A DNA stretch of 64,000 bases from Bolinopsis microptera. Its lineage: Eukaryota > Ctenophora > Tentaculata > Lobata > Bolinopsidae. The stretch covers positions 16,697,837 to 16,761,836 of the forward strand of contig NC_087073.1 of the NCBI RefSeq assembly GCF_026151205.1, in the 5' to 3' direction. Under the pieces are notes generated by a model, which searched no databases, had not been told where the DNA came from, and saw only the letters and a list, made by a program, of their open reading frames with translations. How positions within the stretch are numbered: the first letter of the stretch is position 1; each line of letters opens with the position of its first letter. Of this stretch, positions 1 to 64,000 are shown piece by piece. The position numbers were made by a program, and so were the translations under genes.

Positions 1-727
1 CGGTAGATTATCAAATGTTGCATATGATCTGAAAACATGAGGCAAAACGGATTAAAAATGACGAAGTTATCGAGCATTTTCTGTATCTCGTTAACAATAT
101 TGACTGGGTGATTATGTGACACCGTGACACGACACCTTAATTGGGCACCCTTAACAATTCCCATAACGTTTAACGGGGTAGTTAACGGGGGCACCTTATC
201 ACGTGATTAGGTAAACCAATCACCTGATCACACGTAATGAATAAACTCGCTATGCTTCATATCTCGGTCATCTGAGAAGCTACAGTTCTAATTCTTTCAG
301 CACAAACATAATTGGAATATCCAAACACAATTCAATAACATTTTGCTTGATCCGACTATCCAAACTATCAAATAAATGTGAAAATGAACCTCCATTTGAA
401 AAAAATGAACAGGAATATTTTTCGAGTTGACAAATTCCTCGAACCAGTGGTGGTACTAAGTTATACCAGAAAGAATTATTTCAATCGGGCACTCAGTGAC
501 TGAGCTATAAAGGCCAACGTATGGGTACTGACTTTTGGCCCACCCTGCACTGTATCATTGCAGAGACGTCGAGAAAGGTACATCTTGATCCACACATGGA
601 AAATTCTCAATGGCCTGGCCCAAATGATATTGGCATGCTGTTCAAAAACAACCCCCGACGACAAGCTACTGTACCAGCACTAAACAATAAATCACAGCGT
701 TCTGTGGCAACTCACTATGAAAACTCA

Positions 728-1260
728 TCAAGAAGGGGGGGGGGGGGGGGGGGGGGGGGTCTGAGGAACAGCTTCAGGGTGGCGGGGAGCACCCAAAGTT
801 TTTCTTTCCAAATTGTCAGTGAGAAGCTTCAAAGCTTTCTTGCCCTTTCTTGCTTCCCTCCGGAGGACGGTGAGGGCATCCAGGACAATTTCCCTATTTT
901 GCTGGAATGTTTTTGAGGGGAATATCCTCGACAGTGCCTGGGTTGAACTGCCCATCAGTTTGGTTGGGAGGTTGTTCAAACCCTCGACACTGCCGAGTCC
1001 CGCGAATGTCATGTCCGCTGGCTCTAAGTTGTGTATGGCAGGAATCAGGACATGCACCTTGATGATCTCCCTGGCTTTGTTCATATGCCAGTTTTTATCC
1101 TTGCCTGGATGACGAACGCTCTCAATCTTCTCTTTGATGTCCCTCACAAGGTCAGGATCAGCCCCCAGGTTGTATTGATCTTGCCTGAACTTTCCTCTGT
1201 CTCCGACAGGACGAGGACCAGTCCATCCTCTTGGTATGTCAGGAGACGATGGGTTGCATG
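728..1260 (-). CDS. Last coding exon of the unknown host gene
   Basis: 533 nt from acceptor tttcatcag to TGA at 730-728. It starts in phase 1, which fits the donor phase of exon 2315-2125. It encodes about 177 residues beginning ACNPSSPDIPRGWTGPRPVG, then a helical region (LGADPDLVRDIKEKIESVR and REIVLDALTVLRREARKGKK), and ends in a polyproline tail read from a long G run on the plus strand. No known domain is recognised. The frame stays open 265 nt upstream of the acceptor, but that part looks like intron. Confidence 0.6.
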
Positions 1261-4200
1261 CTGATGAAATGTAAAACGTGGTTACTTTAGGTTGCTTGTT
1301 TATATGAAACACCGAAATGGGTCGAAAAACGGAGCGCTCCGCCACTTGTACCTCCTCTCCCCCACCCCCCCCCCTCCAAACTGAAAGCCTGGCTAAAAAA
1401 CGTCTAAATTTTTTTGAAGAATGTGGTGGTGAAATGGGACTTATTGCTTTATTGATAATTGATGCAATGGTGAAGTAGAGACGGAATATTTTGTGGCTCA
1501 TTACGAAAATGAAGTGCGGTTGCATATGGTGCTGAATAACTCTATTTCTATACGAAATTTCGCTGTTATATGTTGATAGTAAAATTACAAATTCTTTAAT
1601 TCAAACTAAAAATGCCGGTCAGACCCCTAGAGTCGATTGAACGTTTTGTGACCAAAACAAACAGAGGTGTAGAAATAATTTCGTTGGTGTGAGCAGTATA
1701 CGCTAATACTCAGGGTATACGTGAATTTTCAATTGTGAATTCAGTCTGTCACCTAGCAACATGGCTCGTAACAAATACTAACGGATATCCGATTCAATAC
1801 TTTTCAGTTTCAAACGTCGATTTCTAATAGTCAAAAACCTTAAATGTTGAAGCCATGCATTTTCAGACAATCTTCCACATGCACAATGCCAAAAGTTCCG
1901 AAATTCCTACCTAACATTTTGTGGCCGGATACTGATTCAAAATGCTTTGGACATTTTGATTATTCATAGATGTATCCTTGGAAGAGTTTTGCTTTTCTTA
2001 GTAACATAAAACTTTGCGAACGTAAAACTTCTTAATTTCACCATTATATGTATTATTTTAAAACAGTTTTTTCCTCAAAGTTAAAGCAATTTATTTATGA
2101 TTATAAATGTGTTGCTGAACAAACCTGTCCTGGTGAGTCTGCGTCTTTTAGCCTTCTCTTCTTTCAGCTCCAATCGAACAATGTGCAATTCCTCCTTTAG
2201 CAGTTCGATTGAGGCTGCCTGCTCTTTGACAGCCTCTTTCACCTTATCTCCTATCAACTTTTCAATTGACACCCAGAGATAAGGTGAAAGATCTCGCAGT
2301 GAATCCGCCGAGAACCTGATGAAATGAATTTCCATTGTCGAATTACGAGCTCAAAGGACATTTAAATCAGTGGGGTACCCAACAAAAAACCCAACAAAAA
2401 AGGTTTTTTAATGGCATTACCGTAAGTTAACCTCATAAATATTTGATGGAATATTTTAATTCTAATCACTGTAATAAGAGTTGAAATAGAAAATTCTACT
2501 AAAACTAGAACAGAATCAATGCTAATTTAGGAAAAGAAAATAGAAAATTTGTTGCAAAAATTAGGAAATAATGCCTCGAATAGGATATATTAGTCTAAGC
2601 CGGAACAAAAACTAAGCAACTATGAACTAGAGTACAAATCTAGATAGTTTAAAAGAGATTATAGTAACGATATGTGATAGATACCTCTGGCTGTATGGAC
2701 TGAACCTGGTTGTGTCTCTAACTCTTGATCTTTGTGACCTGAAAATTGAAATACGACAATAAGACCAGTATTAGCTGGCAAGATGGCTTAAGTTAAGGTA
2801 TAAATAATAATTCATCCGATGAAAAGTCATTTCAAATCTGCGATTTATCATTTGATGGTACAAAGTATGAAATTATGATGTATGTCAAATATCTGTACTG
2901 ATACCTAGTTGTAAATAGGGAATTTATGGGGATAACTTGATATATTCGCTTCCCCAAAAAGTGCGGTAAATCAGGGTTTTACTGTATGATCGCGTTTAAT
3001 ATTCAAAGAAAATTACAACTGATTCACCTCCTTGAGCTTGGTAAGTACATGTGTTCAGAGGGGGCAGGTGCGGTTCTAAAAAACATTCGTAAGCAAAGTG
3101 TTAAAATTTCCTATGCACACTATGTGAAAAACAATACACTTCTAGTGTCGTGTGAATATGCTATCAACTTACATTGGGTGCTTATTTTGACCCACCCTTT
3201 TCTAAAGAAATGAGACATCAAATTTCACGCTTCTATCGCAATTCTTCCTGTTAATTGGTGTTTTCATGTGGCACATTTAATGAAAATAACAACCGATTCA
3301 CCTGTCTGCCTGGGGACTGTCAGCTATGACAACTGGTGTGTCAACTACTTCAGGGGCGGGTCTGAAAGACAACAATAATGTTAAGCATAGCAGTGTCAAA
3401 CTTTTATAGAAAACAGTAAACAGTTACATACACCGCAACCGGCACATTGCTCATACAACAAAGCTAGAGTAATTAAATAAAATAAACTGTTACAAGTAAG
3501 GCAGTAGTTTTTCATGAATACTGAACGTCTAATTTGATGAGATTTTGAGCAAGTTGCACACTATGTGAAAAACAATACACTTCTAGTGTGTGTGTGAATA
3601 TGCTATTGACTTACATTGGGTGCTTATTTTGACCCACCCTTTTCTAAAGAAATGAGACATCAAATTTGACGCTTCTATCGCAATTTTTCCTGTTAATTGG
3701 TGTTTTCATGTGGCACATTTAATGAAAATAACAACCGATTCACCTGTCTGCCTGGGGACTGTCAGCTATGACAACTGGCGTGTCAACTACTTCAGGGGCG
3801 GGTCTGAAAAACAATAATAATGTTAAGCAGTGTCAAACTTTTATACAAACAAAAATTAACATTTACATACACCGCGACCGGCACATTGCTCTTACAAAAA
3901 AGCGAGAGTAATTAAATAAAATAAACTGTTACAAGTAAGGCAGTAGTTTTTCGTGAATACTGAACGTCTAATTTGATAAGATTTTGAGCAATTAAACAAA
4001 TAATCAATTAAACAAATAATCAAAGTTTTAGCACATTTTACAGCATAAAATTTAAACAAATGAAAACATATAATGCTCTTAGTGGTAAATGGCCGTTTGT
4101 TCTGAGCTGTATGATTTTTTGACAATCAACTAGCGGGGCAAGGAATGTACTGGCTGGTAGCTTTTGTACACACCAGAACGCTAGTCTGGTTGATTAGTGA

Positions 4201-7200
4201 CCAAATTAGAGGCGTTGATAGGAAGGCATTATAATTTGTGGGTGTAAGAGGGAATATTTGGCATGCATTATTCTAGCAGCTATTTTGTAACAAATGGTCT
4301 TTACGATTATTAAGGACGGTAAGTATTTTGGGTGTTCAATACTAAATCATGGCTAAATGTCTAAGTGGGGGTTTAAATTTAAGGCCCAGCTCAAGATTTA
4401 TGCGAGATTGCGAGCCGGACTCATCGCACAAAATTTGAAAATAAATGAGGAAACAGAAAAAGTTTAACTTAAAAGTTGAGGTAATTAGGAACTTAACATG
4501 TATTTTATACTCTTAACGTGTATTTTATCACTTGTTTATAGCGTGAAAACTTCGACGTAACGCGCGCGAGATTTTTGCCAGATTTTTGCGAGTTTCGTTT
4601 AAATCTCATAGCTAGGCTCACGATATCGTGAGATTCTCCGCGAGATTTCGGCACCCTCTTTCAGCACTACATATTCGGTCGCGCGCTTGCATTTTCATCG
4701 CTTTTCAGCGTGTTTATTCACTGTACTGTCTAAGTCTTAAAGGATACTAGTTGTTATAAGATCAAGATTCACAGTGGTTACTATAGTTACCATGGTTACC
4801 ATTAAAGGAGGTACTATTCCTGGCTACAGTCTACTCAATCTTTCTCAGAATATACTTGATACTGCCATAGGCATAGTGAATTAAAAGTTTGAGAAAGGGT
4901 CTCTTCAACTGGAGAACTGACTTATTAATCCTAGCAGGTAATTAACTCTGGATCCTCATCACATTGATTCCATTCTAAATTCTAGCCATAAACAAAACAA
5001 ACATTACCAGATAACTCCGTTTACAATAATTTGACATGTTCCAGTGTGAACGAGGCCTTCCCCGGACAAATCCTTAAATGCCAGTCTTCTCTTGATCTTA
5101 GTTCTCTAGATGAAGTACGAACAGTATAATCTATCGGATAACGTATATAACAAGGTGCTCTGATGATAATTTTAGTAAAATAATTAATAATTGCCAAAAG
5201 AATGACCGCTGAAGAGACTCGAACCCGAGTCAACTGCTTGGCGAGCGCGCCCTAAACCATCGGGCTACGTGAGGCTTACCATAATTACAATATGTAACAT
5301 AATATAATTCATAAAAATACGCACGTAAATTTTTCGTTATTTATGGATCCAATTACAGTGACATACTTTTCGCTTACAAAGGGACTCGCAAAATCTTTTA
5401 AATAGAAAATAATTAGTGGGGCAAGAAATCTTGCAGGCTGGAGGGGGGGGGGGGGGGTGGGGAGTACATTTCGCCACTGCACGTGACACGTGAAAATCGC
5501 ACTTCTACTGTCAAAATCCAATCTCATCGCACTTTTTTTAGAATCTTGATAGGGGATTTAAGGGAGAAAAAGAAATGAATATTGGGTTATAATATTAATC
5601 ATAGATGTCAACCCTGATATAACTATTGTACTAAAAATTTGATCATAATGCTTAAGGTCTTTATTAGAATTCAAAGTGGATACAAAAATAGGATCTCTTT
5701 ACACTACACTTACTCACTCACACATCACATTTAACTTGACAGAGGAATACGCTGGCAGAGTAAGTCGATTTGGTCATGAAATTTTGGAGGTCAGGTGGAA
5801 TCCCTGCAGGAGCCTACGAAAATTTAAGGATACAAATATCAAAGTCTTTATTTGTCCAGTCATACACGGCATGACAATGCTGGTTGGAAAGTAGTGAAGA
5901 TTTCAGTTTGGATTTCAGGCAAGAAATACTAACAGAACAATCAAAGATTTTAAGGTTAGGGGTTATTATATTCCATATTTTCGTTGACCTCGTGTTATGG
6001 TTGTCTGGGGGATCCGGTTTATTGATAATAAGCATTGGTTTCCTGGAAGAACGAGAATACTCTTCGTACATAGACATAGGAGTAGAAAACTTCATGATCT
6101 TGAATAATTCTATGTAGCTATGGTAAGTATAAAGATTTTGTACAGTGAGTATCTCGTTGTTTTTAAACAGAGGTTTAGTGTGCTCCTTTTTATAAAATTT
6201 ACTATCAAGTTTCTGGTCAGTAAATGGTCTGGTTCGAACACACGTTTTGAATTTATCCAGGTAGGCTGCTCTATCACCAAACAAGACCCTCAGACAGTAC
6301 TTCTGTGCAGTGAATATTGAGCTTATACGATTTTTAGCTGCCCCACCCCATGCTGATATGCAGTACGACAGATGGGATTCAAAAAGAGTGTAGTATAACT
6401 GTCTGTGGAGAAATTCTGGGAGGGAGCAGCGTAGACGACACAGAGTTGAGGTGGCATGGTTAAGCTTTCGTTTTAGGGCTATTATATGTTCTTCCCATGT
6501 TAGATTTTCGTCAATGATGACTCCTAAAAATCTAGCTGACGTTACTCTTTTGATGGGGTAGTTGTCTATATTCATTATGAATTCTTCTTCAACGTTTGCT
6601 TCAGTACGTGACTTAGGTCTAAAGTGAATGTAGCAGCATTTTGACATGTTTATGTGAAGCTTGTTAGCCCGCATGTATGTTTGAAGGTTTGAAAGTAGGG
6701 CGTTGCTGCGTTCATATGCTTCTTGTGCAGTTTTACCAACAACAAATATGTTGGTGTCATCCGCAAAGGTGACAAACGATCCCAAGCTAGAGCTATTAGA
6801 GATATCATTTATGTAAAGTAGGAATAAAAGGGGTCCGAGAATTGACCCCTGGGGAACCCCAAATTTTATTGGAAGTAGGTCGGACTTTTCTCCTACAACA
6901 TCAGTGTACTGAAATCGATTAGTTAGGTAGCTCTTGATCAGATCGTTTGCCACGCCACGGATGCCATACCTTTCTAGTTTGGTAAGTAATGTTGAGTGAT
7001 CTATAGTATCGAAAGCTTTGCTGAGGTCGATGAATATGCCTAACACATGGTGCTTCAATTTGATGTGCTTAGATATGAGGTCAACAGAGTAGTTTACTGC
7101 ATGGGAGGTTGAGTGCGATTGCCTGAAACCAAACTGAGTCTTAGATATTATTCCCTGAGAGCTGACAAACGAATAAATCCTAGAATATATGATTTTCTTT

Positions 7201-10200
7201 TAATATTTTGCCAAATATGGACAAGGTGGATATAGGACGGTAGTTTTCTATTTCTTCTGGATTACCTTTTTTGAAGACGGGTGTGATTCTGCCAGTCTTA
7301 AGTATATCAGGGAATATACCATTTGACATAAGTTTGTTTAAGTATCTGCTGATAATTGGTGCAATAACGTGGGACGAAGTTTTAATAACGGTTATGGGAA
7401 TATCACTGGCCTTTCCATTCTCGAATTCTTTGATTATTCTTAGAACCTCCTCAGGAGTGCTGTCCTCTACCATAATAGATCGAGAGTTACTAGGGCTAAG
7501 GAAGTCATGGAATGTTTTCATGGGGAGAATTGGAATACCAGAAGACAAGTCAGTTGTGATAGTTTCATTGAGCTTGGGAGCAATTGATACGAACCAGGAA
7601 TTAAAACCATTGGCAATTGCTCTCCGGTTCAAGATTCTTTCATTATTGATGATGAAAGGTGGTTTGGTTGTTTTCTTTCTTTTGCCCCTAAGCTCATTTA
7701 TTATCTGCCAAGTTTTCTTACTGCTTTCAATGTTTTTATAGATTTCGTTACAGTAATAGGAGCGTTTGGCTGCCTTTATGATACCCTTAAGCATCCTACG
7801 ATAGTCACTAAATATCTTATAAAGAAGGACATTGCCAGATGGATCTTTATTTGTTACTGTATCTGACCATTCTTTACAAAGCTCATGTTTTCTGTCGATT
7901 GAGAGGATGATTCCATCTGTAATCCAAGGATTAAGCTTTGGTGTTCTTTTGGTCGTTTTCGGTACTTCTAATTTACAGTGCTTGTCAAGGGTGGATTTGA
8001 AGCAATCGACAAATTCGCAAAAATCTGAAGATTGGGACAGCTGATTCACCTTCACCTCAAGGTCAGAAACAAAATTTTTAAGCTTGGCACTTGAGTAGTC
8101 GTAGTAGCGGACATGTTTTTCATTGTTCTTATTTCTTGGGGCCGGGGTTGAGGTGAAGGAGAATATGAACGTGTGTTCACTTAATCTATCCTGAAGTACA
8201 CCAGAGAGCAAAACATTATCAATATCACTAACTAGGATGTTATCTATACACGAGTTTTTACAATTAGGCCGGAAGTGGGTAGCAATTGAGATGGATGGAT
8301 ACAAACCATTACTAATTATAGTGTCTTCAAATAACTGGTTGTGTGACGAAACTTTGAAGAGGTCTGAGTTAAAGTCGCCAAGCAAACGAAAGGGCTTGCC
8401 GGATATCTGCTTAGCAATGGTTTGTAAAGTTTCACAAAAAGCCTTAAGGCAGCCACTAGGGGGACGGTATACAACTCCGTAGACAACCCCAACACCAGTG
8501 CTATCAGTGATTTCGGCGAATGAGCATTCAATGTTTACAGTACAGTAGGATAACTTTTCTAGGACAACAGTGTTAAGGTTGTCTGAGACATAAAGCGCAA
8601 CCCCAGTGCCCTCTTTCTTATCTGGGAGGGTATTTTGATAAAAACTGGTGTAAGATGGGATCTGGTATAATTCTTGTAAGCTACTACCAACGTTGGTTTC
8701 AGCAAGTGAGATAACCGTTTGAGTTCAACTTGGAATGTATCGAAATTACTGGCATTGCCATCAATGTTGAGGAACAGTGCTGAGAGGAAGGACCCATCAC
8801 CACTGCTGATTTTTGTAGCTACTTCTGTGAATTCACGTTTGGAATAACGTTTACAGCTCTCGAGGGTATGACAAAATTTTTGGATGAGGGTGTCTTCTGC
8901 ACCCTCATTGTAGGGCCTGTCCGACTTTTCGAGATCGTTTTGATTGTCAAAGGGGCAGTACCTATCCTCTGTGATAAGTGCACATTCTGGGCACATCCAT
9001 AGGCCATTCTTGCACTTAAAACTAGCAGATTTAAAACATCTAGTATAGATAACTTTGGTGCAGTTTTCACATTCAAGCATAGGTTGCCCAATATTAATCG
9101 ACTTACTGCACGGATAGCACACCTCCTTATTGATTTTCAAGTTCATTTTGATCAAGTGGGATCATATCACACTGTCTGACCAGGTTTCCTCTGTCTAGTT
9201 CTCTCAAGTTTCTCACGCACATACACCCAATGTTTAACACATCTCACAAACTTAGATAAACCGCGGTTGCCAAGATGTATCTCATTCCCATCTCTGGTAA
9301 AGTTCATGGCAAGCAGACCTTTGTTATCAACGAAGTGATAGACACCGATCTGCCACACGCTTTGCTCGAAGCTTGACTCAAGCATATCATAGACAAGTCT
9401 GTTGAACATGATGATGTTCATGTTCATGCGGGGAAATCGCGAAGGCAACACAGCGGTAACAAATATCTTAATACGAGGGCATATAGTCTGGATCTGTTGT
9501 AGCTTCAAGTGGAGAATATCCACGAGTTGATGAACATCGTTAGGAGATTTCAAGTTCGCAGGTTGCACACTATGTGAAAAACAATACACTTCTAGTGTGC
9601 GTGTGAATATGCTATTAACTTACATTGGGTGCTTACCCACCCTTTTCTAAAGAAATGAGACATCAAATTTGACGCTTCTATCGCAATTTTTCCTGTTAAT
9701 TGGTGTTTTCATGTGGCACATTTAATGAAAATAACAACCGATTCACCTGTCTGCCTGGGGACTGTCAGGTATCACATTAACTGAAACCGGCATGTCAACT
9801 GCTTCAGGGGCGGGTCTGAAAAACAACATTAATTTTAAGCAGTGTCAAAATTTCCTAGAAAACAGTCAACAATTACAACTAGCCCAAAAAAAAGAAATGA
9901 AATGGGGTTAGTTTTGCTTCATAGATTTTAAGAATTACAGCATATAGATAGTACGTATCAATTATTAATTTTTCGTGGTTGATGATCCATTCAAACGTGA
10001 GGAAGTACTTCCGGAAAAAGGGTAACCAAGGGTCATCTAAGACGTGTCAATCAAACCTTTTAGGATTCGGCGTGGATCCCTCTTTAGCTTTACCAGCTGA
10101 ACCGTAGATACATCTAGCAAAATAATTATGTCATATTTTTTTCTTTTCTTTGAAAAATTTTCATATTATTTGTATTCATTTGGTTATTGGTCTAATTAAC

Positions 10201-12178
10201 ATTTTATTTGTGTTTCATTTCAAGTGTTTTGAAATTTAAGTGTACTAAAAATCCCGTCATGTTTTCGGGTTGCCACGATAGGTACAAAGAAAAGTGAATC
10301 TTAAAAAGGCTGAAGGTTTATGAAAACTAGCTGATAACCCGTCCTATGAATGTCCACTGACATCGAGACGGTCATTCCTAAAAATTTACTCATGACACCG
10401 GTGCTCTTGATTTAAAATCAAAGCAGTGTCAATAAAGGCCTATTTATTGCTGTTTTTAAAAGCACACCCTGGGTATTTTCCAGAGGGCGGGTTCCTAGCT
10501 ATTAATTTCCAATTGTTGAGCCTTTCTAAATATTGCAGAACGTTTGTTACTATAGGAATCATGAAAACCTAGTGTAGTATATTAACGTGTTTTACTTATA
10601 TTGATTAAAGTGTGTTTCAGAAAAACTGTCCCACCTTTCCACATCCTTGGCGGATTTAAATGATCGTTTACTGTTCCTATCTGTCTTCTTAGGGTTCTTT
10701 TCTGCTTTCCTTTTTGATCCAACCTTTCTTGTCAGATTGTCCCTAATGGTTACGGGTTAAAAGGGGGTTTTTTGAGTTGAAAGGACATTTTAGATAGTAA
10801 TTTCTATGCATCTATGACCGATATCATCCCTAGAAATGGAGCGGTATCTTTTATAGATACGACTATAATAATGAACAACGTTTTTTATTCTATCAGCTCA
10901 GCTCTTTTCGTTCATTGAGCCTACTAAAAAATTCAAGAATAATAATACAAATGCTTATCAACTAGATCTGTCAACATTTTTGAGTACTCTAAATGAATAG
11001 TGAATACCTATGAGATACTTCAACTATAAGTCATATCGTTTTATGAAAATCGAGAACGCCCCATTGTGAGATCAAAAAATAAAAACCCTTCTTTTACCAG
11101 ACTCGTGCGTCTGGTAAAAGAAGGATTTATACTATAGATTAGGATCTGATTCTCTAGGTAAATATCATTAACATGTAATAATATTGCAGCAATCTAAGCG
11201 CATAGATCGAAGTCTACTTGATCCATCAAAGATCTAAAGGTATTCAGGTAATTTCAAAGGGACATCCTGGTACACAACCTTATGGAACAGAAGGAGGTCA
11301 TTAAAGTCAAGTCGCACAATGGAACCTACCCATTGAATGTTTATCCCAAAATTGACCAGTATCTAAGCTACTGTTGTTCAATACGCGAATTAAATAAGAA
11401 TATGACATGAGAAGTACTGTATTGAAAAATTATACACCAACTTTTTCGTCCGGTCGCTGTGGACTAATCCAGCGATACGTTCCATCTCTCTCTTTTTGTC
11501 CCCTGCATCACCTGAAAGACAATTTGGATAAAATTTGCAATCAGAGAAAAGTGTTAGTATCTCTAGGTCTAGTAGCAGGATTCTCAAAATTCAAAGACTA
11601 ATCAAAAAGAAATGTAATGAATAAAATCTCCTACCAGAAATTAGTTTGTCGACGATAACAGAGTATTCCTTATTCTGTCCTTCCAACATATAAAATGCTG
11701 AGTACTTAGCTCCTATCTCCTTCTTCTTCCCATGATCTCCTCCTTCTGTCATCTGGAAACATTTACATATTAGTCAAAAGTTTAAGTAAGTATTATATCT
11801 ACTGACCTGTATGTGTGGTGTTTACATACCAATAGGCAGCCCGATCTAAAATGAGCTTTGTCTATTAATATGAGCCAAGAATATAATGAATAAATATACT
11901 ATTTGAATACATTGTTCTTAAAACCTCGTTAATTGAATATTTATGAAGCCTTTTAGAATAGCAATGGGAAAAATCATAACCCCTGATTGGATGAGTTCAG
12001 GTGTGGAACTGTATTATATAATCTACAACACCTGGTCTTATTTACTTACCAGCTTATCTATCGGGAGAAGTTCTTGTGCATAATCTGGATAATCGGGAAA
12101 CGACACTGTAGCCCATTTCGGGCTATCATCTTGTTCACCATGCCGCGTTGGAGCTTTTGAGTTCCTTTTGGTTATTGA
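728..12178 (-). CDS. Multi-exon host gene with phase-2 micro-exons, function unknown
   Basis: Spliced minus-strand gene assembled from exons whose AG/GT borders and phases agree: 12178-12050, 11752-11635, 11511-11438, 11325-11279 (tentative), 10742-10635, 9815-9747, 3803-3744, 3361-3302, 3075-3028, 2738-2685, 2315-2125, 1260-728. About 495 codons are seen; no start codon was found, so the 5' end (above 12.2 kb) is missing. The protein has a mixed N-terminal part, a lysine-rich stretch that looks like a nuclear localisation signal, proline/acidic micro-exon segments, an alpha-helical coiled coil (the 2315-2125 exon) and a 177-residue C-terminal region ending in a proline run. I do not recognise the family. 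The basic segment and coiled coil suggest a nuclear scaffold-type protein, which is inference. A LINE (5.7-9.56 kb) lies in the intron between exons 9815-9747 and 3803-3744. Confidence 0.62.
735..759. repeat. Poly-G run inside a coding exon
   Basis: About 25 consecutive G on the plus strand, read as proline codons at the C-terminus of the minus-strand gene just before its stop codon. Runs of this length are normally unstable, so both the length of the tail and the stop that is used should vary between alleles. Confidence 0.9.
2125..2315 (-). CDS. Coiled-coil exon of the unknown host gene
   Basis: 191 nt; acceptor ttcatcag; donor gtttgt; phase 2 to phase 1. The peptide starts FSADSLRDLSPYLW. 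It then forms a charged heptad-like helix (KVKEAVKEQAASIELLKEEL, then RLELKEEKAKRRRLTRT) typical of a short coiled coil that could dimerise. Confidence 0.65.
2685..2738 (-). CDS. Micro-exon of the unknown host gene
   Basis: 54 nt with acceptor ttttcag and donor gtatct. In phase 2 it encodes SQRSRVRDTTRFSPYSQ. A second frame (HKDQELETQPGSVHTA) is also open, so the frame rests on agreement with its neighbours. Confidence 0.45.
3028..3075 (-). CDS. Micro-exon, most diverged family member
   Basis: 48 nt, phase 2 to phase 2, acceptor ttttag, donor gtgaat. It encodes TAPAPSEHMYLPSSR. The flanking intron is recognisably related to the 441-bp unit, so this looks like an older duplicate. Confidence 0.5.
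3302..3361 (-). CDS. Micro-exon, duplicate copy 1
   Basis: 60 nt, phase 2 to phase 2, same splice sites and same 19-residue peptide as the copy at 3803-3744. Splicing in both copies would give a direct repeat in the protein. Confidence 0.6.
3744..3803 (-). CDS. Micro-exon, duplicate copy 2
   Basis: 60 nt, phase 2 to phase 2, acceptor tttcag, donor gtgaat. It encodes PAPEVVDTPVVIADSPQAD, identical in protein to the copy at 3361-3302. It lies in the second unit of a 441-bp tandem duplication. Confidence 0.6.
4000..5200. other. Non-coding intron stretch
   Basis: AT-rich DNA between the duplicated micro-exon units and the LINE. No exon-like frame with convincing splice sites was found. A CG-rich patch with repeated gcgagattt words lies around 4560-4690. 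Confidence 0.5.
5205..5275 (-). repeat. tRNA-like sequence, probable SINE head
   Basis: On the minus strand an A-box-like tagcccgatggtttaggg and a B-box-like ggttcgagtct lie at tRNA spacing. The T stem and acceptor stem do not pair properly, so a tRNA-derived SINE or tRNA pseudogene is more likely than a working tRNA. Confidence 0.4.
5443..5458. repeat. Poly-G run
   Basis: Sixteen consecutive G, then tggggag, in an otherwise non-coding stretch (about 4.0-5.7 kb) where I see no gene. No inverted partner was found nearby. Confidence 0.8.
5814..9155 (-). pseudogene. LINE ORF2: PHD finger, endonuclease, reverse transcriptase
   Basis: Starts MIKMNLKINKEVCYPCSKSI with a PHD-like Cys/His pattern (CYPC, CENC, CFKS, CPEC). 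A frame break lies at about 8.7 kb. The endonuclease follows, with LGDFNSDLF and CIDNILVSD. The reverse transcriptase has motif A FIDLSKAFDTIDH, motif B GVPQGSILGPLLFLLY and motif C FADD. There are breaks near 8.7, 8.4-8.5 and 7.06-7.18 kb, so it is not translatable as one protein. It is closely related to the ORF2 at 15206-18607. Confidence 0.85.
9167..9564 (-). pseudogene. LINE ORF1 fragment, SGNH-esterase C-terminus
   Basis: C-terminal half of the esterase: LKLQQIQTICPRIKIFVTAV, then a final block with GNEIHLGNRGLSKF, the position of the catalytic Asp/His block of SGNH hydrolases. The N-terminus, including any AlkB domain, is lost at the truncation point. Confidence 0.7.
9747..9815 (-). 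CDS. Micro-exon, diverged copy of the duplicated exon
   Basis: 69 nt, phase 2 to phase 2, acceptor cag, donor gtgaat. It encodes PAPEAVDMPVSVNVIPDSPQ plus AD. It is homologous to exons 3803-3744 and 3361-3302 but three codons longer. The in-frame length change and preserved splice sites argue that it is coding. Confidence 0.6.
9885..10630. other. Non-coding intron stretch
   Basis: Intron of the minus-strand host gene. One weak 27-nt micro-exon candidate (around 10470-10495, peptide NPPSGKYP) has both splice dinucleotides, but it is too short to support. Confidence 0.4.
10635..10742 (-). CDS. Basic exon of the unknown host gene
   Basis: 108 nt, phase 2 at both ends, acceptor ccattag, donor gtggga. 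The peptide DNLTRKVGSKRKAEKNPKKT followed by DRNSKRSFKSAKDVE is strongly basic and contains clusters that look like a bipartite nuclear localisation signal. Confidence 0.55.
11087..11124. repeat. Perfect 16-bp stem-loop
   Basis: Arms ccttcttttaccagac and gtctggtaaaagaagg are exact reverse complements around a 6-nt loop. It is intronic. The arm is shorter than a usual miRNA precursor. Confidence 0.8.
11279..11325 (-). CDS. Tentative small exon of the unknown host gene
   Basis: 47-nt candidate between acceptor gggtag and donor gttgtg. It is kept because it converts the phase-0 end of exon 11511-11438 into the phase-2 start needed by exon 10742-10635. Peptide VPLCDLTLMTSFCSI. Other frames of this stretch are partly open, so confidence is low. 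Confidence 0.3.
11438..11511 (-). CDS. Exon of the unknown host gene
   Basis: 74 nt; acceptor tttcag, donor gtgtat; completes the split glycine codon of the previous exon and ends in phase 0. Peptide DAGDKKREMERIAGLVHSDR followed by TKKL. The donor choice is less certain than the acceptor. Confidence 0.55.
11635..11752 (-). CDS. Exon of the unknown host gene
   Basis: 118 nt; acceptor tttccag, donor gtagga; starts in phase 0 and ends in phase 1. The peptide runs MTEGGDHGKKKEIGAKYSAF and on to YSVIVDKLIS. The ATG at the exon start could also be an initiation codon if the upstream exon is not used. Confidence 0.6.
12050..12178 (-). CDS. Exon of the unknown host gene (first one seen)
   Basis: 43 codons, phase 0 at both ends, acceptor tttgcag and strong donor gtaagt. 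The peptide begins SITKRNSKAPTRHGE and ends YAQELLPIDKL. Nothing upstream was securely identified, so this is probably not the first exon. Confidence 0.6.
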
Positions 12179-12199
12179 CTGCAAAGGATGTTAATAACA

Positions 12200-13800
12200 A
12201 GCTAATGATGGGAGGATAAAGGTTTGTCAATTATTGCATTGGATCCAGCCACGCCAGTAAAATTTGGCACGCCCGCACCATCATGCTGTGTGCTCCCACA
12301 TCAGCGTGAGAATTTGAAATCAAAATTTTTGGTAAGAAAAAATAAATTAAAAATCTAATTTCTGACAGCTAAAAATTTGATAACGCTACGTTTCCTGAAA
12401 ATGCTGCGCAGAATTTATCAATTAGGAACAAAGCCGGGAACAACTACATTAGATCCAGCACTATCATTTTAGGTCAGACATTTGCCTTTAAACTTTTATG
12501 GAATGCTATTTTACTTTGCGTAAATTTGGTTTTTTGTTAAATTTCTTAATTTTTTGAAGCTTGGACCCTCCCCTCCCTAAAACGAAAATTTAGTGGCCTA
12601 ATTGCTGTATCCGCCAAAATCAACGTTCATAAAATCATGGTGTTTTATAACATAGAACTCAAAAAATCAATTATCACTTCTGTATCCTTGTATCCTTGTA
12701 TCCTTGTATCCTTACATAATTCTTCAGGTGCGCACGTGAATGAGTTGTATGCATGGAGCTACCAGGAACTGCGGATCATCCACAAATTAGCTGGAATTCA
12801 GTTGACATTCAGAAGCTATCGTTTGAGTTAAGTTGTGAAACCTCTTTAAACTTGTTCATCAAAAAGAGAAATTGCCTTCTTCTTGATTCAAATCCCCCTT
12901 CAAAGCTTCTTTTTTTTTGGAATTTGCTTAAGAGGTATTTTTTACCATTTTTGTAATGAGATCCTCATTCTGTTGATAAATTGGTACCAATTTGCTTCCA
13001 TGCCGTTATTCCAGCTAAACGTGTAGAGCGTTTTAAACAACAACTGAAATCAACGTGGCACGACTAGAACAATCATTCTATGCTTAGAAGGTATATCTCA
13101 CCTTGTCTTGTAAGAATTCACTGAGTACTTCACAAATATGAAGTAGTTTATATTTACCAGAACGACCGATCATAACTTTGATAAATCGACAGTCATTGTA
13201 AAACAAGTAATAGACGTGACATTGCGTCACGACTTAAATATTGTTAAGTCATCGATACAAATACATTTCAATATAGCTAGGCTACCTTGGTGTTTTACTT
13301 ATTTCTTTTTGACACTTTAACTTAATATTTCAGATAATTCTAAATCATAGCAACTTTAGTAATAAGAACGTCGTAACTTATTCTCAAATACAAATTTATA
13401 ATGATGATTGGATCGCAGTATTTTTTTACATTTAAAATATTCAATTGCTGCAGATCAAGTTAAAGGAACCATCTCAAGTGATCGTCTCAATCGTTATCGT
13501 AATGTAAAGATCCCTCTCTCGACGGTGATTACGTCCTGTATCTAGTGTTCGATTAGGAAGTACAGAATCCTTACATCAGAAGAACAGAGAGCAACATTTC
13601 AGTAAGATTTATTTGTTACTTTAAATCATTGGTTTTTATCTTATCTAGTAATCAAATGTTCCGGTACATTCTTTTGAACTTTTTCTTAACGAACTTGGCG
13701 GGAATTTTGTTGGCGGGAAACAAGCATTCTAGTTTCTTCGCTCGTCAAAAGCGCGGCAATTTGTCAGTTAAAAGGCGGGATTTTGTCTGAAAGGCAGGAT
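12200..13800. other. Intergenic or 5' region of the host gene
   Basis: No supported gene. It holds a short tandem repeat tatccttg (about four copies, 12680-12713). An exon-like plus-strand frame follows acceptor cttcag at about 12727 (peptide GAHVNELYAWSYQELRIIHK), but I could not connect it to anything. Confidence 0.4.
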
Positions 13801-13913
13801 TTTGTCGGATGTTTATTACGCGTAAGGCGCGGAATGCTTTTTAATGACTATAAAACAAAGCGACGGCGCAGCGTTTTGTTGCAGCGTGTGATCTCGAATC
13901 TAGATGCTAGTCC

Positions 13914-15200
13914 ATGCAGATCCCTCAGGCACCACCCCCACCACCCTCTGATATGCCCTCCACGTATGGACAGCAGCATCATCCAAGAGCACCTCCATCA
14001 GTTCCAAGGATTGAAGTAAAGGATACCCCCCTTACTCATAATTTTAAATGCATAGAAGGGATAAAGGAAGATTTCTTAACTCCTGATGAAGAGATAGAGC
14101 TCACAGACTTTCTCAAAGCTGAGAGTTTCACTAAAGAAGGTAAGCATGCCACAATCCAGTATGGCCAACATTACCACTACATGGGTGCAAAATCGGAACC
14201 AAAGCCCATGCCCACCCTGATTGGCAACATCATGAAACGTCTTAACACTGAATTCTCCTCCACACACCCCCAGAAACAGTTCCACTATGACCTAAACTCC
14301 TGCCTGGTTAACAGGTATGCAGATGGGAATGAAGCACTTCCTGAACATTCAGACAACGAGGGAGACATTAATCGGGTGTCATCGATATTCACAGTTTCCT
14401 TAGGCTCATGTCGAACACTTAGCTTTCGTGAAACTTCTACAGATAAGATTACGGAGATAAAATGTCAGGGTAGAAGCATGTACCATATGACAAAAGCAAG
14501 CCAGGAGTTTTTTAAACACTCAATCAAGCCTGAAACGTCTGATGAAGTAGGAATGCGATATAGTCTAACCTTTCGCTCAATCCACTGGTCAAATTTTAAC
14601 TCCACAGTGCTTGTTGGAGATTCAAACTTTGGACAAATCAACTTTGGTACAGGTCGTGGAAAGATGGGACAAGCCACCCCTGGAGTTCGCCTCTGGGCAG
14701 CTACGGTTGAGGAGATCGATCCCTTGTCTTGTGTAGGTTACAGAAACGTTGTCATCATGGAAGGAACCAACAATTTAAAAGTAGATGGAACGGATGAGAG
14801 AGAGTTGTATACCAAGTATAAGAACAAAATCGCTCAGATTAGGAAATACAACCCACGTTGTAAACTGATAATCTGTCCTGTGCTGCCAACAAGGTCGCAT
14901 AAGATCAATCGAAAAGTTAATGTTTTTAACCAGTATTTGTACAACGATCTCAGTCAATCTAATCTTAAAGTTCTAATTGTTGATAGCTTTTTGACATTTC
15001 TAGATAAAAGCACCAACCTGCTTAAGAACAGTCTAGCTAAGTCTGATGTGAATGATATTCTTCATATTAATGGCAAGGGCGTTGGTGCACTAGTCAAGTT
15101 AATTAAGAACTGTATTTTTACATCCAAGGATCATAACAAGTTAGTAGGTAGTAGATTGTACAGCAACACACTAAGAGGAGGACCGCCAGATGCAGTCTGA
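13914..15200 (+). CDS. LINE ORF1: AlkB-like dioxygenase plus SGNH esterase
   Basis: 428 residues. Residues 1-35 are proline/histidine-rich. Residues about 40-225 look like an AlkB-family 2-oxoglutarate/Fe(II) dioxygenase: NRYADG at 133-138, the HxD metal pair H145/D147 (PEHSDNEGD), strand IFTVSLGSCRTLSFRE, distal H202 (FFKHSI), and RYSLTFR (R215 and R221) for 2-oxoglutarate and substrate binding. Residues about 230-410 are an SGNH hydrolase: block I VLVGDSNFG, block III IMEGTNNL, block V DILHINGKG with the Asp/His pair. In AlkB enzymes this fold oxidatively demethylates nucleic-acid bases. Acting on the element's own RNA or cDNA is inference. The start could lie slightly upstream. The stop TGA is followed at once by tataaATG of ORF2. 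Confidence 0.85.
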   Translation: MQIPQAPPPPPSDMPSTYGQQHHPRAPPSVPRIEVKDTPLTHNFKCIEGIKEDFLTPDEEIELTDFLKAESFTKEGKHATIQYGQHYHYMGAKSEPKPMPTLIGNIMKRLNTEFSSTHPQKQFHYDLNSCLVNRYADGNEALPEHSDNEGDINRVSSIFTVSLGSCRTLSFRETSTDKITEIKCQGRSMYHMTKASQEFFKHSIKPETSDEVGMRYSLTFRSIHWSNFNSTVLVGDSNFGQINFGTGRGKMGQATPGVRLWAATVEEIDPLSCVGYRNVVIMEGTNNLKVDGTDERELYTKYKNKIAQIRKYNPRCKLIICPVLPTRSHKINRKVNVFNQYLYNDLSQSNLKVLIVDSFLTFLDKSTNLLKNSLAKSDVNDILHINGKGVGALVKLIKNCIFTSKDHNKLVGSRLYSNTLRGGPPDAV

Positions 15201-15205
15201 TATAA

Positions 15206-18200
15206 ATGTTCAAGATTAACTCAACTAAGGAGAAATGCGGATGCTGTAGCAAAAACATTAATATTGGCCAAAGATTTCTTGAGTGCCAAAGTTGCCAAAA
15301 TATTATCCACAAAATTTGTTTCAAAACATCTGAATTCAAGCTGACTGATTCCATACTTCTCTGTAAAGTTTGCTCAAAAAGAGAAAACTTAATTTACAAC
15401 CCGTTTAAGGACCTTTGTACCACAAATGAGGATCTCTTCAAGGATAGCGAGAATGACAAATTTTACTCCGAAAATTGGTCTGAGGCTATTGGAAGTCTTC
15501 AGACTGCCTCCTCTATCTTGGACAAATGCAGCTATTATAGATTGAAATCCTTACACCAGCACACCCCTGAAAACTCTGGCTTAAAAACTTTATTTTACAA
15601 CATTGATGGTAATAAATCGAATTTCGACTTATTCCTCTCGGAACTTGCCACTCAAAAAACGAAATTTTCTATTCTAGCTTTAGCGGAAACAAATACAGAT
15701 GCTGAGAACTGTGATGTTTATGCACTTGATGGATATTCACACTTTTACGGAGATAAACTCAAAGGCAAAGCTAAAGGCTCAGGCGTGTGCTTGTATATTC
15801 ATGATTCCCTAAATGGAACAATTAATGACCAACTTTGCACAATCACACCAAATTTAGAAACCCTATATGTAACTATCAACCATGGAGATAGCAAACTCAA
15901 TGTTGGGGTGTTGTACAGATCTCCAAACGGAGACTCAGTCAAATTTGATGAAGAATACACACAATTAATGTCCAAATTTCCAAAAAATGCAAAAACTATA
16001 ACTCTTGGAGATTTCAACTACGATTTGCTTAAAAATCAGAGTAATAAAAAACAGGTTCAGAATTTCGAGAACACTATGCTCTCTTATGGTTACTTTCCTC
16101 TTATATCTCGTCCCACTCACTCAGTAAATGTAGGCCAAAGCTCCTGCATTGACAACATTTTTACTGATGAGATTGACTTGGTAACCCTCTCTGGAGTTAT
16201 TGAAGACACTTCTTCCCATCATAAACCAATCTTTGCTTTCTTTGACATCAGTCATTTAACTTTTAGGAAAACTTCCCCTAAGCCTAAGCAATTGCAAAGC
16301 TATGATTTCTCAAACCGAAATGTTGAACTACTAACAAAAAACTTGCTATCTAAGAAATGCATACTAACAAACAATGAAAATCCAATTGAATTTGACGAAT
16401 TTTTTGAAATTTTTAGCTCAGCTATTGACTCATGTTGTAAACTCGACAAACCCAAACTCACCAAACGAAATCCTATAAGTAATCCCTGGATATCCGACAG
16501 CATAATTGAAGCAATTGAAAAGAAAGGTCAGCTGTATGATAACTGGGTGAACTCAAAAAAGCTCCCTGACTTCAAGCCAGTTGGAGATCTGAAACTCCAC
16601 AAAATTTTTCGTGATTACAGACGCTGTCTTAAAAAGATAATAAAAAACCAAAAAGATACCTATAACTGTAACAAAATTCTTGAAAATTCTGATAGTTCTA
16701 AAAAGATGTGGGAAGTAATAAATGAGATAAGAGGGAAAAGGAAAAAAACCATCAAACCCCAATTTATGGTAGATGGAGTCCGTGTTGTTGAAAGACGGGT
16801 GATAGCCAACAAATTTAATGAGTACTTTGCCTCTATTGCCTCAAAAATGAATGAAAATACTCAAAATGGCCTTCTTTTAGAACCTCTTCCCTCTTTCCTC
16901 GAATTCATGCCACCAAAAACTCTCGATTCAATTTACTTCCATGACTGTAGTGAAGATGAAATTTCTGAGATTATAGCCAACTTGAAGAGTGGGAAAGCTA
17001 GCGACTTTCCCATAAGAGTAATCAAAAAACTATCGGGTATTCTTAGCCCAACTCTTGTTGTTCAATTTAATCGCCTAATATCTCAAGGGATATTTCCGTC
17101 AGTTCTGAAGCTTGGCAAAATAACCCCAATATACAAAAAAGATAACGAAGAACTGATTGAGAACTACAGGCCTGTTTCCACACTTCCAATTTTTGGTAAA
17201 ATTTTTGAAAAGATAATATACAAACGTCTTTACAGCTTCTTGGTTAGTCAAGGAATCCTTCACGACAGTCAATTCGGATTCCGAAAGAGTCACTCAACAT
17301 CACATGCACTTAACTACTCAGTTTTTCACATCCAAAAGGCCCTAAAGCAAGGTCTTCATGTTCTAGGAATTTTTATTGATCTAAGCAAGGCCTTTGACAC
17401 AATAGACCACACAATTTTGCTTGAGAAACTTGAAATATATGGGATTAGAGGAGTGCCACTTAAGTTACTGGAAAGTTACTTGTCGGACAGAGAGCAGTGT
17501 GTGTCCGTCCTGGGCGAAGTATCAGACAGACTTCCTGTTCTCTATGGCGTTCCACAGGGGAGCTGCCTTGGGCCTCTCCTGTTTTTAATATACATAAATG
17601 ACTTAACAAACTCTCAACTCGATAACACTAGCTATGTCCTATTTGCTGATGATACAAACATATTTGTAGTTGCCAAAACTAGAGCAGAGGCCTACAATAA
17701 TGCAAATAGGGTCCTACGATCAGTCCACGAGTACACATTGGCTAATAAATTACATGTTAACGCCAAGAAAAGTTGCTACATAGAATTCAATACAGCTAAA
17801 AGAAAACTTGATGATCAATCTTTATTAATCGAAAATAGACTTTACCTCAACGGCTTACCTCTCTCAAAGGTGCAGGAAACGAAATTCCTGGGAGTAATTG
17901 TCGACGAAGGCCTAACTTTCAATCCCTATAGAGACAAACTAGTTAGAAAACTCTCGTCCTGTTCTGGGAGGCTATACATGATTAAGGATAAAATTCCATC
18001 ATCTATCCATAAGGACCTGTACCACACACTTTTTGAAAGTCACCTATCTTATGGCATTACCGTTTGGGGAGGTGCAAGTAATAATAAACTTCAACCACTA
18101 TTTGTAGCCCAGAAAAAGTGTGTTCGTATCATGTTTGGTGACAAAAAAGCATACCTTGATAAATTTATGACATGTGCTAGGACTAGACCTATCAGTGAAC

Positions 18201-18607
18201 AGAAACTTACTAGCAAATTCTTTGAGAGAGAGCACACCAAGCCAATTTTTGCCCGTCAATCACTCATGACATTGCATAATTTATACGCGTATCACTGCTG
18301 CAATGAACTTTTTAAAGTCTTTAAATATCGAACACCAATTGCACTATTTGAACTTTTCTGTTTGTCTAAAAGACCCGGCAAAGAAACTCTTCTTATAACA
18401 ACCATGCCCTCAAACAGTTTCGTTTACAAATCTAGTTGCCTTTGGAATTCATTCCGTCAGATGTTGGCACTGAACGACCTTGAAATCACTCATGGTGTAT
18501 TCAAATCAAAGGTAAAAAAAGTCATTCTCTCGTCTCAGGGTAAAGGTGACAAGAATACCTGGGCCCCTTTGGCAAACTTTCTGAACTCAGGCAGCTTGAA
18601 CGACTAA
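15206..18607 (+). CDS. LINE ORF2: PHD-like finger, AP endonuclease, reverse transcriptase
   Basis: 1133 residues, uninterrupted. Residues about 8-58 form a PHD-like zinc finger (CGCCSKNINIG, CQSC, HKICF, CKVC). The apurinic-type endonuclease occupies about 130-365, with LAETNTD, VGVLYRSPNGD, LGDFNYDLL, SCIDNIF and SSHHKPIF. The reverse transcriptase core has motif A GIFIDLSKAFDTIDH, motif B YGVPQGSCLGPLLFL and motif C FADDTNIFV. The C-terminus has the usual LINE thumb and tail. It nicks the target and primes reverse transcription of the element RNA. The stop-5 nt-ATG spacing after ORF1 suggests termination-reinitiation. Confidence 0.95.
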   Translation: MFKINSTKEKCGCCSKNINIGQRFLECQSCQNIIHKICFKTSEFKLTDSILLCKVCSKRENLIYNPFKDLCTTNEDLFKDSENDKFYSENWSEAIGSLQTASSILDKCSYYRLKSLHQHTPENSGLKTLFYNIDGNKSNFDLFLSELATQKTKFSILALAETNTDAENCDVYALDGYSHFYGDKLKGKAKGSGVCLYIHDSLNGTINDQLCTITPNLETLYVTINHGDSKLNVGVLYRSPNGDSVKFDEEYTQLMSKFPKNAKTITLGDFNYDLLKNQSNKKQVQNFENTMLSYGYFPLISRPTHSVNVGQSSCIDNIFTDEIDLVTLSGVIEDTSSHHKPIFAFFDISHLTFRKTSPKPKQLQSYDFSNRNVELLTKNLLSKKCILTNNENPIEFDEFFEIFSSAIDSCCKLDKPKLTKRNPISNPWISDSIIEAIEKKGQLYDNWVNSKKLPDFKPVGDLKLHKIFRDYRRCLKKIIKNQKDTYNCNKILENSDSSKKMWEVINEIRGKRKKTIKPQFMVDGVRVVERRVIANKFNEYFASIASKMNENTQNGLLLEPLPSFLEFMPPKTLDSIYFHDCSEDEISEIIANLKSGKASDFPIRVIKKLSGILSPTLVVQFNRLISQGIFPSVLKLGKITPIYKKDNEELIENYRPVSTLPIFGKIFEKIIYKRLYSFLVSQGILHDSQFGFRKSHSTSHALNYSVFHIQKALKQGLHVLGIFIDLSKAFDTIDHTILLEKLEIYGIRGVPLKLLESYLSDREQCVSVLGEVSDRLPVLYGVPQGSCLGPLLFLIYINDLTNSQLDNTSYVLFADDTNIFVVAKTRAEAYNNANRVLRSVHEYTLANKLHVNAKKSCYIEFNTAKRKLDDQSLLIENRLYLNGLPLSKVQETKFLGVIVDEGLTFNPYRDKLVRKLSSCSGRLYMIKDKIPSSIHKDLYHTLFESHLSYGITVWGGASNNKLQPLFVAQKKCVRIMFGDKKAYLDKFMTCARTRPISEQKLTSKFFEREHTKPIFARQSLMTLHNLYAYHCCNELFKVFKYRTPIALFELFCLSKRPGKETLLITTMPSNSFVYKSSCLWNSFRQMLALNDLEITHGVFKSKVKKVILSSQGKGDKNTWAPLANFLNSGSLND

Positions 18608-19059
18608 ATTTGAAAAAAAAAAACTTCTTGTCTGAATGAACTATTAGAACCTCAAGAAGCTGATCCGCATGTCTCCGCTACTAAAATGTTTAATGAGCCC
18701 AATCACTCATCACTTAACAGTTTAATCTTCAAAGTGAGTTGTACAATCTAGGTTGTTTTAAGTAGCTGTTGATAGTGTAAAACAGGAGTGACTTGATCGT
18801 TTTCATAACTTCGATTTACAATTTGTACCATAATAAAACTAGCACTGCCATGGGGTTCAAAAAGGGTCATTGTAAGCCTCCAGCGTAATGGTCCTAAGTC
18901 TCTGCCCCATGCAGTGCCTGTCAGCATCAGCTAACAGAATAGCCCTAACATTTAACGATCAAGCCACAAATTAGGTTCTATAATGATTTAATATTGTTGA
19001 ATAAAGAGATTTGAATATAATATTTGTTTTATTCTGAAATATTTGTTTTATTCTAGATC

Positions 19060-19215
19060 ATAAGGCCTGGATTCCAGACTGGAATCAAGACTGGAATCCA
19101 GATGACAGGTCTGGAAACAAGACTGGAAACCAGATGATATTTTTGACAGGGTACCAGCTCTTTCACTGAAGTCATCAGCCCTTTCACTGAAGTCATCAGC
19201 CCTTTCACTAAAGAT
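19060..19215. repeat. Short tandem repeats
   Basis: Imperfect repeats of the type (g)actggaatcca/gactggaaacca at 19075-19135, then three copies of a cctttcactgaagtcatcag unit at about 19155-19210. Confidence 0.75.
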
Positions 19216-19219
19216 TTTA

Positions 19220-20690
19220 GCTCATGTTCGCTCTAAACTACAAAATTTTCAAGTTCTAATACAGCGATCACGACTGTTCTGTCAAAGCACTAGCAAGTAG
19301 CAACTAGGAAGGTTCTTTAAAATTCTTTAAAGGGTCATAATTACTCAAATCTCTTGCTAGCAATCAAGTTGTTGTTCCTAGTTCAACACCTAAACGAGTA
19401 CAAAATAACAGCCTTTCAGGTTTAATTTTTTTGATATCCAGCTGAACATACGGCTTTGATACCAATAATGGGTGATGATCGGTGTTAGTAAATATTTGAT
19501 TATATTACCTGCATGAAACTTAGTATTGAAGTTTAAACTCTTTCTTGTGTAAGAATAACACAAAGAAACACGTACTAGTGTACTTTTACCAGTTACGGAA
19601 AGCAACTATTTAACTAAATTGAAGATAAATGAACATAATTCAGATGTACAATTCACAGTACAAAAACCAACGTAATCAGCGGACAAATTGAGTAAATGAA
19701 GATTTCGTTCTGAAACGAGCTATATATAATGCTAGGACGTAGCGCTCGACTCCAAATTGAAGTAAAATTAATACGCGATCTAACGAGTTGAACTGCCAAC
19801 TTTTTGGCAGTTCGAATGTTGGAATTACCACTACTGTGGTTGCGAGAAGCATTATTGGATGCGCGCGCGCGACCCAGTAGTGCATCGCGCTACAATGATA
19901 AAATATGAATATAAATACAATATTGGCCTAGATACTAAAAATATCATACACTGCCAAAGTTTTAAACGCGCATTGGTATTATAGCACGTGACTAATAAGG
20001 TCCTACTCCTATTAACTATTTATATTTCTAAACATATTCTTGATCCTTACGTATGCATATCATACTATGGTGTCCAATTAATAGTTAGGTCTCCAAACTC
20101 ATAGCAGAAAACAGGCCTTTTTGCCCGTATCACGTATATGAACCATGAACACAAATGACAAGGGTTTCTTTTTGGATGAATTTTTGAAAAATATTTTGAA
20201 AAAAATTGCATTTTCAATTTTGTCCTTTAAGTATTGTAATTTTGGTAACAAAAGTTGTGACTGGCCAAGCTGATTACGATCCTGTGGCTGTAATAATTAT
20301 TTCAAAATATTTGATATTTTCCAAGTCATACTTATAGACATTTATAATATATAAACATTTTATATTTTATTATTAATGATTAAGCGATATATTAACAATT
20401 AAATTTATCCATTTTTCGTCAAAAGGTAACTTTTGGCACCTGCACCAAATTTATCAAAATGATCGGAGACAAAAAATGTTGTGCCAACTCATTATTGATT
20501 ATAGCGGTTATTACTTATAAATATAAAATATACTTTCTGTCGTCTGTCAGAAACACCAACTTAATTAAATCTAATTAAAAATGAGACTCGACGCGACTTA
20601 CTCTCGACGGGATGATGATTAATCACTTTACACTCGACTGTCACGTGACTTTTTAACCCGTTCTCTAGCTGGTTCTGAACGACTTTTCGA
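19220..20690. other. Non-coding stretch
   Basis: No supported gene. It contains one copy of a dispersed repeat (about 19955-20130) shared with 28550-28710. Confidence 0.5.
19955..20130. repeat. Dispersed repeat, copy 1
   Basis: Shares aacgcgcattggtat, tagcacgtgactaataagg, cagaaaaca and tttttgcccgta in order with 28550-28710. It is a diverged interspersed element of unknown type. Confidence 0.7.
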
Positions 20691-20772
20691 AACCCTAACC
20701 CTCTAATCTGATCCCAACCCTAACCCTAACCCAATCCTTAATAAAAACATATGCTGAAACCCTAACCCTAAC
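20691..20772. repeat. Interstitial telomere-like repeats
   Basis: Several ccctaa units (TTAGGG on the minus strand) in three short clusters with degenerate spacers. The motif is the animal-type telomere repeat. An internal location suggests an old insertion or repair event. Confidence 0.75.
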
Positions 20773-20887
20773 GAGAAAGTAGACTAACTTCCTTATACGG
20801 TCATATCACGTGATCAGCGAGACATTTTTTCGCCAATATCTCGTTAGGGGAGCATTTTAACCCTATGTCATGGGGGGTGATTCGGAA

Positions 20888-21250
20888 TCATCGTCCGAAA
20901 ATACATCGATTGCAATGAAGTTGGTTGCAACCGTCGGGGTTGCAACCGTCGGGGGCCCTTTTAGAACAATCTCGAAGATCGACTGTAGAGTGATTTATTA
21001 ACGGGTGATACTCGTAAAATATTTGTTCCATATATCTGACCACCGTCGACGAGTCCAACTCGGCGCGCGTCCTGGTAGGTTGTAAACCTACAAAGTGATT
21101 TAGCACGCTCGCAGCTCGCTCTCGACGTGCTTGTCTAAAGACTTGGTTCGGATCCTGATAATTGGTTCCTGCAAGGTAATAGCTGCAGTACCAGTTAATT
21201 CCATCATACATCACACCTAATAAAGTTAAAGCTATTAACTTATACACCAA
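20888..21250 (-). CDS. Possible secreted-protein ORF or exon, unidentified
   Basis: 120 codons beginning MVYKLIALTLLGVMYDGINW, a plausible signal peptide, followed by a helical part with ASVLNHFVGL and STVVRYMEQIFYEY and a Cys-rich end (CNPDGCNQLHCNRC). The helical part vaguely recalls growth-factor propeptides, but I do not claim homology. It could be a first exon, since the Cys-rich tail reads like intron. It may equally be chance. Confidence 0.3.
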   Translation of the reverse strand: MVYKLIALTLLGVMYDGINWYCSYYLAGTNYQDPNQVFRQARRERAASVLNHFVGLQPTRTRAELDSSTVVRYMEQIFYEYHPLINHSTVDLRDCSKRAPDGCNPDGCNQLHCNRCIFGR

Positions 21251-22380
21251 TGATTAATTGCCGGAGCAAACCAACTGGCCTCCGCTCTATCGCACTTTAC
21301 CTGAGGACCCCAGGCTTTAATGTTGTTAATAGAGATTAGGCGGAATGACAGGCTGAGCGCGGCCCAGTAATATCGCACTCTATCGCACTCTATCGCACTA
21401 TCTACAGTTCACCTCGATCTAGGTGCTAAGTACCTATAACATAAAATTAAAAGCATAAACGCAGCTACAAGCTATAATGGGTATAGTCAAATTGTAGCCA
21501 TTTATAACACTTATAACACTTGTCTGCCACGTCTTTGCTGTTGCTACATGACAATATCATACTTTGTGTCTTGTGCGTTAATACTACTACTAGGGACCAC
21601 TTTTATTTGCACTTGGAGTTGCATGATCAGTGAAGCTATTATTAGGCCAGGGTTGATATGTGCTCGATCTATGACATAAATTTTGGCTCTTTTTATCAAT
21701 TATTTCGCTCACCCAAAAATTATCACGTGACTTTGATTTTTACAGTTTTGCAGTCGAACAAAACGGTGACCATAACAGTCTTTTTCCTACTATTACTATT
21801 AGTAGGACAAAAACTAACCAAGCCTATAACATCATGGAGGGGATTCGGAATCAGCGTCCAATGCAAAAATACATCGAACATTTAGTGGGAGCAATACTGA
21901 ATACATTTAATGCCACGCGTGGGTAACCTTTGAAAGGAAATTTGATCGACAACTGAGACAACTCTGCGTCTCGTGTTCCCTTTACACTTTGAGAGTGAGG
22001 AAAATACTTCGCGTATTATAAACACCATTAATCCCGAACTAAGGGTTGGTGGCACAAAATTATAACAGCGGGCGCCGCTCAGCCTGCCATTCCGCCAATT
22101 TGACAGCTTTAACGTCAAATTGCGTTGGCGGACAGCACCAATTTAAACACATAGTCTGTTTAATATCAGTGAGACTTCATAGTATAGGTTCTTATCGCGT
22201 CGGGGAAATAACGTCAATAATATGTTACCATTTGCTGTTAAATTAGTTATCACATATCATTTCAGTCACTCGAATTTGCAATCTTAGTAGTATCGGTATA
22301 TTTATCTGTAGTTGAAATGGTCAAAATTTGATTTAATGGTCTCCGACGCGAGAGCTTAACTTCGCATAAGACTCATTCGA
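21251..22380. other. Non-coding stretch
   Basis: No supported gene. A short tandem tatcgcactc array lies at about 21375-21402. Confidence 0.5.
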
Positions 22381-22617
22381 CCAAAACCCATAATCATGGG
22401 TCAGGCCGGTAGAATGGACCGCTGCCAGTGTCTCTCTTTCCCAAACAAAAGGAAATGATATTAATTTGAATAACCGTCCGCAAATGCATAATGATACCGA
22501 TAATGAATTCGGTCGTTCGCTTTTTATTTTTAAGGCACCTGAATATGGCGATTTTGGGTTTTTTTACCGAATTTTCGTATGACAGTGCTGGCGCGTATTT
22601 ATAATTATATATATACA
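22380..22617 (+). repeat. Partial copy of the hairpin-arm repeat
   Basis: Begins accaaaacccataatcatgg and follows the same order of words as the arms at 22618-22950. It then continues into ttaaggcacctgaatatggc, a piece found again at 24129-24205. Confidence 0.75.
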
Positions 22618-22950
22618 TATTTGACCAAAACCCATAATCATGGGTAGAGTGGACCGCTGCCAGTGTCTCTCTTTCCCAAACAAAAGGAAATGATATTAAT
22701 TTGACTGACCGTTCTCAAATGCAAATTCATACCGAGAATGAAATCGGTCGCTCGCTTTTCCTATATTCAATAAGCTTTATTACAATTCGTAAGCCGTGAA
22801 TGAATGGGAAAAGCGAGCGACCGATTTCATTCTCGGTATGAATTTGCATTTGAGAACGGTCAGTCAAATTAATATCATTTCCTTTTGTTTGGGAAAGAGA
22901 GACACTGGCAGCGGTCCACTCTACCCATGATTATGGGTTTTGGTCAAATA
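22618..22950. repeat. Foldback element with ~145-bp arms
   Basis: Left arm 22618-22764 and right arm about 22803-22950 are near-perfect reverse complements around a loop of about 40 nt. Arms begin atatttgaccaaaacccata. A single diverged arm copy lies at 56159-56250. No coding capacity, consistent with a MITE/foldback family. Confidence 0.9.
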
Positions 22951-22959
22951 TCATCTCTT

Positions 22960-24260
22960 TTTGATTGTAATGTCAGAGTATTTTATAAAGTCGAAATATA
23001 AACTGATATCTTCATTAATAAGGAGGAAGTTTCAACAATTTCGAAATTTTTCCTTTAAAAACATTTTCTTGTGTTTAGGTAAGCATATCTGTCGATCACT
23101 GATTGAATATGCAACTATATAATCTATCAAGTTGGCACTAAACTCAAATATAATGTCATTTAACTGTCATGTTACTGTTAAAGCAGGAACTAAATCTAAT
23201 CGAAATAAAGAGAGTGAAGTTCTCACCTTTTGCAAACTTTGAGCGGACGTTGCGTGCGCATCCAATATCAAATCACCGTAAAATTTTGAATTTTCGTATT
23301 TCTTATGTATTTTAATAAGTGTGCAAAGTTTCAGAATATTTTAGCAAGAACTCGCATCACAACGGGACTCCAAAGCTGATAAAAATCGTGAAAATAATAA
23401 TTTTCAGTGATTTTAGCAATTTTCTATCAATTTGGGCGTGTCCCCACGTGTGCAACTTTTCGATTTTCAACTTTAAAACTAGCCTATAACACAATTTAGA
23501 CCTTTAAAAAGCAAAATTGAGCTCCACCACCCAAGAGATGGCCCAACACCAGAGAATACTAATTCACAACTTTTGTGTTTTTATAAAATTATTCTTCAAA
23601 AAAGCACTAACTTCAATAGCAAGTATCTTTATGAAGGAGCAAGGTAGAAACATTTTCCGGTAGATTTTTAGAATGCTTGAACAATTATCTTAGATGAAAA
23701 TTTGCTCAGATTTTGAATAAAATTACTCCTTAATGGTTTTAAATTGATTTGAAAAGTTGTTATTTTGTCAATAATCAAGATTTAAAAACGCTTAATTTGA
23801 TGACGTCATCAAGTGGTGACGATGACGTTAAATTGTTTTTTGATATAATGTAAACTAAAGTGTAAACGATTATCTTCAAGACCTATGGTTGGAGATGACT
23901 GTATCGTTTATACTTTTGAATCTACGGACACTTAAATGTAGGCTACAATTGACTGCCAAAGCGTCTATACCACTATACTATACTTCACGACAATCTGTTC
24001 TAAAACAGGGGTTCCAGGAAACCCACTTCCCGATACTCCTGAAACTTGAAATTTCATTTACACTCGATTTGGTCAACGTCTAGACACCCTGCAAAGTTTC
24101 AGATCTTTTACTCATTTTTAACGTGGTTTTTAAGGCACCTGAATATGGCGATTTTGGGTTTTTTACCTAATTTCGTATAACATGCTGGCGCGTATTTTGC
24201 ACAAATTTCTTGAAAATCTCCAAATAACTATTTCTTATTCCTGTCATCTTTAACATCGAT
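22960..24260. other. Non-coding stretch
   Basis: AT-rich DNA with no supported gene. A CRE-like palindrome gatgacgtcatc occurs near 23800. Confidence 0.5.
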
Positions 24261-24267
24261 TTAGAAT

Positions 24268-24343
24268 GGGGGTAAGCAGTAAGGGGGGTAAATAGTAAAG
24301 GGGGTAAATAGTAAAGGTGGGTAAATAGTAAAGGGGGTAAATA
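24268..24343. repeat. Minisatellite
   Basis: Four to five copies of a roughly 17-bp unit, ggggtaaatagtaaagg type. Confidence 0.85.
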
Positions 24344-24565
24344 GTATTGTGAATATAAGGGCGACGGTCATGCTTGCCAGCATTGTGATTATATATTTTG
24401 CGCAAGTTTCTTAAAAACCTTTGCACATAATTGTTTTTCATTCCTGTCATCTTTGACATCAAATTATTATTAATTATTAAATCAAAGTTCTAAACAAGGG
24501 ATAGTTAAAAAACAACGCCCAAGTCTAATCTTTCCCTAAAACAAAAACTAAACATATTAAAAACT

Positions 24566-27347
24566 TCATTGCAAATTCCGCCAATATCTCTTGTCATAAC
24601 TCAAATTACGGAGATAATGCAGGTCAAAGATATTATTCAAATAAAGATTTCTTTTACATAAATCATGCACAATCAGCGAGAATAGATTGCTTTGGGGTCT
24701 TCCTCTTCTCCCTGGGAAGTCCAGTGTATTGATGGCAAAAATGATGGAAGAAAACGCTGGTCCGTCAATAGGACCCCGCAAAACATGTCCTAACATTCTC
24801 CACCGACTACGGGCCACTTTGTCTGACAATGGTTCAGCATTGCAGCGTTTATACAAGTTTTTGTTGGAGATGACTCCTGGGTACTTTATATTCAAAATAG
24901 TGCGAAGATGTCTGCGGTGAACAACATCTAGTTTTTCAAGGAATATTTTGGGGACGGCCCAACAGGATGAGTTGTACATAAGAACCGATACGACTAAAGC
25001 ATTATACAGTACTAGCAGGAACCCGTATAATATAACCCTAAACGGTGTCAAGACTCAAAATACTAAAATAATTATTACCTATTTAATTGGCGTTTTTGAC
25101 ACCACTTGGGGGTCCAAATTTTAGGCTCTAAAATCATTATTCCTTGGCCAATTTTTTATTTTTTCATGCTGATTTGAAGGCCATTAAAGCATTTGACCCA
25201 GCCAAAAAAGTTCCAGTTGTATATCTTTTACGGTTTTTGCGGAAAGTCGCGTTAAAGTTGATGCTGTGGTGTCAGTAAAATGGCACAGATATATATATAT
25301 ATATCGTCTCGCTTTATATGTAGTAAGATTAGACGTTTGTTTAGGGGCAGTTTATCACTCCAGGCCTTCTTGTAATTGTTGAAGGCAGCATATCCCAGGT
25401 TTATGCGACGCTGAATATCAGCTTTGCTACACAAGACGGACCCTAGAGTGATACTTTTCCTCCATGCTTCATTCCCCGACACTAATTTTCCATCACTGTC
25501 GACTTCACCCGTACTAGCTAAATAAACATGAGTGAAGTCCGTTTTGTCTTCATTGACAAAGAGGTTCCATTTCTCGAGTATAGCTGTTGCCTGGGGCAAA
25601 ATAGCTCTCAAGTTGTCTTCCTCTTCATCATTGAAGTCAACATCATCAGCATATTCAGTGTCAAGTGGAAGGCCAGCAATAGTAATCGGGGGGATCGGCC
25701 TATCTAAACTGATTGTTATAGTCCATTCAAAGCACCAGCCAAGACAAGGGTGAACAGACAGCCGGATAGACAGTCACCTTGGAAAGCTCCAAGGAGACTT
25801 AAAAACTCAGCTGAAAGAACTCCATTTACCTTCACCCGTAGCTTTGTGTTGGACAACAACAACCGGACAATCCTCAGCTCATCCTCCTAAGTACAGCCAC
25901 ACAGTTTCAGGAGTTCAAGAATCGTAGTGCGTTTGATCGTGTCAAACGCACTAGACATATCAATGTCCATGCGATGATACTCCCATTTCTTCCTTTGGAC
26001 AACTGACAGTAGAACTCGCTGACACCAAACAATATCAGCACAAGAACGAGCGCGTTTATATGCACACTGCCATGGACCAGTGAAGGCGTTCACTTTTTCT
26101 TCTATCCTTTTAAGAGTAGCCATAGACAGAATTTTTCTGGCTGCATTGGACAAGGTGAGTGGACGTAAATTCTTCAGGGGACCAATAGGTTTTTTAGGCT
26201 TCTGTAAGGGTGTTATAGTAGCCTCTCCAATGGAAATGGGGAAAGTATGTGTCTCGAAACAACTGTTTATGATTCCAGCATAATGTTCATGGACTGTACT
26301 ATTAGAGTACTTAATAAGCTCGTTGGGTATTCCATCGGGACCATTTGCCCTCCCATTTTTCAAGCTAGAGGTGGCTGCATGTAATTCAACTCCAGTAAAA
26401 GGGACATTGAGAGCACGTGGTAGACCCTCAAAAGGCTCGAGAGGTTGCTCATTGCGAGTCAGCTGTTTTTCGAGATAGTCTCTAACAACAGAAGCTTTCA
26501 TGTCGTCAGATGCAATCAAACAGCCATTTTCATCATGAACACCAATCGAGTTATTAGGTGGTTTACTTTTCTGAAGATGTCTTACTGCTTCAAACATTTT
26601 CCTTGAATCGTTTGTGTTAGTAATATCACTATAGGTCTGATCAGCTTGAGCAGACCTCACTTCAACTAATCTTTTCTGGATACTATTAGTGAGGTGGTTG
26701 ATGGATGACCTCAATGTAGTTCGATCAAGAGATTGATTATTGTTAAGTAGCTGTCGGAGATCGTGACGCTTTTCAACAAGCTCTTTGAGAGTGTCATCAC
26801 TGCTGTGATGTTTCAAGCGAGCTTTAGGTTTTGGGCCGATGGAAACATTGGCAGCATCACGAATATGAGACATAAGATTTTGAAGGTCGGCATTTGGATC
26901 GTTGCTGGTCACAAAATTTGAGAACTTGCCTTGAAGGGCCAAGTGATATTTATGTTGCATATCTTTGTTGCTTACAAGTTCTGATATATTATAAGAAGGA
27001 ACACGACGTTGTTTAGGTTTGAAACAAAGATGAATGTTGCTGAAATTGATGCGAGCAATGACAAGTCTATGATCTGAAAATGTTTTAGTACCAGCATAAG
27101 TTCTTGATTGAGTCAAAAGACACTTAGATCTATTTCGGCATAGTATGTAATCTATTTGAGAGTATACAGGCAGTGTCTTCTTACTGTACCGACCAGCCGA
27201 CCAATCCTTCCGCCAACCAGTAAATGATGTAATACGTCTGCTAGGTTGTATAAAACTAGTGTTCACAGCAAACAGATTATTTTCTGAGATAAAATCCAGT
27301 AATCTAGAACCATTTTCGTTCCTTACTCCCATTCCGTATTTCCCCAT
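24566..27347 (-). pseudogene. LINE polyprotein: endonuclease end and reverse transcriptase
   Basis: The main frame, 27347-25887, contains the endonuclease tail (SQIDYILCRNR, FSDHRLVIARI) and the start of the RT (MDIDMSSAFDTIKR). A stop or frame break follows. Motif B (QGDCLSGCLFT), a YADD motif C at about 25.63 kb and a fragment at 25611-25320 lie beyond it. The C-terminal tail (SVLMYNSSCWAVP, RWRMLGHVLRG) is at 25051-24566. It is not functional. Confidence 0.85.
25012..25310. repeat. Dispersed repeat splitting the LINE
   Basis: ctagcaggaacccgt through catttgacccagcc matches 61474-61645 in the same orientation, including cgtttttgacaccacttggg. It interrupts the LINE between the residues corresponding to RLILL and YNALVVSV. 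An (AT)n run follows at about 25288-25306. Confidence 0.8.
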
Positions 27348-27399
27348 GTATCTACCAAAACCCTGTTCAATATCAAATTAGAATGTATAAAAGCAACGG

Positions 27400-29940
27400 T
27401 CATGCTTGTAGTAGAGGCTCTTACGGGCATTGTCTGTTCGATACCGTAGGGCCCCCAGATACACCTTACTAGACGTATTTTTGACCGTAAAATCGATTAA
27501 AAGTGGTTTCAAGATGATTGGACTGAGTTAGCGCGGTTAAAATCGCAAAAAAACCGATTTTGGGGCCAAAAAACCATGTTTTTTGATAATCTGGGCAAGT
27601 TAATTTTGTTGGCATGTCAGCAAAACTTGCATGAAGATAGCTAAAAGACAGCCGCACAAGATGGTATAAAAATAAAACAAATCCCTCGATTTTAGCGCAG
27701 GTAAAAATCCAAAAAAGTGGTAAAAATGTTGACTTTTTTGCTTGAAGTTTGAATAAGTTTTTGCAGTTGTATTAAATCAACCCAAAAATAGTCACATCGT
27801 GTTTGTCTAAATTTTTCCTTTCCGAGAAGTACCCACTTCATATACTTTATCGAAGTTTGAATATTGTCACTCCGCAAGCGTTTTTGCCAAATTTTCGACG
27901 CGCACTACGCGCAAAAGCATTTAGTTGTTATCAATTGGCACCCGCGCGTTCATCATAAATTTCAAACAGCTATAACTCAGCGAGATTATGTCGGTTCTAG
28001 CTCATATTTTCACAACAAATAGAAAATTATGTGATCTTATTGCTGACAAAATATGAATTTAATCACTTTATTTGCCTTAGAGTAACACTGGTGTGCCCAC
28101 CTACGAGTGGTATTGAAACGTAGCGCGCCTGAAACGTAGCGCCCCTGAAAGCATGATAATGTCAGCCGCGCCGTAAGCTTTCATTAGGTTTTAGGTATCG
28201 CGTCCGCGGCAAACAGAAGATAAATCGGAAATTGTGGAACCAGATGATACGGTTTTTGAGGCATTTTGATACGGTCATTTTAGTCTGTTAAAGTAGTCTC
28301 AGAGTGCTGGAAATGGTTTCACGGTGTAGGGGGATGTGTTTACTAACTATTTTGACGTCAAAATTGTCGCCAGAGGCTCCCTGAATCATGGAATGAACGG
28401 AATGAACAAAAATGAAATTTTTACTAAAACTCGTCGGATTGCCCCAAAACAGGTCAGAATCGTTTGGTATTGACCCTTATAGTGTTCCTACAAAGTTTGG
28501 TGGCCCTAGCACTCCAAGAACGCCCACTAGAGACTTGATAGACTGTCAAAGTTTAAAACGCGCATTGGTATAGCACGTGACTAATAAGGCCAAATTTATA
28601 CTTCTTAACATATTATCGATCCTTAGACATCATACTATTGTGTTTTATTAGCGATTAGGTCTCTAAACTCGTAGCAGAAAACACGTCTTTTTGCCCGTAA
28701 GAGCTTCTACTATTGCCATCACTGTGATATAAGACGGCGCGTTGATAGATAATGATATGATTATGACAGCATTATTTGTCATTTATGTCAGAATCAAGAC
28801 AATGAATTAAAGTCTCGACAAGCAAGGTACTGTCGAATAGTAGCCCACTTGATTGTGAGAACTACGAGAAAGGAATTTTACTGTGGTACCTGCACTGATC
28901 GCTCTCCAAGGACTTGGAAATTTCTTACCAAAAAGAGAAAGAAAACCCAAGTCACTTAATACCGGGCTGGCGTACGAGTGAATTAGTAAAAGCCGGAATT
29001 GTGAGTGCTTTCCCAGTCAGCCGCTCTGACAGCTGCTACTCTAGCGTTTGTGAGCAGACACCTTCTTATATTTCATACATAATATAAACTGTGTAACCAT
29101 GGTAACTAGTTAGTAACCTTGGTAACTTGCTTTTGATGTACAGACATTCAGTATCATTTCCGAGTTAGGACGGCAAAATCCGACTATAAAATATAAAAGT
29201 TAAACAATCGAAATATTAGCAGGTGTCGTGTGATCGAACATAAATTAATTATCGCAATATAATCGTTACTCAAATCGGTCATTATTATAAGTTTGTCGTA
29301 TAAGTGCCTTCATCAGTTGATTGAAAGGTTGTTCAAAAAATTGGTTGAAAGACGAAAATCACAAAATTTGGTCGCTTGAACTCTCTTTGCTCTTCCACTA
29401 TAATTATAGAATAATAACTATTTAAAAAGTAAACCTACATGTAGCTAGTGGACAAAGCATAGATAGTATCGACCAAATATGGTAATCCAACTGATGTAAC
29501 TTTTCGACCGACTGATGGAAATAAATATACCGATACGTATAACAGTAGCACCACTTTCATAAAATTAACATGAAAATATTTTTCCCCAAACATGAAAATT
29601 TAGTTTAAGAGGTTACCGGGATGGCCAAGATTTTAAAAATGCAGCGACATTTGAAAAGCTATTTCCTTTAATTTCAAGTTCACTTAAGTCCGCCGTCATC
29701 AAGTTTTTAATAATCACGTTAAAAATAGCCCCTCCTTAGAGACCGTTTTATTAGTATGCTACTTTATTACTACTACTAGATAAAACAGTGTAGTTAATAT
29801 ACTACTACACAGTGTATATACTACTATACAGTGTAGACTGTAGAATATAAAGTTTCCAGTTCCCTAAAAGCTGCTTACAGAGTGCGTGAAGATTGCGAAT
29901 GATATCATTGTGTGCCCATTACCCAAATTAAACCATTTAA
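27400..29940. other. Non-coding stretch
   Basis: No supported gene. It carries dispersed-repeat copy 2 and a tandem cluster of actactac/cagtgtag words at 29755-29850. Confidence 0.5.
28550..28710. repeat. Dispersed repeat, copy 2
   Basis: Same orientation and word order as 19955-20130. No coding capacity. Confidence 0.7.
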
Positions 29941-29951
29941 CTTTAAGGCCA

Positions 29952-29953
<2 letters not shown>

Positions 29954-29993
<40 letters not shown>
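29954..29993. repeat. 40-bp poly-G run
   Basis: Uninterrupted G run at the left end of the TTAA element. Expected to be hypervariable and G-quadruplex forming. Confidence 0.9.
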
Positions 29994-29994
<1 letters not shown>

Positions 29995-30177
29995 ATGACA
30001 CTTTTCTAGTTTTCACATATTTGATAATATCTGCTCGAGACGAACAAGAAGAAAAAAAAACCGGATCAAAATCTGACCTTGCGTTCCTGAGATATCGCGC
30101 GCTAAATTTTGAGGTTTACCTGTAATTACATGTTAAACTGGATCTTTAAACGGCTGTAACTTTTTTGACCTTTCGAT

Positions 30178-30475
30178 TCCTTAGTTGAGAAAACCGGCCA
30201 CTCCCTGATCTTGAGGTTTGGTACAGTGGTTCCTTGGAAAATAATCCTCATTTATGATGCAGCGATCTTTTTTATTTGACTCGGTTCTCGAATCATGAGG
30301 TTAATCATGTCAAAAATTCGGAAAATTTTGCTGGTTAACCTCATAATTCGAGAAACGAGTCAAATAAAAAAAATCGCTGCATCTAATGTCTAGATAATTG
30401 TCCAAGGAACCACTGTACCAAATCTCAATATCAGGGGGTGGCTGGTTTCCTCAACTAAGGAACTGAAAGTCACAA
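30178..30475. repeat. Large hairpin inside the TTAA element
   Basis: Arms about 30178-30312 and 30333-30475 are near reverse complements: ggtacagtggttccttgg pairs with ccaaggaaccactgtacc, and atttgactcg with cgagtcaaat. The loop is about 20 nt. Confidence 0.85.
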
Positions 30476-31365
30476 AATGTGTTTTGAGATAGATGCAATT
30501 TAGTGTTTTCAAAATGTTGAATATTCACTGGAATGTATCACAGTTCGTTAGTTAGGACTTTCTATACACTTAACAACGTTTGCTTGATCAGACCTGGCCA
30601 TCCCCTAAATGATCTTAGCCACTTTCAGTAGTTAATGTCCTTGTATTGTAAAAAATGAGGTTAACCAAGACTTCCTGTAAACACTTACTGCTTAAAAGTA
30701 GTAAAAAATTGGTTGTTAACCTCGCTTTAGACCATATTACACTGGGATTGGTTTATTAATATGTTATTATATATGTAGTAAAACATTTCCACAGTGTAAC
30801 GATTAAGTTTTTGAGGTTAACATGTATTTGACTGGTCAGATATTCAAAAAATGAGAGGTTATAACCTCATTTTTTAGCCATTTACGGATAAAATCTTCTA
30901 CTAAAATATAGTCAGTTCAAATCTCCTTTGTCACGTGATTATAGTTGTAGGCATTGTGATACCAATAGATACCTCACTGCGATATTGTGGTGCATTACAT
31001 AAGTAAGAATCGTATGTATATTCCCTACGGTACCAAAATGTGATGGTTAACCTCATTTTTTCATTTTCCCAAGATAAAAGAAAGTCAATCAACATGTCAT
31101 CTATTTAGAAATGTGTATACCGTAAACTAACGATGAAAATAATAGCTCTATCATTTGATCTATTCTCGCTATATTTAAAAAAAGAGGTTAACCTCATTTA
31201 ATCACGTTTGGAAATTACTTTTTCTGATAATTATGAGCCTAAAATTTAGAGTTAACATTTGCTGACCGAAATAACAAAAAATTAGGGAGTGTAATAAAAT
31301 ATTAACCTCAATTTTATTAACCTCAATGTTGTATAGTCAATTTTGTGTAAATCGGTTAACCTCAA
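30296..31365. repeat. Dispersed array of gaggttaacctc half-sites
   Basis: At least ten half or full sites of the palindrome tgaggttaacctca at about 30296, 30333, 30654, 30716, 30810, 30854, 31043, 31183, 31305, 31320 and 31352, irregularly spaced. They could be subterminal transposase-binding sites (inference). Confidence 0.75.
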
Positions 31366-31477
31366 TTATTAAAAAAAGTTAAGCAGCTACAAATATGTGA
31401 ATAGCAGCAATGTTTTTGTCATCAAAAATTATATTGATTTAGAAAATAATATTTTGGTCGATGTTTTTGACCCCTTA

Positions 31478-31502
31478 CCCCCCCCCCCCCCCCCCCCCCC
31501 CC
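31478..31502. repeat. 25-bp poly-C run
   Basis: Mirror of the left poly-G run at the right end of the same TTAA element. Confidence 0.9.
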
Positions 31503-31853
31503 TCTGGCCTTAATTTATTATATATTGATTTAAATAAACTCTGCAAGTTCAAATAATTATATACACGTGGCTATTATACACTATTATAAATATAATTCCG
31601 GACATGCATGACATAGATAATATAATCTTTAATAAAGCGTCACTGAAAATATCTTGTTGAAAATGCAAGGCTTTATCATGTTTAACTTTGTGATTCATAA
31701 ATATTTGGAAACAAGAGTAATCAACATGAGTAAAAGTCTTGATGTATAAATTCAAATATGGAACTGTAACCTGTATGTGTATAATTTAAGAAAACATCTA
31801 ATATAAAATTTTACAGCAAATCATTTGTACATAATAAGTAATGGTTTTTCTTT

Positions 31854-32070
31854 CTAGTTATATATACAACAAAACATATACCGTAAAGCATAATAATAAC
31901 GAAAATAATAGGCGCCCCATTTCGTTGTCACATTTATCAAATCATTCAAGCGATCATGTCGTAAACTATCCTCCACATACTGATTAGCGATATGAAGATG
32001 ATGAGTTCTTGTGGGACGCTTCACATCCATGCGTTTCTTTTGCCCTGGAAATGTGTTATTTAATAAGGGA
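31854..32070 (-). CDS. Exon-like ORF, unidentified
   Basis: After acceptor atttcag (about 32070) or ttccag (about 32048) a minus-strand frame reads GQKKRMDVKRPTRTHHLHIA, then YVEDSLRHDRLNDLINVTTK and a stop at 31854. Composition looks coding, but no partner exon was found. It could be a terminal exon of another gene or a relic. Confidence 0.25.
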
Positions 32071-32604
32071 TCTGAAATGAATAGCAGACCATTCAACATG
32101 TTAAACATCTTTAACATGTTAAAGATGCCCCAGATAAGAACAGAATACTAGGGTTTTGTTGTTTAGTTAAAATCCGATTAGATCGTCAGTTATCCGAATT
32201 CCGGGTCAAAACGTAAGCAGGACCATAAGCATTACGTGACCTATGAAGCAATACTGTATAGTACTCTTGGGATTTGAGTACTTCTCACGTGACTGTTTAA
32301 GTAGTTCTGTAAAAGCTATCGATCAATACTCCACCTCAACCTTTTAGCAACTCTTGGTAATTCAACTTTAAGTTGAGATCCTGGAGAGGTTCGCTGTTTA
32401 CCAGTCTCATGATGAGGTAATGATAGTCTCTACTAACGAATAATTATCCCTGTAATCAACTTTGAGTTGATCAAATGAATTGCCGGTTAACAGTTAATAA
32501 AAGGTTGAGGCGGGGTATTGGAAGTAATCAATAGCTTTTGCAGAAGTACTTAAATTAATCTCTGTTAGGAGTCGTTCACATATTGCGTAATCAAAATTTT
32601 AGCA

Positions 32605-32695
32605 ATTCTTACCCCCTCCCCCTCCGTCATCTTTACATGTTATTACCCCCTCCCCCTCTGGCCTTAATAGTTGAATTACATCCCCCCCCTCGTAT
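32605..32695. repeat. Degenerate end of a poly-C/TTAA element
   Basis: Two copies of ttaccccctccccctc, the second followed by tggccttaa as at the right terminus of the 29947-31509 element. Probably a solo or decayed end. Confidence 0.55.
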
Positions 32696-32714
32696 GTCAT
32701 AGCTTTACTAGTTC

Positions 32715-33086
32715 TCAGTTTGTTGGTGAGGTTCGTCGGTTATGTCCCTGAGGCTTTCCTTTGTCTTTGTTCGTCAGTCGGTCTGTCTGTTTTTGAGAAT
32801 CCCACATGGGTAACTGATAGGACCATTTGTTCTTTGTATTCTGGTTGTGTCTATCTGTCATGTGGAAGGGGAACTGTGGAGTATGGTCGTCAGAGGTAGG
32901 GTATTTGTAAACTCTGTACGGGTTAAACTCGGAGTGTCTTACTCTGGGAATGTAGCCGCGTTTTGTCATGGTGTTGGCTTCTTGCCGTATCATTTGAGCG
33001 TACTCCTCTGCCGCGCGGCCCTCCTCCGCTCGCAGTGCCTCCTCCGCAAGACGTTCGTCTTCTTCCGCTCTCCTTCGTTCCGTATT
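32715..33086 (-). CDS. TCHP: TCHP last coding exon
   Basis: 372 nt, phase 0 start, acceptor ctctag, stop TGA at 32717-32715. The helical part [20 protein letters not shown] leads to [20 protein letters not shown], the expected trichoplein end. A polar tail of unknown role with few hydrophobic residues follows. Confidence 0.85.
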   Translation of the reverse strand, partial: NTERRRAEEDERLAEEALRAEEGRAAEEYAQMIRQEANTMTKRGYIPRVRHSEFNPYRVYKYPTSDDHTPQFPFHMTDRHNQNTKNKWSYQLPMWDSQKQTDRLTNKDKGKPQGHNRRTSPTN

Positions 33087-36000
33087 CTAGAGTGGTTACT
33101 GTGTTACAAACTTGTGCTTTACTTTCTGACAAGTGATTTTACATATGTTGATTGTTGATCAGGTAATCGCTGTAACTTAGAAATGATGCTGCTATTTGAG
33201 GTGTATTAAAGATTGACGTTTCACAGTTCGTAAAACTGCAAATCTGTCGTGGTCAAAGAGGATGAGCAACGTGAATTGGCAAAAAAATACGATTTTATAT
33301 AAATACTACTTAGTCAGATTATCATAACTTGACAGTTATCTTCGTGTTATTTAAATGGTTTAGGCATTCTCACAACTCCGATACAACTGTCATATTATAT
33401 AATAAGTTCGACATGTCTTTGGTGGGATTCATAACTAACGTTTGATCAAATTCTGCTTTCCAGGCCAAATTTTGCTCCAAAGAAAGTGTGATAAAACATT
33501 AATCACATGCCTTCTCATGCGATATCAACATTTTCAAAACTCGGCAAGCCTTGTGTTTGAAAATGTCGATATAACCCTCGGCAAGCCTCGGGAAATATCG
33601 AAACTTTCGCTAACTCGGCAAGCCTCGTGCCGAGTTTTGAAAATGTTGATATCGCATGTGATAAATGTATAATAATAGATGAATTGAAACAGCATGATTT
33701 AATTCTCGGGAATGTTTTTAAGGCTTATCACAATAATTCCAGCCATAAAATTTGCGGTTAATGATGAAACGTTTAAAGTGCACGGTTTACCGCTAGACCC
33801 ATGCGATATTAAACCAAATTAATGAACCGTAATATTACAGTAGTATTATAATATAGACCTGATGATCAATCTCTCGTCTCCTCTCGTCCCTCTGTCTGGC
33901 TGTCCTCTCAGTCTGTCTGCCCGTTTCCTGGGCTAACAGTTCCATGTTATCTATCAGCTCCTCCCTCGCTCTCAGTGCTTCATCTTGTCGTGATCTCACT
34001 TCGTCTTGTTTCCGAGCGAGCTGGTCTACACGACCTGACAATTGTGTTGTTATATTATAGCACTGTAGAACCTCTACAGAGAGCGAAAACTGTTAAAGAG
34101 AGCTAGAGGTTCATATTATGTTCCCAATCTTTAATATCTGAAGCCTCTCAAATAAACTGCCAAGCCTCTCAATATACCCCACGTATTGCGTTGTGTTGAG
34201 ATGGAATAATTCTTTCACAAATTATCTAAAAATGGGCTAATTTGATAGAGGTTTTAGAGCAGAGAACTTCTTGTTCCAGGACTCCACCAAGTTGTTCGTT
34301 TCACAGTGCAATCTCTTTGAGTGGAAACAGTTGATCAGATCCCAGGATATTATCGCTCGTGACGTTGTGCGATGTGTCATGTGAGATCATGCTCTCGTTT
34401 AACCACAAAAGCACCCATGGTGATTTATGACGTGAGTCGAAGTTATGTGTCATGTGACTCGATTCGGTAGTTTGAGTAACATGACACAAGGGCCAAGCCT
34501 CTCAATATACGCCACGTATTGCGTTGTGTTGAGATAGAATAATTCGTTCACAAATATCTAAACATTAGGCATATCATATATAATATCATTTGTGAGCATT
34601 GACAAAATATTAAGTGTTGTTTAAATCTTTATCCCAATGCCCATGAGATATAGAGGAATTTGTTTCCCTTTGAATCGATCAAACTAGATGAATTGTTGTA
34701 AATACTGAGATCAAACTATCAATCTACAGGCTATCGTCAAACATGTTGCAAGGCGTCATCTTCAGTGACATAAGACCTAAAAATTGTAAAAAGTTACTAA
34801 AACCCAAAATTCCTTTAAAAATCTGAACACTCTTAAAACGGTTATAAAGTTAAAATTAAGATGTTAGGAGTAAGGGAAGGCCAAAAAGATTTACAGTGTT
34901 AATTCCCAAAGGTTTTAAAGTCTTGAGTAGTTGAATATATTTATGTTCACGGACTTCCAAAGTTTTAGGACTAGAATTATCAATAATTGACACATTACAA
35001 ATTTTGTTAAAATCTTCCCTTTGTCTAAAATCAGCAGAGGGAGGTGTTGGATAGGGTTAAGGAGAACATCAGGAAGGAAAGAGAGGTGCAGTTGGGTACG
35101 TTGGAGATGCAGTCCAGGTGGGGTAATTGGAGAGAGCTGGTGACAAGGACTGACATGAGCTGGCACACGCTCTTCAAGTATGGGGACTCATTAATCGGTT
35201 TTTTGCTTAGTGCTGTGTATGGCACGCTTGTTACACCAGCTTTAGCATCCAAGTGGAGCGAGGATGAGGATGGGATGTGCAAGCTGTGTGGTGACAAGTT
35301 GGGAACTGTGCAGCATATCCTGGCTGGTTGTCCTGTGGCACTAAGTCAAGGGAGATACCGATGGCGCCACGATAAGGTGCTTAAACAAATAGCAGACCAA
35401 GTTAAATTCCATTGTGAGCGGATAGTCAACAAGAGGAAGAGTTCTTGTGTCACTCGGAAAGCCATTGAGTTTGTTCCAGCAGGAGGGAGGTTTAAGGAGG
35501 TGAAGAGGTCGAAAGTCAGTGAGTTTGGGATTCTGAGTGGGGCCACTGATTGGATAGTATTAGCAGACCTGGATAAGCAGCTGAAATTCCCGTCGGATAT
35601 AGCAACGACCAGATTAAGACCAGATTTGGTTCTTTTCTCGAAAGCTTCCAAGAGAGTAATCTGGTGGGAGCTTACAGTACCGTCGGAAGAGAGAATAGCT
35701 GCATCCCATGAGCTGAAGCTTGATCGGTATAACAGTCTACAAGCGGAAATACAAGCTAATGGGTGGTCATGTTTCAGCTTTGCTGTTGAGGTTGGTGCTA
35801 GAGGTGTGGTCGCAGCAAGTTTGGAGTGTGCATCAAGGAAGATTGGTCTGACTGGGAGAGCCCTCAAGAAGTTGGTCAGAGCTTGTGGGAAGGATGCAGC
35901 CCATTGTTCAAGATGGATTTATCTGCTGTCTAGGAAAAGAGAGTGGGAGATGAGAGCTGTTTGAGCTTTATGACTTCACCTAACAGCCAGAGGTGCCATA

Positions 36001-39000
36001 AGCTAACTCGTCGTAAATCGCGAGCTCTAGCAGGTATCCTCGGGTGATTGTCAGATCAGATGGTGGTCCAAGAGAGACTGCTGGGGCACCTGACAGAAAA
36101 CCGTATCGCAATGAAAGCCCCGAAACGGTGTCAGGTTTGTGACTGAAGATTCTGATCAAGCTCAGGGTTGAGTCTACACAGTGTCGCCACTTGCCGATGC
36201 CAGTTGACGCGAGAAGACACTGATGTAAGTGGGAAGTTATGTCTAAGAAACAGCGTGTGGTTCGGGTGCCGGTTGAACGCATGTAAAAGGGAGGGTATAT
36301 CCGTATTTCGCTGCTAGTGATGCAGTCCTTGGCCCGGTAGCTAAGGCTTCCCCGTTTCTCGCTCATTTGTGCTCCGATGGGCTTGTGACCTCTGCGGGGG
36401 TCAAGTGCAGGATGAGGGACATGGCCGACCAGGAGAAGGTTGTTTTTGGGAGATAGACTAGGGTTGGTTTGGTGTTGTGCCTTCGCAGTTTAACTGTATC
36501 TTTACCCTATGCTACTTTATGATACTGCTGGGATTGGCCAGCTACCGTGGGGTAAGGCCCACCTGATTTGAACAGATGCTACGCTTGGAATTGGCTTCTG
36601 GGTTGGGTTGAGATCCGTGCCTGCAGCGGTTACTGCAATAGAGAGGTGTGATGGGGTTTTAACGAGCGGAGACCTCAGTCCACATCGGTCCTGCGCCTCC
36701 TGCCTCTCTAAGGTTCCGGGAGTCCCTATTTAGGGACGAGTTGCCCGGGTGAAAAATAAAGGCTTTGTGGACACCCACCACGTCCTGCCACAAATCAGAA
36801 AAGGACTTATACAAACAGTCGAGAACTCTCGACCCCTGATTCTGATGTAGCAGAGGAGTTTAGCTGCGTGTGTGGTCGGCGCTTTACAACGGAAAGGGGT
36901 AGGAACATTCATCGAGGAAGGATGAAGTGCTCTTGGGAAGGGGAGCAACCGTTAGATGTTGCATCTGTAAGTTCGGTGGAGGTACCTGGCCAGGACGATA
37001 ACCAATTGCCCCCTTTTGTTCTGGTCCAGAGCATTAGCCAGGCAGCTTCCCGGTAATTCGAGCGGCTGGGTGGGTCCTGGGCGGGATTGGTGTGGGTTCG
37101 TGCTCCTCGTGGTATGGTCTGAGATCTGGGGGTTGGCACGGGGGTGCGGCGGGGATGGGTGAGTGGTGCTGGCTGGAGGGACGGTTACTATTCATACCGA
37201 CCAGCTTAAGCAAGTAAAGTTGTTTGCAGTCGGGACGGATGGGAACTTTGAATCGACAGTTAGCATTGCGATCCTGGCTCTTGTCAAACTCTCGGGCCTT
37301 GGACCCGTTTCTCGGGGCTAGCACGGGGGGTTTGGGCTCCCGCCTCTCGTCTGGGGGCTCCTGAACGCTTTAGAATTACTGGGATTATAAGTACGGCGGC
37401 GGAGTCAGTCCTGAGCACCAGAGCATTCGTGAAGACTCCGCCCACTTACTCTGATTTATCTGACTGTAATTCCTTTCAACCCACTTCTTGTTCGTGTCTT
37501 TCATTCTTGGATTGATTGGAACTGCAGCCTGGAGTCGGTTAAGTGACCTTGACGTGGTAAGGGGGCTTACTCGGCTTCACTCGACCTGCCGAAACTAAGC
37601 CGTACTGTCCAGCTGGGCATCACTGGACATAAGTCGCACGTGCACTTCTTTTGGCTATTTAACTCACCTGATCCTTCCTCCCTGAGCACTCACAGCTTTC
37701 ATTCACATTGAGCTATAGGGTTTTTGAAGTTTAGGGTGTGCGCTTCAGGTCGGGCCCTTAATGCCGATCATTAGCACCCATTTTCCCTGTTTTATTGGGC
37801 GGCATTTCAACACTGTCGTCGTAGTATTTCTCAGCATCTTTCTACGATTCGCAGAAAGTGTTAAAACTCACGATACACCCTCACTGATCAACCATTTGCT
37901 TTATAGATCGTGGATAGAGTGTGCTTCGGCAAACACGAATGTATGTGCACGGACTCTTGGGTCTGACTCATGCACTTTGTGCACCGTCCACGAACCCTAT
38001 AAAGTAATATACTGTAACAACACCAAAAACCAACCTTTACTACCAACAGTGGTGCCAACTGGAGGGACGGTCACTATCCATAACGACCAGCTTAAGCAAG
38101 TAAAGTTGTTTGCAGTCGGGCCGGATGGGGACTTTGAATCGACAGTTGGCATTGCGATCAGACCAACAACCTACTTTCAACCGACCACTTTTGACTCTCG
38201 GCAAGTCTCAATGGTCCAACCGACATACGACATTATTGTGTTAAAAGCTAAAAAAATCATATCTTCGCGCGGGTGCGCGCACCCACGTGAGAACATATGG
38301 TCACAAACAAAAGATAACAACAAACACAATTTCACACACAAACGTCTATTGAGCGGACTGTGGGAGCCATGTTCAGGGAAGGTCTGGCGGGGGCTGTTTG
38401 TCTGGAAGGGACCATGCGTACCTTCTGGAGGGCCAGCTGCTGCTACCCGACCCTGTCCAACTCCTCAGCGCCCCACCGGCAATGATAGGTCATAATACCT
38501 GTCTAGGGGGAGGGACGGCTTCCACTCCGCGCAATGACGCTCAAACTAGCACAAAAAAGAAGAGACGCCAAAAAAAGTTAAAAACTACTATTGCAGCACG
38601 CAATAAGCAGTCTGAAACTTACTCTGTCACCCAAATTAATCTCAAACGCAAGTTCAATGCATGGAAAACCCTCCTTATCAACACTCACGGCCGGAGAAAT
38701 CCAATCATTCTTGCAACAGAACCGTACTCTAATAACAAAAACCTAATACCACCCATCAATAAGGATCTCACCCAATATTACTACAAGGTCGGGGATAAAA
38801 GACCCCGTGCCGCTATTGTACTGCACAAAAACCTGACAGTAAAATGTTGGGAACTTACACAATTCACAACACCCGATCAAGTGGCCATTAAAATCCAACT
38901 CAGCTCGACAGAACTCATTCTGGCAGCTTCGTACATGGATATAAATGGGCCGGTACCGCCACAAGAAACATCACCTCTAGCAAAATACGCAAATGATAAC

Positions 39001-42000
39001 AACATCCCGCTCATTATAGGGTCGGACACCAATTCCCACCACACCCTTTGGGGGAACAAGGCATGCAATAAAAGGGGAGAGGAGCTTCTTGACTTTCTCT
39101 CCTCCCTAGGGCTGTCATGTGCCAACAAAGGATCATCCCCAACCTTCCTCAACTCTCGAGGCCACAACTCAATTATCGATCTCACAATAACAAACCAGTT
39201 GGGAGGAGATCTCATTAGTAACTGGCATGTTAGTGACCTTTACTCCAACTCTGACCATCGCTATATTATGTTCGATATAACTACAGGGCCAAAGAAGGAA
39301 CCCAAACAGATCCGACTAGTCAAAAACACTGACTGGGACAGATTTGATGAGATCCTATCGAATAACCCCAACCTTAACAACACACAAATCAACACTACGA
39401 CTGAAATTGATCACAAAATAGACATAATCAATACTGCACTAAAGGAAGCCTTCGAGGAGGCATGCCCCATTACTTACATCTCAAGTTCCGTCCGCAAACC
39501 CCCCTGGCTAACTCAAGAAGTAGAGGAAGCACAGAGGGGAATAAGACAAAAACTGATTACTGCCCGCAAAAAGAAGACTGATGCCCTGTGGCTCGCTCTC
39601 AGAGAGAGCAACAAACAATACAACAGACTTATAACCAACTCCCAGCGTAATGCCTGGAGAACTTTTTGTCAGGAAACAGAGTCTGTTAAGGAATCCGGAA
39701 GGATGAATAAGATTCTGAAATCCTGTAACGACAACAAACATACACTAGAAGCCGTTTACAAACCAAACGGAGACATCACCAAAAATGCAGAGGAGACATT
39801 GGAGGTCATGACACGAACCCACTTCAAGGATAGTGTCACTGATCCGCCAGTGCCTCCACCTGGTCCTCTACCAATCACCACCACCTTACTCAATACCATC
39901 TACAGCCCAGACAGAATCGAGGAGGCTCTTAAATCCTTCGATCCATTGAAAGCTGCTGGACCCGACACCCTCAAACCTATCATCATACAGAAAGCTTGGA
40001 CACACATCAAAGACATCACCAGAACCATTATGACAAAAAATCATGAAACCCAACACATTCCAACTTTGTGGAAAGAATCCCTTGGAATCTTTCTCCCAAA
40101 GCCTGGAAAAACTGACTACAACCAACCAAAGTCATTTCGCACTATCACCCTTTCTCCAGTGATGTTAAAACTACAGGAGAAGGTGATACTGTGGCATATG
40201 CAACACGACCTTAATATCGCTAAAGACATCAACAAACGACAATTTGGCTTTAAGAAAGGATGTTCAACCGAAGCAGCCCTTCATAAAGTTACTCACACCA
40301 TCGAGCGCAGGATAGCTAAGAAGGGATATGTCCTAGGCGTCTTTCTAGATATAGAGGGAGCTTTTGATAATGTCTCTTTCAAGGCTATTTCTGACGCTAT
40401 CAAGACCACGAAAGTGGATCTGGCCACAGCACAATGGATTATCAACATGGTAACTAACAGATTCATCACATTAAATCATAAGGATAAGTCGACAAGGGTT
40501 CGGATCCGGAGAGGGTGCCCTCAAGGTGGCATCCTTTCCCCTTTCCTCTGGAACCTGGTAGTCGATGATCTCCTGGCCTACACCGCAAGAGACATACCAG
40601 GTTATCTGCAAGCTTTTGCAGACGATCTGCTCTCTCTAGCGGAGGGGAATGATTTAGACATCATCTGGAACAGAACACGCAAAACCATCAACACAATAGA
40701 AAAATGGTGCCAAACCAAAGATCTATCCATAAGCGCACTCAAAACACAAATAGTCATGTTTACCTGGAATAAGAAATGGACACTAAGACCTGTGGTGGTG
40801 GGTAACACCACTATAGGTCTATCCAAATCTGCCAAATTCCTAGGAGTGACCCTCGACAGCAAGCTCAATTTCAATGAACATATCACCAATACCACCAAAA
40901 AAGCTACGGCATCCCTTATGCAATGTAGAAGAGCTGTCGGCCCCACTTGGGGTATGAGCCCTAAAACATGCAAATGGATGTACACCGCTGTCATCAGACC
41001 TATTCTATCATACTGCTGTAGTATATGGATTAGAGCAACCCAAACAGACACCAACGCGAGGAAGTTCAAACGAGTTCAGGCATTGGCATTGAGAATGATG
41101 TCTGGTGCCATGCCTAGTACTCCCTTCATCGCACTGAACCACCTCACTAACACTCCAGATATCATACTTTTCCTGAGAGGTGAAGCAGCAAAGGGCACAG
41201 CCAGGCTTCAAGCCTATGGAAGCCTAACCCTCGAAACTATCGCCCCCAGAAAAGGTACCATCACAACTCACACCACTATCAACAAAAAATTCATGGTAGA
41301 TCTCAACATACCACCCAAAGCAGAGAGAGACCTATCTATACCAACCATGATGCTTGAACGACGCTTCACGGTCACCACTCCTGGAGCTGACAACATTGGA
41401 TATAGAGGCTCACTCCAAAACACCATCGACAACATCCCCAGTGAAACCATCACCTGCTACACAGACGGGTCACGCACAGACTCAGGTAGCGGGGCTGGTT
41501 ATATTATCACCACAGACAACAACAACACTACACTAGATGAAAGATCATTCAAGCTTCCCGATTATTGCACCGTTTATCAAACAGAACTCATTGCCATCAT
41601 CGAAGCTTGTAAATATCTATCAACTTATACAAACACACACATCATCATATGGTCAGACAGTCTCTCCTCTATTCAAGCCATATCCTCACCTTCAACGAGG
41701 AGTAGGACTACTAGAGACTGTTACGACACCCTCAATACACTCGGATCCACTAACACCTTAGAGATCAGATGGATAGCTGCACACATTGGATTGTGGGGTA
41801 ATGAAAAAGCAGACGAGCTGGCCAAAAATGGTACAACCAGTGAATCCACTTTGAATTGCCCAATTCCACAATCTTACATCAAACGCCTGATCAACGACAA
41901 AGTCACAAAACTTAATCAAGAATCATGGATTACTGATGGTCCCAGACACACTAAACTGACACTTGGACATAAAAACATCAACATCATCAAAAATCTCAAC

Positions 42001-45000
42001 ACTACACTCAGTAACAACAGACAAAATTATAGAACTGCAGTGCACCTCATCACGGGACATTGTGGCCTCAACAAACACCTACACACCATTCGCAAATCAG
42101 ACACAAGTGCTTGTCCTAAGTGCGGCGACGAAGAGGAGACTGTCTCACACTTTCTCGGACAGTGCCCGGCTATTGCCCAAATAAGAGGTCAATATTTCCG
42201 GGACTACTACCTCTCTGTCAATGACATATTCGACAACCAACACATCTCCACCATTGTCAACTTTACAAACCACACTAAACGCTTAGCGGTGCCAGAGGAG
42301 TTGGACCAGACAGGTGTAACATAGCGACTACTTTAACGCCGTCTTGTTTCGCCTCTCTCTTCCACACTCAACCACCACTTAAGCGTTTATCTATGACACA
42401 CCCCACAACACTTACCATCATCCTTGATTACACATCTTGATTCCACTGGCATCCTCCCACAGGACTGCCATACCCCAGAGGTAGGCAAAGCATTCATATG
42501 CTATCCTCTCGTGGGCCAACCAGGCCCAGCCTCTCTAAAAAAAAAAAAAAAAAAAAAAAAAAACCACGTCCTGCCACAAATCAGAAAAGGACTTATACAA
42601 ACAGTCGAGAACTCTCGACCCCTGATTCTGATGTAGCAGAGGAGTTTAGCTGCGTGTGTGGTCGGCGCTTTACAACGGAAAGGGGTAGGAACATTCATCG
42701 AGGAAGGATGAAGTGCTCTTGGGAAGGGGAGCAACCGTTAGATGTTGCATCTGTAAGTTCGGTGGAGGTACCTGGCCAGGACGATAACCACAGTGCCAGG
42801 GATATCCAGGCCCTTCTTTCAAAGAGTTCTTCTATTGACCCACCTGCCCCTAAGAAGCCCAAGGTGAAGTGGCCGGCCGCAAAGGATGAGAGGTGGGTAG
42901 AGTTTGATGTGAGTGTTAGTAAGAGAGTGAGACAGGAGCAGAAGGGGAAGCCATTCCAGGAGAAGATGGTGAGCCATTGCGACACGGTGTATGATGAAGG
43001 TGTGAAATGGTTTGGGCTCGTGATGGATGGTGCAGAGTCAGGTAAAGGTTTCAGGTTTGCCAACAGGAGACAGGAAGAGATTGATAAGTTGGTCATTGAG
43101 AGGAGAGAGCTGAGGAGGAAAGCCAGGAAAGCTTGTTCCCAGTCTGTAAAGGAAGGTTTCAATGCTTTGCTTAGAGGCCTGGCAGAGAAACTGTGTAAGT
43201 TGAGAAGAGCAGAGGCAAGGAGGAAGAAGCAGAGAGAAGTGAGGAGACAGAGAGGTGGGTTTACTCGAGATCCTTTCAAGGCTATTAAAGGTATTCTTGA
43301 ACCAAGCCCTGTGGGAGAGTTAAAGTGTAGTAAGGAGGAGTTAGACAACCACCTGTCTAATACGTATAGTGATGCCAGTCGGGCAGTTCCTCTTGGCGTT
43401 CTGAATGGGTTACCTGAAGCAGCTCCTAGCCCAACTGTGGGGTTTGACATCAGGAATATAACCAAGAAGGAGTTCGACGAGGTTGTTAAGAAAGCCAGAG
43501 GTAAGAGTTCACCTGGTAACAACGGCATCCCGTATACGGTGTACAAGAGGTGTCCAGGAATATCTCAGAACTTGTGGCATGTGCTGAGAGGAGGCTACAA
43601 GGCTGAGGAGTACCCAGACAACTGTAGGTACTTTGAAGGGATCTACATTCCTAAGGCGGATGGAGATTTTGGACCCAGCACAGGACGGCCTATATCGCTA
43701 GGAAACATTCAGGGGAAGATATACCTCGCTGTGTTGGCGAAGAGATTAACCAACTTTGTTGTCGCTAACGGGTATGTGGATCTCTCTGTTCAGAAGGGTG
43801 GAGTTCCTGGTGTACACGGATGTACAGAGCACTTTGGAGCTATGTGGGAGGTGCTCAAAGATGCTAGAGTTAAGAGAAAGGATCTCAGTGTTGTCTGGTT
43901 AGACTTGGCGAATGCTTACGGGGCTGTTCCACATTTACTTATTGTGAAAGCACTCCGCTTCTATTATATCCCCGAGAAAGTTATCAACATCGTAATCAAA
44001 TACTTCTCGGAAGTTTACGGAAGATTCTCCTCTAAAACAGTGACATCAGAGTGGCAGCAGTTCGAGATAGGAATATTTATGGGCTGTGTCATCTCGGTGA
44101 TCTTGTTTGTGCTATGCATGAACCTTTCTGACGAGTACTTGAAGATGAAGGTACCCAGGAGTGTCGAATACATTAAGGATGGAACAGCTATACCACCCCT
44201 TAAGCTATTTATGGATGATAGCTGCCTTACCACGGCTAAAATGGTAGATATGCAAACCCTGCTTGATGTTTATCAGGAGTTCGTTGTGTGGTCAAGGTTC
44301 AAGCTTAAGTCGTCTAAATCTAGGGCACTAGTCTACCAGAAGGGAGTGACAGTGGAGTGGGTTGTAGAGAGTTCAGAAGGTAGTCAGGCGAGGTTGCAGC
44401 TTAGCGGGGAGGTGATCCCGAATGTATCTGAGAAACCAATCAAGTTTCTAGGGAGGTGGATTCGGGCAGAAGGAAAGGACAAAGCTATAATCGAGGAAAC
44501 ACACGAGGATCTCATTACATACCTCAGTAGACTCGATCTTAGCTCCCTCACCGGCCTGCAGAAATGTTGGGGGTATCAGTATATGGTCCTTCCAAAGATG
44601 AAGTGGCCACTTGCCATTTATGATATTCCTATCAGCACTGTTTCCCGCTGGGAGCAAACAACTAACAGCCATCTCTGAAAATGGCTAGGAGTGGGACACA
44701 CGCTTAGTAGCTCTTGCCTGTTTAGTCATTCATCCAGTGTTGCTCTCCCCATCGACAGCCTAACCGACACTTGGAAAGTAGAAAAGTGCCGTCTCTTGCA
44801 GTCATATCAAACATCTCAGGATGCTTTGATCAGAGCGGTGCAACCCCAGGTGCGGTCTGGGAGAGTTTGGAAGGCAGATGCTCAGCTTCACGAAGCTGAA
44901 AGAGACTTGGTGTGTGAGTCAGTGCGAGGTATGGTGCAACCTCTTAGTAGAGCGGGAATTGGTTTCGGTGATTGGAAGAAGCCCTGGGAGAAGATGTCAG

Positions 45001-48000
45001 AAAAGGAGCAGCAGAGGGAGGTGTTGGATAGGGTTAAGGAGAACATCAGGAAGGAAAGAGAGGTGCAGTTGGGTACGTTGGAGATGCAGTCCAGGTGGGG
45101 TAATTGGAGAGAGCTGGTGACAAGGACTGACATGAGCTGGCACACGCTCTTCAAGTATGGGGACTCATTAATCGGTTTTTTGCTTAGTGCTGTGTATGGC
45201 ACGCTTGTTACACCAGCTTTAGCATCCAAGTGGAGCGAGGATGAGGATGGGATGTGCAAGCTGTGTGGTGACAAGTTGGGAACTGTGCAGCATATCCTGG
45301 CTGGTTGTCCTGTGGCACTAAGTCAAGGGAGATACCGATGGCGCCACGATAAGGTGCTTAAACAAATAGCAGACCAAGTTAAATTCCATTGTGAGCGGAG
45401 AGTCAACAAGAGGAAGAGTTCTTGTGTCACTCGGAAAGCCATTGAGTTTGTTCCAGCAGGAGGGAGGTTTAAGGAGGTGAAGAGGTCGAAAGTCAGTGAG
45501 TTTGGGATTCTGAGTGGGGCCACTGATTGGATAGTATTAGCAGACCTGGATAAGCAGCTGAAATTCCCGTCGGATATAGCAACGACCAGATTAAGACCAG
45601 ATTTGGTTCTTTTCTCGAAAGCTTCCAAGAGAGTAATCTGGTGGGAGCTTACAGTACCGTCGGAAGAGAGAATAGCTGCATCCCATGAGCTGAAGCTTGA
45701 TCGGTATAACAGTCTACAAGCGGAAATACAAGCTAATGGGTGGTCATGTTTCGGCTTTGCTGTTGAGGTTGGTGCTAGAGGTGTGGTCGCAGCAAGTTTG
45801 GAGTGTGCATCAAGGAAGATTGGTCTGACTGGGAGAGCCCTCAAGAAGTTGGTCAGAGATTGTGGGAAGGATGCAGCCCATTGTTCAAGATGGATTTATC
45901 TGCTGTCTAGGAAAAGAGAGTGGGAGATGAGAGCTGTTTGAGCTTTATGACTTCACCTAACAGCCAGAGGTGCCATAAGCTAACTCGTCGTAAATCGCGA
46001 GCTCTAGCAGGTATCCTCGGGTGATTGTCAGATCAGATGGTGGTCCAAGAGAGACTGCTGGGGCACCTGACAGAAAACCGTATCGCAATGAAAGCCCCGA
46101 AACGGTGTCAGGTTTGTGACTGAAGATTCTGATCAAGCTCAGGGTTGAGTCTACACAGTGTCGCCACTTGCCGATGCCAGTTGACGCGAGAAGACACTGA
46201 TGTAAGTGGGAAGTTATGTCTAAGAAACAGCGTGTGGTTCGGGTGCCGGTTGAACGCATGTAAAAGGGAGGGTATATCCGTATTTCGCTGCTAGTGATGC
46301 AGTCCTTGGCCCGGTAGCTAAGGCTTCCCCGTTTCTCGCTCATTTGTGCTCCGATGGGCTTGTGACCTCTGCGGGGGTCAAGTGCAGGATGAGGGACATG
46401 GCCGACCAGGAGAAGGTTGTTTTTGGGAGATAGAGTAGGGTTGGTTTGGTGTTGTGCCTTCGCAGTTTAACTGTATCTTTACCCTATGATCCAACAAATG
46501 TAAACCCAAACTATATTCATCACTTGTTTCATCTACCTTATCACCATTTAAAAGTTTATAATATTTGACCCTGTTCTCCAGTCCTAACCCGTAGAGAGCG
46601 AGTTGTGCGACCGACGTAAGCCTTTCCACAGACACTAAATTGGAACAGATAAATGATGTTGTAACTCTGGCAGTTTCCAGGGCAATATAGTCCATGAGAT
46701 ATAGTAAATCTTAAAATGAACGATCTTACTATAGTCTGACTTGTTCAATGATATCAGATTCGATCAATTTAATTTACAAGAATTGCGGTCACCATTTTTG
46801 CGTGGGTCGCTTAATTTCCGTTTAATAAAATTTTGTTTGATAGTAGGAAGATTCACCTAGTTTGACACGTGATGTTAGCCCAGAGATCATCTCTTCATCT
46901 CCCTTCATTTTCAGCTTCTGTCCTTCTGATCCAACGGATCAAATCACGAATAGATCGTGTGGTATTAATGAGGATCGTATTGACATTGAATATGGAGGAT
47001 CGATCTAGCGACCTCCAAAGTCGATCTGAGAAAGCTATAAAAAATGTGGATGATTTCATCAACTGAGACTCCTGGATTGAGAGCACAGATACGGATATAA
47101 GGGTTAGAAAGGGAAAAGCATGGGGTGCCCTACATATACTGAAGGATATTTGGAAATTCAAACTCTCAAAGATTAGATTTTTCATAGCGGCTTGTGACTT
47201 GTGAGTCAGTACTGCTGTACGGATCAGAAACCTGGACACTGACAAAGGCTCAAGAGAAAAGTTTGGACGGGACATACACAAAGATGCTGCGTATGGTGCT
47301 GGGTATCTCAGATCATGGAAGGACAACGTCAGCAATATAACTTTGTATGGTAGCCTACTAAGGCTGTCAAACAATTTACGGAGCAGGAGATTAAAAATGG
47401 CGGGACACTGCATCAGACATCCTGAGCTACTTGCCAGTGATTTAGTCTTATGGGAACCTATGCATGGTAGAGCACAGCAAGGCCGACCAAGACAAAGCTA
47501 CTTGTCTATGTTACTGAAGGAAGTGGGGACAAACTCTAAAGAGGAACTGCGAACCCTGGTGCGGAACAGGGATATATGGAGGGGGATATCTGGCGTAGAT
47601 CGGACTTAGTTCCGACATAGTAGTTGTAGTAGTAGTAGTCGTTCTTCTCACGTAAATTCTAGAAGCTCGAAAAGAGCGCCGCGCATTGGGATTGGCATGG
47701 CATGCCAGGTAATTACGATAGTAACTCCGAAGAAATGAACGAAGATCAAGAAAGTGCACAGATCATGCCATAATGTATACTTAGAATATTTAAATTTTAT
47801 AATTTAAATATTTAACTTATGTCCGTTCAAATAAGGTCCGATAAGGTAAACATAAATATAATGTACCCATATTTAATTGTTCGTACCTTTTGTATGCAAG
47901 TAGCTAAAGTAAAACACGGTCACGTGACTAAAAAATGACGTCATTTATAGTATCGCAGACCATTTAGCTGAAATACAATTAAACTAAAACGACCCTTCAG

Positions 48001-51000
48001 AGTTCAGTCCACCTACCATTTGTCCGGTATTCAGTGCCCAAATTGTTCAGTCTACTAAATATAATAGAGTTCAGTATGAGGGGATCGTTTGATACTGCTT
48101 ATATACTTAACTGCAATTCCCATTATTTACGACGAATTTCAGAGAAATTCCCTGTATATCTTATTCCTTAAATCATTATATATAATATATTATTGGGATT
48201 ATTGTACGGGTAATCGCAATCTTTTACCTCTACGATAATTTCGCCCCAAAAAGTTAATTACGAACACAGCAGATTAATCTTGTGGTAACTGGTACTGGTA
48301 GTTTAAATTCACAAGCTAGATCGGCAAGACACGAGTCTTGAAGAATCAACTTGTAACTACCTAATTGTAATAAAATCCAAATTCCAAACCCATTACCACT
48401 TACCACTTTTCTACTTTTTTATTACTTTACAGTTTACTAGCTACAGTTATAACAACCCATCATTTTCTCTCTATGTTGCTTTACGGACATTTTTGTCGGA
48501 ATATGTTCCATTAGTTCAATTTTCCCGTCCCCATTATTAATTTAATTCGAATTCAAATTCGTCTGTCTTATGGTTATTATAATGTATTTGGTATTTACTT
48601 AATACCTATATATAATACTTAACCTAGTTACATTGTAATGTATTAACCTATGTAATATTTAACGTAATATTTAACCTTATATTTACCTAGCTTGCTACTC
48701 TTTTAACTGGACTTTCAGCAAACCGCTCATTTGTGATAAATAAAAGCAACGTTTCATGGTTTTACGCTTACATTCGGGGAATATGAATCGAATTGCGTGT
48801 GTTGTAAAGTAGTATTGTTAGGTTCTCGGATAAATTAACTTTGTTTACGGCGGAATATGTAATATTAGGAGGCTTGCGTTTAAAGTATTTAGGAGCACTT
48901 TATTTGTGAAATGTTTGGTAGTAAAGGGACCGTTACACATTTCCGGGTAGTGCGACATTTCGTGTAATAGTTTAAACTGTTTAACAGTTGGTTTAGAATT
49001 TAGAAAGTTTTGGTTTGTATTTCATTTTACACGGGTTGACTGTATTTGGTTGACTGGCAAACCTGCTGTCAGACATACTGCCATATTGTAGTTGGCCGCG
49101 CTTGTGCACCTGACTTACAGCTAGGCCTGTGGTTGGTTCTCGCGACCACAGGATGACTGTCAGTGGAGTGCTCAGCGTCTAGACAGTGTCTAGACGCTGG
49201 TGCAGGCTGGCTGCGTTAGGCCGACACGCGTTGTGGCGTAACGTAAGTTTTGGGAGCATACCCGGAGAGCCGGATGTGGAGAGCTCACTTCTGAGTTGCC
49301 CCTTAATCACATTAAGGGATTCGAATTAACGGTAGCCAGTCTTACTGAGCACTACCAGCTGTGATTAGACACGTCGTGTGATCTATAATCACGTTAATCG
49401 ATTTGAGCGAACACTTGGAGGTTTTTATCTGTTGACGTTCACTTTGTATTACTTTTCCCTTTTATTAATTATCCTTTTTAATATACTCGTTTCATTTCTA
49501 CCTTACGGTACGCCCTGCCGTTCGTGCTTCGTGACTAGAGCTTGACTAGCATACACTAAATACTAAGGAACATAGCAGTCTACTACCTAATGAACAAATG
49601 TGTTTATCGTAACCCAGAGCTCATGAATAAGATCGTATCAGCCAGGCGTTACATTGACGACGGAGCAGGTTTGTTTGAGGGAACTACAGATGAGTTCAAA
49701 ATTTGGATTGCAGATGTTAACAAAGCACTCCTCTCCCATGGCCTAATCATTGATGAATACCAAATAGAAGATCCTGGTAAACACGTATCTTTCCTTGACA
49801 TAATGTTCACCGTCGATTCCTTAGGATCCCTCCAAACGGATTTGTTCATAAAACCAACAGACTCCCGTTCATATCTACATTTTAAAAGCTCCCACCCTAA
49901 CCATATCTATTCCGGTATCGTGTACTCTCAATGCCTTAGACTCAGAAGGATCATCAACTGCCAAGAACGCCTGGAAGGACATCTCAACAACCTCAAAAAA
50001 GCCTTCCTTGCCGCATGTTACCCTAGAAAAATGATTGAGAACATCAGTAATAAGGTCCTCAACACAGCAAGATCACTGTCACGCAAAGTTCAGGCTCCGG
50101 ATGACCAGACATCATTACATCTTCCAATCAGGGTCATATCTACTTATGGTAGTGATGATGATCTGGTGTCTGTGACTAAGAAGTATGAAGAACACCTCTC
50201 AAGAACGAGGAGTTTCAGTGAAAGTGACACTGCTGAAACATCCCAAGAGACCTCCTCAACATCCGCCAGGGGGGGGGGGGGGGTCCACGTTAAAAAAAGT
50301 TAAAAAAGTTAAACTAATTAATGTTAAATTTCAAAATTCAGGCTTAGAAAGTTAAACTTTTTTAACATAAATTCAAATTTGGGTTGAAATTGCAATGGAG
50401 TGAATATTCTAGACTAGTTTACTTTTAGGTCATGCGTTGGTATTTTTGTTCATTAGTCATTACATGTAGGAATATAGGAATGCCCATGACAAGAGTAAAA
50501 CAGTCATATAACATAGGTACAACCGATAAATAATTGATACATTTGATAATTACAATAATAAATTATAATTCATAGAAATATAAACAGCTGATTCATAAAT
50601 AATTTTAAAAAAACAACAGATTCCATTCACAGTGTCAACACTGAAAATAGGGCTATGATAATCTATATCATTAAATCTAGTGATACTAATCGTAATGAAT
50701 TAATAACTGAATAAAATTCTAATGATGTTTCATAAAAGTTATCGCTTAAACAAAGAGTCACTGTGTCACGATATTATATTACAAAGTTAAAAAGAGTCAC
50801 GTCTAATGATGTTTCAATGTAAAAGTTATCACTCAAACAATTTGTCAATATATTATATTACAAAATTAAAAAACAGTGTCAATGAAGTAAAAATTTTACA
50901 GGTGTTACTGTAATAACGTAAATAAAAGAACTTGAGGTTCTAATTTGAAGTTACTTATATCATTTAACCTGAATATAAAAGTCTATCATTAAAATGATTT

Positions 51001-54000
51001 TCACTATAGTGCAGCCCAGCAGCCGAGTCGTTCATATATTTTAGAACTTCACTTGTAATACGATTAACATCATACGGTTGAGGAATCTTCATTATATCAC
51101 GACATACATCATTATTCAGTAATGAAAATAGATGTTCCTCAATAATCTCTTCCTCGGACATTCCTGATGTCCCAAGACTAGGGAGGCTACCTCTTATGGC
51201 CAAACAACTGGCTAAAAAAAGCACAAATCCTTCAGTACTGATCCTGAGATCGCTGAACTGTCACTTGAACGCAAGCAGCTGATGATTGCGAATATGCAGA
51301 ACAAATTCCCGACCAACAGGAAGCATGTCAAGACCAACATCAACCAGCTAAGACGTAAGATTACAAAGAGACTCAGAGATATCAACAACCGCAGTGCTGA
51401 CACACTCGTCGAAGAGGTAAACAACACAGACGACGCCCGGAGATACTTTGGAGCCTCTAAGATACTCGCCAAAGGATATGTTAGACCAGCTCTAACCGTC
51501 CACAACCCTGCTGGGAATATCGCAGGTACTAATGAGGAGAAAGCGAGGATTATTAAGGAGTACTTTGAAGCTGAGTTCAACGACGCTGATGAGCCTACCC
51601 TTCCTGCCTTCCTTGACCCCCCATCTAGCCTTAACAGTCCCATCACCGTTGCAGAGATAGAGAGAGCCATCAGTAAACTCAAGTCTGGTAAAGCAGTGGG
51701 TATTGATAAAGTTCCTGGCGAGGTCATGAAAGCCCTGAACAACCCCCTCCTTCATGAAGAGCTGGCTAATGTGTTCAACGAGTCTTTCGAGAAAAACATT
51801 CACATTGAAGCAATAGGAGCAGGCATCCTCACACCACTGGCTAAGCCTGGTAAAACTCGTGGCCCAGTTAAGTCGATACGACCATTGACCCTGCTGAATG
51901 TTTCTAGAAAGATCCTGTCACTGATAGTGCTAAACAGAATAGAGAGAGCTGTGGACAACTTCACCGGACCGTTCCAAGCTGCCTACAAAGCTGGCAGGAG
52001 CTGTGCCGACCTAGTTTGGGCACAGAGCATGCTCATATCTGTAGTAATGAAGAAGGAGTTTGAATGGAACAAAGTGAGTATCGACATGTCAGCTGCCTTC
52101 AATACCATCCGCAGAGGTACAACAATCAGACTACTAGAAGCTGCAGGATGCTCCAGAGACGACCTGAGGCTTGTACAATACCTCATGGCTAACACCACTC
52201 TAGTAGTCAGAGTGTGTTCTACTGACTCAGAGATGTTCTCTTTCAACATAGGAGCCTCCCAAGGAGACAGCACAGCTGGTAAATTGTTTACCCTCAATCT
52301 AGCTGGAGCTGTACTAGTGCACATAAGAGCAGTCCTCCCCTCAAGACCCAACCCTCCGATAGCCGATAACCACATGCCTCTTGAGTCCGGCTATTCAGAC
52401 GATTTAGAGGAGATTGGTGAAGATATGAAGGAGTTACAGGATATCTTTCAGATCTCCAAGAATATTCTCAGTGAATGGAGTCTCTTTGTCAATGACACAA
52501 AGACAAAGTTTACCAGAGTGTATTTAGAAGAAGTTGGTGCCTGTGACGAGTGGGATAATGAACTAAGAGGAAAAGAGGAGTGGAGAAACGAGACGCTTCT
52601 TGGTACTAAGCTTGGATCAGAGCAGGATGTTACTAATAGAATAAATAAATCTAACTCAGTAACTCTGCCTTCTGGTCATTTGACAAGCTGTGGTGCCAGG
52701 GATCAGAGAGGAGTCAGATAACTGAGAAGAGAAAGATCAAACTCTACGACTCACTAGTAGTATCAGTGCTCCTGTACAACTGCTGCTGCTGGGCCGTACC
52801 TCAGCATATTCTAGAGTCTGTAGATGTTCTTCAGAGGAAGCACCTCAAGCGCATCCTACACATCTATTGGCCTAGCTCAATATCTAACAAGGCCCTCTAC
52901 GCTCGTACCCAGACCAGGCCCCTTTCCGAGAGAGTGGAAAAGGCACGGTGGACAATGCTAGGTCATGTTCTACGCAGTGACAACGACACACCTGCCTACC
53001 AGTCTCTGTTATTTGCTACACTAGGATGTCAAACACTAAATGGACGAGTGGGTAGACACAGGACTAATTTGTATGATATTATTGTGAAAAAGGACCTATT
53101 TAAGAGACAAATTTATTTAAAAAATGAAGATGATTTTACCAACTTAGTGAACTTAGCAAGAGATAGAGTAGGATGGAGGAGTTTATTTACTTTGAGACAT
53201 ATTGAACGAATGAGTCTTCGTAAGCGTAAATAGGCCAGCACTTTGCTGAGCCTCTTTAGGTGCTCTTTTGTTTATAGATGTTATTATATTATATAACTGG
53301 CTAAATGGCTCTTTAGATTATGAGAGCATCTATGTTTTGAAACAGAACTTCGATCTGGTCTTTTCACTTTCACACACCCCAATAGGTTCTTTACCTGCTT
53401 TAAGACTTCAGGGACTTCATTTTCAATATCTTCCGCGCTATCAATTACATTTAGATATTTCTTTGAATCCTGATTATTTTTTATTTCATTCAAAGATCTA
53501 TGCACAAGTTCCTCATCGTCACAACTTTTCAAATTGCTTGGACCTAGTGATCTAGTTAACTCTAGCATTACCGCAATGTGGGAAATAAAGGCAAAAGAAT
53601 GCTTCCCTGTCACATTTGCATGGACATAATTAGTAGACAGCTTTCCTTGTATTTTTGGAATAGATTGAATAGTTTCCGATGACAAGATTGGTTTCACTCT
53701 AGCTATTGGGCATGGCTGATGCACAGTATTCTGCACCACATCATCCGTACTCTTTGTTCCATTCTGACATTCCGGGGTAGGTAAAATACTCATCATCCGA
53801 CGACGTCTTTTCTTAGATTTTAGTCTTAATACCCGCTCCATGGATCGCACAATTGATAACGTAGGACACCTGGATTTTTTTCCTCCGAAAATATTGTATA
53901 TATTCTGTAGGCAAGCTTCCTCTAAAGAACACCCAAGTCTGAATAAAACCCGTTGAATTGCTTTGGCCTTGATAATCTGGCCAGGTACCATGTCGTTACA

Positions 54001-57000
54001 CTTCCACAATTCAATTTCAAAATTCGTCCTGACCGTGCATCTATCTTTAATCGTTTCGGCATCGAGCGCCTTTCTTCCGGATTTCTCCTTACAAAGTTTG
54101 TTTTTCGGCGTGGAAGTGCCATCTTCTGTGGCGAATCTTGTAGAAAGTTTGTTTAAAACAGTCTCTTTCTTCGCAATCACAGGCTTATCACCTTTTCCAT
54201 CGTGTACTGGCAGTCTAATTGTACTCAGAGAACTTGTTGGAGGAGTATTTCTAGAGTTCAATTTGTCCCGATTTCCCTGCTGATTCTCATTCTTGATTGC
54301 AGTTCCACCTTCAATGAGTCGTGTAGACAACTTGTTAAGTGCTGTTTCCTTCTTTGAATTTAACACTTTCTTGCTGCTGTTTATCTTATCAACATCAATT
54401 GGTCGTCCAATTGTGAATTTAGAATTGTCTACTGTGGGAGTTCTCGTGGTTAAATCATCAGTGTTAGCCCGCAAATGCTCCTTCTTCTTCAGACCAGTCG
54501 ATGAAGATTTATCCATAATCGTCAATTTGCTTTGCACCGTCGGTTTCTTAATCTTTGGAATCCTAAAAGTAGGGACAGCTCTCCTCTTGAATGAGTTGCT
54601 TGTTATTATCGCAGTAGTGATAACATCAGCAGATGATTCGTCTTCAGAATCATATTGAGTTCTAGGTTTTGATGAATCAGCAGCCCTTTTTGAAGTGTTG
54701 ACAACAACTGATACGTCCTCAGTAGATGGTTCGGGTACAGTGATTACAGCTGGAGGAAGCTCCGGAGTATCAATACCTGATGATGTGTCCTCAGTAGATG
54801 GTTCGGGTACAGGGATTACAGCTACAGGAACCCTTCAAGCGAATGAGCGACTCTCCTGATGCCTTCGCTAAATTGCAACGTAAACATCTGTCGTATGTGA
54901 GACTTTCCATAACCCTTCCGCACTTACACCGCCAAGCCATATTCTTTTTTCGTATTATATGAATGATTATATTAGTAAATTATACAATTATGTGTATATA
55001 TAGATACAAGGTGTTTTTTTTTGTAGAGTTATCAAATCAGTTACAACTACAGAAAACAATTGCAAGAGCGAGGTACTACTAGTACTAAAGGTCAACACTC
55101 ATAATTGAGTTTAATTTGGGTAATTATGTTAAAATTTGAACCGATTAGTCAGCCAAAATCTGATTTTTAATTTATGTTAAAAAAGTTAAAAAAGTTAAAG
55201 TAATTAATGTTAAGTTCCAAAATCTCGATCTTAGAATTTAACTTTTTTAACGTGGACCCCCCCCCCCCCTCCGCCATGCCTAGGAAGACAATTTTCAGTT
55301 ACACAAAGAAAACAGGGCCAAGCCTAAAATCTCGCCTCGTCAAATTGAAAGAACTTGCTTTAGGAGCTCAACATGGCCCAACCAGCAAATGCAATGTGCC
55401 AAGATGCAAATGTTGTGAACTTGTCAAAGGCACCCGTGAATTCAAAGTGAACGGCAAGAAGGTTAAAGCTTCCCCTGGAAACTGCCAGAGCTACAACATC
55501 ATTTATCTGTTCCAATGTAGTGTCTGTGGAAAGGCTTACGTCGGTCGCACAACTCGATCTCTACGGGTTAGGACTGGAGAACATAGGGTCAAATATTATA
55601 AACTTTTAAATGGTGATAAGGTAGATGAAACAAGTGATGAATATAGTTTGGGTTTACATTTGTTGGATCATGGTTTTAGACAAAGGGAAGATTTTAACAA
55701 AATTTGTAATGTGTCAATTATTGATAATTCTAGTCCTAAAACTTTGGATATCCGTGAACATAAATAAATTCAACTACTCAAGACTTTAAAACCTTTGGGA
55801 ATTAACACTATAAATCCTTTTGGCCTTCCTTTACTCCTAACATCTTAATTTTAACTTTATAACCGTTTTAAGAGTGTTCAGATTTTTAAAGGAATTTTGG
55901 GTTTTACTAACTTTTTACAATTTCTAGGGCTTATGTCACTGAAGATGACGCCTTGCAACATGTTTGACGATAGCCTGTAGATTGATAGTTTGATCTCAGT
56001 ATTTACAACAATTCATCTAGTTTGATTGATTCAAAGGGAAACAAATTCCTCAAATACTAAGGAACTCCGTTTTCTATACGTGAAAGATTTTTCATTTTAT
56101 TAGCTGCTCCGAAAAAGTATTAACAAAAAGGGGTAAGCTGCATATTTAAATATATTAAAATTTGACCAAAAACCCATATTTGGGTAGATGGACCGCTGCC
56201 AGTGTCTCTTTCCCAAACAAAAGTAAATGATATAAATTTGAATGATCGTCCGTAAATTCAAAATGAAAACAAATGTTAGGAAAATTCAAAGTGGCACTTA
56301 GATATGATAGATCAACCTCAGCCAGAGCACAAGACACATACCTTTGTTAACATACCGGATCAGGCGCCGATAATATAGCGCCCGAGACACATACCTTTGT
56401 TCTTAATCGGATCAGGCGCCGATAATATAAATGGATAATATATGTGTGCTTTGTCTAATATTTGTTCGAGAACTAGGTCTCCGAGTTCTCTATAACAAGT
56501 AAATAGTAATAACCACAGTATTATAAGTAAATAGTAATAACCACAGTATTGCATCATTTCAGCAGAAATAGGGGACAATAGGGGTATATTTTTCTGCTGA
56601 AATGATACAATAGGACTGAGAACGCAATAAATAGGCCTCTGGGCTACAAACGGATAAAACTCACTTTTCGCGTGTACAAACAGGCTGAACAGGCGACACA
56701 GCTGGCGCGGTGCCAATTGCTTTTTTCCCCGGTACTTTCCCGTGAATTTTGGCACAATCTCAATTTACCTACCTTACTCGGGAATATTATAGCGGGTTAA
56801 TTTATGACTGGGAAAATTAATGACCGGGAAAAATATGGCGGAATTTTCCAAAACCCACCACTTTATCCCAGACATAATATTCCCGAGTAAGGTAACTCAT
56901 AACCACATATGTATTTATATTGTACAGATTTCCTGCAATCAATCCGCAATCTAAGATTGTGGTAAATATTCAACGACAATATCGGGAAGTGACTTACAGA

Positions 57001-60000
57001 TTCCGTTCAATTTTCACCGCTGAGTGCATTTTACTAAGTTATTCCAAGTTTGAAATATAAACCTAAATTATTTTTGATAAAATAAGCAACAACATAATAC
57101 TCCATAAAAACAGCTCTCCTTTGCTAGTTAAACACTTCTTTAAGGGGGGGGGGGGGGGGGGGGGGGGGGGGTTCACCCTGATTTTTTTGTGAAACTTAGT
57201 TTCGAGATAGCAGTTGACCAACAAACTAGGACCGGTGACCGAACTTTTGAGGGGGTCCCGGACCCCAACCGCCAAACGGTGCCTGCGGGGCAGCCACGCC
57301 CATATTTGATCCAAATTAGGCCCAATTTAGCCAAATACCCTGAACATGCCCAAAACCCAGATTTTAGGTGCTCTACTTGTAGCTAGTGGTCCCCTGAACT
57401 CGTATATGAATTTTCATCAAGATTGGACAAAAAATGACTGAGTTATGAGCCAAAAACCATATGACCATATTTGGGCATACGCACCAAATTTGATCGATTT
57501 TGGCCCATAAATTGGTCAAATATCAATATTTTTGAATGAAACCAACTTTATATGGAAGATAAGCCTATACTACAGATTCTCTATGATTATCAGCTCAATA
57601 TCTATCTAACTGTGGATTCTGTGTTCAAATAGTTGCAAAAAATGAACAAAATCGCCCATATCTCAGTTCGCGATATTTGCAAAACTGACTTCGCTCAAAA
57701 CAATAGAACTCAATAGGGTTTCAATATTTTTTCATGAAATTTTCAGAATCGACGTAGAATCGCCTCATGACCTTAAGTTTTGTATTAGAATTTTGAGTTA
57801 GGCCTTTAAAAAAATTTGGCGGCCAAATTCTGAAAAATGCCCGGCAAATTTCAGAATTTGGCCGCCGAATTTTTTTAAAGGCCTAACTCAAAATTCTAAT
57901 ACAAAACTTTAGGTCATGAGGCGATTCTACGTTGATTCTGAAAATTTCATGAAAAAATATTGAAACCCTATTGAGTTCTATTGTTTTGAGCGAAGTCAGT
58001 TTTGCAAATATCGCGAACTGAGGTATGGGCGATTTTGTTCATTTTTTGCAACTATTTGAACTCAGAATCCACAGTTAGGTAGATATTGAGCTGATAATCA
58101 TAGAGAATCTGTAGTATAGGCTTATCTTCCATATAAAGTTGGTTTCATTCAAAAATATTGATATTTGACCAATTTATGGGCCAAAATCGATCAAATTTGG
58201 TGCGTATGCCCAAATATGGTCATATGGTTTTTGGCTCATAACTCAGTCATTTTTTGTCCAATCTTGATGAAAATTCATATACGAGTTCAGGGGACTACTA
58301 GCTACAAGTAGAGCACCTAAAATCTGGGTTTTGGGCATGTTCAGGGTATTTGGCTAAATTGGGCCTAATTTGGACCAAATATGGGCGTGGCTGCCCCGCG
58401 GGCACCGTTTGGCGGTTGGGGTCCGGGACCCCCTCAAAAGTTCGGTCACCGGTCCTAGTTTGTTGGTCAACGGCTATCTCGAAACCAAGTTTCACAAAAA
58501 ATTCAGGGTGAACCCCCAGCCTTAAATCGTGGGCGGTTTAAAAACGCAATATGTCTAAAAGTAAAAGGGGAGTTTAACTACCTTTGAGTAGCGCACCTTT
58601 TACAGTTTACACTGCTTGGCTACATGACCGTAATTTGTTCAATGCCAACCATGCTTTGCCGGAATTTTGCTAGACTATTCCATGGGGCTGGTCAAGGTGT
58701 TAGCTTTAAACGTAAGAGCGTTGTACTAAATAGTTATTATATTAGACACTCTACTCAAGCTCTAGAAACAGTTCACTTAAGGTTTAGTGGTTTTATATAG
58801 TTGCATTTAGTCGGACCATGCTTTCAATGAACATTGGACGACACCTTAATATCTTGGTATCCAATCATTGCCCTTAAAATGAAACATGACCTTAGTTCGA
58901 CAAGGCAAGTATGTAACGTATTTTGTAATATGTTGAAGTATTTGGTAATATGTTGAAGTATTTGGTAATATGTTGAATATTTTATACATACCTTCGAGTA
59001 CCTCCTTCATTAACCTCTCCCGGGCGGCACCCTCCCTCTGCCACTGATTCTCCCTCTTCTCCCACTGTCTGGCAGCTTCCTCCCGGTAAAGTGTCTCTAG
59101 TTCTGCTTCTCGGGCCCTCTCCAGCTGCAACTGTTCTTCAACCACCTAGTACGGTTGAGGTTATGATGTGGTGCACTATTTAAAGCAACATACGTTATGC
59201 GTATTCCATTTATAAAATCATTTAGTAATTTTATGTAGCTGTCGTAGAGAGTGTATTAATGAACTCACGCGGACTTTCTCGACAAATAATGGATTTACGT
59301 AAACGGCCGCATTTCAGCACTATATTAAGTTCACCTGTTTCATCCACTTAGCGTCCGCTTTAGCTTTTTCTCTCCGAGCAGTCATAACGTCCTGGACTTC
59401 TGTTTCTTTATCCGCCAAATTTCGTAATATCTTCAAATCCAGTTCCTGAGGGTTGTTCAATTTTATTTGTGCATGCAAATGTGACCAATTATATATGAGA
59501 CAAGAGAAATTAAAATTCATTTGTTAACCAGCAATGTCGATAAAGCTTAACAGAATCCGGCAGAAAGGTTAAGCAGTCTCATGACCGCCAGTACATTTTA
59601 CGCCGGAAAATTCCATCATTTATATAAATGAAAGGGTCACATACTTTCAGACAATTTAAAAATTGATTTACCAATTCCTCCTGGATCTGCCTCGACCTTC
59701 TCCGAAGAGCAGCCAGCGCTTGTGCCTTTAGCAGACGCCTAAATTGGGGAGCGCCGGTCAGTATGTGGCGGTTCAATAAAATGTAAACGATAAAACTTAA
59801 AGTTGTAACCTGGAAATGGCTGGGTTTAATCTATTCTCCCAACACTGGAACCAAACGTTTACGAAATACCTTAACCACTGTCTCTCTGTTACGGTCACCA
59901 GATTAAGTCATTTTGATTTACTGTGCAAACCATTTTGTTTTACTTCAGAGAAAGGATTTTATTTTACCGTTCTCACAATTTCGCAGTCAAGTTCAATGTC

Positions 60001-63000
60001 AGTTTTACAGTTTGCTTCCTGGTGTTTGATAGTGGTAGCCGTACAACCCACGTCAGAAGTTTGCTATGGAAAATGTTTTGCTTTCTATGATCCCTCGTAT
60101 GACCCATCGGTCAGTATTTGAGTGTTTGTTTCTATTTTATTTGTATGTTATTTTATTTTATCATAAATTTAGCCTAAGGCCCGGGTCTGAACTAGCTTCA
60201 GTTCCATAAAAATTCTCACGAATGCTTTTTAATTACTCAGGCAGCCGAATAATTATAATTTCATCGCATGTTCTGATTCAGTCACCACGCCGCAAATGAA
60301 TTAATGCTGACTGGTTGTAATTGCAACATCAGTCGAGGGTCAGACCCCCGAGAAAGATGCTCTCAAATTTCAGAGAAAGGTCCTACTTTAAAGCAATTAT
60401 GTGGGCAGTACAGGTCACCTGTAGTCACTACAGGTGGTACCTGATAACTTGCTCACTGCCCCATTTAAATCTAAAGCTAGTAAAAAACCTAGAAGATGTT
60501 ATATCCCTCCAAAAAATGAACCTAATTTAAAGATGAACAATCAGTTACACCGCAGATACTTCTCGATGCACTGGGGTATAACAACGGAGATAGAAGCATT
60601 CTTTGTCATGAGGACGCGAAGATGAATTGTACTGGAGATTCTAAATGCACCAACGCCAATCTCTAGTAATAAGAGAATTTTTAATCATTATTTAATATTT
60701 AGAATCATTACATAATTTCAAGTAATATTTCTAACGAGGCAAATGGTCTCCAATGTTGATATCTTAGCATCTGAAGATCTAAAACTTGATGTTAATTAAC
60801 CATTCCAGCGTGTCAGTGGAGGGGAAGCACTGGGAGATGGGATCATTTCAATGTCAAAACAAAAGTGTTACAGCGGCCATCTTATGTAGTAGGCTCAAGG
60901 GAGGTTTGATTTATAGAAACTTTATAGTTTGTTACTTGTTGTCATACTACTATAATAATACTGGGATTTCTCCTATTTCATCTACATTCAGGGGTAGCAT
61001 TTGGCTGTAACTGGGCGGCAACCGACACAATACTTCCGATCAAATGGTCAATGTAAAAATGGTCAATGTTAAAAATGTAAATTTGAGAAATCTATTGCGA
61101 AGTTAAACAACCACATACTTTACAGAAGCAGTGAGAGCAGGAATGAACGTTTACACCTGTGACGCAGAGTTTTGCTTCTCCAACCTGTGCAACACACGCT
61201 GGATGTCTTGGGAGAGTGGCTCCACATCTCCAAACCTTGCTTACATTCTCCTTACCATTAACTTTATCTTGCATTTGTTGTTATAAGGGATATCTTGTTG
61301 AACTATAGATTTTGGCGCTGAGCTCGAATGACCTCAATAATGAACAAGTTTGTTACTTTAGTTTGTTAAGTTGCAAGATATCTTACTTACAATTCAAAAG
61401 ATTATATTTGTCTGACGGCCCCAACGTTAATGTGGCTCTTACTATGTGTTGGTTCAGCCGAATTAATTATTACTAGCAGGAACCCGTCTAAAGTGGTGCC
61501 AAGACTCAAGAGACTAAAATAATTATTACCTATTTAATTCGCGTTTTTGACACCACTTGGGGGTACAAATTTTGGGCACTAAAATTCTTATTCCTTGGCC
61601 AATTCTTTATTTTTTCATGCTGATTTGAAGGCCATTAGAGCATTTGAAACAGCATTTTACGGTTGTGACGGATATTTTTTGATGCGATAAAAACTGACTA
61701 CCAAAGAACACTACTAGCTTCCTTCCTGTGACCACGGGCTTTCTAGTACATATATAAGGCAGACAATAACGACTAAAAATAGAAAACAACTGACCCGAAT
61801 TGTATCTTTTCTCGTTTCTGTTCCATGTCACGTCGCATTTTTTCCTGTTTGAATTAAAGATTAAGTCAATTACTTAATTAACATTATAAATTCAATATTA
61901 CTCCAAAACAAGATATGTATTTTAATCTGATCATGAACTTTCTAGAATAAGTTTTGATGAGATAAGCGCTGTATAAATCATGTAAAAATTCGATTAAATT
62001 ATCAGATCCCGAATTTATTTTTTTGAACATTTCAAATATGATAATGATAATGTGATGCAACCCCATCGATACCCATGCCCATTTGACTAAAAGTGAAGGA
62101 ATAAACGGGGAAAATTGCAATTAATTTTCGTTCAAAATGAAATAATAAATCTTTCGGATACCATATTCTATTGAGCTGAAATATAGCTGTACCCCACCTC
62201 ATCCTCTTAAACATCATATTAACAGCGGAATTGTTTCAAGTTGGAGTGAAATTGTTTCAAGTTGGAGTAAGGAGTCAATGTGTTAATGGTAAATGTACAC
62301 CTTGCAGTCGCCAGATTCTTTAATGCGAAATCCTCTCAATTGAGAACTGATACTCTTCGGTAACCTCACGCACGCCCAACGGTATTCGAATTATCCAATC
62401 CAACGTTATTTGTTATGTTTGCTAGCCTAGCAAGCTATATTAATTATAACGAGTGCAGCGTGCAGATTTCAAACCCGTAGCGCGCACGCGCGCGTCAAAA
62501 CGAAAATAAAAACACTCGAAAAAGATGCATCGCGCGCTACGTAAAGTACGATATAAATCTTCAAAAATCTAAGATATACTAGCTTGCACATGTGACTGGT
62601 AAGAAATTGAATATAGGAAATGTAATGATAATATCGAATATCGTCTATTTCTATTTAGAACTCCAGCAATATTCAACAAGAACTCAGTGAATGCAGCAGT
62701 TAAGGTTACACGTACCGCAGCAGCTAATTCATCTTGTTGAAGGTACAGGTCTTCTTCTTGCGCTTTTAGAATTGCACTCTGAAGATAATTCGTGTCACTA
62801 CAAAGCTATCAGTTATTTAGAATATATATTCGCATTTTATCCACACTATATTTACATTACACGTACAACGTGATATCGTTATCAGTGCAGTGTGTACAAC
62901 ACCAACTACACCGATCAATTGCCAATCTGCGAAACATTTAATTATTATTATCACTTCGAGATGGCCAGCATGAGAGTAGGCCTGGCCATCTCGAAGTGAC

Positions 63001-63682
63001 AAAGCTATCAGTATAAAGAAATTATGAATACAATGTTTTATGGTAGCAATTAATTATAATGAGAATTTTCTTCATTTCTTTTCAACAAGTTTGCTTATAT
63101 ATATTATGCCTACAGGCAATTTCAATGAAAAATCAGTTTTAAAATAATTAGTGTACAAATAAATTTTTGTGATTAGCTTACAGATCGAGAAATTAACAGG
63201 ATTGAAATTCACTTTAACTATGGAAAAATAATACAAAAAATGGACTCGCATAATATAAAAGGAGCAAAATGATTGATATTACTGCGATTTTCAATAATTA
63301 TTTCCTCTCATTCTCAGCAAATTCATTGCCACTGACCTCTTTTTCCCTGAGTTTAAGTTTTTCCATCTGTTCTCTAAGAGCTCCTGCCTGCTGGGCGGCG
63401 TCTGCTCTGCGCTCCTCCTCTTGCTCCTTCCGTTCCAGCTGATATCTTATCTTAGCCCTCTCCTCCTCCATTATCTCCCTAGTAGTAGGATATTTAAAAC
63501 ATGCAACATTTATTATATTTATTCACATAATATAATTATTTGAGTGTACTACTGCGTCTGTTTACCTATCATATCGAAATACACGTGAAATATACTTAAT
63601 GAGGTGTCTATTATTGTAGTTTAAAATAATAATTTCGGTTTTTTACTTACTCCAATTTTTCCTGCTTTTTCTCTTCTTGCCG
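32715..63682 (-). CDS. TCHP: Trichoplein (TCHP), 5' end outside the window
   Basis: Nine exons with matching phases: 63682-63651, 63478-63337, 62778-62716, 61844-61795, 59738-59672, 59445-59335, 59145-58992, 34034-33859, 33086-32715. The predicted product is almost entirely charged coiled coil. Segments [53 protein letters not shown] and the C-terminal [17 protein letters not shown] match what I know of trichoplein (trichohyalin/plectin-homology domain). This protein binds keratin filaments and acts at centrioles and ciliary basal bodies. The C-terminus extends about 75 residues beyond the usual end. The intron between 34034 and 58992 is about 25 kb of nested transposons. A Ly6-like gene lies antisense in the intron between exons 61844-61795 and 59738-59672. 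Confidence 0.85.
33500..33662. repeat. Small foldback repeat
   Basis: gcgatatcaacattttcaaa at the left pairs with its reverse complement at about 33635-33655. The interior has three cggcaagcct words. Confidence 0.75.
33859..34034 (-). CDS. TCHP: TCHP exon
   Basis: 176 nt, phase 1 to phase 0, acceptor tgtcag, donor gtctat; peptide [20 protein letters not shown], ending [11 protein letters not shown]. Confidence 0.85.
34140..34580. repeat. 75-bp direct repeat pair
   Basis: Two copies of caagcctctcaatata(c) followed by ccacgtattgcgttgtgttg, at about 34157-34232 and 34493-34567. They lie in the long TCHP intron near its 3' end. Confidence 0.8.
35032..36511 (+). mobile_element. REL-type LINE copy A, 5'-truncated
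   Basis: Aligns at a constant offset of 9977 with 45009-46488 and differs at only a handful of sites, so it is recent. The 3' end tttaccctatg is shared with copy B, whose 5' region follows directly. Confidence 0.88.
35044..35964 (+). CDS. C-terminal part of REL-LINE protein (copy A)
   Basis: 306 codons. Contains the zinc knuckle [18 protein letters not shown] and the restriction-like endonuclease with [20 protein letters not shown] (PD..ELT core) and downstream LKLDRY. It corresponds to the last 306 residues of copy B. It is truncated, so not an active element. Confidence 0.85.
   Translation: MLDRVKENIRKEREVQLGTLEMQSRWGNWRELVTRTDMSWHTLFKYGDSLIGFLLSAVYGTLVTPALASKWSEDEDGMCKLCGDKLGTVQHILAGCPVALSQGRYRWRHDKVLKQIADQVKFHCERIVNKRKSSCVTRKAIEFVPAGGRFKEVKRSKVSEFGILSGATDWIVLADLDKQLKFPSDIATTRLRPDLVLFSKASKRVIWWELTVPSEERIAASHELKLDRYNSLQAEIQANGWSCFSFAVEVGARGVVAASLECASRKIGLTGRALKKLVRACGKDAAHCSRWIYLLSRKREWEMRAV
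36778..37004 (+). repeat. 227-bp flanking direct repeat, left copy
   Basis: Identical as read to 42564-42790. It lies immediately before the I-type LINE and belongs to the REL-LINE zinc-finger region. Confidence 0.92.
37761..38495 (+). CDS. Possible ORF1 of the I-type LINE
   Basis: 244 codons overlapping the start of ORF2 by about 98 bases in another frame. It lacks the zinc knuckles expected of an I/Jockey-group ORF1 and shows no recognised domain. It may be leader sequence that is open by chance. Confidence 0.3.
   Translation: MPIISTHFPCFIGRHFNTVVVVFLSIFLRFAESVKTHDTPSLINHLLYRSWIECASANTNVCARTLGSDSCTLCTVHEPYKVIYCNNTKNQPLLPTVVPTGGTVTIHNDQLKQVKLFAVGPDGDFESTVGIAIRPTTYFQPTTFDSRQVSMVQPTYDIIVLKAKKIISSRGCAHPRENIWSQTKDNNKHNFTHKRLLSGLWEPCSGKVWRGLFVWKGPCVPSGGPAAATRPCPTPQRPTGNDRS
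38398..42324 (+). CDS. LINE ORF2: endonuclease, reverse transcriptase, RNase H
   Basis: 1308 codons, uninterrupted. The endonuclease (about residues 80-300) has [22 protein letters not shown] and NSDHRYIMF. The RT has motif [15 protein letters not shown], motif [17 protein letters not shown] and motif [11 protein letters not shown]. RNase H has [38 protein letters not shown] and [18 protein letters not shown]-terminal knuckle is [18 protein letters not shown]. Domain order fits the I/Jockey/R1 superfamily. The start codon is uncertain within the first 60 residues. Apparently functional. Confidence 0.93.
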   Translation: MSGRDHAYLLEGQLLLPDPVQLLSAPPAMIGHNTCLGGGTASTPRNDAQTSTKKKRRQKKLKTTIAARNKQSETYSVTQINLKRKFNAWKTLLINTHGRRNPIILATEPYSNNKNLIPPINKDLTQYYYKVGDKRPRAAIVLHKNLTVKCWELTQFTTPDQVAIKIQLSSTELILAASYMDINGPVPPQETSPLAKYANDNNIPLIIGSDTNSHHTLWGNKACNKRGEELLDFLSSLGLSCANKGSSPTFLNSRGHNSIIDLTITNQLGGDLISNWHVSDLYSNSDHRYIMFDITTGPKKEPKQIRLVKNTDWDRFDEILSNNPNLNNTQINTTTEIDHKIDIINTALKEAFEEACPITYISSSVRKPPWLTQEVEEAQRGIRQKLITARKKKTDALWLALRESNKQYNRLITNSQRNAWRTFCQETESVKESGRMNKILKSCNDNKHTLEAVYKPNGDITKNAEETLEVMTRTHFKDSVTDPPVPPPGPLPITTTLLNTIYSPDRIEEALKSFDPLKAAGPDTLKPIIIQKAWTHIKDITRTIMTKNHETQHIPTLWKESLGIFLPKPGKTDYNQPKSFRTITLSPVMLKLQEKVILWHMQHDLNIAKDINKRQFGFKKGCSTEAALHKVTHTIERRIAKKGYVLGVFLDIEGAFDNVSFKAISDAIKTTKVDLATAQWIINMVTNRFITLNHKDKSTRVRIRRGCPQGGILSPFLWNLVVDDLLAYTARDIPGYLQAFADDLLSLAEGNDLDIIWNRTRKTINTIEKWCQTKDLSISALKTQIVMFTWNKKWTLRPVVVGNTTIGLSKSAKFLGVTLDSKLNFNEHITNTTKKATASLMQCRRAVGPTWGMSPKTCKWMYTAVIRPILSYCCSIWIRATQTDTNARKFKRVQALALRMMSGAMPSTPFIALNHLTNTPDIILFLRGEAAKGTARLQAYGSLTLETIAPRKGTITTHTTINKKFMVDLNIPPKAERDLSIPTMMLERRFTVTTPGADNIGYRGSLQNTIDNIPSETITCYTDGSRTDSGSGAGYIITTDNNNTTLDERSFKLPDYCTVYQTELIAIIEACKYLSTYTNTHIIIWSDSLSSIQAISSPSTRSRTTRDCYDTLNTLGSTNTLEIRWIAAHIGLWGNEKADELAKNGTTSESTLNCPIPQSYIKRLINDKVTKLNQESWITDGPRHTKLTLGHKNINIIKNLNTTLSNNRQNYRTAVHLITGHCGLNKHLHTIRKSDTSACPKCGDEEETVSHFLGQCPAIAQIRGQYFRDYYLSVNDIFDNQHISTIVNFTNHTKRLAVPEELDQTGVT
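42564..42790 (+). repeat. 227-bp flanking direct repeat, right copy
   Basis: Begins directly after the LINE poly-A. After it the REL-LINE frame continues, so the pair looks like a target-site duplication of unusual length. Confidence 0.92.
42564..45941 (+). pseudogene. REL-LINE polyprotein: zinc finger, RT, REL endonuclease
   Basis: Open except for one in-frame TGA at 44676-44678. The N-terminal finger is [20 protein letters not shown] + KC. The RT has motif [16 protein letters not shown], a motif-B-like [11 protein letters not shown] and motif C LFMDDSCL. The C-terminus has [18 protein letters not shown] and a PD-(D/E)xK-like endonuclease ([23 protein letters not shown]). No ATG precedes the finger, so initiation may be non-canonical. 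About 1120 codons; one base change would explain the stop. Confidence 0.85.
45957..46487 (+). other. REL-LINE 3' UTR (copy B)
   Basis: Untranslated tail present almost unchanged in copy A (35980-36511). No poly-A; ends tttaccctatg. Confidence 0.75.
46880..47640 (+). pseudogene. LINE 3' fragment
   Basis: Broken frames encode [39 protein letters not shown]-like words and [20 protein letters not shown], the C-terminal region of an RTE/CR1-type reverse transcriptase. At least three frame breaks. Confidence 0.75.
47645..49557. other. Non-coding stretch of the TCHP intron
   Basis: AT-rich, with no supported gene. The part from about 49.0 to 49.5 kb is GC-richer with paired tctagaca/tgtctaga words and may be a relic of a transposon leader. 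Confidence 0.5.
49590..50268 (+). pseudogene. Penelope-like reverse transcriptase, C-terminal part
   Basis: Starts just before RT motif C ([12 protein letters not shown]) and includes [13 protein letters not shown] and [15 protein letters not shown], typical of Penelope RT thumb and linker. The frame runs into the inserted poly-G element at codon SerAla (TCC GCC). Confidence 0.88.
51217..53233 (+). pseudogene. LINE reverse transcriptase fragment
   Basis: Main frame to about 52640 has [20 protein letters not shown], motif [15 protein letters not shown], motif [18 protein letters not shown] and motif C YSDD in place of the usual YADD. A frame break near 52.65 kb is followed by [15 protein letters not shown] and [12 protein letters not shown]. 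5'-truncated before the endonuclease. Confidence 0.88.
51217..53294 (+). mobile_element. 5'-truncated LINE inside the poly-G element
   Basis: 11-bp target duplication aactggctaaa at 51206-51216 and 53295-53305. Same LINE family as 24.5-27.36 kb. Removing it restores the frame of the gene it interrupts. Confidence 0.88.
54942..55175. other. 5' flank of the unknown gene in the poly-G element
   Basis: AT-rich stretch between the start codon and the right inverted repeat. It would hold the promoter of the minus-strand gene. No clear TATA or initiator is assigned. Confidence 0.35.
55270..55767 (+). pseudogene. Penelope-like linker and GIY-YIG endonuclease
   Basis: Continues the frame broken at 50268 through the duplicated TCC GCC ([16 protein letters not shown]). 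A Cys-rich linker [11 protein letters not shown] follows, then GIY-YIG-like [20 protein letters not shown] and [11 protein letters not shown]. The normal core after EH is shortened and the end reads [14 protein letters not shown]. Confidence 0.85.
56159..56250 (+). repeat. Single arm of the hairpin family
   Basis: tttgaccaaaaacccatatt through gaccgctgccagtgtctctt matches the arms of the 22618-22950 element. Confidence 0.75.
56335..56550. repeat. Two short tandem duplications
   Basis: gagacacatacctttgtt...ggatcaggcgccgataatat twice (56330-56430), then aagtaaatagtaataaccac twice (56497-56548). Confidence 0.8.
56552..56610. repeat. Stem-loop
   Basis: atcatttcagcagaaa pairs with tttctgctgaaatgat around a loop of about 26 nt. 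Confidence 0.75.
56767..56893. repeat. ~127-bp foldback with 20-bp ends
   Basis: taccttactcgggaatatta at the left and its inverse taatattcccgagtaaggta at the right. A miniature inverted-repeat element with no coding. Confidence 0.8.
57144..58521. mobile_element. 1.38-kb palindromic foldback element, TTAA-flanked
   Basis: TTAA at 57140-57143 and 58522-58525. Two arms of about 670 bp (57172-57838, 57846-58512) are near-perfect reverse complements with almost no loop, centred near 57842. The left end is extended by G(28); the right has cccccagcc. Both arms carry the same non-functional open frames. It lies in the long TCHP intron and would form a long RNA hairpin in the pre-mRNA. Confidence 0.92.
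58918..58980. repeat. Short tandem repeat
   Basis: Three copies of a gttgaagtatttggtaatat-type unit just downstream of a TCHP exon donor. Confidence 0.85.
58992..59145 (-). CDS. TCHP: TCHP exon, most diagnostic
   Basis: 154 nt, phase 0 to phase 1, acceptor actag, donor gtatgt; peptide [20 protein letters not shown] through [15 protein letters not shown]. It joins directly to exon 34034-33859 across the 25-kb intron. Confidence 0.9.
59335..59445 (-). CDS. TCHP: TCHP exon
   Basis: 111 nt, phase 0 to phase 0, acceptor cctcag, donor gtgaac; peptide [20 protein letters not shown], ending ADAKWMKQ. Confidence 0.85.
59672..59738 (-). CDS. TCHP: TCHP exon
   Basis: 67 nt, phase 2 to phase 0, acceptor atttag, donor gtaaat; peptide [20 protein letters not shown] plus EL. 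Confidence 0.75.
59996..60109 (+). CDS. Ly6-like gene exon 1
   Basis: ATG, signal peptide and [16 protein letters not shown]; donor gtcagt, phase 0. The frame is open upstream (ATG at 59816), but the 59996 ATG gives a proper signal peptide. Confidence 0.75.
59996..61286 (+). CDS. Ly6/uPAR-like GPI-anchored protein, nested gene
   Basis: Four exons with matching phases: 59996-60109, 60556-60665, 60809-60903, 61126-61286; 159 codons. Signal peptide [16 protein letters not shown], then a Cys-rich domain: [41 protein letters not shown], and the closing [12 protein letters not shown] typical of Ly6/uPAR (three-finger) domains. The C-terminus [17 protein letters not shown] is a GPI-anchor type hydrophobic tail. 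The gene would encode a small cell-surface protein. It runs antisense inside a TCHP intron. Neofunctional roles in this family vary, so no specific partner is inferred. Confidence 0.78.
60556..60665 (+). CDS. Ly6-like gene exon 2
   Basis: Acceptor accgcag, donor gtaata, phase 0 to phase 2; [20 protein letters not shown] followed by [16 protein letters not shown]. Confidence 0.72.
60809..60903 (+). CDS. Ly6-like gene exon 3
   Basis: Acceptor ttccag, donor gtttga, phase 2 to phase 1; [20 protein letters not shown] followed by [11 protein letters not shown]. Confidence 0.72.
61126..61286 (+). CDS. Ly6-like gene exon 4 and stop
   Basis: Acceptor ttacag; [22 protein letters not shown], polar linker, hydrophobic GPI tail, TAA at 61284-61286. 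Confidence 0.78.
61474..61645. repeat. Second copy of the LINE-splitting repeat
   Basis: Begins tactagcaggaacccgt and carries cgtttttgacaccacttggg and ttttttcatgctgatttgaa, as at 25.01-25.20 kb. It lies in a TCHP intron. Confidence 0.8.
61795..61844 (-). CDS. TCHP: TCHP exon
   Basis: 50 nt, phase 0 to phase 2, acceptor aaacag, donor gtcagt; peptide [16 protein letters not shown]. It is needed to bridge the phases of its neighbours. Confidence 0.65.
61850..62700. other. Non-coding TCHP intron
   Basis: No gene supported. A CG-rich patch with gcgcgcacgcgcgcg lies near 62480-62500. Confidence 0.5.
62716..62778 (-). CDS. TCHP: TCHP exon
   Basis: 63 nt, phase 0 to phase 0, acceptor cttcag, donor gtacgt; peptide [20 protein letters not shown]. 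It is the only open frame of the three. Confidence 0.7.
62957..63000. repeat. Stem-loop
   Basis: cacttcgagatggccag pairs with ctggccatctcgaagtg across an ~11-nt loop. The words acaaagctatcagt also recur at about 62800 and 63000. Confidence 0.8.
63337..63478 (-). CDS. TCHP: TCHP exon
   Basis: 142 nt, acceptor actag, donor gtcagt, phase 2 to phase 0; peptide [20 protein letters not shown] continuing to [13 protein letters not shown]. The last words are typical of trichoplein. Confidence 0.85.
63651..63682 (-). CDS. TCHP: TCHP exon (first in window)
   Basis: 32 nt, acceptor tttcag, donor gtaagt, phase 0 to phase 2; peptide [10 protein letters not shown]. Earlier exons lie beyond 64 kb. Confidence 0.7.
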
Positions 63683-64000
63683 CTGAAAGAATTCATGTTT
63701 TAAATAAATAATAATAATAAAATTTGGTAGCTTAAACACAAACTCTAAGCCCAGTGGATAAACCACAAAACTTATGCTCTATTGTGTGAAACAAAGATAC
63801 TAGATCAAGATAACTATCAAGGAGTGTATGCATAGGACATAAAAAGTTTTGGAACGAAGATGACATGCTTATGAAGCGAGCTAACAGTCTAATTGCTAAT
63901 AAGTTCAAAAAGATCATGACATTAGGTTGCATCCTAAACAGTTTAAGCAAATAACATAAAGTTATATTGTCAATTAATCGCTCATGCCATAACTTTTCTT

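Follow-up and report, generated by a model that had tools for sequence, protein, structure and literature searches.

A LINE copy with AlkB and esterase domains in ORF1

The window is the whole 64-kb stretch of DNA analyzed here. It contains a LINE copy whose first frame (ORF1) encodes an AlkB-like dioxygenase joined to an SGNH esterase. ORF1 runs from ATG to TGA without interruption and is separated from ORF2, of 1133 codons, by 5 nt. The features of this copy are as follows.

13914..15200, +, ORF1, N-terminally incomplete, AlkB dioxygenase and SGNH esterase, 428 amino acids (frame, Pfam, comparison with P0003)
14043..14606, +, AlkB (2OG-Fe(II)) domain, residues 44-231 (PF13532, ALKBH2/3 profile, predicted fold)
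14346..14360, +, H145-S-D147-N-E149, two Fe ligands and a Glu at the position of ABH2 E175 (210/210 each, the other 4 of the 214 rows being gapped here)
14517..14519, +, H202, third Fe ligand (211/212)
14556..14576, +, R215...R221 (RYSLTFR), arginines binding 2OG (212/212 each)
14607..15128, +, SGNH esterase domain, residues 232-405, with GDSN, GTNN and DILH blocks
15206..18607, +, ORF2, 1133 amino acids, Cys-rich finger, endonuclease and reverse transcriptase (frame, Pfam)
15227..15385, +, PHD-like Cys-rich finger, N-terminal in ORF2 (weak Pfam matches, C1_1 0.02 and PHD 0.056, all below cut-off)
15596..16198, +, apurinic-type endonuclease, residues 131-331 (PF03372, E 6e-5, 23.3 bits, just under the cut-off of 24.5)
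17135..17902, +, reverse transcriptase, residues 644-899 (PF00078, RVT_1, E 2.3e-34; LINE-1 ORF2p, E 1.8e-14)
19021..19052, +, short tandem repeat with a unit of about 9 bp (TRF score 34)

The Pfam domain 2OG-FeII_Oxy_2 (PF13532) matched ORF1 residues 72-221 with E 2.3e-18, its 67.6 bits lying above the cut-off of 31.2. Lipase_GDSL_2 matched residues 244-389 with 28.3 bits, below the cut-off of 32.9 (E 2.9e-6). The AlkB and esterase signal in ORF1 is far above chance. The original prediction had described an HxD motif, a distal His and RYSLTFR in the order of AlkB enzymes, followed by GDSN, GTNN and DxxH blocks. All of these are found where it had placed them (H145-S-D147, H202, R215 and R221; GDSN at 235-238, GTNN at 284-287 and DILH at 381-384), and the PF13532 match agrees with its assignment of a dioxygenase. 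The layout of PHD-type fingers, an esterase ORF1 and an APE endonuclease fits the CR1/L2 clade of LINEs. The 3' end of the LINE is probably at the short tandem repeat at 19021..19052.

The top database match of ORF1 was P0003, a protein of 667 amino acids from Bolinopsis microptera (Ctenophora). Residues 239-667 of P0003 correspond to window positions 13911-15197, with 428 of 429 residues identical and one mismatch. On the strength of this match, the window very likely comes from B. microptera or a near relative. The Met that opens the ORF1 frame in the window is internal to the longer P0003 protein. Residues 1-238 of P0003 had no convincing match in the 64-kb window (three weak matches, best E 0.19), and the description of the LINE as intact in the original prediction did not hold. 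An intact, autonomous copy was rejected; ORF1 is incomplete, although ORF2 is open. The first 238 residues are either lost, the copy being 5'-truncated, or separated from it by an insertion or intron that would put them upstream of the window. Because the P0003 match starts directly after an AG, the P0003 gene model may include a predicted intron. A candidate 7-bp target-site duplication, TCTAGAT, is present at 13899 and 19052. By chance, matches of at least 7 bp arose in 133 of 2000 shuffles and for 353 of 2000 pairs of random stretches. The 7-bp match is within chance, and a target-site duplication is therefore not claimed.

The sequence just upstream of ORF1 (13660-13913, +) contains GGCGGGA-like motifs, a 19-bp tandem repeat at 13769-13806 and TATAAAA. 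It could be a promoter beside which a truncated LINE landed.

A family of AlkB-esterase ORF1 proteins

The AlkB-esterase order described in the original prediction recurs in many related ORF1s. A 214-sequence family was composed of P0001, the 120 listed of 152 matches and the 93 new sequences of 114 matches. A further match set contained 120 listed of 339. The window sequence is among the 214, and gaps were excluded from each n in the residue counts. Among the matches listed, 16 LINE-type relatives had a named host (1 Bolinopsis and 15 Mnemiopsis leidyi). P0182 (Glomus) is a short AlkB without the esterase. The host range of AlkB-esterase LINEs may extend beyond comb jellies. No relative of P0003 was found among the viral contigs (viral_contigs set).

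The majority residue averages 56% in the AlkB domain and in the esterase domain and 34% in residues 1-43 across the 214 sequences. Positions at 99% or more number 20 of 188 in AlkB and 15 of 173 in the esterase. The AlkB iron ligands were H145 and D147 in 210/210 sequences each and H202 in 211/212. The 2OG-site residues R215, T219 and R221 were found in 212/212 each and N133 in 209/210; position 135, a further 2OG contact, had 189 Tyr and 20 Phe of 210. The base-pocket residues were Y87 (196/197), Y89 (197/197, Tyr as in ALKBH3) and E149 (210/210). The SGNH catalytic residues were S237 (211/211), N286 (209/209), D381 (198/200) and H384 (201/201). Both catalytic residue sets are near-invariant across the family, with the proviso that a homology search may favor working copies.

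H145, D147, E149, H202, R215, T219, R221, N133, Y87 and Y89 align with ABH2 H171, D173, E175, H236, R248, T252, R254, N159, Y122 and F124, the roles of which are described in PMC12795828 (papers are cited here by PMC number). Conserved family residues also align with ALKBH3 Y143, L177 and H191. Changing these to Ala left ALKBH3 with almost no activity (PMC10816986).

The family profile was compared with solved structures. ALKBH2 (E 6.7e-16) and ALKBH3 (E 5.8e-14) were the top matches, with 1.1e-15 for both in a second run. ALKBH8 (E 2.3e-9) and then E. coli AlkB were next. ALKBH5 was absent among the sequence matches at E 0.01, a result that is still compatible with m6A activity. The AlkB domain is predicted to adopt a jelly-roll (double-stranded beta-helix) fold, as the original prediction would have it. 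The predicted fold aligns with the ALKBH2 and ALKBH3 crystal structures over about 172-174 residues with about 21-25% identity.

A FastTree tree was built from 195 family AlkB domains together with 76 AlkBs from outside the family and two human fragments. The 76 outgroup sequences were short AlkBs without the esterase motif, one of which had an organism name (P0182, Glomus). P0161, P0166, P0171, P0183 and P0229 (LINE-like pieces or cut sequences) were omitted, as were P0123-P0158 and the 19 of 214 family rows without coverage of the domain. All 195 family AlkB domains grouped apart from the 76 others, with support of 0.986. A single family group is as expected of a single AlkB capture. The tree distance to the family was 4.31 for human ALKBH2 and 4.46 for human ALKBH3; the non-LINE median was 4.31, and the nearest sequences were short AlkBs at 3.70. 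The ALKBH3-type Tyr (Y143) was also present in 72 of the 76 non-LINE AlkBs. Because human ALKBH2 and ALKBH3 are at about the median distance and the Tyr is shared so widely, "ALKBH3-like" refers to the active site and to the closest solved structure, not to descent.

Within residues 1-238 of P0003, the region absent from the window copy, PHD_4 matched with 27.1 bits (E 4e-6), below its cut-off of 30.6. Of the 117 family members whose N-terminus is long, 110 had a PHD-type Cys/His pattern, and a slightly narrower pattern was present in 65 of the 69 members of at least 580 amino acids. The predicted model of P0003 has helices at 179-215 and 221-239, C-terminal to the finger. Together, the match, the pattern and the helices point to a complete ORF1 that is predicted to consist of a disordered N-terminus, PHD finger, helices, AlkB and SGNH domains.

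Association with endonuclease and reverse transcriptase was seen in Mnemiopsis. The models P0321 and P0324 contain the C-terminal half of AlkB, followed by the endonuclease and the reverse transcriptase, and BLAST placed an esterase region between AlkB and the endonuclease/reverse transcriptase in both. P0324 is 48% identical to the window ORF2 over residues 124-836. Three models deviate from this order. P0259 (Mnemiopsis) has the endonuclease before AlkB, P0251 (Mnemiopsis) has reverse transcriptase pieces flanking AlkB, and P0038 has the reverse transcriptase before AlkB. These are probably adjacent LINE copies fused by gene prediction. The host annotations around P0251, P0259 and P0038 are unreliable.

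Known systems and possible roles of the AlkB domain

The family profile also had a weak match (E 0.0041) to the structure 4c1b, the ZfL2-1 esterase encoded by ORF1. Esterase-type (type IV) ORF1s such as ZfL2-1 likewise have a C-terminal SGNH esterase. In a Repbase survey, published esterase ORF1s consisted of a coiled coil and an esterase without a structured RNA-binding domain; the ZfL2-1-type esterase has the transposon-specific residues H191 and S228 (ZfL2-1 numbering; PMC3905857). Table 1 of PMC4120745 contains no AlkB and has PHD and esterase in separate CR1/L2 subgroups only.

An AlkB-family domain captured by a retrotransposon, with its cofactor residues kept, is known from an orchid (Phalaenopsis) Ty3/Gypsy element. 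That element is an LTR element with a separate ALKBH5-like ORF2, which was assayed on m6A RNA (PMC9289625). The domain described here differs from it in being part of a LINE ORF1, in its fusion to an esterase, in having ALKBH2/3 as the nearest solved structures and in its many divergent members, and it is known from sequence alone. Human ALKBH3 and ALKBH2 share the predicted fold, the Fe/2OG ligands and the base-pocket Tyr and Glu, but they are stand-alone repair enzymes with about 21-25% identity, and in the tree other AlkBs lie closer to the family. The AlkBs of plant flexi- and closteroviruses (cited in PMC9289625) also belong to genetic parasites with an RNA stage; they are viral proteins and not LINE ORF1s. 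Methylation machinery for nucleic acid has also been taken up as DNA methyltransferases by retrotransposons. These are 5mC writers in other element types (PMC5890265), whereas the enzyme here is a predicted eraser.

No report of an AlkB in a LINE was found among the titles and abstract starts listed from the open-access literature, a scope that leaves room for earlier notice in subscription papers or Repbase Reports. The excerpted text of PMC8141815 contains nothing on AlkB in a LINE. Earlier work has already described AlkB in orchid retrotransposons, and both PHD and esterase modules in the ORF1 of CR1/L2 elements. On this literature, the AlkB-esterase ORF1 architecture maintained across a diverse LINE family appears to be new. 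An ORF1 with two near-invariant active sites bears on what LINE ORF1 proteins do and why some have an esterase. It makes it testable whether base methylation of LINE RNA or cDNA limits retrotransposition and is removed by a self-encoded eraser.

LINE ORF1 proteins package the RNA of their element. Our preferred reading is that the window copy retains the C-terminal two thirds of ORF1 of a comb-jelly-type LINE and that its predicted ALKBH3-like demethylase strips m1A and m3C from the element's own RNA or single-stranded cDNA for reverse transcriptase passage. We place this at somewhat less than an even chance. A wider form is held more tentatively. It states that comb-jelly LINEs have a built-in template cleaner, an ALKBH3-like demethylase packaged with ORF1p that erases m1A and m3C ahead of the reverse transcriptase, and that the lineage has long depended on it.

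In the proposed mechanism, ORF1p would package the LINE RNA. The AlkB domain would give ORF1p a structured nucleic-acid-binding domain, which is missing in published esterase ORF1ps. It would clear Watson-Crick-face methylation (m1A, m3C) from the template RNA or the nascent cDNA, its substrate being lesions or marks that block the reverse transcriptase, and the reverse transcriptase would then pass the formerly methylated positions. Stripping of base methylation from LINE RNA or cDNA is compatible with an ALKBH2/3-type active site. ALKBH3 oxidizes m1A, m3C and m1G, chiefly in single-stranded DNA or RNA (PMC10816986). Modifications of this kind hinder reverse transcriptases. m1A impeded copying in OTTR, which is based on the R2 LINE reverse transcriptase, and AlkB relieved this; the effects of AlkB were modest on full-length tRNAs (PMC12140624). 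If the preferred reading is true, the LINE enzyme would be a natural counterpart of the laboratory AlkB treatment of RNA before reverse transcription. Given the ALKBH3 substrates, the bases that block reverse transcriptases and packaging by ORF1p, a packaged template cleaner is therefore the most economical reading.

The AlkB domain may instead act in epitranscriptomic counter-defense, removing m6A or another regulatory mark from LINE or host RNA, which would then evade decay or sequestration. Such a role has been proposed for the AlkB of the orchid Gypsy element. The orchid AlkB, an independent capture by a retroelement, demethylates m6A RNA in vitro (PMC9289625). We consider counter-defense unlikely here, and repair or template cleaning is favored more than m6A counter-defense. 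Action on DNA is rather unlikely. It would involve either repair, in the course of target-primed reverse transcription, of m3C and m1A in target DNA or single-stranded cDNA, or erasure of a PHD-read DNA mark at insertion sites. ALKBH2 repairs DNA, and the PHD-type pattern of most long-N-terminus members (110/117) is in line with such a mark. m3C arises as a by-product of DNA methyltransferases, which co-evolve with ALKBH2, and CG methylation is present in Mnemiopsis genes (PMC9246332). The duplex-probing hairpin of ALKBH2 (PMC12795828) has no evident counterpart by sequence alignment: the alignment to ALKBH2 begins just before loop L2 and that to ALKBH3 farther upstream. Lack of the hairpin would count against DNA as the target, yet the structural alignment range spans it, and the comparison favors neither side. 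The established function of ORF1ps as RNA-packaging proteins counts against action on DNA.

It is improbable that the AlkB domain serves only as the nucleic-acid-binding module of ORF1p, with catalysis dispensable. Other esterase ORF1ps are without a structured RNA-binding domain (PMC3905857), and the H448A mutant of the orchid AlkB kept RNA binding (PMC9289625). The Fe/2OG ligands are nevertheless near-invariant (210/210, 210/210, 211/212, 212/212 and 212/212) against a mean majority residue of 56% in the domain. An artifact, in which a host ALKBH gene or a chimeric assembly lies beside a LINE, is extremely improbable and was rejected. The window copy is N-terminally incomplete, and the family beyond the window is known from protein sequences alone. 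Against an artifact, the AlkB-SGNH layout is common to 214 diverse sequences, the Mnemiopsis models fuse it to endonuclease and reverse transcriptase, and the family AlkBs stand apart from all 76 others in the tree.

If the template-cleaning reading is true, animal LINEs would join orchid Gypsy elements and plant RNA viruses as carriers of a captured AlkB. The esterase ORF1 class would also gain a structured domain for nucleic-acid binding, which is missing in the members surveyed in PMC3905857.

Other retrotransposon sequences in the window

The 64-kb window is rich in retrotransposons. Another LINE from the broad group of the AlkB-encoding element, in broken form, is present at 5814-9540 (-). 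Its reverse transcriptase and endonuclease parts are 40-50% identical to ORF2, and its finger region is 36% identical. Its ORF1 remnant matches the esterase domain only; an AlkB remnant was not found in this LINE with seven queries. A 1308-amino-acid frame at 38398-42324 (+) contains endonuclease, reverse transcriptase and RNase H and belongs to another LINE type. A reverse transcriptase frame of 726 amino acids, followed by a 416-amino-acid frame, is present at 42498-45941 (+). A near-identical copy, by eye, of the C-terminal part of the 416-amino-acid frame is present at 35044-35964 (+). The 42498-45941 element looks like a LINE with its C-terminal part in a separate frame, and 35044-35964 looks like a duplicate of that part. 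Reverse transcriptase fragments that are alike by eye were retrieved at 25887-27347 (-) and 51282-52721 (+), with RVT_1 E values of 5.7e-8 and 7.9e-16, respectively. Past the probable 3' end of the AlkB-encoding LINE, a 12-bp repeat array is present at 19067-19134. It is followed at 19155-19213 by a 21-bp tandem repeat with 2.8 copies and a 94% match.
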